NCBI GenBank assembly: GCA_035610835.1
Contig: CM069444.1
Span: 4,701,172 to 4,765,171, forward strand
Length of the DNA stretch: 64,000 nucleotides
Source: Ophiura sarsii
Taxonomy: Eukaryota > Echinodermata > Ophiuroidea > Amphilepidida > Ophiuridae
Direction of reading: 5' to 3'
The notes beneath the pieces were generated by a model. That model was given only the letters and a program-made list of their open reading frames with translations. It was not told where the DNA came from and did not search any database. This document shows positions 1 to 64,000 of this stretch, one piece after another. How positions within the stretch are numbered: the stretch's first letter is position 1; each line of letters opens with the position of its first letter. The translations under genes were made by a program, and so were the position numbers.

Positions 1-191
1 GTTTTTACCAGTCCACTGGTAATTCTTTTTGAAGAATAAACACCATGCACAAGACGCACGTCAATGCATGGGTGGTTTACTACTAAAATCCGGTAGGTGG
101 TCTGAAAACCAAGATGCGTGTAGTGGGGTGGGATGATTTCTAAAGGCAACTTTCCCTTTATTACGGAGCCATTTTGTTGATATATTATATA

Positions 192-768
192 CAGTCATCA
201 CAATAAGTAACTGACCAGGTAATAAACATGCTGACAACTCTAAAGTATAACTCCTACATAAACATAATTAATGATTTAAAGTTGTTGAGAAATTTCTCTT
301 CTTGAATTTGAGATATTACATGCTAAGAATGGTTGATTAATGAGGAAGTTATGATCCCAAATGTTAGGGCAAGTCTGATTTTCATTTTAACATTTTCTTT
401 TTAACACGGGGAGAGTATGACAGGTAAAGCGTGTGTGCCGTACTGATCATCGGTAACAATGCCACCGGCCGACTTTGTAACAACCAGGCCATCGACGGGT
501 GAATTGGCACTACCACTACCAGTAATCAATACTTTGTAGGTCTGAGTCCCCGTGTTGAAAATGAAAATGTGAAAAAGAAAATCAGACTTGACGGTACATT
601 TGGGATTGTAACTTCCTTGATAATCAGCCATTCTTAGCGTGTAATATCTCAAATTCAAGAAGAGAAATTGTTCACCATGTTTATAATTTAATATGTTTAT
701 GTATGAGTTAATACTTTTAGAGATATAAGCACATTTATTACCTGGTCAGTTTCTTATTGTGATGACTG
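192..768. mobile_element. TA-flanked MITE (mariner-type ends), copy 1
   Basis: The outer ends are inverted copies of each other, starting CAGTCATCACAATAAGTAAC, and TA lies directly outside both (190-191 and 769-770), as expected for Tc1/mariner insertions. The arms are about 200 bp. The core (about 410-600) does not match the core of the sister copy at 3767-4335. An 85-codon minus-strand ORF spans the core and part of one arm. No transposase is present. Confidence 0.8.
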
Positions 769-770
769 TA

Positions 771-2960
771 GATCCAGATACAAGGAGCATGTTGATTTTG
801 ATGAGAAAATGTCCGAAAAAAATGCTCCCAGCACACGCTCCTCGGAAGGGTGACAGACTATTTTAATCACTTATTTGATTATTTGTGCAAAATGTATAAT
901 CTTTTCTTAAAGCGATTTTAATTTCAATTTTTCAAAATGCAAATAAAAAATGAAATGCGCAAATTTACGTTGCCAAAGTGAGATGTGCTAGGCCTACCAG
1001 AAACAACCTTTTGTTTTTTCCGCCTAATTGTAGTTAATTGCTTTTATTCTGTAATGTTTTCCATCAGGGATTAAATTAAGTCTTGGCCAGTTCAATCCCT
1101 CGCTAGTCCATCGCGGACTAGGGTTACTGTATGACTGCGGCGTTAACTCTTTTTTTCATGTTTTTTGTTTTTGTTTTTTCATTTCCTCAAAAATCAGGTA
1201 GATTTCAGATCTGAACTGAAGAAAAAAAGGAAAACAAATCTGCAGACTGCATTAGATTTTCAGTCTCTCATGTCATCTAAGACAAACTTTTTTTTGTTTG
1301 GCCTTAGAATTTGATGAATATTGACATCCATCAATTTAGAAGTATCTCCAGAACTATCAACACAACCTATCAAAAGTATACATTTTTGAAATGCTGAAGA
1401 TCTAAGCAAAACAGGGTGGCCTTGTAGTAGGCATAGCACAATGCACACACACAGAGTCTGCCACTGGGAGCATTACACCAGTGAACAACAACATATGAAG
1501 AGCTGTGTTGCATAAAGGCCTACATCCACTTCTACCTGTTACTCATGTTGCATTATTAAATGGATGGCTATTCACGATGTGGAATGTGGTTTGTATTGTT
1601 GCCTCAATTGGCATGCATGGATGCACTAATCCAAGTCATGAAGACAGCCATGGAATATTTGGATTAATTAATCATGCAAAATGAGTAAGATGTAGGAGTG
1701 GTCTGTAAGCCCTTATGCAAAACAATCTGTTCATATAATGTATGCAGCTCCACTTTGAAAAACACCCCTATATAAAATTAATTATCCTCACATTGGGCAC
1801 TCCCTGTAGGGCAGTGAGCTTGCCATATATGGTAGCCATGACCTTGGACTACATAACCTTGATCCAGGTATAAATACTTATCATCCGATTTATAGTTATG
1901 ACTGTTTTTACCAATTTTCGAAATTTGCTCTGAACTTGAATATATTGGGCCAATTTAAATAAACCTAACCTGAGATATTGTACTAAACACTTCAATCCAT
2001 TTAGTGATATGCTCAGATTTTGCATCCTTTGAGTGCCCAAATGTGAGGAAAAGACTGAGAATTTAAATATGGGTATTTAAGAAATGGAAAAGCTTGTTTA
2101 ATTTCTAAATCCATCAATATTTGTCAATCAAATTGGGTATACATGTTATATATCTATTACCGATCACTCTTATGATGGGGAAAAAATTGTCGGACATTGC
2201 TCATTTGCATATTAATGACTTGAATATTTAATGAGCTTATGAAACTAAATTATAGTTTAACAGATTGGGTATCGTACAGTTGGCCATAATACCAAGTTTG
2301 ATTGCAATACACCATTCACATCTGGATTTATAACATTTACGCATATTAGTTAGCTGGACTTAGTCACTTTTTTGATTGCGGTCAGTAAAACTGGTCAAAA
2401 TGACCAATTTCACTAGCTAATTTTAGCTTAATGCAATATAAATTTACCATATTTGTTAATTTAACATGGTATATATCAATTGTTAAAGAAATATGTGTAA
2501 ATGGTGTTTTGAATGTTACATTATTAACAAATTGAGCTCTCTAAATCCTGATAAATTATATTTGTGGGCATTGTTACTGTTTTTGGCAGGTTTTCGGCCA
2601 TTTTTCGAGTATCTCAAAACACCGTACCACAAGAATGCATTGACCGATTGTCATAATTCTTTTTGGAAAATAAATCTTTCATTGCAATCTTTCATTTTAA
2701 TCCAATTTTGTACATGTCTCAATCATTTGAATGTTATGTGTGCTATGCCTACTTGTAGCTACACAGGATGATACAATATAACTAATTAAATGCATTCTTG
2801 CAGTGATAAATTGATGTTTTTGGTTAGAATAAATGGTAACAATTTAAAATGGCCAATAAAGCATGATTATAGCAGAATCTATGACAAGCGAAACTCAATT
2901 AAATACACGCGAGGATCAAGAAAATGATATACCAGCCGAGTTAGTGAAATGAATAAATAA
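771..2960. other. No gene recognised
   Basis: AT-rich sequence with only short ORFs of low coding quality. I see no strong repeat, RNA gene or splice-supported exon here. Confidence 0.5.
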
Positions 2961-3602
2961 TATATATGAAGAGGTATTTTGCAAAAGGGCTATGGTGCAT
3001 TTTTTCAAAAAATGAGTTTGATATAGAAATGTATAGGGAAAAATCATATGTTTCAAGGAAACAAAGTCATTTTTTTTCAAAAAGACCTACATCTCATTGT
3101 AAACAGCCATTGAAATTGTTGTTTTGTTGCAAAAGGGCCTGTATCCAGAATTAAATCGGGATACAGGCCCTTTTGCAACAAAACAACAACTTCAATGGCT
3201 GTTTACAATGAGATGTAGGTATTTTTGAAAAAAATGACTTTATTTCCTTGAAACATATGATTGTGACCTATACATTTCAATATCAAACTTATTTATTTGA
3301 AATGATTAAAATAAATGATTTTTTGTGTGTGGTATTTTTTCTTTATGTACAAACAGATGGAGTTTTGTTGCAAAAGGGCCTACATCCAAATTTTCAAAAA
3401 ATGTAAACATGATTTTAAAAAAAATTAAAACTAGCACATTTAAAATTTATTTCAATTTCAATTAGTATGTAGTGTACCTCTTTCATAATCCATTCAGTTT
3501 TTCAATTGCTCAACTTGAATATTTAGAAACAGTTTTTTGACTTTTTCTCAATAAGAGCCAAAGTGGATGTAGGCCCTTTTGCAAAATACCTCTTCATATA
3601 TA
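2961..3602. mobile_element. Nested hairpin (foldback) element
   Basis: The termini are inverted repeats: TATATATGAAGAGGTATTTT at the left and its complement at 3583-3602. Inside is a second near-perfect palindrome centred near 3153, with arms of over 100 bp that read GGGCCTGTATCC outward to AACAACAA and beyond. The motif TTTTGCAAAAGGGCC or its complement occurs about five times. There is no coding capacity. The 62-codon ORF at 2966-3154 is only the repeat arm. Confidence 0.7.
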
Positions 3603-3652
3603 GACTCGATCAAACTGGCATGAATTAAATTATCAAAGACCTTAAAAATACA

Positions 3653-3708
3653 CTGTCTCGAACCCAGTCCCTCTCGCATTCGTGGCAATAGGATAATCCA
3701 CTAGACAC
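3653..3708 (-). repeat. Possible tRNA-derived SINE fragment
   Basis: On the minus strand a GTCTAGTGGATTA stretch (A-box-like) is followed about 40 bases later by GGGTTCGAGAC (close to the B-box consensus). No cloverleaf or CCA-ready 3' end is evident, so this is not called as a tRNA gene. Confidence 0.3.
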
Positions 3709-3766
3709 AGTCCCTGCTAAAATACAAGGCAAATACTTTACATGCGGTATACTGCATGTGTGTGTA

Positions 3767-4335
3767 CAGTCCTCAAAATAAGTAACTGACCAGGTAATTA
3801 ATATGCTCTCAATTCCAAAAATATAGCTCTAACGTAAAAATATTAAATTATAAAGTTGTAAGGAAATCTCTTTTCTTCAATTTGACATATTACACGTGAA
3901 GATTGAATGAATATTAATTCAGTTATGAGTTCAAAACCACAGCCAAGTCAGTTTTTCATTTTAACATTTTGTTCGTCGACACGCAGCCTCGAACTAGCAA
4001 CAGACAGATTATTGATTAACTAACTGGTAGCGATTACTCACGGGTTGATAGTTAGATGAGGATTGGGGATGCTTCAATTGATCAATGCAGCCCATACACA
4101 TACCTGTCACACGGTCCTGCGTGTTCAAAACCTAAGTGTTAAAATGAGAAACTGACTTGGCTTTGGTTTTGGACTCATAACTGATTTAATATTCATTCAA
4201 TCTTCACGTGTAATATCTCAAATTGAAGCAAAGCAATTTCCTGACAACTTTATAATTTAATATTTGTCATAGGAGCTACAGTTTTGGAATTATGAGTATA
4301 TTTATTAGCTGGTCAGTTACTTATTTTGAGGACTG
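3767..4335. mobile_element. TA-flanked MITE (mariner-type ends), copy 2
   Basis: The ends are inverted repeats starting CAGTCCTCAAAATAAGTAAC, with TA outside each end (3765-3766 and 4336-4337). The arms match those of the element at 192-768 with point differences. The core between about 3985 and 4135 is unrelated to that copy's core. No ORF of note. Confidence 0.8.
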
Positions 4336-4469
4336 TATATACAAGGCGGTTCTCGAACGGCGCGTCTCGCCTGTTCATCAAAAGTGACTTGAAAGAAATG
4401 ATGATGAAACATATGATACAATGTAGCACTGTCACAGAGGTATGCATTGTAGTTAATGCAAGGGATGTA

Positions 4470-7400
4470 ATACCTTGAAAAATTTAATCAACAAAAAGAA
4501 CACACCAACCCCCTTCCCTACACCAAATCACATCAAGATAGGCCTTACAGATCTTATTAGACCCCAGATGACCTCTGATGACCTTGAAAATTTAATCAGC
4601 AAAAAGAACACACCAACCCCCTTCCCTCCACCAAATCACATCAAGATAGGCCTTACGGATCTTATTTGACCCCAGATGACCTCTGATGACCTCGAAAAAT
4701 TAATCAACAAAAAGAACACACCATCCCTCTTCCGTCCACCAAATCCCATCAAGATAGGCCTTACGGATCTTATTTGACCCCAGATGACCTTGAATGACCT
4801 CCGATGACCTTGAAAATTTAATCAGCAAAAAGAATACACCACCCCCTTCCCTCCACCAAATCCAATCAAGATAGGCCTTACTGATCTATTTGACCCCATA
4901 TTTGACCCCGATGACCCCGAAAAATTAATCAACAAAAAGAACACACCACCCCCCTTCCCTCCACCAAATCCCATCAAGATAGGCCTTACTGATCTATTTG
5001 ACCCCATATTTGACCCCAGATGACCCCGAAAAATTAATCAACCAAAAGAACACACCACCTCCCCTTCCCTCCACCAAATCCCATCAAGATAGGCCTTACT
5101 GATCTATTTGACCCCCCGATGACCCCGAAAAATTAATCAACAAAAGAACACACCATCCCTCTTCCGTCCACCAAATCCCATCAAGATAGGCCTTACTGAT
5201 CTATTTGACCCCATATTTGACCCCCGATGACCCCGAAAAATTAATCAACAAAAAGAACACACCACCCCCCTTCCCTCCACCAAATCCCATCAAGATAGGC
5301 CTTACTGATCTATTTGACCCCATATTTGACCCCGATAACCCCGAAAAATTAATCAACAAAAAGAACACACCATCCCTCTTCCGTCCACCAAATCCCATCA
5401 AGATAGGCCTTACTGATCTATTTGATTGACCCCCGATGACCCCGAAAAATTAATCAACAAAAAGAACACACCACCCCCCTTCCCTCCACCAAATCCCATC
5501 AAGATAGGCCCTACTGATCTATTTGACGCCATATTTGACCCCCGTTGACCCCGAAAAAATAAGCAACAAAAAGAACACCCCATCCCTCTTCCGTCCACCA
5601 AATCCCATCAAGATAGGCCTTACTGATCTATTTGACCCCATATTTGACCCCCGATGACCCCGAAAAATTAATCAACAAAAAGAACACACCATCCCTCTTC
5701 CGTCCACCAAATCCCATCAAGATAGGCCTTACTGATCTATTTGACCCCATATTTGACCCCCGATGACCCCGAAAAAATAATCAACAAAAAGAACACACCA
5801 TCCCTCTTCCGTCCACCAAATCCCATCAAGATAGGCCTTACTGATCTATTTGACCCCATATTTGACCCCCGATGACCCCGAAAAAATAATCAACAAAAAG
5901 AACACCCCATCCCTCTTCCGTCCACCAAATCCCCTCAAGATAGGCCTTACTGATCTATTTGACCCCATATTTGACCCCCGATGACCCCGAAAAATTAATC
6001 AACAAAAAGAACACACCATCCTTCTTCTGTCCACCAAATCCCATCAAGATAGGCCTTACTGATCTATTTGACCCCATATTTGACCCCCGATGACCCCGAA
6101 AAAGTAATCAACAAAAAGAACACACCACCCCCCTTCCCTCCACCAAATCCCATCAAGATAGGCCTTACTGATCTATTTGACCCCATATTTGACCCCCAAT
6201 GACCCAGAAAAATTAATCAACAAAAAGAACACACCATCCCTCTTCCGTCCACCAAATCCCATCAAGATAGGCCTTACTGATCTATTTGACCCCATATTTG
6301 ACCCCCGATGACCCCGAAAAAATAATCAACAAAAAGAACACACCATCCCTCTTCCGTCCACCAAATCCCATCAAGATAGGCCTTACTGATCTATTTGACC
6401 CCATATTTGACCCCCGATGACCCCAAAAAATTAATCAACAAAATGAACACACCATCCTTCTTCCGTCCACCAAATCCCATCAAGATAGGCCTTACTGATC
6501 TATTTGACCCCATATTTGACCCCCGATGACCCCTAAAAAATAATCAACAAAAAGAACACCCCATCCCTCTTCCGTCCACCAAATCCCCTCAAGATTGGCC
6601 TTACTGATCTATTTGACCCATATTTGACCCCTGATGACCCCGAAAAATTAATCAACAAAAAGAACACACCATCCTTCTTCCGTCCACCAAATCCCATCAA
6701 GATAGGCCTTACTGATCTATTTGACCCCATATTTGACCCCCGATGACCCCGAAAAATTAATCAACAAAAAGAACACACCACCCCCCTTCCCTCCACCAAA
6801 TCCCATCAAGATAGGCCTTACTGATCTATTTGACCCCATATTGGACCCCCGATGACCCCGAAAAATTAATCAACAAAAAGAACACACCACCCCCCTTCCC
6901 TCCACCAAATCCCATCAAGATAGGCCTTACTGATCTATTTGACCCCATATTTGACCCCCAATGACCCCGAAAAATTAATAAACAAAAAGAACACACCACC
7001 CCCCTTCCCTCCACCAAATCCCATCAAGATAGGCCTTACTGATCTATTTGACCCCATATTTGACCCCCAATGACCCCGAAAAATGAATCAACAAAAAGAA
7101 CACACCATCCCTCTTCCGTCCACCAAATCCCATCAAGATAGGCCTTACTGATCTATTTGACCCCATATTTGACCCCCGATGACCCCGAAAAATTAATCAA
7201 CAAAAAGAACACCCCCCCTTCCCTCCACCAAATCCCATCAAGATAGGCCTTACTGATCTATTTGACCCCATATTTGACCCCTGATGACCCCGAAAAATTA
7301 AGAACAAAAAGAACACACCATCCCCATTCCCTCCACCAAATCCAATCAAGATAGGCCTTATGGATCTTATTTGACCCCCGATGACCTTGAATGACCTCTG

Positions 7401-7920
7401 ATGACCTGGAAAATTTATTCAGCAAAAAGAACACACCACTCCCCTTCCCTCCACCAAATCTCATCAATATAGGCCTTACTGATCTATTTGACCCCATATT
7501 TGACCCCGATGACCTTGAATGACCTCCGATGACCTTGAAAATTTTATCAGCAAAAAGAACACACCACCCCCTTCCCTCTACCAAATCCCATCAAGATCGG
7601 CCTTACGGATCTTATTTGACCCCATATTTGACCCCGATGACCTTGAATGACCTCCAATGACCTTGAAAATCTAATCAGCAAAAGAACACCCCACCCCCTT
7701 CCCTGACATCAAGTCCCATCAAGATAGGCCTTACGGATCTCTAGATATCGCGTCACAACGCGTCACAACGCGTCTCAAAAGTTTTAAGCATATTTGACCC
7801 CGATGACCTTGTATGACCCCCGATGACCTTGAAAAATCAATCAGCAACAGAACGCACCACCCCCCTTCCCTCCACCAAGTCCCATCACGATAGGCCTTAC
7901 GGATCTCCAGATATCGCGTC
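4470..7920. repeat. Satellite array, 109-bp period, about 31 copies
   Basis: Head-to-tail units. Successive CGATGACCCC starts at 5652 and 5761 give a 109-bp period. Each unit contains AAAAAGAACACACCA, then a C-rich tract, then AAATCCCATCAAGATAGGCC, then TTTGACCCCATATTTGACCC. Two unit types are interspersed: one with CCCCCTTCCCTCCACC and one with TCCCTCTTCCGTCCACC. Units at both edges are more diverged. Apparent ORFs on both strands (for example repeats of PILMGFGGGKGGGVFFLLIN) follow from the repeat and are not genes. Confidence 0.95.
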
Positions 7921-7937
7921 ACAAAGGTATTTCTTAG

Positions 7938-7998
7938 CACACGGCATACGGCGGACGGCGGACGGCATACGGCGGACGGCATACGGCGGACGCCGGAC
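7938..7998. repeat. GC-rich microsatellite (CGGCATACGGCGGA type)
   Basis: Tandem ACGGCGG and ACGGCAT heptamers immediately follow the degenerate end of the 109-bp satellite. They are far more GC-rich than the surroundings. Confidence 0.75.
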
Positions 7999-8587
7999 AG
8001 AAATAGTGATAACATAGTCTCTTTCTGATAACATCAGGCGAGACAAAAACCACCATGAAATTAGAAATAATCAAGCTTTTATAATTTCGCTCAATTAATA
8101 GTCTAGAACTTGGGCTTCGTCAAACTTAAAATGCGTTGCAAATTGGAAAGTTGTGATGGGACAGTTGGTAAAATTATACTAAAGTTGTATGCCAAAATAG
8201 ATACTGAATGCAGATACAATGTGGTATAAATATCCAAAGTTAATCTAGGAACCCTTTGTTTGACTAAGTATATATATATCTTAAATTGTTCTATAGGCAA
8301 CAAATACATATTAAAGTTGCTGTAAAAGCTTGATTATTCCCTTTTTTATAGCAGTAAGGAATTCAAAATTATATACATTTTCAGAGTCTAAAATGAAGCT
8401 GCGTTTCTTGCTTCGCAGACTCTGATAAGTTTTGTGTTTTATTTCTTGGGTTGAAAATAATATGCAATTTGGTGACAAAAAGTTCTGTTCGACCCTAGTG
8501 ACGCCAAAAAAATACAACTATTAATATGATGCTCAAATATTTTTGAATTATCTATTTTCTTATAAGATAATATAACTGATATGGGTG

Positions 8588-8903
8588 GTTCATTGTACTG
8601 ATCCAGTGACGGTACTCGCGTGTATGTAACACTTATGGTAGTGATGATCTTGACGACTCACGGCACTTTTTGCAGTCTTGGAGTTGACTGTTGATTTATC
8701 ATCTGTGGATTTTTTGGCAGATGATAAATGAGTATCGAATACGTGAGTGAATCCCTCTTATATATCTGTCTTGCTCCGTGCCAATAACCTTTGTCTTGTC
8801 TCATCCGATAACATGGTTAGAATCCACAACATGGTCCATTATAGCTGATTAGTCATATCTGAAACGTACACATGAGTACTTACACTGGATCAGTATAATG
8901 AAC
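8588..8903. mobile_element. MITE-like inverted repeat
   Basis: The left arm GTTCATTGTACTGATCCAGT pairs with the right arm ending ACTGGATCAGTATAATGAAC. A second small stem (TTTATCATCTG with CAGATGATAAA) lies inside. It sits about 150 bp downstream of the stop codon of the transposase-derived gene. Confidence 0.5.
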
Positions 8904-9056
8904 TTTCCATCAGATTACAATCAACGATCCTTATGAACTTATTTTGTTACGTTTTGAGCAACCATTGTTACATAATTTTATAACATCTTGTACCCAATTC
9001 ATTGATCTTATTCAATGTCATTGAACCCTCGACACCCATCAATAGCATTCCCATAT

Positions 9057-12000
9057 TTACACACTATATATTTCTTTGGCCTTCCTTTTCCTACTAGACT
9101 TCCTTGGCGACTCCTCATCATCAGACATGCCACTTTCATCAGCTGCTGTCTTTGAATGTTCTCCTGGACTATCAACTTCCTTTTCAGCATTCCTCCGTCT
9201 TGCTGACTTCCTTGGTGACTCAACATCAGATTGATCAAAAGATTTGCCAGTCTTTGAAGGTTCTCCTGGACTATCATCTAAAATTTCAACTTCCTTTTCA
9301 GCATTCCGCAGTCTTGTTGACTTCCTTATTAGTGACTCAACATCCGTTTGATCACCAGATTTGTCAGTCTTTGAATGTTCTCCTGGACTATCAGCTAAAA
9401 TTTCAATCTCCTTTTCGGCATTCCGCAGTCTTGTTGACTTCCTTAGTGACTCAATATCAGATTTGTCACCAGATTTGCCAGTCTTTGAAGGTTCTCCTGG
9501 ACTATCAATTAAAATATCAACTTCCTTATCAGCATTCCTTAGTCTTGTTGACTTTCTTAGTGACTCAACATCAGATTCATCACAAGATTTGCCAGTCTTT
9601 GAAGTTTCTCCTGGACTATCAACTAAAATTTCAACTCCCTTCTCAGCATTCCGCAGTCTTGTTGACTTTCTTAGTGACTCAACACCAGATTCATCACAAG
9701 ATTTGCCAGTCTTTGAAGGTTCTCCTGGACTATCAACTAAAATGTCAACTTCCTTTTCAGCATTCCTCAGTCTTGTTGACTTCCTTAGTGACTCAACATC
9801 AGATTCATTACAATATTTGCAAGTCTTTGAATGTTCTCCTGGACTATCAACTTCCTTCTCAGCATTCCTCAGTCTTGTTGACTTCCTTAGTGACACATGT
9901 ACATCAGATTCATCACAAGATTGGCCAGTCTCTGAAGGTTCCCATAGACTATCAGCTTCCTTTTGAGCATTCCTTCTCCGAGTAGACTTTCTAGAGAGCA
10001 ACTGGTAAACTGTAAGGCTATTGCTAACATCACCTTTCACAACAACAGCAGGATTCCTCTGAGGGGATTGATTATCTCTATGCACACTCTGAGGCGCAGA
10101 TTCTGATGGAGAGGATACAATATGTTGAAGTGAAAGCAAAGTTTCTGCTTCGCTCTGCAAAGAATTTACTGCGTTTTTGGTTCTACGCTTTCGTTTTCTG
10201 CCAGTGCTGCTTGTTTCAGTGGCTATGACCGTGTTGCTTTCAGGACTTGTCAAATCTGAGCTAGTTTCAGTGGACTCAAACACAATTGTGTCACTAGCAG
10301 GACTGTCTACAACAGACAAACTTGAAGCTCCAGCAGTACTAGACGGTGTTATTGCATCGCTAGCAGAACCGACAGGCTGACTCAACGTACTCGGGCCACT
10401 AGTTTGTGTGGATGTGACTGTGTTGGGGGGATAATTGATAACAATCGGCTGTGAACCTATGCTGCTTGCAGTGGATGTGACAGCATTGCTACCGATTACA
10501 ACGGGCAGATTTTGCCAAGGAACCATTAATGGAGATGACAAAGGAAGAAGCATTGGACTCATGCTAGGAGCGTTGGTCTGGAAAATACTAGATGGTAAAG
10601 TCGAAACTGGCTGATAGATGGTGGAGGTCATAGGCAGTAGTGGCATTTGGGGGACATTTACTGGCAACATGTTTTGTTCGATGACAACGGGATTTGTTTG
10701 TGTTCTTGGTTGTGCTTGTGCTTCACGTTCCTTTCTGACCCCTAACACTGTGTTCAGCACATCTAAATTGAATGCTTTGGATAGCTTGATAAGTTTGGCC
10801 TTTGTGACGGCATCAGTGTCTATGGTTGACACAAGGGCAACTTCTGCAGCATTATAGGATCTTCTTGCTGGTGGCCTATGCCTATACGCAGGATCCAGTC
10901 TCAAGTCTTTGCCGAATTTAGACATAAAGGCTGCATTCTTTTCAATCAAAGACTCGATACGACCCGAAACAGTTGCGGTTCCAGCCTCTGATGCACCTGT
11001 TGAAGACGTTTCTTGGAGCGTCTGAGAATTGACCATTGTCCCATGTGTTATCGTCGTCGGTGTTGCGGCATGAATGGACACGGGTATAGGCAATGGTTTT
11101 GCGGACGATGAAGACATTGAAGATACAGCAGGAGACAAAGACGATGAATTGATTTCCGAAGATGCTGTTGATGCTGCTTCAGATATGGACAAAGGTACAA
11201 TACCGTTGGAGCTTGTTGCATGACTTGATAAGTGACCAGATTCACTCTGCTCGGCAGTTGATGCACTTGCTGCATTATCTGACGAACCTGAAGCATTTTC
11301 CGAGGCTTCTGTTGCCTTCTTCAAATCCATTCCTGGTGAACCAACTATGGGTTCCGGCGAGTTACCAGACACGGCAACTCCAGACTGTGATACAGCGTTG
11401 ACCTTCTCGGCAGATTTCGTCCCACCCGTCGGATTTTTCGAAACAGCAGAAGCCAAATACATTCTTGGCATGGAGCTTTTAGTAGACACTGGCGGGGTTG
11501 AAGCTGATGAATTTGGAGTGGATTCTGATGACAACATTGATGATGTCTTTTGACTTTCCCTCATTTGAATTTCGATACCGTCTTCTATACTGGTCAGTCC
11601 TCGTAGCAGCCTTGAGCACGTTATGCAACTGCCAACAGTGAGAAAACGCCCAGCGGTTTCCACCACGTCATAAACACACTCGTTGCACTTCGGCCCAACA
11701 GGTGCTTTCAAACCTGTTTCTGGTGAACCAACTATGGGAATCTGTGAGTTATGAGACATGGCAACTTCAACTTGTGATACGGCGTTGACATTGACCTCCT
11801 CAGCCGTCCCACCTGTCGCAACAGCAGAAATCAAATTTGTTTCCTCATTGTGTAGAGATGTACAGTTAGTTGGGGATACATTTGGCGTGGAGCTTTTAGC
11901 AGATACTGGCGTGGGTGAAGCCGGGGATACTGATGACAATGTGGATGATGTGTCTTGACCTTCATCTTCTAAACTGGTCAGTCCTTGTAGCGGTCTTGTG

Positions 12001-12082
12001 CACGCTGTGCAACTGCCGACGATGCGAAAATGCCCATCGGTTTCCACCACATCATAAACACACTTATTGCACTGCGGTATAT
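9057..12082 (-). CDS. Exon 6 of the transposase-derived gene (residues 726-1733, stop TAA)
   Basis: The acceptor is CTTTCTCTGTCCAG; two bases complete codon Asp726. The exon opens with CNKCVYDVVETDG and TACT-type cysteines (C730, C733, C750, C753). A second copy follows about 128 residues later (C858, C861, C878, C881), with similar flanks, so a module of over 100 residues is duplicated. A long Ser/Thr-rich low-complexity linker encloses a helical segment (RIESLIEKNAAFMSKFGKDL onward). The last about 310 residues hold nine repeats beginning RKSTRLRNAEKE and rich in DSPGE and SKTGKS. They could be nuclear-localising or DNA-contacting, but that is inference. Confidence 0.88.
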
Positions 12083-15000
12083 CTGGACAGAGAAAGAAGT
12101 TAATATAAATTAGGTTTTAAATACAAGGTCATTTAATTTGTTACCACCGCCACTTATGGGCTGTAAACTCAGCCAATCCCCTGTCAACCCAATCTATTAT
12201 AGGTCCGGTCAACCCAATCCATTATAGGTCAAGTCAACCCAATCTATTATAGGTCCAGTCAACCCAATCTATTATAGGTCTGGTCAACCCAATCCATTAT
12301 AGGTCAAGTCAACCCAATCTATTATAGGTCCGGTCAACCCAATCTATTATAGGTCCGGTCAACCCAATCCATTATAGGTCAAGTCAACCCAATCTATTAT
12401 AGGTCCGGTCAACCCAATCTGTTATAGGTCCGGTCAACCCAATCCATTATAGGTCAAGTCAACCCAATCTATTATAGGTCCGGTCAACCCAATCTATTAT
12501 AGGTCCGGTCAACCCAATCCATTATAGGTCAAGTCAACCCAATCTATTATAGGTCCGGTCAACCCAATCTATTATAGGTCCGGTCAACCCAATCTATTAT
12601 AGTTCCGGTCAACCCAATCTGTTATAGGTCCGGTCAACCCAATCTATTATAGGTCTGGTCAACCCAATCCATTATAGGTCAAGTCAACCCAATCTATTAT
12701 AGGTCCGGTCAACCCAATCTATTATAGGTCCGGTCAACCCAATCTATTATAGGTCCGGTCAACCCAATCTGTTATAGGTCCGGTCAACCCAATCTATTAT
12801 AGGTCTGGTCAACCCAATCTATTATAGGTCCGGTCAACCCAATCTGTTATAGGTCCGGTCAACCCAATCTATTATAGGTCTGGTCAACCCAATCTATTAT
12901 AGGTCCGGTCAACCCAATCTATTATAGGTCCGGTCAACCCAATCTATTATAGGTCCGGTCAACCCAATCTATTATAGGTCCGGTCAACCCAATCTTAACA
13001 CTTCCAAAGAAGTAAGTTCCCCTTTAGGGTTTCCCTTATATTTTCAAAAATATACATTGGGTTGAAATGGGTTTTCTGTCAAATTGTTATGAGGTTCATA
13101 CCAATACTTGACTAAAATTTTAAATCAACAGGTTCTGCCGTGTTTGAGTGAGCTTGTATTGAATGACAGAATGTCCCATTTCAAATGTTGTTAAAATAAT
13201 GTTTAGTAGTGTGTGTATCCACCACGTTGGTGTATCAATTGACGACATCAATTTCTCATAGTGTTGTCTTTGATGGACGACAATGCGCGCCCACATAGAG
13301 GAAGAGTTGCTAATCAGTTCTTGGAAGATGAAGGTATAGAACGTTTGGTTTGGCCCGCGAACTCCCCAGATCTCAACCCAATCGAGCATCCGTGAGATCA
13401 GTTAAAGCGGCCGTGGATCGTAGAGTGGATGATCACACTAATCTTGCTAACTTACGTCTTCTGGTACAACAAGAGTGGGATGCCATCCCACAGCATCGAG
13501 TGGCGCGCCTCATCAACACTATGAGACGTCGATGTCGGCAAGTCATACAACAACGCGGTGGATACACCCGCTACTAAACATTATGTTAGCAACTTTTGAA
13601 ATTAAACGTTATTTTAGCAACTTTTGAAATGGGACATTCCGTCATTCAATACGTGCTCACTCGAGCATGACAGAACCTGTTGATTTGAAATTTTGGTCAA
13701 GTATTGGTATGAAGCCCATAATCATTTGACTGAAAATCCCATTTCATTCCAGTGTATTGTTTGGGAAATATGAGGGAACCCCTAAAGGGGAACTTACTTC
13801 TTTTGAAGTGTTTATTATAGGTCCAGTCAACCATTATAGGTCCAGTCACCCAATCTATTATAGGTCCGGTCAACCCAATCTATTATAGGTCCAGTCAACC
13901 CAATCTATTATAGTTCCAGTCAACCCAATCTATTATAGGTCCGGTCAACCCAATCTATTATAGTTCCGGTCAACCCAATCTATTATAGGTCCGGTCAACC
14001 CAATCTATTATAGGTCCGGTCAAGTCACTGGTTGGTCCAAATCAAGTCACGTAAACTCAGTGACTTTGTTCAGGTAAGGTCAAGTCACACCAAACTGATC
14101 ATTATAATTCATTTACTTCATAAATTGATATTGTCTGGCAAGCCATGTTCAGATTACTTTTCCAAGTGATGGATGGTATAGTCCAGATGCCCGCTTGGGT
14201 GTTTTTTTAATGCATTATGAGGTTTCCTAACATCTTATTTTATGATGCAGTTTAATGATTCTATCCATGTAAAGGTGTTTCAATTTGAGTGCCGGTCGGC
14301 CAGCGTGAGTGCCGGATACACCCTACTGGGGAAGCTACAACCCTGGTCACAAGTCAAGAGATTGCTCTCATTTTAATCGATATACATTTTGTATTGGTTG
14401 TACTTGTCACAGCATTATGATGTGGGGAGACAGAAATCAATAAATGTGTCCTTGTGCTACCATGAGCCTCAATACTGTCACGTGTCATTATAATAATCTG
14501 TGTATGTTTCAGGGAATTTCAGAATGTCTCCAAATTTATTGGGAAGACCAGCACAATGGATGCTGTGTCCGATCTTTTGGTTAACAATATTAATAACTCA
14601 ATATCATTGCCAAGTCAACAGGCTCACAGTATACTTTGTTACGAACCACTGATCACATAGATCATAACACAAACTACAAAGCCTGTGGCATATCAGAACT
14701 GATGTATATGGGCCCTTCAGGCTTGAACCAGTAACCTTGTGTTACTAACATGCACTAAACATCAACAAATAAGAATTAATATTTACCCTGTATTGGATTC
14801 TCCTTCTTTGCCCTATCCAGCAGGACAGCAGCTGCCATGGGAGTGGTGACAACTCCTTGCTCTGCCATAGGAGTGGTGACAACTCCTTGCTCTGTCATAG
14901 GAGTAGTGACAACTCCTTGCTCTGACATAGGAGTGGTGACAACTCCTTGCTCTGCCATAGGAGTGGTGACAACTCCTTGCTCTGCCATAGGAGTGGTGAC

Positions 15001-18000
15001 AACTCCTTGCTCTGCCATAGGAGTGGTGTCAACTACTTGCTCTGCCATAGGAGTGGTGTCATCTCCTTGCTCTGCCATAGAAGTGGTGACAACTTCTGGC
15101 TCGGCCATAGGAGTGGTGACAACTCCTTGCTTGGCCATAGGAGTGGTTTCAACTCCTTGCTCTGCCATACGAGTGGATTCAACTCCTTGCTCTGCCATAG
15201 GAGTGGTGACAACTTCTTGCTTTTCCTTCACATTCTTAATAGCTTTTTGCCAAGGTGTCATCTTCCATTTCTTTCCCCCACTCAATTTCCGATCAGATAC
15301 TGTCTCCGATTTGAGAAGATCTTCGATGACCGGGTTCAATGGGAAGACTCCTGTGTCTTTAAAGGCCTCCTGTATGGTCGCCATATCGAAAGCAGAACTG
15401 AAAATCTTGGTGAGTGTCACTGGAAAGAATGGTTCGACAACACGCCGATCTCTGTTGTCTCTGTTGAATTGGGCTTGCTGCTTAAGGTACTCTGTGTTTA
15501 AGGCGCTCAGCGGATGTAGTAATGGGTGCAACCACTTCAGCACCTGTCATGAAATGGAAATGAGATTGTACAACTGATCAAAAATTCGGAAATTGAATAC
15601 AATCTCAAAATTTTCGAATATCTTGGGTGTTCTTCATGCACCCTACTTAAACAACTTTGACGTATAAATTCAAGAAGGGTGCATGAACAACGCCAGGATT
15701 TAAACAGTGTTTTTACAGTGTAACTGTCAACGTGACACTTCATTGAACAGATGACAGAGTTGTTCTTTTGAGCATGTGGTACATTTTGCACATTTTGAAT
15801 GAGACCTCCCCACATTCTCAAGCAGGTTGCTTTTAAGCACTAAAACAAGTGATTGCTACAAATGAGGTATCATTGGAAATAGGAACAGATCCGCTTTTTA
15901 TTGATACTAGTGGCGTACCCTCGATACGCTCGGGACCCCGCTAGATGGTTATGCCACATTACCTACCTCTGAAACCACATAAACCCCCTACAACTGCGCC
16001 CTCCCCCACACACTACACCAACCAGGTTGGTTAATAATCATAACCCTCCTAAACCATTTACCATGGCTAATTTATTAACCCTCGGTCCCTTGGATTGTTT
16101 GGCATGCCAACTTAAAGTAAAGAAATCAGGTTGCTGTATTAACCACTACAAAAACCCTACTTGTACCACATTACTATAGGCATGCATAAAGTTCTGCTGC
16201 AGTGAGCACTTGCGCAAACATGCACACGAAACGTTACGCGTTATCAAATTATGGTTACGTCGTAGTACGCACAACGCACAATATCGTGCAATTCTAGTGG
16301 CATTTGTGAGCCAAATTCAAGTGGTGTTTTGCTGTTTTGGGAGCCAATTGTTAACCAATTTCACTGGAATATACTTTATCACACTTTATTTCCTCTATAT
16401 CTCATGCAAATTAGGCAACACTTTGATCAAAACTAACAGTGTACTAAGGATAACAAACAAACACACACCACTTCCATATTTATAGTAAGATACAAAACAC
16501 AATACGAATATAATCATGAAATATCCGAAAATTGTCAATTGAACACGACTACCCATTCTAGTGCAATGTTGTTGTCGTTAGTCATGATTATTAAAATCAT
16601 CATAACTTTAAAAGTATCCATTCAATTTGTATGAAGGAGGTATCAAACTACAAAAAAGAAATTTGCTCATTTAATGTACATTCAGATTTTTGGTATCGAT
16701 TATTGCTTTTGGATTAACCAACATCAAAGCGCCTGGTCAGGGACTTTTTGTGTTAGGTGTACATTGCAACCTCATTATTGCACCTGTTACCCCAGGCATT
16801 CTCAACTGGTGGCGCGCGCGCCACTTGTGGCGCATCAAGGCATCCTAAGTGGCGCATGGTTAAAAATTAAGTGGTTAAAATTTGTTTTAAAATCATATCA
16901 TGATATAGCCAGATTTCATAGGCCTATGACGATCAGATGTATAAATGCAGCAATTTTTCGCGCGCATGTGCCCTCAAAAGAGTAATATTAGTTATTATGC
17001 TGCCTACATGTTAAAATAGTTTGAAACTAATGTTATAAAGGGAATTTTGCCATTGTAAATTCTAACAAAATATTTTTAAGTGGAGCTTCAACAAGTTGGT
17101 TACTAAATTGTGGCGCATCAGTTAATCTAGTTGAGAAAGCCTGTGTTACCCTGTAGGGGTCACACCACTAAATAGGGCTCCATAGGGATATGTACAAAAA
17201 CATTGATATAAAACTCTGTTTTAGACCAATAAATTGCAAAATTGGACCCTGTAGAGTGATTTTCTTCTTAAAGATGATCACATTTTCTCACCAAAAAGTG
17301 AAGAAAATAGGTAGGTGAGCCTGCTCGATTTTCCAAAATACGCCCATGGAGTGACTACCTCTCTGACGGGCTTGAAAATGTCGCCGTAATCGCCAATGTT
17401 TCCAGTAAAAAGCACAAATTTGAAAGACCTCTCAAAATTTATCTAGATGATATTCACAGTTTATTAGTCAGGGTGCATGTAGGTGATGTCCCATTAATCA
17501 CAATTAATCAAAAATCATAGGAATTTACGCAATTGTATTACTGTCAATTCTTTTTAATTGAGGATTTTGCCATGCATATTTTCCCGATTCTAGTTTTAAA
17601 CACCGCCCTTACGGGTAGGGGATACCCCATTTAGTGCAGTGCACCCTGCATAGACCTAATCATACCTTGTCATTGATCAGCACTAATTGCACACACTGCT
17701 CTTCTGCGACTGCTAAGAGTTTTGGAGACAAAAGCTTATTGTTGCCAGGCAGTATCAGAACAATTGGGTCCTCAGCGGTGCGCACAGGCAGATAATGGAG
17801 GAAAATAGTGTGAAACCATTGAACCTGGTTGAAAACAAAAGAGAGATAGTCATGATAGTTATTTTGTTTAAGGTAGAAATTAACTGAGCTCTAGAATGAA
17901 TGAGGTATCAAACCACGGAGCTATGTCAGGAGCTGCTTAACTTTCAAGCAGTTTACTTACTAGCTTAAAGGTATCAGGGTGAGTCAAAAAGACTGCAATA

Positions 18001-21000
18001 GTGGAAAGAAGCCATTTTGTTTTCAAAACCAAAATGAATTTTAAAACTTTTTAAACGTTGCAAGAATGATGTATTTAATCCTAACTTTGTGTGAAAAAAT
18101 GAAGTCGATCGCATTTTTTGTTTGTCTTTGGTGAACCTTTTGACCAGTGCACCAATTTCACACGTTTGTCCACGAGATACCCAAAATATGCATCAGATCG
18201 CAAAATGTGTCTCTCATTCAAATTTGGAAACTTAAGTTCATTTGTGATGTTATTGGAATTTGATGCATCCTTTCTTGTTTACATGTAAGTTAGCATAATC
18301 AATTATAATCATACCCATGCTATGAAAGCGTATAATGTTCTAAATTTTAATAAAAAACTGACATTTTCCATTTTTTTGTTGGCGGGTTATTCAAATATGA
18401 AAATGTGATCGACTTCATTTGTTCACACAAAGTTAGGATTAAATACATCATTCTTGCAACGTTTAAAGAAATTCATTTTGGTTTTGAAAACAAAATGGCT
18501 TCTTTCCACTATTGCAGTCTTTTTGACTCACCCTGTATGTTCCTATCACTTTTTGGGGCTATGAATTTTTTTTCACATCAAGATATTTTGGTAATCAGAA
18601 GAATCCCCATATTTTTCTCATTATGTCTGTAAAATATTAGGGGCCAGAAATGTTCCATTTGGAAATTATAGGCGAAAATGTGGTGAATTACTGCCAAAGA
18701 TGGTTAACCACCTATCAATGGGCACATGTCTTTTGACCTTGTGCTCAAAAAATAGAATCATTGGAGTTATGCAACTCAAACTTTGGAATGCAATAATTTT
18801 AAGGATGACCTTTCATGTAAAATAGAAAACATCAAGTTAAAAATTGGGTCAGTAATCGGAACATCTACCTTTAACATAATTAATAAGTAATACAATTTGT
18901 TCATTACTTATTCAAATTTTAAACATGATGGATTACTAAACTGCTTCGTATAGAAATAGCCACAGGGCGTGTTTTGGGAATAAAACTATCAAGGAGAAAC
19001 ATGTGTCAAATTTGGGCAAAAAATTGACACCCCCTGCTCCCTGCGTGGCAGCCCGCCACTATCTAACTAAGCTAAGGAGGCAAGCTTGCAAAAACTCTTG
19101 GCAGCCACGGATAGACTGGGGAACCATACGCTACCAGCACGTACCAGCGTAGTATTTTGTAGCATGTAGTTTCGTTAAGAGATAATATAGAAAGATGCTA
19201 AAAAGGAGTATAATATGCGGTTTGGGGGTTTTAGCACCGGAAGCTAAAATGTACCGCAATTTCAGTCCCACAATGCAATGGGCGTAGCATGTAGTAAAGC
19301 CCGTGAATTAACAGTGGGCCCCTAACCATTGTAATGCAGATGTTCATTGCATTATGGGATTGAAATGTTTGTTGCTACATTGCGGCTAAACCCTGAGACT
19401 GTGTATAAGCACATGTCTGCTGATACTGACTTCTTCATGTTAAGAAATTCTCATGGTCGCGGTTGTTGAATTTGCCGTACTCACTCCCGATATTTAACTG
19501 GAGTGAAACTCAGCATGGAGTGTGTCTGGGGTGCTGGGAAATATGTCTTTTATAAACTGTTTTTGACCTGATACATTGAATTTTATTCTCGACACAGCTG
19601 TAGAACATTATTATTATTGGTAATATTTTGAACAAAGAAGCTTTTTATAACGAGCAAGTTTGCAATAAAGTGTGATTTTGTTTACTTCACCCATCACGGT
19701 AAAGCAATTTTTCACTCCAGGGAGTAACTTGGAGCAGCCGTAATTGCCCGTAATTGACCAATCAGGTGCCAGTATTCCATTCTGTGCCATCATTGCGACC
19801 GTGAGAATAAGGGGGTTTAATTCATTTTTGTTATTTATATGGGGGTAGCATGCCTCTTGACATCACTAGATCATGTACAAAATATCAGTGCAAGCCCTAG
19901 CATCTGTGTTTCATTATCTGTGTACAAAACCTTGAAATCTCCATCTTACCAAAATGTCAGCGTTAACCTTCCCACCGTGTGACTTGACGAATCCAGCCTC
20001 TGGCAAACCCAAGAATTCGGGAATATTCTCCCCAAAGTCATCGTCATCATACACGACACACGGCGGTAAGATCTGATACCCAGTTGCATTTGCTGCAAAG
20101 ATGATCTCAGTGGATAGGTAACGTACAATCTCCAGCTCATCATCGGGGGCAGTCTGCTTTTCCCATCTGGCAATGTCAAGGGGCGCCGGCTGGCATGCGT
20201 AGACTCTCGATGGTTTCGTGTGAAAGTTATGCGCCTCAAACAACTCCGTCAACCGATCAAAGTACAGCTTGGCCCGGTTGTGATGTACAACTATCTTTGT
20301 GCTTTGTGCCCTTGTTAAACCGATGTCCTTGATTTCTGGGTGATACTTGCGAAACAAAAGCCACCAGTTCTCCGGCTGTTGTAATGTCTCCCCTCGGTTT
20401 GCTAGACACTGTGATAATTAGAAAGAAAAAACAACATAAAATAACAATGGTTTTAAAGTTTATTTCTTATTTATAATTAGGCCAAAAAAAAAAAAAAATT
20501 TGGTTGCCCTTTCACCTCAATTTTTTTGGGGGGTCGGTGGGTCGATTTTTTAAAATAAAAAAAAATTAAATTTCTTTTTAAATATCAAAGAATGCCAAAA
20601 ATACACTTTTAAGTGAATTAGATATGATTTTATTTCGAAATATAAGTGTTTTTACAAATGTAAAATGGAAGATGAAAAGGATTTTACATGATTTTTGCAT
20701 GCATTACCAATCTTTTCTTTCACAAACGATTCACACTCAGACAAATCAGATATCTATAGCTATCTATAAACTTGATGTTGTGCATATATGGTGTTTTATT
20801 AAAATTCTTAGAAACGTTCATGCACAATAGAATAGAAACACACCAAGGTGATCGAGCAAAACATGTGAGGTGAAATGTTATGTTTACGATTGTCGTGTAC
20901 CTGCTTGTTTAGCATCAGCCTACACTGCAAATTATGAGCTTTTACTTTTGGACAAACTAAAAGTAAACTCAAAAGTAAACGCAATTCTAAACACAAAACT

Positions 21001-24000
21001 AAACGTAAAAGTAAACGCAAAACTAAACGTTTCTTGCATTTTGCACCCAATTGACCTGAAAGCACGCTCCAAGTGAGTGAATATAATCACAGATGTTTCC
21101 ACCATCTGTGATATAATGGGACAGTTATTGATTAGAGTCTGGGTGGAAAACAGCTTAGTTGTTTGGCTCACAAAGTGTTTAGTATTGCGTTTACTTTTGA
21201 GTTTACTTTTAGTTTGTCCAAAAGTAAACACTCATAATTTGCAGTGCTAGAAGCTCCTAGAGAGGAATAAAATATGTATGGCCTAAGAATATGTGTCTGC
21301 AATACATTTTAAATGAACAGCAACCGTATTTCACCATCTCGTAAGCATTATTCATGAAATTGCCTTTTTTCTTTTCTTTTTTTTTTCTTCTTTTTTTTGA
21401 AACAAAAAACAAAACAAAAAACGCGACCAGATGCAGTAATTTTTGTTTATTTTTGAAATCGAGTTTAAAAAATTATAACTGCTGTTATGCATGTTATGTT
21501 GACGGGTATGTTGAATAGCATTTAAAACCTATTGAGTATTTGTTATTTTATCCATCATTCATAAATGAAACATCTAGAGAAGAGAAAAAAAATACAAACA
21601 TTTAGTTACAAATCTTTAGAGTGTTACCGTATATCATTTTACAGGCAACACGTCTATTGCACAAATAATTAACAAAATGTAATGAATTTAGATGTTTTTT
21701 TGTTTCTCTGGCAAGTATAGGCCTAGTGCAAAATCTGTTTAGGAGTGTCCCCGACACAGTCAGTTGGTCACTTTCGACTTGTCAGCCATCTTGCAAAAAA
21801 ATAGCAAAAAATTGGAAAATAGTAAATAGTAAGACCCTCCCTCCTCCTTTTTTAAAAAAGTCCGGACGGGAAACATGTTATTTATTTTACTATGCCTAAT
21901 AATATCACATTATTTTGTTCTTTTTGCCCGACCCTCACCTCTGTGACAAGCGGCAATACGCAGTACATCGTGATGACGTGCTTGACCCGATTCAACGCCA
22001 GGATGTAGTGCACAACTTCCCTTTCCTCTTCGTACGTCAGTTTCCTCTTTGCCAACCATTGATTCATCTTTTTCTTCACCTTTCCTTCAAGATTGTTCTT
22101 AAGAGCAAGCCTTGGGACCTTGAAATAAAGGGTTTCAATAGAAATACAAGTCAACAAGGACATATGAAATGTTAAAGGTATGACCCGATCACATTTTCAT
22201 ATAACACAGATTTTTCTCAAACATATGGAGATTTTCATATCATATGAAAGATCATATTTTTCTGATTAACATACTGAAATTTGACGGTCCAAATCAGTAT
22301 GATTACGAAGAAATCGGTGAAATAACATCGAATTACCGCGAAAGGTAGTTAACCACCAATTAGTTTGTGTACAACTAAATGGGCACATTTCACGGCATCT
22401 TGTGCGCCTAAAATAAGAACCATTAGAGTTATGCAACTCAAACTTTGGAATACAACTCTTTTTAAGGATGACCTTTCATGTAGAATAGAAAACTTCCAAG
22501 TTGAAAATCGGAACATTTACCTTTAAGAAAGCCATGAATTACAAGACAATCCTTTAAGTTGCCTTTCTACTACATGTAAATCATTAGCATACTTTCAGTG
22601 TTGACTCAACTTTGGAGGTGACGTCAGCACCAAATCTAGTGATGGGCGATTCCATGGAAATGTGACGGAACAAAAAACTGACAATTGCTCCAAAAGATTT
22701 ATTTTTACCTTCAATCATGTTGTTCAAAGCCCATGCAAAGGTTCAGGAAAAAATTGTTACCATATTGGCTAGGCTATTGTTTACTATAAAAAATGTACTT
22801 TTCTTACTTTCAAAATGGTAACACGTGTTACCGGAGAAACACTTTTTTGAAAATATTTCCCAATTGATTTGGTTCCAATTGATGTCACTTATAATTTTAA
22901 TCCTACTACTAGTTAGGGTCCTATTTAAAAATAGTAAACAATTAGATAAATTAATAACCACCATTCCAAAATAAGCCATCAACATTTTGTATCGCGTGTT
23001 ACCAAACTCATATTCAGGAGAACGTGCTAAAACCTTAATTTTTTAAGTATTATTTATCACTATCTATGGTTAATATGTTAGTTCACAGACAAAATTAATT
23101 TTAATTTAGAAATTAAATAAAGAATCGAATGCTAGTAAATTATGGCTGGATAAAGTGTAACGCGAGTTACTGTAACATGTGTTACCGACTATAATTTAGC
23201 AATTTACAAAAAAAGTGGGCACGTGGTGCACAGGGTGCGGTGAACGGGGTGAGCGCGCAACTCGCGTACCATGTCTGGATACGCCCCTGGACTTGTCATC
23301 AGCACAAAATAGTGATAATATTGGCACATTCAGATTGAGACCTCCCTATATTTTCAAGCTGAGCATTGAAACAAATTTAGTATCATTGAAAAGATAAACA
23401 CGTCAGCTATCCATTGATGTGAATCACATTTTATGAACATATTATCGAAATATACAAATGATCAATTACTGCATTTCCTAAGGGGTTTACATACCTTGAA
23501 GACCTTTCTGGCCGCATTGATAGAGTACAGCCCCTGTCTAACAGCATCAGCAGCTGCCTGTATTTCAGCATCAGTGCACTTTAACGGACGAGGCACACTC
23601 TTAAAGACAGACTTTCTCTTCATCTTACCCATCAATGGTTTGGTTGCACTGTCGTTGGGCTGGGAGTCTCCGGGTGCATCATTTCCACAGGGTGCTTTCT
23701 CATCAGATGCTTTATCAGAGAGCTCCATTCCAGGGGCCTCAATTGGCACTGTATCATTGGCATCATTGCCACCAATGGGCTCTTCAACAGGAGTTATTAT
23801 ATCTGTTGCTCTATCCTCTTCCGCCTTTTGGGCGGCGAGATAATCGGGAGCATTCTTTCCCCAGTATGTACTCAACTCTCCTGTAACCCTCAGTGCATTT
23901 GCGCGCGCCATCATTCTCTTTATCGGTACATCTGCTATTTGCGCCGCTCTCGACATGAAGACACCCTGGCGTATGAGTTCTAGCCCCCTCTGGATGTTCT

Positions 24001-24115
24001 CCTCGGGAACGTACAATTGGATCTTTCTCACTTTGCCTCTTGTGGTGATAGGGGGCTGTGGTGCAGTTGGTTCAATGAAATTGGGACTGTAAGTTTTCAA
24101 TTTTGGCAATGACAT
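9057..24115 (-). CDS. Pogo/Tigger-type transposase-derived protein, catalytically dead (six coding exons, 1,733 aa)
   Basis: Six exons (24115-23495, 22118-21939, 20408-19950, 17824-17666, 15543-14787, 12082-9057) join with consensus GT-AG sites. The first four introns are phase 0 and the fifth is phase 1, and the lengths sum to 5,202 nt. Domains in order: Psq-like HTH (about residues 40-79), second Psq HTH (183-220, split by intron 1), CENP-B/Tigger-type HTH ending WWLLFRKYHPEI (about 236-293), and a DDE fold (about 335-545, including AFKDTGVFPLNP). Then come thirteen VVTTPMAEQG-type repeats (584-710), two CX2C-X16-CX2C modules (730-753, 858-881), a Ser/Thr-rich linker, a helical segment (about 1099-1181) and nine basic repeats to the end. 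The usual catalytic Asp positions are Q340, P446 and S486. An intact reading frame with a dead triad suggests a domesticated DNA-binding protein rather than a mobile transposase. The architecture is seen directly; function and nuclear location are inferred. Confidence 0.85.
9060..9990 (-). repeat. Coding minisatellite (nine RKSTRLRNAEKE repeats)
   Basis: A roughly 110-bp unit is repeated in frame within exon 6. Units vary by loss of a short segment (with or without the ILVD stretch), always in multiples of three. Antisense ORFs across this tract are shadows. Confidence 0.9.
12185..12998. repeat. 25-bp satellite array (left part), in intron 5
   Basis: Tandem units of CTATTATAGGTCCGGTCAAC plus CCAAT. 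In the first half (to about 12,560) three variants recur in a fixed order, giving a 75-bp higher-order unit: one monomer with CCATTATAGG, one with GGTCAAGTC, one standard. The second half is less ordered. About 33 copies. It lies in the last intron of the transposase-derived gene. Confidence 0.95.
12999..13810. mobile_element. Tc1-like element inserted in the 25-bp satellite
   Basis: The ends are inverted repeats, CACTTCCAAAGAAGTAAGTT at the left and the complement of CACTTCAAAAGAAGTAAGTT at the right, with similarity running about 200 bp inward. The same 25-bp satellite lies on both sides, so the element interrupted a pre-existing array. The internal transposase remnant is broken, so the element could move only with help in trans. 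Confidence 0.85.
13265..13576 (+). pseudogene. Tc1/mariner transposase C-terminal fragment
   Basis: The translation shows DDNARPHRGRVANQFLEDEG and then SPDLNPIEHP, the diagnostic D-N-A-x-x-H and S-P-D-L-N-P-I-E blocks of Tc1-family transposases. A TGA sits where the family has Trp after the SPDLNPIEH block, and a one-base loss shifts frame a few codons later. The 75-codon ORF at 13,350-13,577 is the tail after the shift. The N-terminal DNA-binding half is missing. Confidence 0.9.
13811..14028. repeat. 25-bp satellite array (right part)
   Basis: About nine more units of the array at 12,185-12,998, partly degenerate at the junction with the inserted element. Confidence 0.9.
14196..14346. repeat. 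Partial copy of the CAGGGTTCTAGC hAT-like MITE (3' part)
   Basis: Matches the inner and right part of the complete element at 57,784-58,105, through the GAGTGCCGG repeats. Its right end (CTACAACCCTGG) is diverged. Confidence 0.55.
14787..15543 (-). CDS. Exon 5 of the transposase-derived gene (residues 474-725)
   Basis: The acceptor is CATTTCATGACAG. The donor GTAAAT leaves one base (phase 1). The third catalytic block, normally Q-P-L-D, reads HPLS (Ser486). The DDE region closes with AFKDTGVFPLNP, a recognisable end for this transposase class. After a Lys-rich linker come thirteen tandem copies of a 10-residue unit, VVTTPMAEQG, encoded by a 30-bp minisatellite at about 14,830-15,210. Several units differ by one or two residues. 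Confidence 0.88.
16793..17143. mobile_element. hAT-like MITE with 8-bp TSD, in intron 4
   Basis: The termini are CAGGCATTCTCAACTGG and CTAGTTGAGAAAGCCTG. TGTTACCC is duplicated directly outside both ends (16785-16792 and 17144-17151). TIRs of the C-A-G-x-x-x-T-T-C-T-C-A-A-C type with 8-bp TSDs are hAT hallmarks. The interior carries several TGGCGC motifs and has no ORF of note. Confidence 0.88.
17666..17824 (-). CDS. Exon 4 of the transposase-derived gene (residues 421-473)
   Basis: A 53-codon exon recovered by reading between the longer ORFs. The acceptor is TTGTTTTCAACCAG and the donor is GTATGA, both phase 0. It encodes VQWFHTIFLHYLPV and then VLILPGNNKLLSPKLLAVA. This aligns with the family block in which a hydrophobic strand ends in L-D-G-H. 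Here that Asp is Pro at residue 446 and the His is Asn. Confidence 0.87.
17975..18535. mobile_element. TIR element, CAGGGTGAGTCAAAAAGAC ends, in intron 3
   Basis: The arms are about 140 bp, nearly identical and inverted (CAGGGTGAGTCAAAAAGACT at the left, the complement at the right). TA lies adjacent to both ends. It shares its terminal 13 bp with the element at 47,009-47,642, so both may use one Tc1/mariner-type source. Confidence 0.82.
18545..18870. repeat. Diverged copy of the TTAA-flanked MITE family
   Basis: Shares long stretches (such as GTTATGCAACTCAAACTTTGG and GGATGACCTTTCATGT) with the elements at 22,176-22,522 and 55,233-55,589. The right end ACATCTACCT is followed by TTAA. The left end is lost near the adjoining element. 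Confidence 0.7.
19219..19392. repeat. Imperfect inverted repeat in intron 3
   Basis: TTTTAGCACCGGAAGC onward pairs with a stretch ending GCGGCTAAACCC, including matched CCCACAATGCAATG and CATTGCATTATGGG blocks. Probably an old MITE. Confidence 0.4.
19950..20408 (-). CDS. Exon 3 of the transposase-derived gene (residues 268-420)
   Basis: The acceptor is TTCTAATTATCACAG and the donor is GTAAGA; the exon is 153 codons. It contains NWWLLFRKYHPEI (end of the CENP-B-type HTH) and then the start of the DDE fold. Where active pogo/Tigger enzymes have the VDETG block, this protein reads SRVYACQPAPLD, so the first catalytic Asp is Gln at residue 340. The later block FAANATGYQILPPCVVYDDD corresponds to the family's A-x-A-x-G-x-x-L-P-P strand. 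Confidence 0.88.
20923..21246. mobile_element. MITE, CACTGCAAATTATGAG ends, in intron 2
   Basis: Inverted arms start CACTGCAAATTATGAG, continue as TTTACTTTTGGACAAACTAA and run for about 60 bp. CTA lies outside both ends (3-bp TSD, compatible with but not proof of a PIF/Harbinger origin). AAAGTAAACGCAA motifs recur inside. The ORFs on both strands reflect these repeats. Confidence 0.75.
21716..21897 (-). repeat. Dispersed repeat of about 180 bp, short copy, in intron 2
   Basis: The reverse complement matches 29,028-29,195 over its length, including ACATGTTTCCCGTCCGGA, GGAGGAGGG, TTACTATTTACTATTTTCC and CAAGTCGAAAGTGACCAACT. Confidence 0.75.
21939..22118 (-). CDS. Exon 2 of the transposase-derived gene (residues 208-267)
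   Basis: The acceptor is TTTATTTCAAG and the donor is GTGAGG; the exon is 60 codons, phase 0 at both ends. It opens VPRLALKNNLEGK, which completes the Psq motif begun in exon 1, so the splice join is supported by homology as well as by signals. The following segment LTYEEEREVVHYILALNRV matches the start of the CENP-B/Tigger second HTH region. Confidence 0.88.
22176..22522. mobile_element. TTAA-flanked MITE, in intron 1
   Basis: TTAA lies outside each end (22172-22175 and 22523-22526), as for piggyBac-type insertions. The body is about 85 percent similar by eye to the element at 55,233-55,589. The left end reads AGGTATGACCCGATCACATT; the right end is eroded. Confidence 0.78.
22642..23217 (-). 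repeat. Truncated copy of the GGTAACACGTGTTACC element, in intron 1
   Basis: Begins ATGGGCGATTCCATGG and runs in reverse orientation to the complete element at 27,010-27,920, breaking off in its middle. It keeps one perfect GGTAACACGTGTTACC palindrome at 22,817-22,832 and degenerate ones near 22,995 and 23,158-23,185. Confidence 0.75.
23495..24115 (-). CDS. Exon 1 of the transposase-derived gene (residues 1-207)
   Basis: The ATG at 24115 is chosen because an in-frame TGA lies 18 nt upstream. A pyrimidine-rich stretch ending CCTAG, just upstream of 24151, could be the acceptor of a 5' UTR exon. Residues 40-79 (GLELIRQGVFMSRAAQIADV and following) resemble a Psq helix-turn-helix. Residues 183-207 (AADAVRQGLYSINAARKVFK) begin a second one. 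An acidic, Pro-rich spacer lies between. The exon ends AAG with donor GTATGT, in phase 0. Confidence 0.85.
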
Positions 24116-24151
24116 CTTCGTAGATTTTGATCATTGCAACAACCCTGCCAC
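24116..24151 (-). other. Possible 5' UTR segment of the transposase-derived gene
   Basis: A CCTTTCCTAG acceptor-like site would start an exon at 24151, leading into the ATG at 24115. The upstream non-coding exon and promoter were not identified. Confidence 0.35.
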
Positions 24152-24420
24152 CTAGGAAAGGAGGACAAATATATTAATGAATGCAATTACTTATATTCAA
24201 TGACTGCCTGATTAATTTCATGACTTAAAGCATAGATTATCAAGAAAAATATGGACAAGCGGTATTTTCTTTCGAAGCTATGTGGGTGTCAGACCAAGGT
24301 GGCTCAAGTTTTATCGCCTTTGGCCTTGTCATGAAATAACTTCTCAACATCCATAAAAAATAAAACACCACTCTCGTTCCATTCACATTTCGTCCCCGTA
24401 TGGGGCGCAAGAGAAAAATC

Positions 24421-24480
24421 AGGGGGGGGGGGGGGGGGGGGGAGGCAAGATGAAAATGGTGGGAGTGGGGGGGGGGGCAT
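24421..24480. repeat. Poly-G tracts
   Basis: A run of over 20 G is followed by GGGAGTGGGGGGGGGG. Proline-rich ORFs here on the minus strand are artefacts of the tract. Confidence 0.85.
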
Positions 24481-24831
24481 AATGGGCTGGAAGTGTGCAA
24501 AAATGTTGAGTTTTATTGTAAAAATTGCCTGACATTTGTTTTGAATTAACTTTTCTAACCAATTTAATGCTATAAATATAAATAATGTTGACATTATAAC
24601 TATACATTTTCGATTGTTTGTGCGAAAAAAAATATGGTGGGGCGTGAGCCGAGTGGGGCCAAGGGGTGAAAAGGCCATGACTGGGCACCACTGACAGGGC
24701 GTCTCAAAAAATTACAACACACCTTTAACTGTAACTTCCTAAATAAGTATCGGAATAGAACAATTCAAACGACAAAATAACATCAAATTAGTTGGCTATA
24801 ATTTGAAGATAAACATGCTTGATTTGGCAAT

Positions 24832-26700
24832 ATCCTCAAATAGTTCTTATATGGGTATGTCCATGAAGTTGGGCCAAAAAGTGTGACATGAGGTCAAAAT
24901 TTCAAAATTGTTCAATTGTTAATCTGATATTATTTTTAGGTCCGACAATATCCATACTTTTGAAAAATAGTGAACTTTTTCCTCTCAAGTATGAAAATAA
25001 TCATTGATTGCAGGTCAGTTTCAGGTTATTACATGGTAAAAATACCTATATGCTACATGGACACCATTCTGACACTTCTCCCTTGCATTATTTTTAAATA
25101 GTTCAGGTTACTCACCATTCTTATATAGATTTATATTGCACTTTCATGGTCAGATTCATAAAAGCACACAATTGATACTACTCTACATCACAAAAAGTGA
25201 TATGATGCTTTGCAAATTGAGGGTTGCGGGGTAATTTGGTTCAAGCCTTTTTGATGTAGTATTTATGTCTGTAATCAATAAGGATTGCTTCTGACACACA
25301 TATTTTGTATAATTTTATCATCACTGATAACTGTTTAACTGATTTAGTAACATTACAATTAAATAAAAAGTAAAAGCTTCTGTCCATACAGCTAAACATA
25401 CAAGAAATTTACCTGATGCTACATGGACACCATGTCCTGTAGCATAGGTATAAATTCTATTGTTTTACAGATAACTAACATAAAACGAAGTAAGACACAT
25501 TTCACTTCCTCTTTATATCAATAGCCACTACAATTACTACTAAAAATAAGAGTGATGTATAGAATTTTTTTAATTTGATACCCAATATCTACATGTACTT
25601 GATTACCGGCACTACATGGACACAGTGTCCATGTAGCATCAGGTACATTGTTTTGGTAAAAATGGTATCAAATATTGTGAGTTATCTCACTAAAAACTGT
25701 CATGTTATGTTATTTCCCATATATTTTCAAGTAGAATTGAAATATTTGAAAAAGAATTATGGGTGCCATCATTATAAACTAATTACCTTGTCCCTAAGCT
25801 ACATGGTAATACCGGCACTACAGGTGGACACCTCGCTTGTTTTCAGTTTTTTTGCTGTCTTTAATAAAACCAATTACCCCAAAACTGGTCCCAATGAGAA
25901 CCTCTAGTAAAACACTTAATTGCAGGGAGCCATTCATTTCAGTATGTGAAAGGATCTTTTTACTTGAGAGGGGCAATCATTGTAAATATACCTATGCTAC
26001 ACCGGACACCTCGTCAAAAATCAGTGACGTTTCCTCAAATAATTTTAAAATAACATCATCTACATGTATGGGTACAGTTGTTGTTCAAACTTTCTTATGA
26101 ATGTGATACGGTAATTTAGGACCCAAAATCAGTGGGTTCAATTGTCATCTGTGTTGTTGGTGAGCTTAAAATACCGATGCTACATGCTTTTTTTGGTGGA
26201 CTCCTTTCTGTAGCATAGGTATGGCAATTTCCCGAAGACGTCATATCAAATTGGCCGATTTCTGTTCTGTCATAATCTACTTAAAGGTGAATTGGAACAT
26301 ATATTCATAGATTATGTAGTAATTTTATGATTTTATGACATTTATATTTACAAAATTATGTTTTGCATTTTTTCTATTTTCATGTCACACTTTTTTGACT
26401 AAAAAAGGGCCGGACACCAACTATTAATGAAGCATAAAAAAAATTACAGGGGAGCTATAACTTTCATTTGACTTTTAAAAGACATGTTCGTATGAGGTCT
26501 TTCTAAATTATATTACTTGTGAAAATAAACTTCAGGCAAACTGTCAGAAAATGCATTTATCCTACACAAATCAGCACAATTTCTTAAATTGCCCAACTTC
26601 ATGGACATACCCATATACGGATTAAAGCATAAGGCAGCTATCAGTTTTACAATGTAAAACAACTGCAAAGCAATTGCTGCCTTGTGCTTTATAATATTTT
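24832..26700. mobile_element. Hairpin MITE interrupted by a larger insertion
   Basis: The outer parts (GCAATATCCTCAAATAG at the left; GGATTAAAGCATAAGGCAGC and GCAATTGCTGCCTTGTGCTT at the right) match the complete 133-bp hairpin at 31,115-31,247. They are separated by the 1.77-kb element at 24,852-26,614. Confidence 0.7.
24852..26614. mobile_element. TIR element with an internal GCTACATGGACACC array
   Basis: The termini TGGGTATGTCCATGAAGTTG and its complement pair. TA (or ATAT) is duplicated at the junctions with the hairpin MITE. Inside, variants of ACCTATGCTACATGGACACC occur near 25,044, 25,411, 25,606, 25,810, 25,990 and 26,173, several as head-to-head palindromes. The ends share a GTCCATG core with the internal motif. 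No transposase ORF. Confidence 0.7.
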
Positions 26701-27009
26701 GTATGTGAGACCAATTCTGTTGGTCGGGCTGTCGAATTTAAGGTGGCTCTATTGGATGAGTCAATAATTTAGATTTCCTTTCAGTCGAACATTCGGTTGC
26801 CGAGATAAAGGGGGATGAAATCAACAGATCTGTCAACAACTTTTGTTTTATTTTATTTATTCTTTTGAATTCCAGTTGCCAGGTAATTATTTCCTAATTA
26901 TGTCTAATTATGTATAAAATATGCAAAGTAAAGTGTGGATAGATGAGATAAGCTATGGTGATGTGACTTGTTGGTATATGGGTAGTACATTTGGAGAGCT
27001 AAAAACACA

Positions 27010-27920
27010 CATGGGCGATTCCACGGTAACACACGTTACATTTTAGGGCGCCATTCTTTATTCTCCCCTCTATAACTGTATAAAAGTAGTCTGAATGAAG
27101 TTTACATCTTTTGTATTGTAATACCCAAGACTTAAGGCTAAATCCTCATGCTAACACCAATATGAAATATCAGCTCATGTTAATGTAAGACCGCTCTGAA
27201 TATCGGTAACACGCGTTACGAAAAAAGACGCACTAAAAAAAATCCGAACTTTGTTTTGCTTGTGTATTTAAACTAACCTACCTGCAATCAATTGGTCACT
27301 ACTGTGAGCAAGTACCTACCCAAGGTTTATAATACTAGAATAATAACAAGAATTTAAGTTCTCACTTTTTTGTAAATTGCAAAATAGTCGGTAACACGTG
27401 TTACGGTAACACGCGTTACATTTTGTCCATCCATAATTTACTAGCTTTATATTATTTATTTAATTTCTAAATTAAAATTAAGTTTGACTTTGACAATGGA
27501 ACTAACATATAAACCATAAAAAAATTAAGGTTTTAGCACGTTTTACTGAATATGAGTTCGGTAACACGTGTTACGGCATTTTGATGGCTTATAGTGGAGT
27601 GGTGGTTATGAATTTATCAAATTGTTTACTATTTTTAAATAGGGCCTAACTACAAAGTACTAGGATTAAAATTATAAGTGGCATCAATTAAAATCAAATC
27701 AATTAGGAAATATTTTCAAAAAAGTGTTGCTTCGGTAACACGTGTTACCGTTTTGGAAGTAAGAAAAGTTTTAAAAAATCATAGTTAACAACGGTCAATG
27801 GTTGCAATATTTTTTTCCTGAACGTTTGCATAGGCTTTGCACAACATGAATGTAAAATTAAATCTTTTGGAGCATTTTTTAGTTTTTTTGCTCCGTCACA
27901 TTTTCATGGAATCGCCCATG
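27010..27920. mobile_element. TIR element with six GGTAACACGTGTTACC-type palindromes
   Basis: The ends are CATGGGCGATTCCA and the complement. Palindromes lie at 27,024-27,039 (degenerate), 27,204-27,220, 27,389-27,405, 27,403-27,419, 27,559-27,576 and 27,733-27,750. A truncated inverted copy is at 22,642-23,217. No coding capacity. Confidence 0.72.
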
Positions 27921-28034
27921 TTAGTTTTTGGCTAATTTCCATTTGCATAATTAATTAGGCCCGCTAATTAAAATGTTTAAACATTTTTTGACCCAGTGGA
28001 GAGGTATTTTCTGTAAACACAATTGCAGAATATC

Positions 28035-29020
28035 ATATGTGACCTGGCACCACAAAATGAGCGTAATGTCGCGGCGAAGATGTTGCTGAATTGAGCTAGG
28101 ATATAGCATGTTATTGATTTTTGCCGTTTGTTGTTAGTATGGACCAAGCCCTTTTATTATAGCGGGATTATAAAATAAATAGCCTGGCATGGCTGGTAAT
28201 ACTCTTAAAGGGGCATTGAGAGATGTATCGATTATACTAAATGAGCAAATAACCGTAACGTAAAGATAATCATCAACATAGCCCAAATCCAAAATATCAT
28301 ACAATTCCGACATCGCCTTCAAGCCAAACTAAGCAAATAACAGCACTTCCGAGTTGAGATTTGCCGCGAAAGTCCGTGACTAAAACTTAGCATAACTTCC
28401 GAATTCAGCACCTTAGTTTCGATATGATCATATTATCGAAATTAAGAAAATCATGAAATTTTATATGATCAACGGCGAATATTGGTAAACTGTTTCAGAT
28501 GGTAGTTAGTATTATATGCTTGTATTACTTTGATGCAAAAAAAACTGATTTCCAGGATAACTGAGGGCGCACTCCCATTCGTATCTCTCAATGCCCCTTT
28601 AATATAACAATACATACTGCTATTTTAGTTTTCCCCTATAATAAAAGTGACCATGGGTCCATACCAACAACAATTGAGGACTCTAGATCTAAAAGGGGGT
28701 TAGTCACAATCTTGTGAAATTGTAGTTAGTATCAGTTTCTGCTACAAGGAGGATCTCTGCACCCTCTGTTCAAATGTTACAGTAAAGTCATATGTGGTAA
28801 AGCTGTGTAAGAGTGCATGGGAGGTACAACCCGAGTGGGTCAAGTCCACACATGGACACAATGAAACCCAGTTTTTGCCATTATTCTCAATGTGACTTAA
28901 CCCCCTTTTAGATCTAGGGTCCTCAATTTAAACGGCAAATCAATAATATGCTATGCTGTCTCAATTCAGCAACATCTTTGCCGCAACTTTCCGCTCATTT
29001 TGTGGTGCCAGGTCACATAT
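28035..29020. mobile_element. Foldback element, ATATGTGACCTGGCACCACA ends, with nested insert
   Basis: The ends are inverted, with about 60-100 bp of paired sequence (ACAAAATGAGCG, TTGCTGAATTGAG). A second stem at about 28,672-28,928 (GATCTAAAAGGGGGTTAGTC) and the TTAA element at 28,209-28,598 lie inside it. The element at 57,035-57,295 has related termini. Confidence 0.7.
28209..28598. mobile_element. TTAA-flanked MITE nested in the foldback element
   Basis: AGGGGCATTGAGAGAT and its complement form the ends. TTAA sits directly outside both (28,205-28,208 and 28,599-28,602), a piggyBac-type target duplication. Confidence 0.82.
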
Positions 29021-29027
29021 AGTAATA

Positions 29028-29651
29028 AGGCATAGTAAAAAAAATTACATGTTTCCCGTCCGGATTTTTAAAAAAAGGAGGAGGGCGGGTCTTACTATTT
29101 ACTATTTTCCCATTTTTTGCTATTTTTTTTCAAGATGGCCGCCAAGTCGAAAGTGACCAACTGACTGTGTTGCAGACACTCCTAAACAGGATTTTCCACT
29201 CTAATTGCCAGAGGAATAAAAATATGATTAATATAAATTATAAGGATTACCTAATATAATACTAATAGAGCCAAGTACACATTGTTTCTTTATGTTTTCT
29301 TCATTTTTCAGGTTGAATGAGGAACAAAACATCATTGATCGAAAGGATGTATGTAGGCCTACATGTATTGGTCCCCATGGTACTATTTCAATTGAGAAGC
29401 CATGTCAATAATTCAGTGAACATGCTATGAAATGATACAGCATTTCTATTACACCTGCCATACCTATGGGCAAAGGATCAATCACTAAAAAAAAAAATTA
29501 AAAAAATTATTATTATTATTATTTTTTTTTTTAAATCTTTTTTTTTTTTTTTTACAGAATTTTCGGAAATAGTAAATAGTAAAAAATACGAGGCGGCGGC
29601 CAAAAAGGAGGAGGGCGGGGACGGGAAACATGTTTATTTTTTTACTAGGCC
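29028..29651. repeat. Two inverted copies of the roughly 180-bp dispersed repeat
   Basis: 29,028-29,195 is a full copy; 29,565-29,651 is a partial one in reverse. They give inverted ends with ACATGTTTCCCGTCC. The full copy contains CAAGATGGCCGCC, close to the YY1-type consensus. A/T-rich low-complexity sequence (29,489-29,555) lies between. Confidence 0.65.
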
Positions 29652-30283
29652 TAATATATTGATCAAAACCGCTGTTTCAGTAAATAACTTAGTCGGAAAA
29701 TATGATATGACATCATGAAAGTAAACCCTTTTTACCTGGTTTAAAATGTGCATGACTTGCCCAGTTTTCGGCAATTATTAAATAAATAATATGAGGCAAA
29801 CTACTTTTGGTCATAACTTTTTATTATTCAGCCTGCAGACAAGGTTGAACCATCATTTTTTATTGTGAAGTACTTTTTACTTTGTTTCCATCCATTTTCA
29901 AAGAGATAATTTTATTTTCAAAATGTTATGATCATGCCTATAAATAATCAAAACAAATATTGTCGATTATTTCAAATCATTCCCCCGCGCGTGTGTAACA
30001 TCTGCGTGACCACGACAGCGTAGCGCGCCCAATTGTTTTGGAATGCAGTGCCTCGCAAGACCATGTTAAACCTTTGGAAGAACGCGAGCGCTCAGATTAT
30101 CACGACGCTCTGATCGACAATCGTTTGTTTTGATTATAACAAGGCTGAACCTCACCTGTCCTGAGCAAAACTAAAAGTTTAACTTCTTAATCATCATGTT
30201 AATTAGGCCTATATTTAGAAAAGTTAAAAATATTGATGAAAATATCCCACCATCCACGATGTCGACTCATATGCTTTCATTCC

Positions 30284-30316
30284 ATAGATCTCTCTCTCCC
30301 AGAGAGAGAGAGAGGT
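30284..30316. repeat. Palindromic CT/GA microsatellite
   Basis: TCTCTCTCTCCC is followed directly by AGAGAGAGAGAGAG, able to form a hairpin. Confidence 0.75.
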
Positions 30317-30359
30317 AGGATTCAAGAGCTAATTATTGTATTGTAGGTTGTAATTGTTG

Positions 30360-31315
30360 TAAAGGGGTCAAAAAAAGTATGTCCCCCCCCCTAAAATTAG
30401 ATTACGTTTGTTTACATAACCTCACACACAATTAGACGTTTTGAATAATTAAAACGATTATGAAAAGAGAAAACGCTTGGCTACCAATAGAAAGTTTTAC
30501 ATTTTCGATATCATGTTTACTTTTCCCAACAGTCACATTTTCTAAAAATGATGTTTTCAGAAAAAGTGGCACTCCCGTGCCACTTACTTGTATTGGATTT
30601 TGGAAAATTTCATGTTAACGGAACATCATTTTGGGGATAGGCCTATTTGACTTTTTTGGGAAAAGGAAACATGATATTGAAAATGGGAAACTTTGTACGG
30701 ATAGCTAAGCATTTTTCCTTTTCAGAGAAGTTTCAATTTCTCAAAACGTCTAATTGTGTGGGGGTGTTACGCAAACAAAATTGTATAGGATTATGAAAAT
30801 TGCAACTGTTTCTGAGAACATTGTTTTGGGAAAATGAGTCAATTTTGGGAAAAGTAAACATGATATTGAACAATAGAAACTTTCTGTGAGAAGCCAGACA
30901 CTTTTTCTTTTCACAAGTTTTTAAATTTCTCTAAACGATTAATCCTGTGCGGAGCCTATGCAAACAAACTTGGTCTAATTTTTGTACAAAAAAATCACGA
31001 GAGAGAGTTTTTAAATTGACTGGTATGGACCAAGTGCCACTTTTTCTGAAAACGTCATTTTGGGGAAATGTGACCGGTTTGGGAAAAGTAAAGTAAACAT
31101 GATAAAACTTTGCAATATCCTCAAATAGGTCTTACATACGGAATAAAGCACACGGCAGCTATCATCATATTTACAATGCAAATCAACTGCAAAACAATTG
31201 CTGCCTTGTGCTTTATTCTGTATGTAAGACCTATTTGAGGATATTGCCTTTGAAGTTATGTAAACAAAAGTAATCTAATTTTAGGGGGGGGGGGGCTTAC
31301 TTTTTTTGACCCTTT
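30360..31315. mobile_element. TIR element with internal tandem GGGAAAAGTAAACATGATA units
   Basis: The inverted ends are AAAGGGGTCAAAAAAAGTA plus a C8 tract, then TAAAATTAGATTAC, matched at 31,272-31,314. Inside, three direct units containing GGGAAAAGTAAACATGATA and an inverted unit recur every 150-250 bp. A hairpin MITE is inserted at 31,115-31,247. Confidence 0.7.
31115..31247. mobile_element. Hairpin MITE, 133 bp
   Basis: Almost fully self-complementary. It starts GCAATATCCTCAAATAGGTC, ends with its complement, and is paired further in through ATAAAGCACACGGCAGC. It is the uninterrupted counterpart of the copy at 24,832-26,700. Confidence 0.82.
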
Positions 31316-31318
31316 ATC

Positions 31319-31425
31319 TGACAAGACGTTCAAACCTGACTTTACGTCCCATTGATATACAATAGATACAATAGCCACCAATCATCTTTTGTGCGACGTC
31401 TTTGAAATGCAATCTAATCCGCTGC
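31319..31425. repeat. Left arm of a 107-bp inverted pair
   Basis: GACAAGACGTTCAAACCTGA through GCAATCTAATCCGCTG recurs in inverse orientation at about 32,922-33,028 with few mismatches. The pair encloses the non-LTR remnant. Confidence 0.8.
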
Positions 31426-31681
31426 TACTTAGCTACTTGACACACGACACGGTGATCAACCTCTCAATAGTGATCACGTGATGGTTATGGTTTGTTTATC
31501 AATACAGTCAGTCTATACATAGTACTAGCGTGATCGATATTAGTCATCACCGTTAGATCTCAGGATTGACAGGACCCATTTATTGTCAAAGCGTGCTGCC
31601 CTCTATTCAAAATTGCTAATAACAACTTTATAATCTGGTTTTCAATGAGCAGAGTTGAGGCACTTATCTTTTATTATATTG

Positions 31682-32340
31682 ATATTTATTTATTTATTTA
31701 TTTGAACATACACTTTTACAACAGTGGCACCCGTCTACCCGACGGTGCGTTCATAATATATACATACAATAATTGACAAAAACGAGAGAACATTAAAAAT
31801 TATTATATAGTCATGTATACAATAGTCTCAATAGATTCACTTTGAGTTCATAATATTACATCTAACAGCCCACGCACGTTTAAGGTATGATTTGCAGAAT
31901 TGGTCAAGGATAGCGTATGCAGAACGGGCAGCTTTAGTGTGTCTGTAAGGCGTGGTGATATTAATTGGACAACCTAGCATTATATACAATTTTGAGTCCA
32001 GATTACTGATAATAAATTCCAGCCAAACATCACTAAAACCATCGTTGCATAGGTTATTTTCGAGTTTGATATATTCCTCGACCCTTATCTCATTCAGTGA
32101 TCTACATGTAAATAAGAAATGTCTTAAGTCTTCCATTGAATCATCATTACAAAGCATACATTTACCATCCTTATTATTTGAAGACCATTTGCGTATTCTA
32201 TGTTCCAATGGAAGCGTGTTTGATCGCGCTTTGAATTTTAGACTACAACCAAAGAAATCAGTTTTGTCTAAAAGATAGTCTTCCAATTGAACGGTTTTTT
32301 TAAACTGCAAATAGTCACTAATTAGTAATATCGAGTTAGG
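31682..32340 (-). mobile_element. 3' remnant of a non-LTR retrotransposon
   Basis: Minus-strand sequence ending in a short (AAAT)n tail at 31,682-31,703, preceded by a 3' UTR and the C-terminal end of an ORF2-like protein. It is 5' truncated, as is usual for non-LTR insertions. Confidence 0.75.
31837..32310 (-). pseudogene. Non-LTR retrotransposon ORF2 C-terminal fragment
   Basis: 157 codons open at the 3' end of the element. CMLCNDDSMEDLRHFLFTC matches the C-x2-C...H...C zinc-knuckle-like motif found after the reverse transcriptase domain of several non-LTR clades. No reverse transcriptase or endonuclease domain remains here. The clade cannot be fixed from this fragment. Confidence 0.75.
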
Positions 32341-32921
32341 TTTAGACTTGAATAGGAATGAGAATTTGTATTAGACCATCAATTGTTTGCAGTTTATAAC
32401 GGAAAATCATCATTTACAGAGAGAATTTTATCAGAAAAATCTAGCATAAGGCCAAGTCAAATTTAAAAAAAACATGATTCTCGTTTGGGTTATTTATTTA
32501 TTTTTAATTTTATTTTTACACAGCGTTTTAGTCTGGTTAATAAATATTCGCGTATCGAATTAAATTATCTAATAACGAACTCAAATTGGTTATAAAACTA
32601 GTTCCTGATATTTGAAAAAAATCCCGTATATTTCATTAGACAATAAATATTCTAAGTGAAATAATGCAGTGGACGAACAACGGCGAGTCCAGCCTAGACT
32701 GTATCCGTCGCCCCCTGACCATCGGCCTCATTATCTTTTGCGCATGCGTCCGTGCGCCATGTTAGGAGACAGAAGGATAAAGTCTAAGTCCAGCCCTCGT
32801 TTGAAATGACGTCATGCATTAACACCGACGGCGACACTCATCGATTGGTAATCGATAGCATCGATATAGCTTTAATAATACTATGATTGATGCTAGGTTG
32901 AAGTGGAAGTTTAACGACAGC

Positions 32922-33028
32922 GGATTAGATTGCATTTCAAAGACGTTGCACAAAAGACGATTGGTGGCTATTGTATCTATTGTAATATCAATGGGACGTA
33001 AAGTCAGGTTTGAACGTCTTGTTTTATC
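32922..33028. repeat. Right arm of the 107-bp inverted pair
   Basis: Inverse copy of 31,319-31,425 (AGCGGATTAGATTGC through GTTTGAACGTCTTG). Confidence 0.8.
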
Positions 33029-33575
33029 TGTGTATACTCGATCGATTTGCAAGGACCGCAGAATTTTGCACCGCCAGCATTGTTGATTGTATTCAATGTG
33101 TTAATAAATTGTTTAACAAGGCAAATAAAATGATTGTAGAATATTATCTTTTTCAGAATAACGAAACTTACCAAACGTTATTGGGCACGTATTTGTTCAA
33201 ATAATAATATTTGTTTTTAAAAACAAAAAGAGGAAAAAGAAAGCACTCGTAAAAATTCGGACGAATTCGGCATACTCAGCTGAAAACTTAATGAATATGA
33301 TCGGAATGTTTACCACAAGGCGGAGATCCTGTCAAGATAAACATATCATACAGGGTGTATCAAATTAAATTAGTAATGTTAAACGGCAAATTTACACTTT
33401 GTCATGTTGAATTTTTTTAATTTAATTAATTTACCGCAGAATTCAAGATGAACATTAAAAATTGCCATTATGGTTGTTTCTACTAAAAAAAAAACACCCT
33501 AGCAAAACTTGATTAAAACAATGTTTTAAATATGTTGGAATACCACCCTTAACCATGTAAAATGCTGATCTGGCC

Positions 33576-33692
33576 CAGGGCCGTCAGACACTTTTGCCCA
33601 AGGGGGTTGCGTTTTCACCTAAAATTTTCGTAAAAGGTTGCCCCAAAAAATTTCAAAGTCACTCACCTCGTGAATTTCACGTAAGTGGGGGT

Positions 33693-33729
<37 letters not shown>

Positions 33730-33831
33730 GAAGTCAAAAAATTAAAGAAAAAACTAAGAAAAACGCAATTTTTACCTTAAAAAAAAGGGGGGTGCGTCCG
33801 CACCCAACGCACCCCCCATCTGACGGCCCTG
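33576..33831. mobile_element. hAT-like MITE containing a long poly-G tract
   Basis: The termini are CAGGGCCGTCAGA and TCTGACGGCCCTG, with TGGCC repeated outside (short or eroded TSD). The interior contains an almost unbroken run of about 40 G (33,690-33,728) and a C-rich right side. Confidence 0.75.
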
Positions 33832-33934
33832 TGGCCAGATAAAGCATTTTGAATCGACGTTTTGTAGTACAAAGAGGGCTGATTTTTCTTAATCCTTTCT
33901 TAGAGGGCTGATTTTTCTTATTCTTAATCCTGTC

Positions 33935-34990
33935 TTAATCCTGCTGGCAACACATCCAAACTTCGTCTATTCGCTGATGACTGTCTTATGTATAGACCCA
34001 TCCACAATGCCCATGACAGCCAACTGTTCCAACAAGATCTGGACCGTCTCCATCATTGGTCAATAACATGGCAGATGAAGTTTAACACCGCCAAATGTCA
34101 TGTCAGGCGATTCTCCCTCAAACGTAATAACTTTGAGTCCGCGTACCATCTTGGAGGAAGTCTTCTGACGGTGTCTGAGTACCCATATCTTGGTGTCACC
34201 CTTTCTTCAAACCTTTCCTGGCAACCGCATATCACGAATGTCTCCAAAAAAAGCCAGCCGGATACTGGGCCTACTCCAAAGAAACCTCCGTGGCCTGCCC
34301 AAGAAGATTGCGGGAACAAGCTTATACATCTCACTTGTTCGTCCCAACCTGGAGTATAGCTGTCCTGTGTGGAACCCCTACATCAAGAAGGATTACACGA
34401 ATTGAGAAGATCCAGCGCCGAGCTGCTAGGTTTGTGCTACAAAGATATCGACAACGAGACAGTGTGACCACCATGCTCCAAAGACTGCAATGGGACACTC
34501 TCGAAAAGCGACGCCAAGCAGCTTGCCTTGCTTTGATGTACAAAGTCCAGGCTGAGACCATTGCCATCAATCCAGCCGACTACCTCACTCCAAGAGCTCC
34601 AGCCATCACCAGAAACTACCATCCAAACCAGTACCAGATTATTCCATTCCGCATACAGCTGTTCCAGTATTCTTACTTTCCCCGCACAAATCTGGTGGAA
34701 CGCCCTCCCGGCAAGTGCTGCAACCTCCCCGTCGGTGGAGGCCTTCAGGAAAGCAGTATCAGCCAGCAACTAAGAGGCATCCAGTTTTTACTCGCACGAT
34801 GATTGACATCATGTACAGATCAGCACTTTGGAACTTTGCACCGCACATGAGCATAATTTACAACCTTGGCCACAAAGTCCTAACTTATGGATCCTGCCAA
34901 GTATTCGAGTAGAAGTAGAAGTAGTTCATACATGTAAAACAATTGTAAAAATAATACAATCCCAGTTTTTATTATAATTTTTTTGTAATT
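33935..34990 (+). pseudogene. Decayed non-LTR reverse transcriptase, 3' half
   Basis: Coding signal starts just before LRLFADDCLMYR, the catalytic F-A-D-D block (33,970-33,981). It continues through WQMKFNTAKCHV, YLGVTLSSNLSWQPHI, SLVRPNLEYSCPVWNPY and RIEKIQRRAARFVLQRY, all typical of jockey/CR1-like elements. At least three frame changes (near 34,250, 34,310-34,330 and 34,400) break it. The tail has GTAGAAGTAGAAGTAG and an A/T-rich end near 34,990. Confidence 0.85.
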
Positions 34991-35700
34991 AAGGGGCTTG
35001 GTTCCACCACATATCGTAATGCCCGGTTTTAAGTGTGATATGCCCGGGGATGTCTAAGAAAGAAATGTTCTCTTTCCAATTAGGGATTGAATGACTAACA
35101 ATGCATGCAGGTAAAAATTGCACTGTGACAAGTTAGCAACTAGCCTACATAATTGTATAGTAGGATCACAAAGGTGACCTTTTCTGGTCGGCGGATTGAA
35201 CGAGCACCATCATCAATCATTCCTCTGTGCTGTTATCCCCATTCACTAGTTGAACCATGATATGGGTGTTGCGTAACACCAAGGAGTTATCATTTATACC
35301 AAAATTGCTTCTTTCTAGAACCTTTAAATTTAGGGAGGACCCGAAGTTCACTGAGGTTTCTACATACAACAAGACATGCGGGCCAAGAACACTTTTTCGA
35401 ATCAATTCCGGTAAGACCTTAGAGTTAGACCTTCGACCAAAAAACTAAGACCCAAAAACTAACTGGACCCCCCCCCCCCCCCCTCCCACGGTGCAATACC
35501 TATTTACCTTCTTTACCACTTTTATCCGCCCAAACAAATTCTTCACCATCAAGTCTTCAAAGGAGCTTTCTGAATTTAATCAAATTCAGCTGTTTTACTT
35601 CCTCTATTACCCATTTCCGCTCCGTACGTTCCAGATGGGGCAGGGGGTGCATGCTTGTTTTCACTGAGCTGGTTGGGTGAACAACACCGCCCCACCCCAT
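34991..35700. other. No gene recognised
   Basis: Only a C-tract (35,469-35,483) stands out. The ORFs on both strands at 35,217-35,448 are uncorroborated. Confidence 0.5.
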
Positions 35701-37024
35701 AGGGGAGAGCGGGGCTAGTCCGCCCTCTAATTTTCAGGCTTGCCTATCGGATTCATTTAGAAAGCTACTTTCAAATGAAAGTTACGTTTCTTAGCTACAT
35801 ACCCCATAGTTTCAGCATAGGACGTTTAGTCAAGCAAGACCGGCGAAGTGGGCGAACTCGCCCCAGGGCTCATTTTTTTTGAAAATCTCATGGTATAATA
35901 GGCCTACCTATTAAACACGAAATGGTAAGTTTTTAACTGCATAATATGTCAGGCAAAGCCCTTACCTTTTGAATGATGGTAATAAATGATGAATAAATGA
36001 AAAATAAAAAATGACTATAAAATCTAGTAACCATCGCTGTGATGTCTTTAGATTAATGCAACATTTTTAATGACAAATAATTTTACTTTAATTATTCAAA
36101 AACAATTATTCAAGATAAATCCTTATGGGAGATGTATCCGGGTCTGAAGTTTCAAAAATAAAAAGGTTAACATCATAAACTTCATATTACCTTAACTCCA
36201 ACTATAAATTCAACTATTAGTCGCTGTTGTTGATGTTAGGCCCTATAACATTTTATTTATTATTTTTCTCAAAGGGAAAGGCAAATTTCAGGCTTTTTTG
36301 GCCTTCCTGCCTTTTCCTCCATATTGTCCTATGGTTGTATTTTGTTTGTTATCTGTTTGCTTTGTTTGAATATTGTTGATGTTTTGTAAATGTTGTTATA
36401 TGGAAATAAATGATTGTAGCGATAGGTTGTCCACAAAACCGGCCCGAAAAACCCGAATGGTCAAATACGAAAATCTACCGACGGAGGCTCGAATTTACCG
36501 ACGGGCATATTCCAGGGGGGGGGGGGGGGGGGGGGGGGGGGGCGCTGGCCCCACTGCCCCACCCCCCCCCCCCCCCCCCCCCCTCTGGGTACGCCACTGA
36601 AAACACAAGTTCTTCAACATATTTTTGACCACATGATACCCGCAGCACTGCGTCAATCTAACACAGCACCGTCCATTTTGTGGGTCTCCAATTTCCGTAC
36701 TGTTTCGGAAAAGGGGTCGGGCCGGGGGCCCGGCCGGGGGGTCGGGAGTCGGGACTGACACAAATAGAAGGTTGTAACAGACAAATCCGCTACATAACAC
36801 TTGCTGCTTTCTATGCGGAGCAGATTTTACCAGATTTAGGCTACTGAATCCATTAAAATCCAATATACTCGTGACACTGTGCTCACACGTCGTATAAAAA
36901 TACTTTGCTATGGCATCGTGCAACCAAATTACACCAGTCTGATACTTTTTGAACAGTCACGTGATGAGAAACAATTAGTGGTGCCGCGGACTCGCCCCGA
37001 GGGCGGACTAGCCTGCTTTCCCCT
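35701..37024. mobile_element. TIR element of about 1.3 kb, GGCTAGTCCGCCCTC ends
   Basis: The left GGGGCTAGTCCGCCCTC pairs with the right GAGGGCGGACTAGCC, and the outer GGGGAGAGC with GCTTTCCCC. The interior includes a G-tract/C-tract palindrome next to GTACGCCACTG, which looks like the end of a separate hAT insertion. No transposase ORF was recognised. Confidence 0.55.
36516..36584. repeat. G-run followed by C-run
   Basis: About 26 G, a GC-rich spacer (CGCTGGCCCCACTGCCCCA), then about 24 C. Gly- and Pro-rich ORFs here are artefacts. Confidence 0.85.
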
Positions 37025-38310
37025 CAGCGCTACTTTTGAACTATTAATGTGATGTATATAAAGGTATACATTTTTGGAAAGGAAATGTGTCAGAGAATCT
37101 ATCTTTGTTATCAAATTTCAATAAAGATGCTGATTTTTAACATTTTGACACACAGATAGCCTATAAACATTTCATTTCTGAGCCTAAAAAAAAATCAATA
37201 TGGAACCCTATAGTCTAGGCCAAATCCATGCTCATCTGCTCATGGTGCAATAACACAGTGGTCATATATACTACATGTAGTACAGTATGATAATGTACTG
37301 GATAATGCAATTCTTTGGATAATGTAAGCCATTTTCATAGGCTGGTCAGGAGGTGGTGTATGAATATAATTACTTCTAGAACACCCTATATTATCATGAT
37401 AGTTTTACAGGAAATCTCGCCTTTTGTAAATGGCTGCCTTTACTAACAATTGTTATAAACAATCCTTTTAGCGCACAATTGGGCGATATTAGGAATACGA
37501 CCGCATCTCCGCCCGACTATATTTCACATTTCGAACACAATATTTCGAATATAGGATAAAATATCAGGTGAAACCTTTTTCAAAAGCGCCCAAAATAGGA
37601 CAGATTAGGCGATTGATTGGACCGGCGTTTAGTCAATTTTCTTGGCAACACTTTATCCACTGTGTGCAGCTGCTACTGTCATGCTGTTGGCTTACGAAAT
37701 CATGAGAGATGATCATGAAACCGTGTCGTGCTAGAATTTAGAAAGCATTTCTGAAGCATTTTGCCGGCTATTCTGGATCTGTTGACTGCTGCATAGACGT
37801 TAAGTCGTACGTATTCATTCTGATTAATCAATTGATATTTTACCTCCAAGAACAATGAATAACCCCCTTTTTTGGTTAGCCTCCCGTGGTTAGCCTAGGC
37901 TATGTCTATGATTTAATCAGGGATTTAATGAATGATATCGAGCTCGAGTCGAATCAAGAATAGATAGATAGCAGAAATTCAGAATGTCCATCCGTATTCA
38001 ACAACCTTCTACATTTAACATCTATGCTCGTCAACGCCTTTCAGCAACTAAAGTAAACGAGGGTTGTGTGGTGTTTTGTGTCTCATACGGCGTGTTTCCA
38101 CAGACCTGAACTGAACTTTCCGGTATTTGCCGTGTAAGAAATTGCAATTCATAAATTCCGGTAAGTTCTTTTGTGGAAATACACAATAATCGGATTATTG
38201 TCATGATAAACCGATGGTCCGATCATCACGACACCACCACCACCAGTCCAATCATGGTTTTATGCAATATAAACGAGGCTTGGGGCTAAACTGTAGACTA
38301 ATCTACCTTT
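37025..38310. other. No gene recognised
   Basis: Unique-looking AT-rich sequence without a supported exon. Confidence 0.45.
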
Positions 38311-38700
38311 TTTAAAATTATCTTCGACAGCGCGAAGCTCAACCTTTAAAAAAACACATCGGAAAGGTCTTCTTTTTCAATATCACCTTCGCCAGCGCGA
38401 AAGCACTGCCGATGAAGCCATCATCATCGCCGGCGCGAAGCTCAATCTTTTTTGTCCTACCATTTTTGAAGCTCCACTTTTTTTTAAATCATCTTCGACG
38501 GCGCGAAGCTCAACTTCATAAAAAAAAATGCAACATCGGAAAGGTCTTCCTTTTTCAATATCAGTATCACCTTTGTCAGCGCGAAAGCGCCGCTGGTGAA
38601 CCATCATCATCGTCGGCGCGAAGCTCGACCTTTTTTTGCGAAACAATCTACAACAGAGAAGCACCGCTATTGAAGCCATCATCATCGCCGGCGCCATAGT
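38311..38700. repeat. Tandem duplication with CGGCGCGAAGCTC motifs
   Basis: Two units of about 170 bp (from about 38,318 and about 38,484) share TCTTCGACAGCGCGAAGCTC-like openings, ACATCGGAAAGGTCTTC and ATCATCATCGCCGGCG. A third partial unit ends near 38,694. Confidence 0.75.
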
Positions 38701-38762
38701 GGGTGGAGCCCACACAATTATTGAGCCGCTTTAAAACGCTAGCTACAAAAACAAGCATAGAC

Positions 38763-38935
38763 TTCCTCAAGGTTCTAGCAAGGACCATTTTAGAACCGGG
38801 TAAATTTACTGACGGCGAACGGAGAAAATGTAGCGAACGAAGTGCAGTGGATCATGGCATGGAATCCAGAGGCCTTCTTAATGTCTTTTTGGTTTTTTTT
38901 CAATGCACATTGAGGGTTCCTGCTAGTACAACAAA
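38763..38935 (+). repeat. Partial copy of the CAGGGTTCTAGC hAT-like MITE (5' part)
   Basis: Nearly identical to 57,784-57,950 (ACTGACGGCGAACGGAGAAA, CGAAGTGCAGTGGATCATGG). It ends in a short GAGGGTTCCTGCTAG. Confidence 0.75.
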
Positions 38936-39322
38936 TCATACTTAGTGATATTTGTCATCAGTTGGTATTATTCACCATAGGGTATTTTGCATGTTTCACT
39001 ATCTGTCCCCATCCTAAGTATGACTCACTTCTAAATATGATTTTTGTGGTAATTTCTGTATCGCTTACCAGAGCTCAAAAACACACTTCTTTGTGCTTGT
39101 TCTTATCTACTCTTTCTCATTTATCTTGCCATTCGCTTAACATTTTGTACAAATGCACTATTCCCTTGAAATTTAAGGTGAAATTCTAAGCCCATTCACT
39201 AAACAGCACTAGCGGTGTTTATCGAAATCGGCGCCATGTTTTATTAATAAATAGTCTCTTTTAATATTTTCGTTAGTTCGTAAGTGGTGTGCGTAGCGTA
39301 TATAGACGTTTGTTATTTTGCG

Positions 39323-39493
39323 ATGGGGAATGAGACTAATCTGGACCGCGATACTCGCGAAATGTCTAAAAAAATTCTGCCATTGCGTTTACACGGCGGA
39401 GAATTACAATTAAATATGGTGGTTAACCACCAACCAGTCACTCATGACATGTGCGTTCTTCTGAATCTCGCTAACAGCAGCCTGGTGCAATAA
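39323..39493 (+). CDS. Small ORF, 56 codons, function unknown
   Basis: MGNETNLDRDTREMSKKILP to a TAA stop. Base composition is more coding-like than the surroundings, and the N-terminal MGNET could accept a myristate. I recognise no domain and see no splice-linked partner, so it may be spurious or the first exon of something else. Confidence 0.2.
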   Translation: MGNETNLDRDTREMSKKILPLRLHGGELQLNMVVNHQPVTHDMCVLLNLANSSLVQ

Positions 39494-39598
39494 TTAACTG
39501 ACAATTTGGAACCCGGTAGTTTATTTTAAGGGAATAAATCGTATTGAAAACTGGAAACCATAGCTGGTGACGTCAGAGTACCAGGCTGTTGTTAACAG

Positions 39599-39788
39599 CA
39601 GGGACTGAGTTTTAAGGCATTACAGAGCATTGCTCTCCTTAATCGCTCCCCTTAATTACTCTAGGAGAGTAGTTTAAAGCTCCCCTCAAATCTGATAAAT
39701 CCTCTGTCACTGCTCTTCTTATGCTCCCCTTAAAAACTCCAGGAGAGCTTTTTATTACTCTTCTGTTCATTTTAAAACTCAGTCCCTG
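39599..39788. mobile_element. hAT-like MITE, CAGGGACTGAGTTTTAA ends
   Basis: 190 bp with 17-bp inverted termini. TAACAG occurs immediately outside both ends (6 bp; an 8-bp TSD with edge erosion is possible). The interior has further paired GGAGAG/CTCTCC motifs. Confidence 0.8.
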
Positions 39789-40019
39789 TAACAGTTGATC
39801 GCATTCATAGCATTGGTTGTCCGCCTATGTTTACCCACACGCGTACACCCATGAGAAGTAAAACGTGGAACGAGACTAATTGAAACTATTCTGAATCTAT
39901 CGTAAATATGACTGCCATGATATTTCTAGTCATTTAGACATTGATAAAACTTTGTGAAATTTAGAAAGGTATCATGATTTATTGACTTTTGGGTGATTCT
40001 GTATACCTTTACCTATACT

Positions 40020-40417
40020 TAGGGTTCGGCAGAATTCTGTGATTTTTTAAGGCAAAATCTGTGGGCAGTTTGTGTAAAATCTGTGATTTCCGTGATTAGT
40101 GTGATTTTGAACCAAAATCAAACCGTGGGAAATGACACATGAAATCCGCGCGGTCATGTCTTTAGGCACTCAATTAAAAATATATTTTACTCAAGGGACA
40201 TTTTAGTAAATAACAAAATAAAAATAAAAAGTCGAAATTTAGATAATTCGTGATTCTTATTATCAAATCAAACTGTAAAAATTAGCTTGTTGGACAATTA
40301 CCGCGTCTGAAATAGCATTTCCGCGATTTAACAGTACAATTTCCCAAATCCGTGATCAAGTATGAAATCTGTGAATTACGGCGTGAATTCTGTGTTCACG
40401 GAATCTGCCGAGCCCTA
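40020..40417. mobile_element. hAT-like MITE with perfect 8-bp TSD
   Basis: The termini are TAGGGTTCGGCAGA and TCTGCCGAGCCCTA. CCTATACT is duplicated exactly outside both (40,012-40,019 and 40,418-40,425). The interior repeats AAATCTGTGATTTCCGTGAT-like motifs. No ORF. Confidence 0.9.
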
Positions 40418-41399
40418 CCTATACTATGACAACTTCTGTGTTAAAATTGGTTAAATATTTTTTTAAATATGATGTAAAGACCGACAAATGAGAGCGTTAC
40501 TACGGAATGACGTTTTGTCCACAATGCAAAATTCATAATAAAATACATCAAGAAAAAACAAAATCATGTTAAACTTGGAACTCATAAATTTAAGCTGTAA
40601 TTGTCATTGAGCAACTTAAAGTACTAACAAAAATTATATCAAAGCGTAAGAAGGGGTCAGAGAAGTGCACTATAAATGGGCATTTTCCTGTAAAAAATCA
40701 CAAAACTTTACCAAAAATCAGGGTTTTTTCAAAAAAAATCATACTTACATGTATAATATCAATTAAAAAGAAAAAAAGCTCATGTGAAAGAGCTTGAAAA
40801 TATCTAAATCTAAATATGTGATGGCAGTTACTTTAAATTGTAAATTTATAGCCTATTTTGTAATGTCCTGTTTTGCTTGGAACTGCCCCCCTACCTTTCT
40901 CGCGCGCATACATTGTGCGCCTCACGGCCCGCGCAGTAGTATGCTTGATTCTATGCAGCCTTGTTATGCATGGGTTGTTTCTAGATATTCAATCAATCCC
41001 AAAATTTCACAGTGTAAAAAAAAGGTGCCGAATTTTGATCGTCATCGTAATTTGTACGCAAACTTTCGAGGCTAATTTCATGAACTTTTGGGGAAATGCA
41101 GAACAAGGTTATGAATTCTGAAGTTAAGTGTACAATTGCGTTAGGTGCGCCATCTAATAATTCCTTTACTGAAGGGTTTTTCGCCAGTCAAACGGCGGTC
41201 ATTGACTATCGGTGTGTTTCCACAGAAAAGAGCTAGTTGAACGTTTATCTTGCCCGGAATAAAAATTCTGTGTCGGCGCTTAACCGACACGTTTCCACAG
41301 AGCGCAATAAACCCTTTAAATAATCGGCTCCCGACCTTTCTGACTTAAACCGTTGAAACCTTAATGGTGTTTGTCGAACACACCGCATCTCTGCTGCTA

Positions 41400-41538
41400 T
41401 TCAGGCTTTATTTTCTTATGTTTCATAAAACATAAGAAACATTGTTATAGCAATCTTGCAAACCTCAATGTGTTTTTAGGCAGCCTTGAAACTACCCAAC
41501 ATAAAAAAACCCTATTCAGGCTTTATTTTCTGATGTTT
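41400..41538. repeat. Short direct repeat beside the piggyBac element
   Basis: TTCAGGCTTTATTTTCTTATG occurs at about 41,400 and, with one change, at about 41,515. The stretch AACATAAGAAACATTGTTA at 41,429 recurs beyond the other side of the element at 46,920. Confidence 0.6.
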
Positions 41539-41581
41539 CTTTTAGCCCTAACCCCTTAAATGTACTTCTGCCCCAAAGTAC

Positions 41582-41820
41582 TGAGTGCTAAAAAATGCTA
41601 ATGGCATTTTTTAGCACTCAGGTCTCTGGCTACTTTGCAATAAAGCATGTACCTACTGTGTTAGAGAACTGAGTGCTAATTACTGTTACAGTGTACTAGT
41701 CAGCACAAAGCCCAAGTGCTAAAAAATGCTATCACCAATTAGCACTATTTAGCACTTAGTTTTCTGCCCACAATTGAGTCTGTAGTATATGTTAGCACTT
41801 TTTAGCACTTAGTGCTGTAC
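41582..41820. repeat. Subterminal AGTGCTAAAAAATGCTA motif array, left
   Basis: Begins with a near-perfect palindrome, CTGAGTGCTAAAAAATGC, a 4-base spacer and its complement (41,582-41,621). At least four more direct or inverted copies follow. Confidence 0.85.
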
Positions 41821-42425
41821 CATGTATGGAGTATTATTGTACTTGTAATTTATGTAGATTAAATTGCTAAATTTATATTCATATTTAAATGTCAGTGTAA
41901 TATATTTAACGTTCTTTGTTTGTTTGTAATCATCAAGGATAAAAAACAACTAAATCATTGATTCTCTCCCACAGATGATACAATTTACTGTCAGCATATC
42001 AGTTCCTGGACAAAATAAGAGTATTAGTTTTGTCCTAATTGACCCGAATGGCTATCTCGTGATCGTTGCATAGTTTGTTTTCATTTTTTTTTTGGTTTTT
42101 GGTTTTTGTTTGTTATTTTTTTTTTGGTTTTTTTTGGTTTTTTTTGTTTTCTTTTTCTTTTTCATAAACAAAAAATGTCTTTTTCTTATAAGACAAAATA
42201 ACATATATAAACAATACCAAAATAGCTGTATAAAAGTTGTAACAAAATGGTTTCAACTGTCTCGCTGAACTCTCCTCCAGGACCTGTAGAAAAACAAAAC
42301 AAAAGGCAAAGTATAAGTAATGTGTCAATTGAATTATATAAAGATTAATAACAGATCACAATTATAAAACCATTTAGTTAGTTCATGTTTCACAATTTAC
42401 ATACCTGTAGTTCCTTGTCTCATCT

Positions 42426-42471
42426 TTAGTAATTTCCACCATCTACCGGAATCCCGACGCGAGCATGGTAT
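42426..42471 (-). CDS. piggyBac-like transposase, exon 2 (C-terminus)
   Basis: Fifteen codons and the stop TAA. The exon continues as 3' UTR to a further donor (GTATGT at about 42,405). A good acceptor near 42,285 (TTTTTCTACAG) suggests a spliced 3' UTR. Confidence 0.75.
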
Positions 42472-45204
42472 CTGTGTAAATGAAATAATTAAAATAATTA
42501 GTCGCATGTTTATCAATTTTATTCAGTAAAGTTTTGATTTATGATTTAATTGAGTACCGTAATATCTAGCAAATGGATTGCACACACAAAAAAAGGTTTT
42601 AAAATTTGAGAAGGCTTACCTTGGAAAGCAGAAGACTGGGCAGAGATGAACCCCACATGTAGGGCAGCCATAGAGAGTCCTAACGTAACCGCCTGATGCT
42701 GTCTTCTTCTTCTCTGATGAGCATTGCCTACAACTCCTTGGAGAATTGGTCCCCATATGCTCTGAAGAGTGCAAACCGTTGAAGTTTCGGAGCGAGACGG
42801 GTTGTGCTGCAGCCTGTCTAGAAACTTTCTGCCCGTGGCAGTAGCCGTCAATCAGCTGACTTGCTATCTCCATAGTATAGTGTGTGTGGGTCAGATGACC
42901 TGGCTTGGGGTTCAACTCTCCATCTGATCCCATCTCATCATCAGTATCGGCATTGTTGGTGGCATGGTGCTTATAACAGATCCAGGAGTTTACTCGAGCC
43001 AGGTCAACTAAAAAATACAAGACCTGCTTCCACCATAGCTGAGATTTCCTGTTTATGGCGTGGTAGGATCGTAGTTGATCATTACGATCTACACCACCCA
43101 TATTCTGGCAATAGGCGATAACTGCTGGGGGAGCTGGTACGCTTTGTGGTTCCCGTCTTGCCCCGTCCGTCGTGTATCGCCGGGTGACAAAATCCTCTTC
43201 AGAGTTTCGATATCCATTGTGTGCTGAGGATAGGATGGACAGAAGGGATGAGTCATTCCATAAAGTGTAGGTGATTGGCCCCTTCTGCCGCACATAAAAT
43301 GTACCTCTTGGCGTTTTCTTGATCTGCTGAACGGCCTTCAGGTTGAGGGTATTTCTTTTAGGAGCCTGTGATAGATCATTGGGCAGTCCTGCTGAGTTGG
43401 TCTTTATGGCGCCAGTGAGGTAGGTGTTTCGTCCCAGTAGATTTGATGCCAAATCCATGTGCGAGTACAGCTTGTCAGTGTAAACATTATGGAACTTATC
43501 CAGATGAGTCGAAGCCACTTCGAAGGCCACATCAGCATACTTGATTGGTTTGGCTGAAGGTACATGTATCTTGAAGTTACATAAGTAACCTGTTGCTGCC
43601 TCAGCCATGGCGTAGACCTTGAATCCGGCTCGTATCGGTTTGGATGGCATGAAAAACTTCTGACACCACGCCTTAAAGCCCCTGTAAGGCACCATTGCCT
43701 CATCAATGGCAAGATGTTTCATGCAATTGTAATTCTTTCTGCAACTAGCAAGCACAGCGTCCCATACGGTTCTGAAGTAAAACTTCGGGTGTGAGCGGAT
43801 GTAATTGAACTTATCCTGCTTTTCCCTTGTGGTACTTGATGGCATTTCTTTTGGATCCTCGTTTGGGTCGGAGCATGCCAAGTGTGTGCTGATTTGCTGA
43901 AATCGGTTCTTTGTCATGGTTTTGCAGATGAGCGCATTCCGGAACCCAGGGTGATCAGACCAGTAGTCATCCTGGTCAGAAAGTATACAAAGTCCCATCA
44001 CCATTCGTATACCGAACCAGGCACGAATCTCTTCGGTGGTGGTTGGATTGAGGTTCTTCTGTGCTAGCTTGATGTTGGTCATGTCAGCTATGAAGGTAAA
44101 TAGTGCCACTGGAAAGAACTTTAGAAAATAATCCACGGGACGCTGGAGTTTTGGAAAAGTAGGTCCCGGTGGTCTCTCCTCAGTACAACCAATGAAATCA
44201 TGGGTCGGAACCTTTGACAGGCGGCTTGTCCAGTTGGTATTAGGTGGCTCACCGGCAGGCATAGGTGCAGAAGGCCCATCAGGGTTGGCATCTGGCCCTG
44301 GTTCAACGATCTTCCGACGTCTAACACGCTGTCTAGTCTGCTGCCGTGGCTGAGGATCATCTTCATCAACTTCACCTTGCTCATCTTCGTCACCTTCATC
44401 TAGATCATCTTCATCAACACCATCATCATTATCTGGGTCATATGTATAGTCCTCAGCACTCTCATAATCATCAACCATGCCAAGCATGTTGGCGATATCA
44501 TTATCAGTCAGCAGCTCTCTGTCATCCGGAAGATCATCTTCTTCCCCATCTTCTTCGCTTTCATACATGTTATCTTGGGCTGCATCTTCTTCACTTTCAT
44601 CTACCTGATCTATCCGCTCTTCTTCAATCTCAGACTCTTCTGCTTGTGCACGGTACTTCCCTCTATCCTGTTCTACAAGGCTCCTCCTCGCTGCTTCCCT
44701 CATCATTGTTTTCTCTTCTCTTTTTCTGGACTCAATACAGCGCTGCTGTTTCTCTTTGGGTAAAAGCGACTTTTTCTTTGATGTTGGTTTTGCAGATGGT
44801 CCTGCACGTGTTGTCCCTCCAGTGGATGTTCCTGGTTGATCTGTCTTTTTCTTTTCGGACTCTTTTTTTCTGGATCTCTCGGTCTGACTCTCTCTTTCTT
44901 CATTGGAACTAGTTGTTTGCTTTGACTTCTTTTTCTTTGAAGATGTGGACGCCTTCTGTCTTTTCTTTGAGTTTTTCTTCTTGTGAGCTTGATGAGGATC
45001 ACTTGTCTCAGACTCATCAGGTGATGTTTCTTCTCTCTTTTTCTTCTTAGACTTGCTACCATTGTCCGCTATAATTGGTCTACCCCTCATGATAGCAGCT
45101 CTTCTTGCACGTTTTCTCCTCCCAGCCAGTACAGAATTTGTAAATGTGTCACCTTCACTCTTAGACATACCAGCCTGAAGTTGTAGTGCTTCACGGCTCG
45201 TCAT
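42426..45204 (-). CDS. piggyBac-like transposase, two coding exons, 876 aa
   Basis: Exon 1 is 45,204-42,620 and exon 2 is 42,471-42,426; the donor is GTAAGC, the acceptor is ATTTCATTTACACAG, and the phases match. The N-terminal about 340 residues are a Lys-rich stretch and then an acidic one, longer than in most piggyBac enzymes. The DDE-like domain follows. IDEAMVPYRG gives D501, VYTDKLYS gives D577 and MGGVDRNDQ gives D706, with D709 three residues on. These are the family's catalytic positions, all present. The C-terminal Cys-rich domain (C825, C828, C847, C850, C855, C859) normally binds terminal DNA. Reading exon 1 alone would stop at CFPR; splicing extends it to CFPRYHARVGIPVDGGNY, matching the usual aromatic end of the domain. 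No inactivating break is seen, so it may be active or recently so. Confidence 0.9.
42620..45204 (-). CDS. piggyBac-like transposase, exon 1
   Basis: Carries nearly the whole protein (861 codons plus 2 bases). The ATG opens MTSREALQLQAGMSKSEGDT. A second in-frame Met follows 12 residues later and could also serve. Confidence 0.9.
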
Positions 45205-45306
45205 ATTTCACAGAGGGTGAACTTGAAGTTGCTTAGATAAATATCTCTAGATTTCTACAACAAAGTTGTCTAAAATGATCAGAGGACGATGTCTCATTTT
45301 TCACTC

Positions 45307-45314
45307 CTTATATA
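45307..45314 (-). promoter_or_regulatory. TATA box of the piggyBac transposase
   Basis: TATATAAG on the minus strand, 103 bp upstream of the ATG. No other good TATA lies closer. Confidence 0.65.
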
Positions 45315-45352
45315 CCCTCGGGTGTGCTGGCAATTTACATAATTTCTCTCTG

Positions 45353-45545
45353 ATTGGTGTATTTTTCCCGCCATATTTAGATTCTTGATATGGGCGGGAA
45401 AATCCACCAATAATATTGTCAACATTTCCCGCCAAAATAAGTGTACCTTGATTGGGTGGATTTTCCCCGCCATATTTAGATTCTTGATATGGGCGGGAAA
45501 ATCCACCAATAATATTGTCAACATTTCCGGTACTTGCAATAAGAA
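45353..45545. promoter_or_regulatory. Two roughly 96-bp repeats with E2F-like sites
   Basis: Each unit has TTCCCGCC and GGGCGGGAAAA around CATATTTAGATTCTTGATAT. The spacer of unit 1 adds TTTCCCGCCAAAA (45,425-45,437), the classic E2F sequence. They lie 40-240 bp upstream of the transposase TATA box. Confidence 0.65.
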
Positions 45546-46410
45546 ATTTGACACCATTGATTTCATATTTGATGACATGGGTTACTATATATACCATGAT
45601 AAGTTATAGTATTAGTGTCAGCGCACAAACAGAGGAGTTGTATAGTGATGCTTCCCCGCATCAACAATCTCCCCGCCTCACCAAGGCAGCGCTGGCACCC
45701 GTGGTACAGTGGATGGAGCTTGGAGTAACTATACATAGGTTCATGGACAAAGCCTGGGGTCCACCATGATTCTCCCCTGAAAGACTCGCCATCCACTCTC
45801 TATTTTTTAATTTCCTGCTAAATTTGACACCATTGATTTCATATTTGATGACATGGGTTACTATATATACCATGATAAGTTATAGTATTAGTGTCAGCGC
45901 ACAAACAGAGGAGTTGTATAGTGATGCTTCCCCGCATCAACAATCTCCCCGCCTCACCAAGGCAGCGCTGGCACCTGTGGTACAGTGGATGGAGCTTGGA
46001 GTAACTATACATAGGTTCATGGACAAAGCCTGGGGTCCACCATGATTCTCCCCTGAAAGACTCGCCATCCACTCTCTATTTTTTTAATTTCCTGCTAAAT
46101 TTGACACCATTGATTTCATATTTGATGACATGGGTTACTATATATACCATGATAAGTTATAGTATTAGTGTCAGCGCACAAACAGAGGAGTTGTATAGTG
46201 ATGCTTCCCGCATCAACAACCTCCCCGCCTCACCAAGGCAGTGCTGGCACCCGTGGTAGAGTGGATGGAACTTGGAGTAACTATACATAGGTTCATGGAC
46301 AATGCCTGGGGTCCGCCATGATTCTTCCCCTGAAAGACTCGCCAGCCATTCTGTATTTTTTTTAATTCCTGCTCATTTTGACACCATTGATTGTATATTT
46401 GATGACATTA
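45544..46410. repeat. 276-bp tandem repeat, three copies plus a partial fourth
   Basis: Copies start at 45,544, 45,820 and 46,097; the partial copy starts about 46,372. The first two are almost identical, the third is diverged. Each has ACTATATATACCATG. Two parallel sets of ORFs (SVSAQTEELYSDASPHQQ and antisense) come from the repetition. Confidence 0.92.
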
Positions 46411-46579
46411 CTATTTTAAATGTAATTAGTTAATGAACCTCATATAAATATACTACGGCAATTTACGGCTGGTACTGGCACATTGTACGACTTGTAAATA
46501 AATTATGAAATGTGGTCCATATTCTGTTAATTACAGTATTTGTCTTGTACATTTATATCCCTAGTTGGTCAAATATACT

Positions 46580-46900
46580 AAATGCTAAAAAGTGCTAAAC
46601 ATACTGTCCTTTTCACCCCAAGCACTGAATGCTACATGTTAATAATGCTACCTATCTGTACTCCACTAAAGAACTAAGTGCTAAAAAATGCTACACTCAT
46701 ATCCCTAGTTGGTCAAAAACTAAAGGCTAAAAAGTGCTAAACATACTGTCCTTTTCACCCCAAGCACTAAGTGCTAAATAATGCTACCTATCTGTACTGC
46801 ACTAAAGAACTAAGTGCTAAAAAATGCTACTCTCACTGTGTACTATCATGGCAAAGAACTGAGTGCTAATAAATGTTAATTTAGCATTTTTTAGCACTCG
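46580..46900. repeat. Subterminal AGTGCTAAAAAATGCTA motif array, right
   Basis: At least eight copies of the motif. A longer unit (TCCCTAGTTGGTCAAA, then CATACTGTCCTTTTCACCCC) is repeated twice, near 46,557 and 46,702. Confidence 0.85.
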
Positions 46901-47008
46901 GGGGGGTTAGGGTTAGGAAACATAAGAAACATTGTTAAAACAATCTTGCAAACCTACAGTCTGAAGACCTTGTTGAACCTACCCTTTATGCCTTTGATTT
47001 GAACCATA

Positions 47009-47642
47009 CAGGGTGAGTCAAGAATAATGGGCCCCCTTTTAGAGAAAGCGCCACAGAAATGTCAGGCCTGCATTCAAAACCAATGATGGTGGTACAAAGA
47101 CCGCATAATTGGCTTGAATTCAAGAAAGAAAAGTGAAAAGAGGCATCTCAGCTGATTCAGAGAGCAAACGTCATTAGAATACATTAACAAATGGCTCAAT
47201 AAGGCAACCATCCTGTGGATTGGATTCAACATTTGGGGCTTAACTACAATTATTAACTGTAAAGTGGTAATTTTTGTGTGGTTAAATATTCGGGCTTTGC
47301 CAATTTTCAGCCATTTCGCTTGTTTTTAAATTCATGATTTGAAAGTTCATTACATAGACTTTAATAAACAAAATAAATATATTTGCATGTTTTTATTTTC
47401 ACGGTAGAGGCTTCAAACACGAAAATTAATTATGTAGCGCGGAAATGTCCATGTTTACAGTAGTGTAACATGATAAATCATAAAGCAATGGTTGATTTTT
47501 AAAATTCTTCTTTTTAATTAAAGCCAAATTATAGGTCTCTCTCTCTAGTGCTACCATTGATTTTGAATATGCATGCCTAATTTTTGTGTGAACGCCTTTG
47601 TGAAAAAAGTGCCCGTTCTGGCGTTCTTTCTGACTCACCCTG
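47009..47642. mobile_element. TA-flanked TIR element, CAGGGTGAGTCA ends
   Basis: The termini are CAGGGTGAGTCAAGAA and the complement of CAGGGTGAGTCAGAAAGAAC, with TA outside both. About 634 bp, non-coding. The ends are shared with 17,975-18,535. Confidence 0.75.
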
Positions 47643-48222
47643 TATGTAGCCTTTTGACAAATCATGTAAAGTTCTGACACCACTACTAAAATTCATCTAT
47701 CACTGCATTTATTTTTCTGTACAGATAGGATAGCTCAACTAGCAGAGCAAACAAGCCAGTATTTGTTCTTTGTCAGGTTGGTGGGGGAGTGTCTCCAATG
47801 CCCTCTATTGACTGGTATTGACAAACATGCAAACAGCCAATTGCACAATGTCAACAATGCTCAATGTAGCTCATGAAGTGGGACATGGAGGACGGGTCAA
47901 CGCTAGCATCAGCAACAGGAGGAGGAAGGCTGGGAGACCCCGTTGATTCTTCTGCCCACGTTTGACAAAACTAGCGTTTGTAGAAACTAGCGTTTGTAGA
48001 AACTAGCGTATCTTCAGCTATACTTTCTTCAAGCTGCTTACAAACCACCAGTCAGTTGGACGGACCGAGACACAAACAATTTTTATATATTACCAAGCCA
48101 ACTATAACCTGCTGAAAACAAGTTCTGTGGTGACTGTGGATCAGGATATAATTTGGATTTACTTTGCCATGCTAGCTGTCATTTTGGAACTCTCACTATA
48201 CTGATTGATACTGACTGATAGA

Positions 48223-48231
48223 GCCAATCAA
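48223..48231. promoter_or_regulatory. CCAAT box upstream of the OSGIN-family gene
   Basis: AGCCAATCA, 83 bp before the start codon. No TATA box is evident nearby. Confidence 0.4.
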
Positions 48232-48313
48232 ACATAATGCAACGCACGGTGTCCTAAAAGCGCACATCTACAGTTTTACCCATTCGGTCAGATTCATTCA
48301 AAAGATTGCAATC

Positions 48314-48440
48314 ATGGCTGAAGTTGACACTGCTCTAGACGAGAACGATAATTTGGTGGACGAGGGCAACATTACACCTAAGAAATGCAGGAAGTGTGCG
48401 TGTAGCAAGGACCATTGTTACTCACAAGTGGTTGTCATTG
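48314..48440 (+). CDS. OSGIN-family gene, exon 1
   Basis: MAEVDTALDENDNLVDEGNI and following; 42 codons plus one base, ending ATTG with donor GTAAGT. The intron falls inside the first Gly codon of the GNGPSG loop. Confidence 0.85.
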
Positions 48441-51235
48441 GTAAGTTTCTGTTTCTAGAAAGTTTGTGGTTTTGCATGACTATTTGAAAAAATATGGGAA
48501 TTTTAATAACAAGTTAAAAGATTGGTGTATTTTCTTTAATGATTATGATTGAATTTGGTAAATCTCGGTGAAAATCTATCTGGGGAATCATGTTTCCAAA
48601 ATTACATTTTCGGAGCCTATGTTATGTTATGTACCTTTTTCGTGATTGCGCAATGACACTGGGGAATGAGGGTCCACCGGCATGGTGCTTCTGTTGGATT
48701 TTTCCGGGGTAGGGGGTTAATATGATAGCCAAAGTCTGTCACAGTATCACTAGATGTTGTTCAAGAGTGAATCTAGAATCAGCCAAAACTTACTCGAATC
48801 AATCATCAAATAGACCCTTATTTCAGACGATAAGGAATGAAAACTTTAAGACAGTTTTTACTTTAAATACAAAGCAGGAATTGGAATTTTCAGGATTTTG
48901 CCTGAATTCAAACTTAAATTGTTTTCTCCACTTTTATTTGCAGTCCATTTTTGGCCTAAAGTTATTTCCCAATTTCATATACATTTTCTAGGTTTTGTTT
49001 TGACAATGACATGCAAATTCATTCTCATGTTCAGGCCTGCTCATGTTTAAAAAAGTATACTAATGTCTACTTGCACATTGTGGTTGTGAAATGTGCTCTA
49101 CAAATCCATATCACGCCATATGTATTGAGTTCTCAGGCGTGAAACCAATCAATAGTACAATCCAGATCTACTTTTGAGACTATTCAAACTGATCTATTTT
49201 TATTAATCAATATCAACATTCAGATTGACAATTGCATAATACAAGTGTGGCACATGTTTGGTGCATGCACTGTACAGTGAGCTCAATACTAAGACTGTCA
49301 TCAAGACTCGACCGGGGCAATCAATGCGGAATATCCGGTCAAATTTTGAAACCAATAAAACTTTAAACTTATAGATCTATTTTTACTAATCAATAACCAA
49401 AAGTCTGATACATATTAATTATAGAATAGTACAGGCCACACTTGTTTGTTGCGATGCATGGTACTGCGTACTGCACAATGAGCTCGATACAAACCAGTGC
49501 AATTCAGGAAACCGTTTTATCTCCACGGTCGTTGGGACCCTCAACATTGATTGGTGGGGGCAGGGGAGGGATATGAGTAACTAGATGGCTGAAGCTCTAA
49601 TACCAGTTTGTTGCAAAATCAGCGCTTACAAATTGTCTGGACTCTGGGGTTCCAACTTCCAACACCAAATGTCCTAGATTGTGGGTACCCGGAATTAAAA
49701 CCAGCCAGTACTACAAATTACAAAATGAGTCTACTTTAACGACAGCGCATGCAGATGGTTATGAAGACAGTTGAGTTGTCAAATTCGGATTTGGTTTGGT
49801 CGGGGTGTGCCGATGGAGATTCAAAACCCATTCCCATTTTTAGGGTTGATTTTGGAAAAATCAGTACCCATTTTTAGGGGTTTTGCTTCATTTTAGACCT
49901 AATTTTTGCAAATTTTCGCGAAAATAGACAAAAATTTCGCGAAAATAGACCCATTTGTAAAAAGTGACCCCATTATTAGGGATTTCCAGCACAAAATCAT
50001 ACCCCATGTTTAGGGATTTTGTGCCCAAAAAGCTACCCATTAGAGCGGCACACCCCCGTATACCGTCTTGGGTGGGTACCCCCCCCCCCCCACGGGTGTC
50101 AAATCCATGAACTTTGTCTGGGCTCCTATTAAGATGATTGATAATGGATAGCTGCCATTGCTTAGTTACATAAGAACGACTGTGTATTTAGCAAGTCATT
50201 GTTGCTATGGATGGACGGAAGAGTCTGTCAAATACTCAAGTAGTGAAGCATGCAATCTGTCAGAAAGAAATGATTTAAATTGCACACTTTCCTCCTCAGT
50301 CATGCAAGTCTTTACCCACTTACCAATCAATAGGCAACCATTTTAGAGTTCAATTTAGGCATACCGTAAAAGCCAATATTTTGATATCATAGACATTTCG
50401 CGAATTTATTTTTTTCGCGGCCGACTTTCTGGATCTGGTAAGACTGTTCATCCAATCGAAACACCTTTTCATCCAGAATAAGATCAATTACTTTGATTTA
50501 TCTGTGTACAGACTCACAGTGGACAATACAAATTAATGAATGATCCCATGTACATTGTAGGAAACCAATTATAGTGCAACTTCCAGGGGCTGATCCAGGA
50601 ATTCTCAAGTTGGAGGGCGCCAAAGCGGGGGTCAAGGGTGCAGAGCCCTGTGCCGCCCTTGGAGATTTTGTTAAATGTTTTTCACACGTTTTACACATTT
50701 TCTTACACGTTTTTACATGTTTTAAACATTTTCACCCTGTCAAAAATGCGCCCTATCAAAAATAAGGAGGGGTGGCGCAGGCGCCCTGTCAAACAGGCGC
50801 TCTGTCAAAAATAAGGGGGGGGGGGGGCTGTGTCAAAAATTAGGGCAGGGGTATTTATTAATTGTTTATCCTCCCTAAAGTTCATTTGTTAAACACTAAA
50901 CCGTGCATTTGAAATTTTAGGGTAACAAATCACAACAACCAGATTTTTCATCATGGCTTTTGGGATTAATTTGTCTTTTATGATTTTATATCCTTCATTC
51001 ACCCGTATCCTTAATATAGATCAAATTATTATTCTCATATAATTACAACATTTTATATTATTATCGATTATTGTACGATTGTAACAATTAGTTTCAGAAG
51101 TTTGTAATTTATAAAAACACAACCATCCAAATAAATATTGATCTCAATATCCCTATGTTTGTGTACAAATTGCAATTTGTACAAAGGTTGAGGTTCGTCC
51201 AGGGCTGGGCCGGGTCGGGGGGGGGGGGGGGGCAC

Positions 51236-51275
<40 letters not shown>

Positions 51276-53295
51276 GGCCGGGTGCTATGCTATAACTTAC
51301 ACTACAAGTTGATAAGGAAGTAGATCTTTATCATTATTAAAGTAGTATTTGTTATCAAAAAGTCCTTTTTCTTTACTAAATAAATAATATGGCAGGATTA
51401 TTTATAGTATTTGTAATCAACAAGTTCGTTTGTTTTACTATAGATATGGCAGGATATATTTATGAACCTGGCCAAGTTGAACTCATGGGCAAGGTTGGGT
51501 TACTGTCCGAGTGGAAGTTCATGCAAGTGCTAGGTATTTATTTAACCAGCGCTTCCCAGACTAAACAATTCGAGACTATATGTTTACCTGGGGTTTGTTG
51601 CTGCTACATGAGATAGAACTTGTGTGCGCGCAAACCAAGTACTGCTGGTCGTGTGTTGGAGTAGGGTTAGGCCTTTAGGGTTATAGAAAATCTGAAGATA
51701 TTCCAGTTGCCCCAAAATGTAACCTGTTTTTCTCCACCGATACACCCCAAAAACATGCCTGGGGAGTAAGGGTTAATGACTGAATATTGAATGTTAAAAT
51801 GTGGCCTTTAGATAGGTCAGTTATTCAATCTCTTGCAGCACATCCTGTCCCAAATGAAATATGAGTTCAGTCCCCCCCATCCCCGGTATTCTATCACATC
51901 ATTATGTTATTGTCAATCTATTTATCTTGCAGGTAATGGACCCTCCGGAATCTGTCTTTCATATCTTCTGTCCGGTAACTGGCCGTATTTCACGGGGGAA
52001 CCACACCCAGACCCGTATCTGCAAATCAAACTCAGAGAGGATGTGTCTATTATAGAGCAGGTAAAGATTAGAACTGGAATCGGCCACTCGCGGAAATATA
52101 ATACTATCACATGAGCGGCAAAGCCGCTCACGAGCGGCTTGAGAGGCCTGGGTAATCCACCAAACCCGGCCTTGCCAAAGCATGGCGCGGTTCCCGGCCC
52201 GTCCAGATCATTTTGACATAAGTTTACATGGGCCCAACCATACTCTTCCGCGCACATCGTAAACCAACGGAGCAATTCTAACGGTTGGTGTTAGGGCGGC
52301 ACTCTTACAGTAGATGTCAAAAAAGTGATGGACACTAACGGGTGCTATCAGCATGGGTGTTCCTTGCTGGTTAACTTTGTGCGCAAATATTCGCGGTACT
52401 ATTATTCTAAGTACTATAGAAGTGTTGAACCAATTAAACTGTGAATATTTATTTACCAGAAAATTTTAAATAAGAGGAAACTATTTATAAACGTCAGAAC
52501 AATATTAAAATTAATTAAACGAAGAGTATTTGTTTGTTTGGCAACTTTTCTTTGCACAGAGGCTCCCTTAGGAGTCATAAAACATAAAGTGGATTATCCA
52601 GGTCCCTCACGGCTTCGCGGTTCGAAATCAGTGTACTAAGGCCGTGAGTGACCGATTCCAGTTCTAGTAAAGATTAGACAGGTTGCTTTTAGTAGACATT
52701 TAATTGAAGTTATAGGACCACCGTGTCCCAATATTTGCCCACTCAATTAACATTTCCATTGATTTAAAATGAAATATATAGCTATTTTTACGAATGACAC
52801 ATTTGTTCAGTGTCAATTGTTAACTTTAAGATTATGCAAATCAGAACTAAAGTAAAAGAATGGTGGCCTGGACAAATTTAATTCGTTATTTTTTTAATTT
52901 TCATTTAATATTTGATTTGCAAACTTGTTTAAGAAATGGAGATATATAAATGGGATGCCCAAACCATGAAACGGCCATGTATGCCAACATGGTTATAAAT
53001 GGACCCTGTTCCAGGCTTACAGAAAATGATGCAGCTCCTGGTACCATTTGATCTATGCCATGTATGTTAATTACTTGGTAAAATCATTGTCTACATTTTG
53101 CAGGATTTAGATTTCCTTAGTGGTGGCTTAGAAGGGCGTTCACGCAACCCTGTGGCCTTACTTTTTGACACTCTGCACCAACCCAACGCTGACCTCGGCG
53201 ATGAGGAGAAATCCAGGCTGGAATGGCGCCATCATGAGAGCAAAAGAATACAGCACGTCGTACTGGGAAAAGGGCAACCCGGAGGATCATGGAGG
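48314..53295 (+). CDS. OSGIN-family flavoprotein (oxidative stress-induced growth inhibitor), first three coding exons
   Basis: Exons 48,314-48,440, 51,933-52,060 and 53,104-53,295 join in frame (phases 1 and 0) into 149 residues. QVVVIGNGPSGICLSYLLSG (residues 38-57) is a dinucleotide-binding motif (G-x-G-x-S-G) and is close to vertebrate OSGIN1/OSGIN2. DLDFLSGGLEGRSRNPVALL and VVLGKGQPGGSW are further family blocks. OSGIN proteins are FAD/NAD(P)-binding monooxygenase-like proteins induced by stress in vertebrates; that role is family knowledge, not visible here. The Cys-rich leader CRKCACSKDHC (25-35) is unusual to my eye. About two thirds of a typical OSGIN is missing, so later exons should lie beyond 64,000 or were not recognised in the last 10 kb. 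Confidence 0.88.
49805..50062. mobile_element. MITE-like element in OSGIN intron 1
   Basis: The short inverted ends GGGTGTGCCG and CGGCACACCC enclose repeated CCATTTTTAGGG and TTTTCGCGAAAATAGAC motifs. Confidence 0.5.
51216..51276. repeat. G-run followed by long C-run in OSGIN intron 1
   Basis: GGCCGGGTC leads into about 18 G, CACGT, about 37 C, then GGGGCCGGG. The whole is roughly palindromic; run lengths may be unreliable. Confidence 0.85.
51933..52060 (+). CDS. OSGIN-family gene, exon 2
   Basis: The acceptor is TTTATCTTGCAG. Encodes GNGPSGICLSYLLSGNWPYF to DVSIIEQ. The donor GTAAAG is part of an 8-bp duplication made by the adjacent hAT-like element. Confidence 0.92.
52069..52666. mobile_element. 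hAT-like MITE abutting the OSGIN exon 2 splice donor
   Basis: The termini are TAGAACTGGAATCGG and its complement. GTAAAGAT is duplicated exactly outside both ends (52,061-52,068 and 52,667-52,674). The left TSD copy is the 5' splice site of intron 2. A small GAGCGGCAAAGCCGCTC stem lies near the left end. Confidence 0.9.
53104..53295 (+). CDS. OSGIN-family gene, exon 3
   Basis: The acceptor is TCTACATTTTGCAG. 64 codons from DLDFLSGGLEGRSRN to GQPGGSWR, donor GTAAGA, phase 0. Confidence 0.92.
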
Positions 53296-53533
53296 GTAAG
53301 ATTCATAAAACTGAATATTGACCATTTTTGAGGATGGTTTGTGATGGTGCTCTGTTTAATAAGGCTATATTTTAAAAAAAATTGTCTCAAAGTTCTTCAG
53401 TTTTTCAAAACCTAATGCGGAATGAGGTTTTTTGAAAGTTTTTTTTAAAAATATTTATAAATATAAAATATTGAAATCCTGAAAATGATGTAGACTGTAG
53501 GCCGTGCATGTTTTATTCCTTCAGAAAACAATT

Positions 53534-54615
53534 CTAGCACTCTCCATCTAGGGGATAGATGAAATGTGGCTTAAAATGAAGCTAATATATGCCTGATCAA
53601 TATTTTACCTTATCCCACGTTCGTAGGTTGCACATTATGACCCTAGACCTCGATTTAGGGTCAAAGGTCACATGTGTTTCAATGGGAAGTCAAAAACTAA
53701 ATTTAACATGGTAAAAAAACTAAAAAATGAGCTATTGACTATGAAAAGTATATTATATTGTTGGGATGAGTGTTTTAAACAAAAAAGTCAATCACAACTT
53801 TGATCGTAGATCAATAGTTTTTGAACTGTGACCTTTTGAAAAAGACAAGTTGGCCAAAATAGGCCATTTTGGTCATTTGTTTGCAAAATTGGCACAAAAA
53901 TGACATGTTATCATCATTAAAAAAATATTTTGACTCAATGTGAATTGATAAACCATGTTATAATGTTGGTTTATAGATGAACTTTACATTAAAAGACATT
54001 TCAAAAGTCAATGGTGTCCGCATGCCATGGCAAACAGCTTTAATATCCTTCAAATTCATCGAAAATGGGTAAAATCTGAGTCAAATTTAAAGGATTTGAA
54101 GGATATTAATGCTGGTTGCCATGGCATCAACATACCATTGATTTTTGAAATGTGTTGTAATGTAAGGTACATCTATATACCAACATTATAACATGGTTTA
54201 TCAATTCATAATGAGTCAAAATATTTTTTTAATGATGATATCATGTCATTTTTGTGCCAATTTTGCGAAAATATGACCAAAATGGTCTATTTTGGCCAAC
54301 TTGTAATTTTCAAAAGGTCACAGTTCAAAAACTATTGATCTACGATCAAAGTTGTGATTGACTTTTTTGTTTAAAACACTTATCCCAACAACATAACATA
54401 CTTTTTATAGTCAATAGCTCATTTTTTAGTTTTTTTACCATGTTAAATTTAGTTTTTGACTTCCCATTGAAACACATGTGACCTTTGACCCTAAATCGAG
54501 GTCTAGGGTCATAATGTGCAACCTACGAACATGGGATAAGGTAAAATATTGATCAGGCATATATTAGCTTCATTTTAAGCCACATTTCATCTATCCCCTA
54601 GATGGAGAGTGCTAG
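53534..54615. repeat. 1.08-kb palindrome with roughly 530-bp arms
   Basis: CTAGCACTCTCCATCTAGGG at the left equals the complement of 54,594-54,615. Pairing continues with few mismatches to a centre near 54,075. The arms contain GACCCTAGACCTCGATTTAG and TTTGATCGTAGATCAATAG. No ORF. Confidence 0.92.
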
Positions 54616-55232
54616 ATTGATTGATACAGACCTACGTCCCAGTGTCTAATGTATGTGTTCAATGAAAATCTGAAAAATCGGTGAAACTTTGGGATTTTTT
54701 TTTTTTTTGAATAAAAAATAAATTTAAAAAATAGATTTTTTTCCTAACGCGCATCAATTAACTATCGCGCGCGAGAGCTTTGAGACAATTTTTTTTAACA
54801 TAGCCTAATATGAATGCCTTCTTTTAAAATACCAAATTAGTGGAACCATCAAAATGCTGAAAGGATCCCTATCACCTCAAAGAAGTTGTCACATTTTGTT
54901 TACATTTGTACATAATTGCAAGGATTCCTTTTCACCGATATTGTACATAATTCTTCTTTATTTCATTTTAAATGTTTTTTTGTGTAAATTGTGTGTTTAT
55001 TTCAAGAACTATAAATTCAGTTTATTTGTTGGGCCTTTATTGTGTCTAAAGAATTCTCATTAGGCCAAATTAAATTAATTGTTTGTCTCAAAGCTCCCGC
55101 GCGCGTTAGTTTATTGGTGCGCATTAGAAAACAAAAATCTGAAAAAAACTTTTTTTTTTTTTTTTTTTTTTTCCTCAAAAAATCCCAAAATTTCACCGAT
55201 TTTTCAGATTTTTATTGATCATATCATCTTAA

Positions 55233-55589
55233 AGGTAGATGACCCGATCACATTTTCGTAACACAGAATTATTTCAAACATACGGAGATTTTCATATCAT
55301 ATGAAAGCTCGTATTTTTCTCATCATCATACTGAAATTTGACGGCCTAAATCGGTATAATTACGGAGAAATCAATGAAATAACGTCGAATTACCGCGAAT
55401 GGTGGTATACCACCGATATAGTTTGTGTACTACTCAATGGGTACAGTTCACAGCATCTTGTGCGTGTAAAATAAGAACCATTAGAGCTATGCAACTCAAA
55501 CTTTGGAACACGACTTTTTTAAGGATGACCTTTCATGTAGAATAGAAAACTTCAAGTTGAAAATCGAAATGTGATCGGGTCATCTACCT
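55233..55589. mobile_element. TTAA-flanked MITE, best-preserved copy
   Basis: AGGTAGATGACCCGATCACA and its complement form the ends, with TTAA outside both (55,229-55,232 and 55,590-55,593). It sits inside the outer foldback repeat. Siblings are at 22,176 and 18,545. Confidence 0.88.
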
Positions 55590-56336
55590 TTAAATACAAA
55601 AGTTCACTTTTACAAGGATTTCAATATTTTATATTTAAAAAAAAAAAAAAAAAAAACTTGAAAAAAACCCGCATTCCGCATTAAATTAGTTTTACAACAG
55701 GAGAGGAGCTTTGAGACAAACAATTAATTTAATTTGGCCTTATTACCCTACATTTTATCAAATTCCTGAATCACAGCTCCCTGGCACAGATCCCATGGTT
55801 TTATATAATTATATAAATTAAATTGAAACTCTGACGGAACCAAAACGATCAATGGAAAAAAATTGAAACTCTGACGGAACCAAAACGATCAATGGAAAAA
55901 TGGAAGGATCTGAACTTGACCTAGATTTTTGTTGTTGCAATTTTCTGATTGCTGGGGCTGACTACTGGTACATAGTGTACATACATTGTACATACAGGGT
56001 ATCCCAAGAAAATGACACTTGGATAATAACTGAGATATCACTGATTTTGTAATAATTTGGCACTGCTACGCAAAATCTACAAACATAGAAAAATGTGTTG
56101 AACAATGACCCTTGCTTGCTTGCCCCTTTAATAACCATAGTACGTGTTATTAAAGTCATGTGAAAATACCAATTAGCATGATAGCCTTAAAATGTTCCCC
56201 TTCCACTTGACCACATACCCCTCCTGCCCCCACCAATCAATGTTGCTAGGCCACAGGTTGATGATTGGTCGACTCAACATTGATCAGGGGAATAACTTTA
56301 CATTACGCGAGTAAAAAATACCCCCTGTATCACGGG

Positions 56337-56499
56337 CAAGGGTTAAAATACTTTTTGGGCTATGAGGGCTATTTTGAGCAAATTCTGCCCAAAATCGCCC
56401 CTTTAGTACACTTTACCATAGACCAAAAGAAAATTCAGGGGGCTATTTTGTGAAAAATGGGGCTAATCGCCCTTCGCCCCCGTGTATTTTGAGCCCTAA
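56337..56499. mobile_element. MITE, GGGTTAAAATAC ends, uninterrupted copy
   Basis: AAGGGTTAAAATAC and GTATTTTGAGCCCT ends. The interior (GAGGGCTATTTTGAGCAA, TCGCCCTTCGCCCCCGTG) matches the copy split at 62,523-63,553. Confidence 0.75.
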
Positions 56500-57034
56500 T
56501 TACGGGCCCAACTGACCCACTTTTTGGGTTTGTCAAGATTTTTTAGAAAATCATGTAAAATCATGTTTTGTGGCCGAAAAATCTGTTGAATATTTTTTTT
56601 CTTCAAATAAAAAAAAAAATCCTGATTTGTGCAGATTTTAGTGACATTTTAGGTTATTTAAAATTAAAAAAAACACGGACCGACCGACCCTACTTGACAG
56701 GTCCTTCCCCCATTGTGTGAAAAGCAGAGAGGTGAAAATTACGCAAGGACATTCAGACAAGCAAGCACCAAGCAAAGTAATTAAAATGCACAAACTCGGG
56801 CGCAAATAGCTGTATTTCATGATTTATTTTAATAATTTTTTTAATTTTTGTTGTTGTCAGTTACGTTAGTTACAAGTTTGACTTTTAGGTGTTATTTTTA
56901 CAAAAATACGGTTTTGTATGGTAAAATATGACTTAAAATACAGTTTTGTGAGTTTAGAAGTTGGCAGGTCTGCATAATTGCAGGGTTTTTCACTGGTCGA
57001 ATGTGCAAAATATATAAAAAATAGGCCTGTGTCA

Positions 57035-57295
57035 TATATGAGACCTGTCATCACGAAATGAGAGTTAAGTCGAAAAATTTAATGTTGACGTTTCTCCAGA
57101 TTCAGAATACTCAGGAAACAAGCTTTAAAATGATATGCAACACGTCATAATTGCTCAATGTTTTCCCTGTCAAAATTCAAATTGAAGTTGCAAAATGCCT
57201 TTGTTTTCTATTGATTTTTGGCATGTTCATTGGACCATATCTCCTAATGCACACTGGCGACTTAACGCTCATTTTGTGGTGACAGGTCTCATATT
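57035..57295. mobile_element. MITE, ATATGAGACCTGTCATCAC ends
   Basis: The inverted right end is GTGACAGGTCTCATAT, with a paired ACGAAATGAG/CTCATTTTGT. A shorter relative of the element at 28,035-29,020. Confidence 0.7.
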
Positions 57296-57783
57296 GATTT
57301 GCAAAGGATGTCAATATAATATTTAAAAAGTATCGTGTACTGTTTAGATTTGACCGAACGTGAAGCTTTCAGCTTGCGAAAAATATAATATTACCCTTTA
57401 CCACTAGTGGTCTTGACCCACTTATTGAAATCAATAATGCAGTCTTGACTTTGATTGGCCATTCCAAGTGATTGCACACATATAATTAGGTCAGTCATTC
57501 AAATAATCTGCCCAGATACCATGATACTGAAATGTATTTATAGATAATTATGTATTCTTATATAATTATTGGAAGTTCTACATGTAGCAATAGATCAGCG
57601 GTCTCTCTTTATCGAAGTGTTAGTGTCCGGTCTAGGCATTTTTGAAATTTATTTAGACCAATTCTTCAGTGAATGAAAGAAATAAGCAATAGCATAGTCT
57701 AGTTAGTCATGGGTGAGCGGATCTGTATGTAACAATGAACTTGCAGAGTCACTATCGTACCAGTATGTATACCAAATCACCAC

Positions 57784-58105
57784 CAGGGTTCTAGCCAGGA
57801 CCATTTTAGTGCCTGGTAAATTTACTGACGGCGAACGGAGAAAGTGTAGCGAACGAAGTGCAGTGGATCATGGCATGGGATCCAGAGGCCTTCTTTTGTC
57901 TTTTTAGGTTTTTTTAATGCACTTTGAGTTTGAGGGTTCCTGCCACATAATGTCTTGTTTTATGAGGCAGTTTAATGATTTTATCCACAAATTGTTAAAT
58001 AAAATAAAAAATAAAAAATAAACCTTTTTTTTTTTAGAGTGCTGGGCGGATATTGTCAGTGCCGGGCGGCCCCGCCCAGTGCCGCCCACCGTAGCTAGAA
58101 CCCTG
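57784..58105. mobile_element. hAT-like MITE, CAGGGTTCTAGC ends, perfect 8-bp TSD
   Basis: The termini are CAGGGTTCTAGCC and GTAGCTAGAACCCTG. ATCACCAC is duplicated outside both ends (57,776-57,783 and 58,106-58,113). Partial copies lie at 14,196-14,346 and 38,763-38,935. Confidence 0.92.
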
Positions 58106-59465
58106 ATCACCACTTATAATTACCCAAGGTTATTTATGTATTTATTCAGTTATTTATTTATCTATCCTGAGATGAAATCAACTTCCTAAATTAAAAGCAT
58201 GTTTATTTTCTACTGTTCAAATGCAAAAGGAGGATATTGGTGGTTTAGTTGTGATCAGTGGTGTTTTCACATAATCATTACATTCCGTACAAAAAATATC
58301 ATCACCTCAACCCCAGCCTGTTGTTTTTGGTTGTTGTTATGTTGTCCTCGACCGCCCGCTTGTAAGATTTAGGGCCGCTCAGAATTTTTTTCTTCAGATT
58401 TTTAAATTAAAAAAGTTTTTTTTTTCAGAGATTTTTTTTTTCAGTTTTTTTTCAGATTTTGTTCAGATTTTTTTTTAAACAGTTTAAATGGCATTGAATA
58501 TTAAATTAAGTGTTTATAACATATATGTGCGACTCTTAAGAGTGATTTCAACTTCTTGTTGGCTGAACTTTGAGCTTCCGCTGGTAAAAGAAAAAAAAGA
58601 AAAAAAAAGAATGGCCTTATCATGATGGTAATAACTCGAGCAAGGTTTCCATGTGGATTGTTATGCAAAACCCTTTTTCGCGTTGTACCCACATAGCCAG
58701 TAGCGTATGTGACACCGCTTCCGTGGGTGCACTTCCCTTGTCTGTATTTGGTGGAACTCCAGATGCCATCTCCTGCTGTGTCATCACCTTTTGTGATAAA
58801 CCTATTGTAAGGTCGCTGTGTGTTCAGGCCTTCACGTTTGAAAATTGAAGGTGTGCTTTAAATCGCACTCCTCAAAACATTGAGGTGTGCTGTAGAGGTG
58901 CCATAAATTGCACTCCTCAAAAAAATTAGGTGTGCTGTTTTATGACCATGCTATCTTTTCGATTACTCTTGAGAGAAACGACCTCGATTGACCCATACAT
59001 AACCCTCATGTGACCCCAAATCATTTCCATGTATCCTCTATCTTGGTGTCACAATTAATTAAGAAATAGACATAGGCCTAAATTTGGGAATGATGATAAG
59101 GTTAAATGAATTAATTAACCCATGAATATATCTATGCTTAGTATAGTATTACAAAAAACAAAGAGGCTTCACTAGATAAGATGGACAGGATCCCTGCAAC
59201 TTTACAGGTAATGGAATAGATTTGATAATATACATCTGCTGATGATATCACAAGCATAAGCCCACCTAAATTCAGTAAATTATCAGTTAATACAGCAAGA
59301 TAGTATAGTATTTTAGTACTATTTTAGTATAGGATCTTTGGGTTATGAGTTACTATTCCTATGGTGTGGGTCATGAGGTATATGTGGGTCATTTAGGTTC
59401 AAATATGGGTTCATCTAAAGTCCTGTTTTGGACTTGGAATTAAAATTTAAAAAAAGTAAATATAT

Positions 59466-59506
<41 letters not shown>

Positions 59507-60826
59507 AGGCGTGCGATAAATCGCTCTTCTCGAAACCATTTCAGGCGTGCGATGGCGTGCGATCGCACGCCTGGTGTTAAAATCATGTTTTTCTGGCCCA
59601 TCGGCATGTATTTAGTAAAACTGCCCAATGGTTATAAATACAGTGTTGCTTTAAATACATAAACGCACTTACAAGGCCTGTGATAGATCTGTTTTTGGCC
59701 CTTGAACATGTTTGGAGCAGACTGCCCAAAAGTAAAGTATTAAAGTCGTCATCAGAATACTTCGGCACTTTTTAAAACCGCCAACGCACGCGATCTACAT
59801 GTAGTTAATGAGCGTGTGGGCGGGGACATTCATGACTCATAGATCTATACGATCGCGACCAATCTGATTACAGATACCGTGACGCGTCGAGCTGCTCAAA
59901 GATTACATTGTGACGCTGTTCTACAACGCACTTCCGTGTTTAGGCTGTATGCAGTTGTCAGTTGTCACAAAAGTGCCGTAGTTCTCTGACGCCAACTATA
60001 CTTGTTTATTCCAAGGGGGCGGATGGAAAAACAAGGTTTTGACAGAACCATGACGATTAAGTGCATTTGTGGTTATTGACGGGGTATTCTGATATGGATT
60101 ATCACCACCAACAACCGGTTATTGGTGGTGATTGAATAGAAATAGGCTTCATATTTCCTGGCTGGTAAGATAAGCACTCTTGGGGTTAATCCAAATACTT
60201 CCTGACATGAAACACATTTACCTGTTCTGAAGGAAAAAACTTGCGTAATTCTTAGAACGAGCTTGCACCATATTGTATCCTTCTGTTGTAATAGAATTTC
60301 CAGGGTCAGCTCCGGACTTGAAACTTCTGCTATAATATAAGTATAACTAAAGCCAAATAAAATATTTCATATTGATTTGTACATTTTCTATTGCATGGTT
60401 GACATACTGTGGCAAGGGTGGTCAAACATATTTGCGACTTTTGTGAGCTCTGCTCTGATTTTAGTCACCCCATCAATGTCTGTACCTAATTGTTGGTAAA
60501 TAAAAACTAAAAACTAAGCAGTTAAGCTTCACTTCCATCTGACAGAGGTGCAATATCGAATATAAAGGTAAACTGTCTTCTGACAGCTCTGACCATGAAT
60601 AAACTAGTTTGCACTCCTGTAAAAATCTACCACAAACAGGGATTTTACCTCAAACAGGGATTTTACCCCTCTGATATGAATGACTCCTGTTACGCTTTGA
60701 CATACATTTACTGAATTTGAATGGTGAAAATTAAAGGGGAACAAATAAAAACAAGAACCCAAAAACTGAAGGAAAAAAGTAAATAAAAGAAGAATACGAA
60801 AAACCAAGAGTAAAAAAACGAAGAAA
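58106..60826. other. No gene recognised; low-complexity stretches
   Basis: T-rich TTTTCAGATT repeats (58,385-58,485), recurring GCACTCCTCAAAA/GGTGTGCTGT motifs (58,850-58,940), a poly-A run of about 36 (59,470-59,505) and a CACCACCAA/TTGGTGGTG hairpin (60,103-60,131). No splice-supported exon. Confidence 0.5.
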
Positions 60827-60980
60827 AAATAAAATAAAATAAAATAAAATAAAATAAAATAAAATAAAATAATATACAATTCAATACAATTCAATTTAAT
60901 TCAATACAATACAATTTAATTCAATACAATACAATTCAATTCAATTCAAATCAAATCAAATCAAATCAAATCAAATCAAA
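60827..60980. repeat. Compound pentanucleotide microsatellite
   Basis: (AAAAT)n at about 60,827-60,870, then mixed TTCAA/TACAA/TTTAA pentamers, then (ATCAA)n to about 60,980. One array passes gradually through variant 5-mers. Confidence 0.92.
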
Positions 60981-62522
60981 ATATACATTGAAACTTCTTT
61001 AACACAAACCTTGATAACATTTTAAGTATTTCCATAAGTCCCAAGCTTTATATGTAACCTGATAACACGAATTCCCTTTAACAATTTTGTTTTAACCAGG
61101 TTCCACTATAATAATTGACATGCATTTTCAAAATAAAAAAATGAAATCAAACAAGAAATAAAATACCATACAAATTGTGTTATGTAACTATAGCAGTATT
61201 CCCAGGGCAGTGAGGCACACTGTATCAACATAAAATGAAGCATTGACAAATAATGATTTGCGTCATTTGGCCTAAGTGAAATATAGCGTATGTTTGGCGT
61301 TGCTGAATTATTCATTGAAAACTGCACCAGCAAGATACGTAATACAGATATTGGTGCTTGGGTTCATTTAGTTTCATAATGTAAAATTTGAAAACATCAC
61401 TTCAACATTAATGGGGATTTTCCTGCTAAAGTACTCCCATTTTCTTTGGAGAAAAAATAAAAGATTGAAAAAATTGTATACAGTGAATCTATCTGATGCG
61501 TGAGTAGGAAGGACTTAATAGGTTTTATTGAAAAGAAAGCGTGGGCTGTGACCTTGAAGGTGTATTCTAAGTACTATAGATGTAGGGAAGTGTGAAATGT
61601 GGTCAATTTATGCCAGAATGCAATCTGTGTTAATAAATAGAACTAGACAAATTCCGAAATCCCCTGTCCATGCATGAGAATTTACCTGATTGCCCAGGTT
61701 TCCGCGTATTATTTTAATTTCAGCCTGTTTTGGCCTTTTTAGCTCAATTTCACACACTATCTGTGGAAAAGTAAGTCTCAGGTATAATATAATAATAATG
61801 ATAATAATAATTAAGCATTTAAAAAGCGCATTAAACAAATGGTACCTGTGCGCTGTACAGTTATAAAACTACAATAAGACCAATATTAAAACTATGTAAA
61901 ATACACATAAGGAAAAATATTTAAAAAATACAATAAAATAAATAAAGCGTGTAGTATAACATCACACCCTATAACCGGTTATTGGTGGTGATAATTAATA
62001 ATCATAACCACCAATAAGGCCACGACCCCCCCCCCCCCTGTTTTACGGGCGGACTGATTAAAAAAATCACACCAATTACATAATATGTCACCAAAATCTG
62101 CAAACATTTAGATTTTAAAAAAAAATGAATGCACACAGATTTTCGACAGATTTTCTGCCGAAAAACGGCTGATTTTATATGATTTGAGATAAAAAAATTC
62201 TAAAAAAATGTCTTGCAAAGTGCAAAATGTAGGTTGGTCGGGCCCCTAAAACAGGGTTGGTTTTTTCCTCGCCTAACCACCAACAACCACTAAATTTGTG
62301 TTTCTATCTGCACCAATAGTGCGGTAACATAAAACAAATTCATAGTGACGTATGGAATCGATACAGAGTCCCCCACAAGTGGTTGAGATACTGACAGCTG
62401 TAGGAGACCCATGAAGTACTATATTATAATCGGTTCCGGAACTATGCGTTTATTATCCATCTCCCAGAGTGCAATAAAAAAAGTAATCGAAGCATATTTG
62501 GGGCATACGCACATGTGACATG
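60981..62522. other. No gene recognised
   Basis: AT-rich sequence. An ATAATAATGATAATAATAA stretch (61,787) and an AACCGGTTATTGGTGGTGAT motif (61,974), shared with 60,112, are the only notable items. Confidence 0.5.
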
Positions 62523-63553
62523 CAGGGGTTAAAATACTTTTTTGCTTATGAGGGCTATTTTAAGCAAGTTCTGCCAAAAATCGCCCCTTTAGTACATTTT
62601 ACCAAAGGCCAGGATTTTCTCAGGGGGCTATTTTGTGAAAACTGGGGGCTAAGGGACCGTTCATTATTTATGGTGGGGGGGGGGGGGGGGGGGTTGGGAC
62701 AAATTCGAGACTCGTATGTTAAAATTACCTAACCCCCCCTACAGCTGAAACTGAAAATTACATGACCCCCCTGCGATCCAGTAGCTTTTTACACAACCCC
62801 CCTCCCCCTCCCCGAAAAAAAATCAACTTGTCACATACTTACGGGGGCTGTCTTTACCTTTGGAATTTTGTTCATGGATACATTGGCAAATTCTGTTTGT
62901 GCCCTATCTGAACGGCCAATCATTTTATGCCCCCTCTTTTTATTGTGTGAAATTAGTAATGGGAGCATAGCGAGCCGAAAATGTTGTCATATTTATACAT
63001 TTTGGGTGGTTTTGTGATTCTTTATAACCTGAACAAGTTAGAACATACTGGGCAGATACTTATATAATCCAGTAAACTCCTTCTGTGAGCATTGGTGCAA
63101 AGCTGAGACAAGGTGAAAAGCATGCAATAAATCACATTTTTTTAAATCATAAAATTGGATTTTGTAACATTATACACCCTGTGGCTCTAATTTCTCGACC
63201 GTTGATGATTATTATAGATGTTTTTCCAACATATCATCCGAGGCACAGAAAAGATTTGCTGTCCAGAAGTTGTCTCATAGTACCGGTAACAGTTTTTGAT
63301 GCGATAGGTTTTAAGAAAATATGCGCGAAGCATTTACACTCCAAAATAGCCTCTAAAATCACCCCAATCACCACCGTAATTTAAAAAAAAAAGTTACACA
63401 ACCCCCCCCTGTTTAAGAATAAAAAGTTACATAACCCCCCTATTTCAATATATGAAAGTTACATGACCCCCCTATAGTTTACCCAACCCCCCCTCCAGCA
63501 TAAATAATGAACGGTCCCTAATCGCCCTTCGCCCCTGTGTATTTTGAGCCCTG
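62523..63553. mobile_element. hAT-like MITE split by a Harbinger-like insertion
   Basis: CAGGGGTTAAAATAC and GTATTTTGAGCCCTG ends. The flanks GTGACATG and CTGACATG form an 8-bp TSD with one mismatch. The body matches 56,337-56,499 but is interrupted at 62,653-63,518. Confidence 0.82.
62653..63518. mobile_element. Harbinger-like MITE, GGGACCGTTCATTATTTATG ends, 3-bp TSD
   Basis: Perfect 20-bp TIRs with TAA duplicated at both ends (62,650-62,652 and 63,519-63,521). The uninterrupted sister reads GGGGCTAATCGCCC with a single TAA. Subterminal AGTTACATGACCCCCC-type motifs recur five or more times. The 99-codon ORF at 63,085 has no recognised domain and is probably chance. Confidence 0.9.
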
Positions 63554-64000
63554 CTGACATGTACAATTGACGGTGCGCCATGTGTGCTTGGCGAGCCTTT
63601 GTGCACCACGTTCTTCGGTATTATTAGTTTGCTGGTGTAAACAGATCTGCCAATTTGGAACTTATTGAATTATAACAGTGTATTAATATTTCACTACCTT
63701 TAAGGTGGCTAACTCGGCTACGGTGACCGGCAATGATTTGCTTCAAAATAACAGAGGATGTGTATATTGATGAGAAAAGATGATATGCCAAGTTTGAATT
63801 TTTTCCAAAAAGCCGTTTTTGATTTACGGAATTTTTCATTATTTGAAAACCCATTGACTTAATACAGGAGGCGTAGCCGAATTCCCAAATACTGCCAAAT
63901 TTCAGAAAACACATAGTTTTGTTAATATTTTTTTCTCTTCTTTAAAATCAATGTATGCTAAAGACTTTGATTTTATTTTGATGCCAAAACACCGAGGTAT
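63554..64000. other. No gene recognised at the window end
   Basis: AT-rich. The minus-strand ORF at 63,624-63,914 has no recognised motif. No further OSGIN exon seen. Confidence 0.5.

Follow-up and report, generated by a model that had tools for sequence, protein, structure and literature searches.

Can a gene laid out like a pogo transposase, with none of the three acidic residues of the catalytic triad, still be a mobile element, or has it become a gene of its host? The question is raised by a locus of the brittle star Ophiura sarsii on the minus strand of chromosome 4 (4,710,228-4,725,286), where six joined exons encode 1,733 amino acids and a stop between positions 24115 and 9057 of the window, by which we mean the whole stretch of 64,000 nucleotides that was analysed (Table 1). 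We propose that a pogo-superfamily transposase was probably exapted here as a host gene, in an ancestor that Ophiura and Amphiura shared, and that the product of this gene would bind specific DNA sequences or chromatin in the nucleus without cutting DNA.

The reading frame itself is real. Rebuilding the gene confirmed the preliminary description, in which six exons with consensus splice sites and matching phases were joined into an uninterrupted 1,733 residues; each of the five introns is GT-AG, with cumulative phases of 0, 0, 0, 0 and 1. The frame of exon 6 extends over 1,019 codons from stop to stop, against a maximum of 200 in 500 Markov-1 simulations of the region, and the remaining same-strand frames (two per exon) carry 2 to 101 stops each. 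An alignment with P0001, one of two relatives from the brittle star Amphiura filiformis, runs without a gap over the four exon junctions that P0001 covers, so these four joins are supported independently. The join of exons 5 and 6 is backed by phase, splice signals and a 32-residue motif common to the other Amphiura record, P0002.

Table 1. Features of the O. sarsii gene, with positions in the window.
Feature	Position	Strand	Content or basis
Exon 1	24115-23495	minus	Residues 1-207: Psq-like HTH 1 and start of Psq HTH 2 (176-222)
Psq-like HTH 1 (exon 1)	24037-23831	minus	Residues ~27-95; type assigned via the Amphiura relative
Exon 2	22118-21939	minus	Residues 208-267: Psq HTH 2 ends and CENP-B-type HTH region begins
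Exon 3	20408-19950	minus	Residues 268-420: HTH region ends and DDE fold begins; Gln340 at the D1 position
Gln340 codon, place of catalytic Asp 1 (Amphiura: Glu)	20190-20192	minus	Alignments
Exon 4	17824-17666	minus	Residues 421-473: DDE fold; D2 position is Pro446
Pro446 codon, place of catalytic Asp 2 (Amphiura: His)	17747-17749	minus	Alignments
Exon 5	15543-14787	minus	Residues 474-725: end of DDE fold, helices to ~556, then coding minisatellite
Leu482 codon, at or next to place of catalytic Asp 3 (Amphiura: Gln or gap)	15517-15519	minus	Alignment-dependent
Coding minisatellite (exon 5)	14832-15221	minus	30 bp x 13, EQGVVTTPMA units
Exon 6	12082-9057	minus	Residues 726-1733: zinc-knuckle-like repeat, S/T/P-rich middle, Amphiura-shared motif, basic repeat tail, stop
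CxxC-x16-CxxC module 1	12000-12071	minus	Cys730-Cys753
CxxC-x16-CxxC module 2	11616-11687	minus	Cys858-Cys881; internal duplicate of module 1
Motif AKLIKLSKAFNLDVLNTVLGVRKEREAQAQPR	10704-10799	minus	Residues 1154-1185; common to Amphiura P0002 788-819
RKSTRxRNAEKE repeat array and basic C-terminus	9060-9992	minus	Nine RKS[TAS]R units from residue 1423

Intron 5 contains a 25-bp satellite (12183-12995 and 13833-14023) on either side of an imperfect palindrome of ~0.8 kb (12997-13812), and a satellite array with periods of 109, 128, 327 and others occupies 4477-7998, ~1 kb past the 3' end of the gene. Elsewhere in the window, an open frame of 863 codons on the minus strand (42619-45207) matches DDE_Tnp_1_7 (E 1.2e-63), which we take to be the domain of a piggyBac-type transposase; TTAGCACTT-rich inverted repeats, among the 25 longest of 78 pairs, flank this frame on both sides. 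Matches to zf-RVT / RVT_1 at 31840-32370 (minus) and 33928-34356 (plus), below curated cut-offs, are likely remnants of non-LTR retrotransposons.

The core of the gene descends from the pogo family. Residues 175-556 align with five pogo copies of the same genome at 25-26% identity (E about 1e-13 in a genome search), and blastp against the transposase of a live-looking pogo element gave an E of 7e-20, bearing out the earlier claim of colinear homology over the HTH and DDE regions. Pfam models recognised this ancestry at or below their cut-offs. DDE_1 scored 18.7 bits on the whole protein and 22.0 on a 415-residue piece (cut-off 22), and HTH_psq scored 12.8 and 12.2 bits, on the second block only (cut-off 20.4); the first Psq-like block scanned alone had no Pfam match, and the CENP-B-type HTH went unrecognised by Pfam. 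A whole-protein Pfam scan up to E 1 returned only DDE_1, HTH_psq and Extensin_1; the last fell mainly on the exon 5 minisatellite and was taken for composition. A PDB sequence search with the gene found no match up to E 1, and our statements on its fold are drawn from sequence alignment.

The Amphiura relative clarified the N-terminal layout. HTH_psq reached 33.4 bits over two stretches of whole P0001 (cut-off 20.4), and the two pieces scanned separately scored 20.0 (N-terminal) and 19.3 bits (second), just below that cut-off. On the strength of this relative and of the alignment, we tentatively assign two Psq-type HTHs to the family, one more than in the live-looking copy scanned. The additional, N-terminal domain appears to be new here. 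It is among the best-conserved parts of the gene, and only 24 of its positions, 6 of them identical, could be aligned with the live-looking transposase.

For comparison with an intact relative, the same genome carries a live-looking pogo element of 7.4 kb, whose TIRs agree at all of the first 20 bases and at 28 of the first 30. Its inverted repeat reads GGGTGAAATCGGC... (L012, L014 and L013), and TA stands on both sides of the two copies read to both ends (L012 2088-9499 and L014 1716-9099). Three copies, two on contig C1 and one on C14, are 99.4-99.9% identical over long aligned stretches. The transposase frame is open for 902-903 codons in 4 of the 6 copies first fetched and for about 895 and 779 in the others; the part scanned contains one Psq HTH, HTH_Tnp_Tc5 and DDE_1, with DD35D intact.

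Mapping of the catalytic Asp positions was done twice, first with a family consensus and then with actual pogo transposases of the genome. The in-genome frames read D/D/D in 9 of 9 aligned cases (L022-L027 and L029-L031, two families with many near-identical copies, in a genome with 39 DDE_1 places); two further aligned rows were left uncounted, L028, whose frame shows no transposase alignment, and L004, which belongs to a different family (K, D, E). The gene lacks the DDxD triad of a functional pogo-superfamily transposon, with Q340, P446 and, at the third site, either Leu482 (family consensus) or a gap (in-genome transposases). Asp is thus absent from all three catalytic blocks, as originally claimed; the third site, however, corresponds to the first HPL (in W-L-H-P-L-L) and not to the second, 'HPLS', where it had been placed. 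Both A. filiformis records are also without all three Asp, reading Glu, His, and Gln or a gap, and the first catalytic site there is still acidic. The replacements differ between the species (Q/E, P/H and L/Q for gene/Amphiura in the family-consensus alignment). Because all three Asp are replaced in both species, the capacity for DNA cutting has most likely been lost.

Three other frames of the O. sarsii genome were noted. L004 (C12:24453988-24454497), a 441-aa DDE_1 frame with the best score of the 39 in the genome (143.6 bits), carries Lys where D1 would stand and Glu in place of D3, and is possibly another exapted pogo-type gene. L005 (C6:39669263-39669784), a DDE_1 frame of 320 aa, is possibly inactive too, its second acidic block reading LLIYNTPLH where an Asp would be expected. 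A 1,220-aa frame, L028 (C19:17940764-17941153), matches gene residues 168-295 at 28%, had no DDE alignment within the 654 residues examined and may be another host protein with a Psq/HTH region.

Evidence for a host gene also comes from outside Ophiura. Two relatives were found in the protein database, both from A. filiformis: P0001, 37% identical over 486 aligned columns, and P0002, 45% identical over 247. The forward match had an E of 9.5e-93 (600-residue query, at least 8,000 candidates scored, 2 matches); a region query recovered the identical two matches with 976 candidates scored, and the full-length protein gave no match at E 0.01 among 7,154 candidates. No relative outside Amphiura was seen among the matches listed, in a search that relies on shared exact words and may miss distant orthologues. 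A search of viral contigs for a genuine pogo transposase found no relative, the frames at the three loci whose matches were examined being unrelated or too short. A back-search of O. sarsii with P0001 listed 11 places, of which the top three fell within the gene locus and pogo elements came next; because the gene locus comes first in this back-search, the relation is reciprocal best. An orthologue search, which had been proposed as a check, has thus yielded a relative that is itself without the three Asp. P0001 and P0002, 98.3% identical across 172 residues, are placed on different contigs and may therefore be either alleles or copies.

Conservation between the two species is uneven. Compared with P0001, Psq-like block 1 is identical at 38/68 positions and the D1-D2 stretch at 69/125, against 15/48 for the second Psq region, 25/82 for the CENP-B-type HTH region and 14/45 for the part from D2 onward (446-490); the N-terminal Psq-like block and the DDE scaffold between D1 and D2 are thus the best-conserved parts. 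Of the DNA-binding regions that the initial view held to survive, the CENP-B-type HTH is weakly kept and has no Pfam match. In a tree of the aligned core, the gene and the two Amphiura records grouped together on long branches with a support of 1.000, and L004 joined them at 0.955. Both O. sarsii and A. filiformis belong to Amphilepidida in the NCBI taxonomy, in different infraorders; ophiuroid diversification as a whole is dated to 170-350 Ma in PMC11959729.

The C-terminal half is rich in repeats. Module 1, as a 49-residue piece, matched Pfam zf-POGZ at E 0.1 only, below the zf-POGZ cut-off, and S, T, P and Q make up 42% of residues 900-1350 in the middle of exon 6. The internal repeats give a weak sign of constraint, with pN/pS ratios from about 0.6 to about 1.0: values were 0.174/0.292 for the exon 6 array, 0.146/0.195 for the Cys modules, 0.248/0.293 for the whole duplicated module and 0.110/0.106 for the exon 5 array, the last indicating no constraint. 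The live-looking pogo transposases of O. sarsii have a similar-looking long S/T/P-rich C-terminus, also with basic clusters, although a comparison of the two C-termini found no sequence homology (best E 2.2).

Might the locus nevertheless be a pogo copy or fossil, its catalytic residues lost by drift and its open frame a remnant? The setting would suit such a history, for transposons are many in the window and the genome, and live-looking pogo copies persist in the same genome. A degenerate inverted pair also brackets the gene: when flank 8000-9056 was compared with flank 24116-26500, the best inverted match covered 45 nt and was 71% complementary (8166-8210 / 25276-25320), with a score of 19 that 1 of 60 simulations reached, a borderline result. 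We did not take this pair for a TIR because it has no perfect stretch of 12 nt or more. Those flanks hold no perfect inverted pair of at least 12 nt and none of at least 10 nt with TA outside, the 13-base TIR start of the live-looking element is absent from the window, and 14 of the 25 longest inverted pairs (of 53) fall inside one intron; clear TIRs, whose absence the preliminary description had proposed as a check, are lacking from the two flanks. Nor did the many near-identical copies that it had named as a refutation turn up. A search with the core (residues 1-583; 15 places, 20 candidates scored) gave five close matches at 86-99%, all of them exons of the gene locus, and ten remaining places that were 23-28% identical and mostly pogo elements, headed by the live-looking ones; a further close core copy was thus not seen in O. 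sarsii. An open frame of 1,733 codons is not expected of a decaying copy, and the Amphiura relative, with the same losses and a D1-D2 stretch kept at 69/125, largely contradicts drift; we regard a fossil as highly improbable. A different objection is that two adjacent genes were misjoined, the pogo-derived part ending in exon 5 and exon 6 forming a separate gene. The exon 5/6 junction does lie outside the well-conserved region, with exon 6 2.7 kb away across a satellite array. By plain BLOSUM scoring the shared motif AKLIKLSKAFNLDVLNTVLGVRKEREAQAQPR was not significant, since 32 of 200 shuffles did as well, whereas composition-adjusted blastp against P0002 gave an E of 2e-4 and none of 60 shuffles did as well by the corrected score. 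The P0002 model itself unites a DDE part with a long S/T/P-rich C-terminus that includes this motif, the phase-1 donor and acceptor fit, and exon 6 offers no Met before residue 834, more than 100 residues in. A misjoined pair is therefore unlikely.

A host gene made from transposon parts is the reading that we prefer, because the triad is lost, the parts form one six-exon gene and a brittle-star relative is altered in a matching way; the exaptation proposed at the outset gains from that relative, from the lack of a second close core copy and from the absence of a clear TIR. We infer that the gene is expressed and that its product is most likely a non-catalytic, nuclear protein that binds specific DNA sequences or chromatin. 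Contact with DNA would fall to the tandem Psq-type HTHs, perhaps helped by the degenerate CENP-B-type HTH; the dead DDE fold may have been kept as a scaffold for protein interactions; and the long C-terminus, with its duplicated Cys modules, S/T/P-rich linker and basic repeats, could bind partners or lend non-specific affinity for DNA or chromatin. A host protein of this kind might instead repress or compete with live pogo elements and not regulate host genes. It shares its fold and one Psq-type HTH with in-genome pogo elements whose copies are at least 99.4% identical, and a dead DDE fold beside kept DNA-binding parts is what one might expect of a competitor. Identity to the live-looking elements is only ~25%, however, which makes shared TIR recognition doubtful, and we consider such a role improbable. 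More speculatively, and with rather low probability in our estimation, the gene could encode a brittle-star CENP-B-like protein, a dead pogo derivative with two Psq-type domains that would bind repeated DNA (satellite or old pogo ends) in heterochromatin or centromeres, its self-repeating basic tail co-evolving with that DNA.

As a host gene, the locus would add brittle stars to the lineages in which a pogo transposase has been turned to host use. Because live-looking elements and the altered gene share one genome, recruitment, intron gain, the second Psq-type domain and the loss of catalysis could be traced step by step across ophiuroids. Expression tests are practical, since brittle stars serve as models of regeneration and Amphiura filiformis, Ophiura sarsii and Ophiura sarsii vadicola have published genomes at chromosome level (PMC11310086, PMC11139871, PMC11959729).

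Domestication of pogo transposases is recurrent, with twelve vertebrate genes listed in PMC7386202, and the gene is filed under this known kind for that reason. A likeness to CENP-B-like and JRK/TIGD genes had been suggested. It holds for CENPB, TIGD3, TIGD4 and TIGD5, which like our gene are pogo-derived, with a DNA-binding HTH, a DDE_1 fold and a triad described as unrecognisable (PMC7386202); JRK fits poorly, since according to the same source the triad is intact in both JRK and JRKL. The four vertebrate proteins combine CENP-B_N with HTH_Tnp_Tc5 in about 470-670 aa (PMC7386202), whereas the brittle-star gene has Psq-type HTHs, five introns and 1,733 aa, and a relative was seen in one other brittle star only. 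The Passer-derived POGZ and POGK resemble the gene as pogo-derived genes with extra domains, POGZ being long and equipped with zinc fingers; POGZ, however, is reported there to keep DD35D and to have its zinc fingers at the N-terminus (PMC7386202), whereas the brittle-star gene has lost the triad and carries its Cys modules on the C-terminal side of the DDE fold.

A wider survey counts 788 transposon-derived transcription factors across Metazoa (PMC10027918), among them CENPB- and HTH-Psq-type factors that separate lineages recruited from pogo, as we propose for this gene. The words 'echinoderm' and 'brittle' do not occur in the main text of that survey, and its available passages do not describe the brittle-star family; the available text of PMC7325037 names Echinodermata once, for one pogo clade, and no title on this brittle-star gene stood among the matches listed from the open-licence literature. 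Closest at hand for comparison is the live-looking pogo element of O. sarsii (L006-L011, L022-L026), which has in common with the gene a Psq HTH, an HTH region, a DDE_1 fold, a long S/T/P-rich C-terminus and a basic tail. That element is a single-frame transposon with one Psq domain in the copy scanned, DD35D, TIRs with TA and copies at least 99.4% identical, whereas the gene combines five introns with two Psq-type blocks, lacks the triad and a clear TIR, and was found in one copy of the core. The gene, seen only in brittle stars, thus joins the known kind of recurrent pogo domestication, and its double-Psq layout is distinctive.
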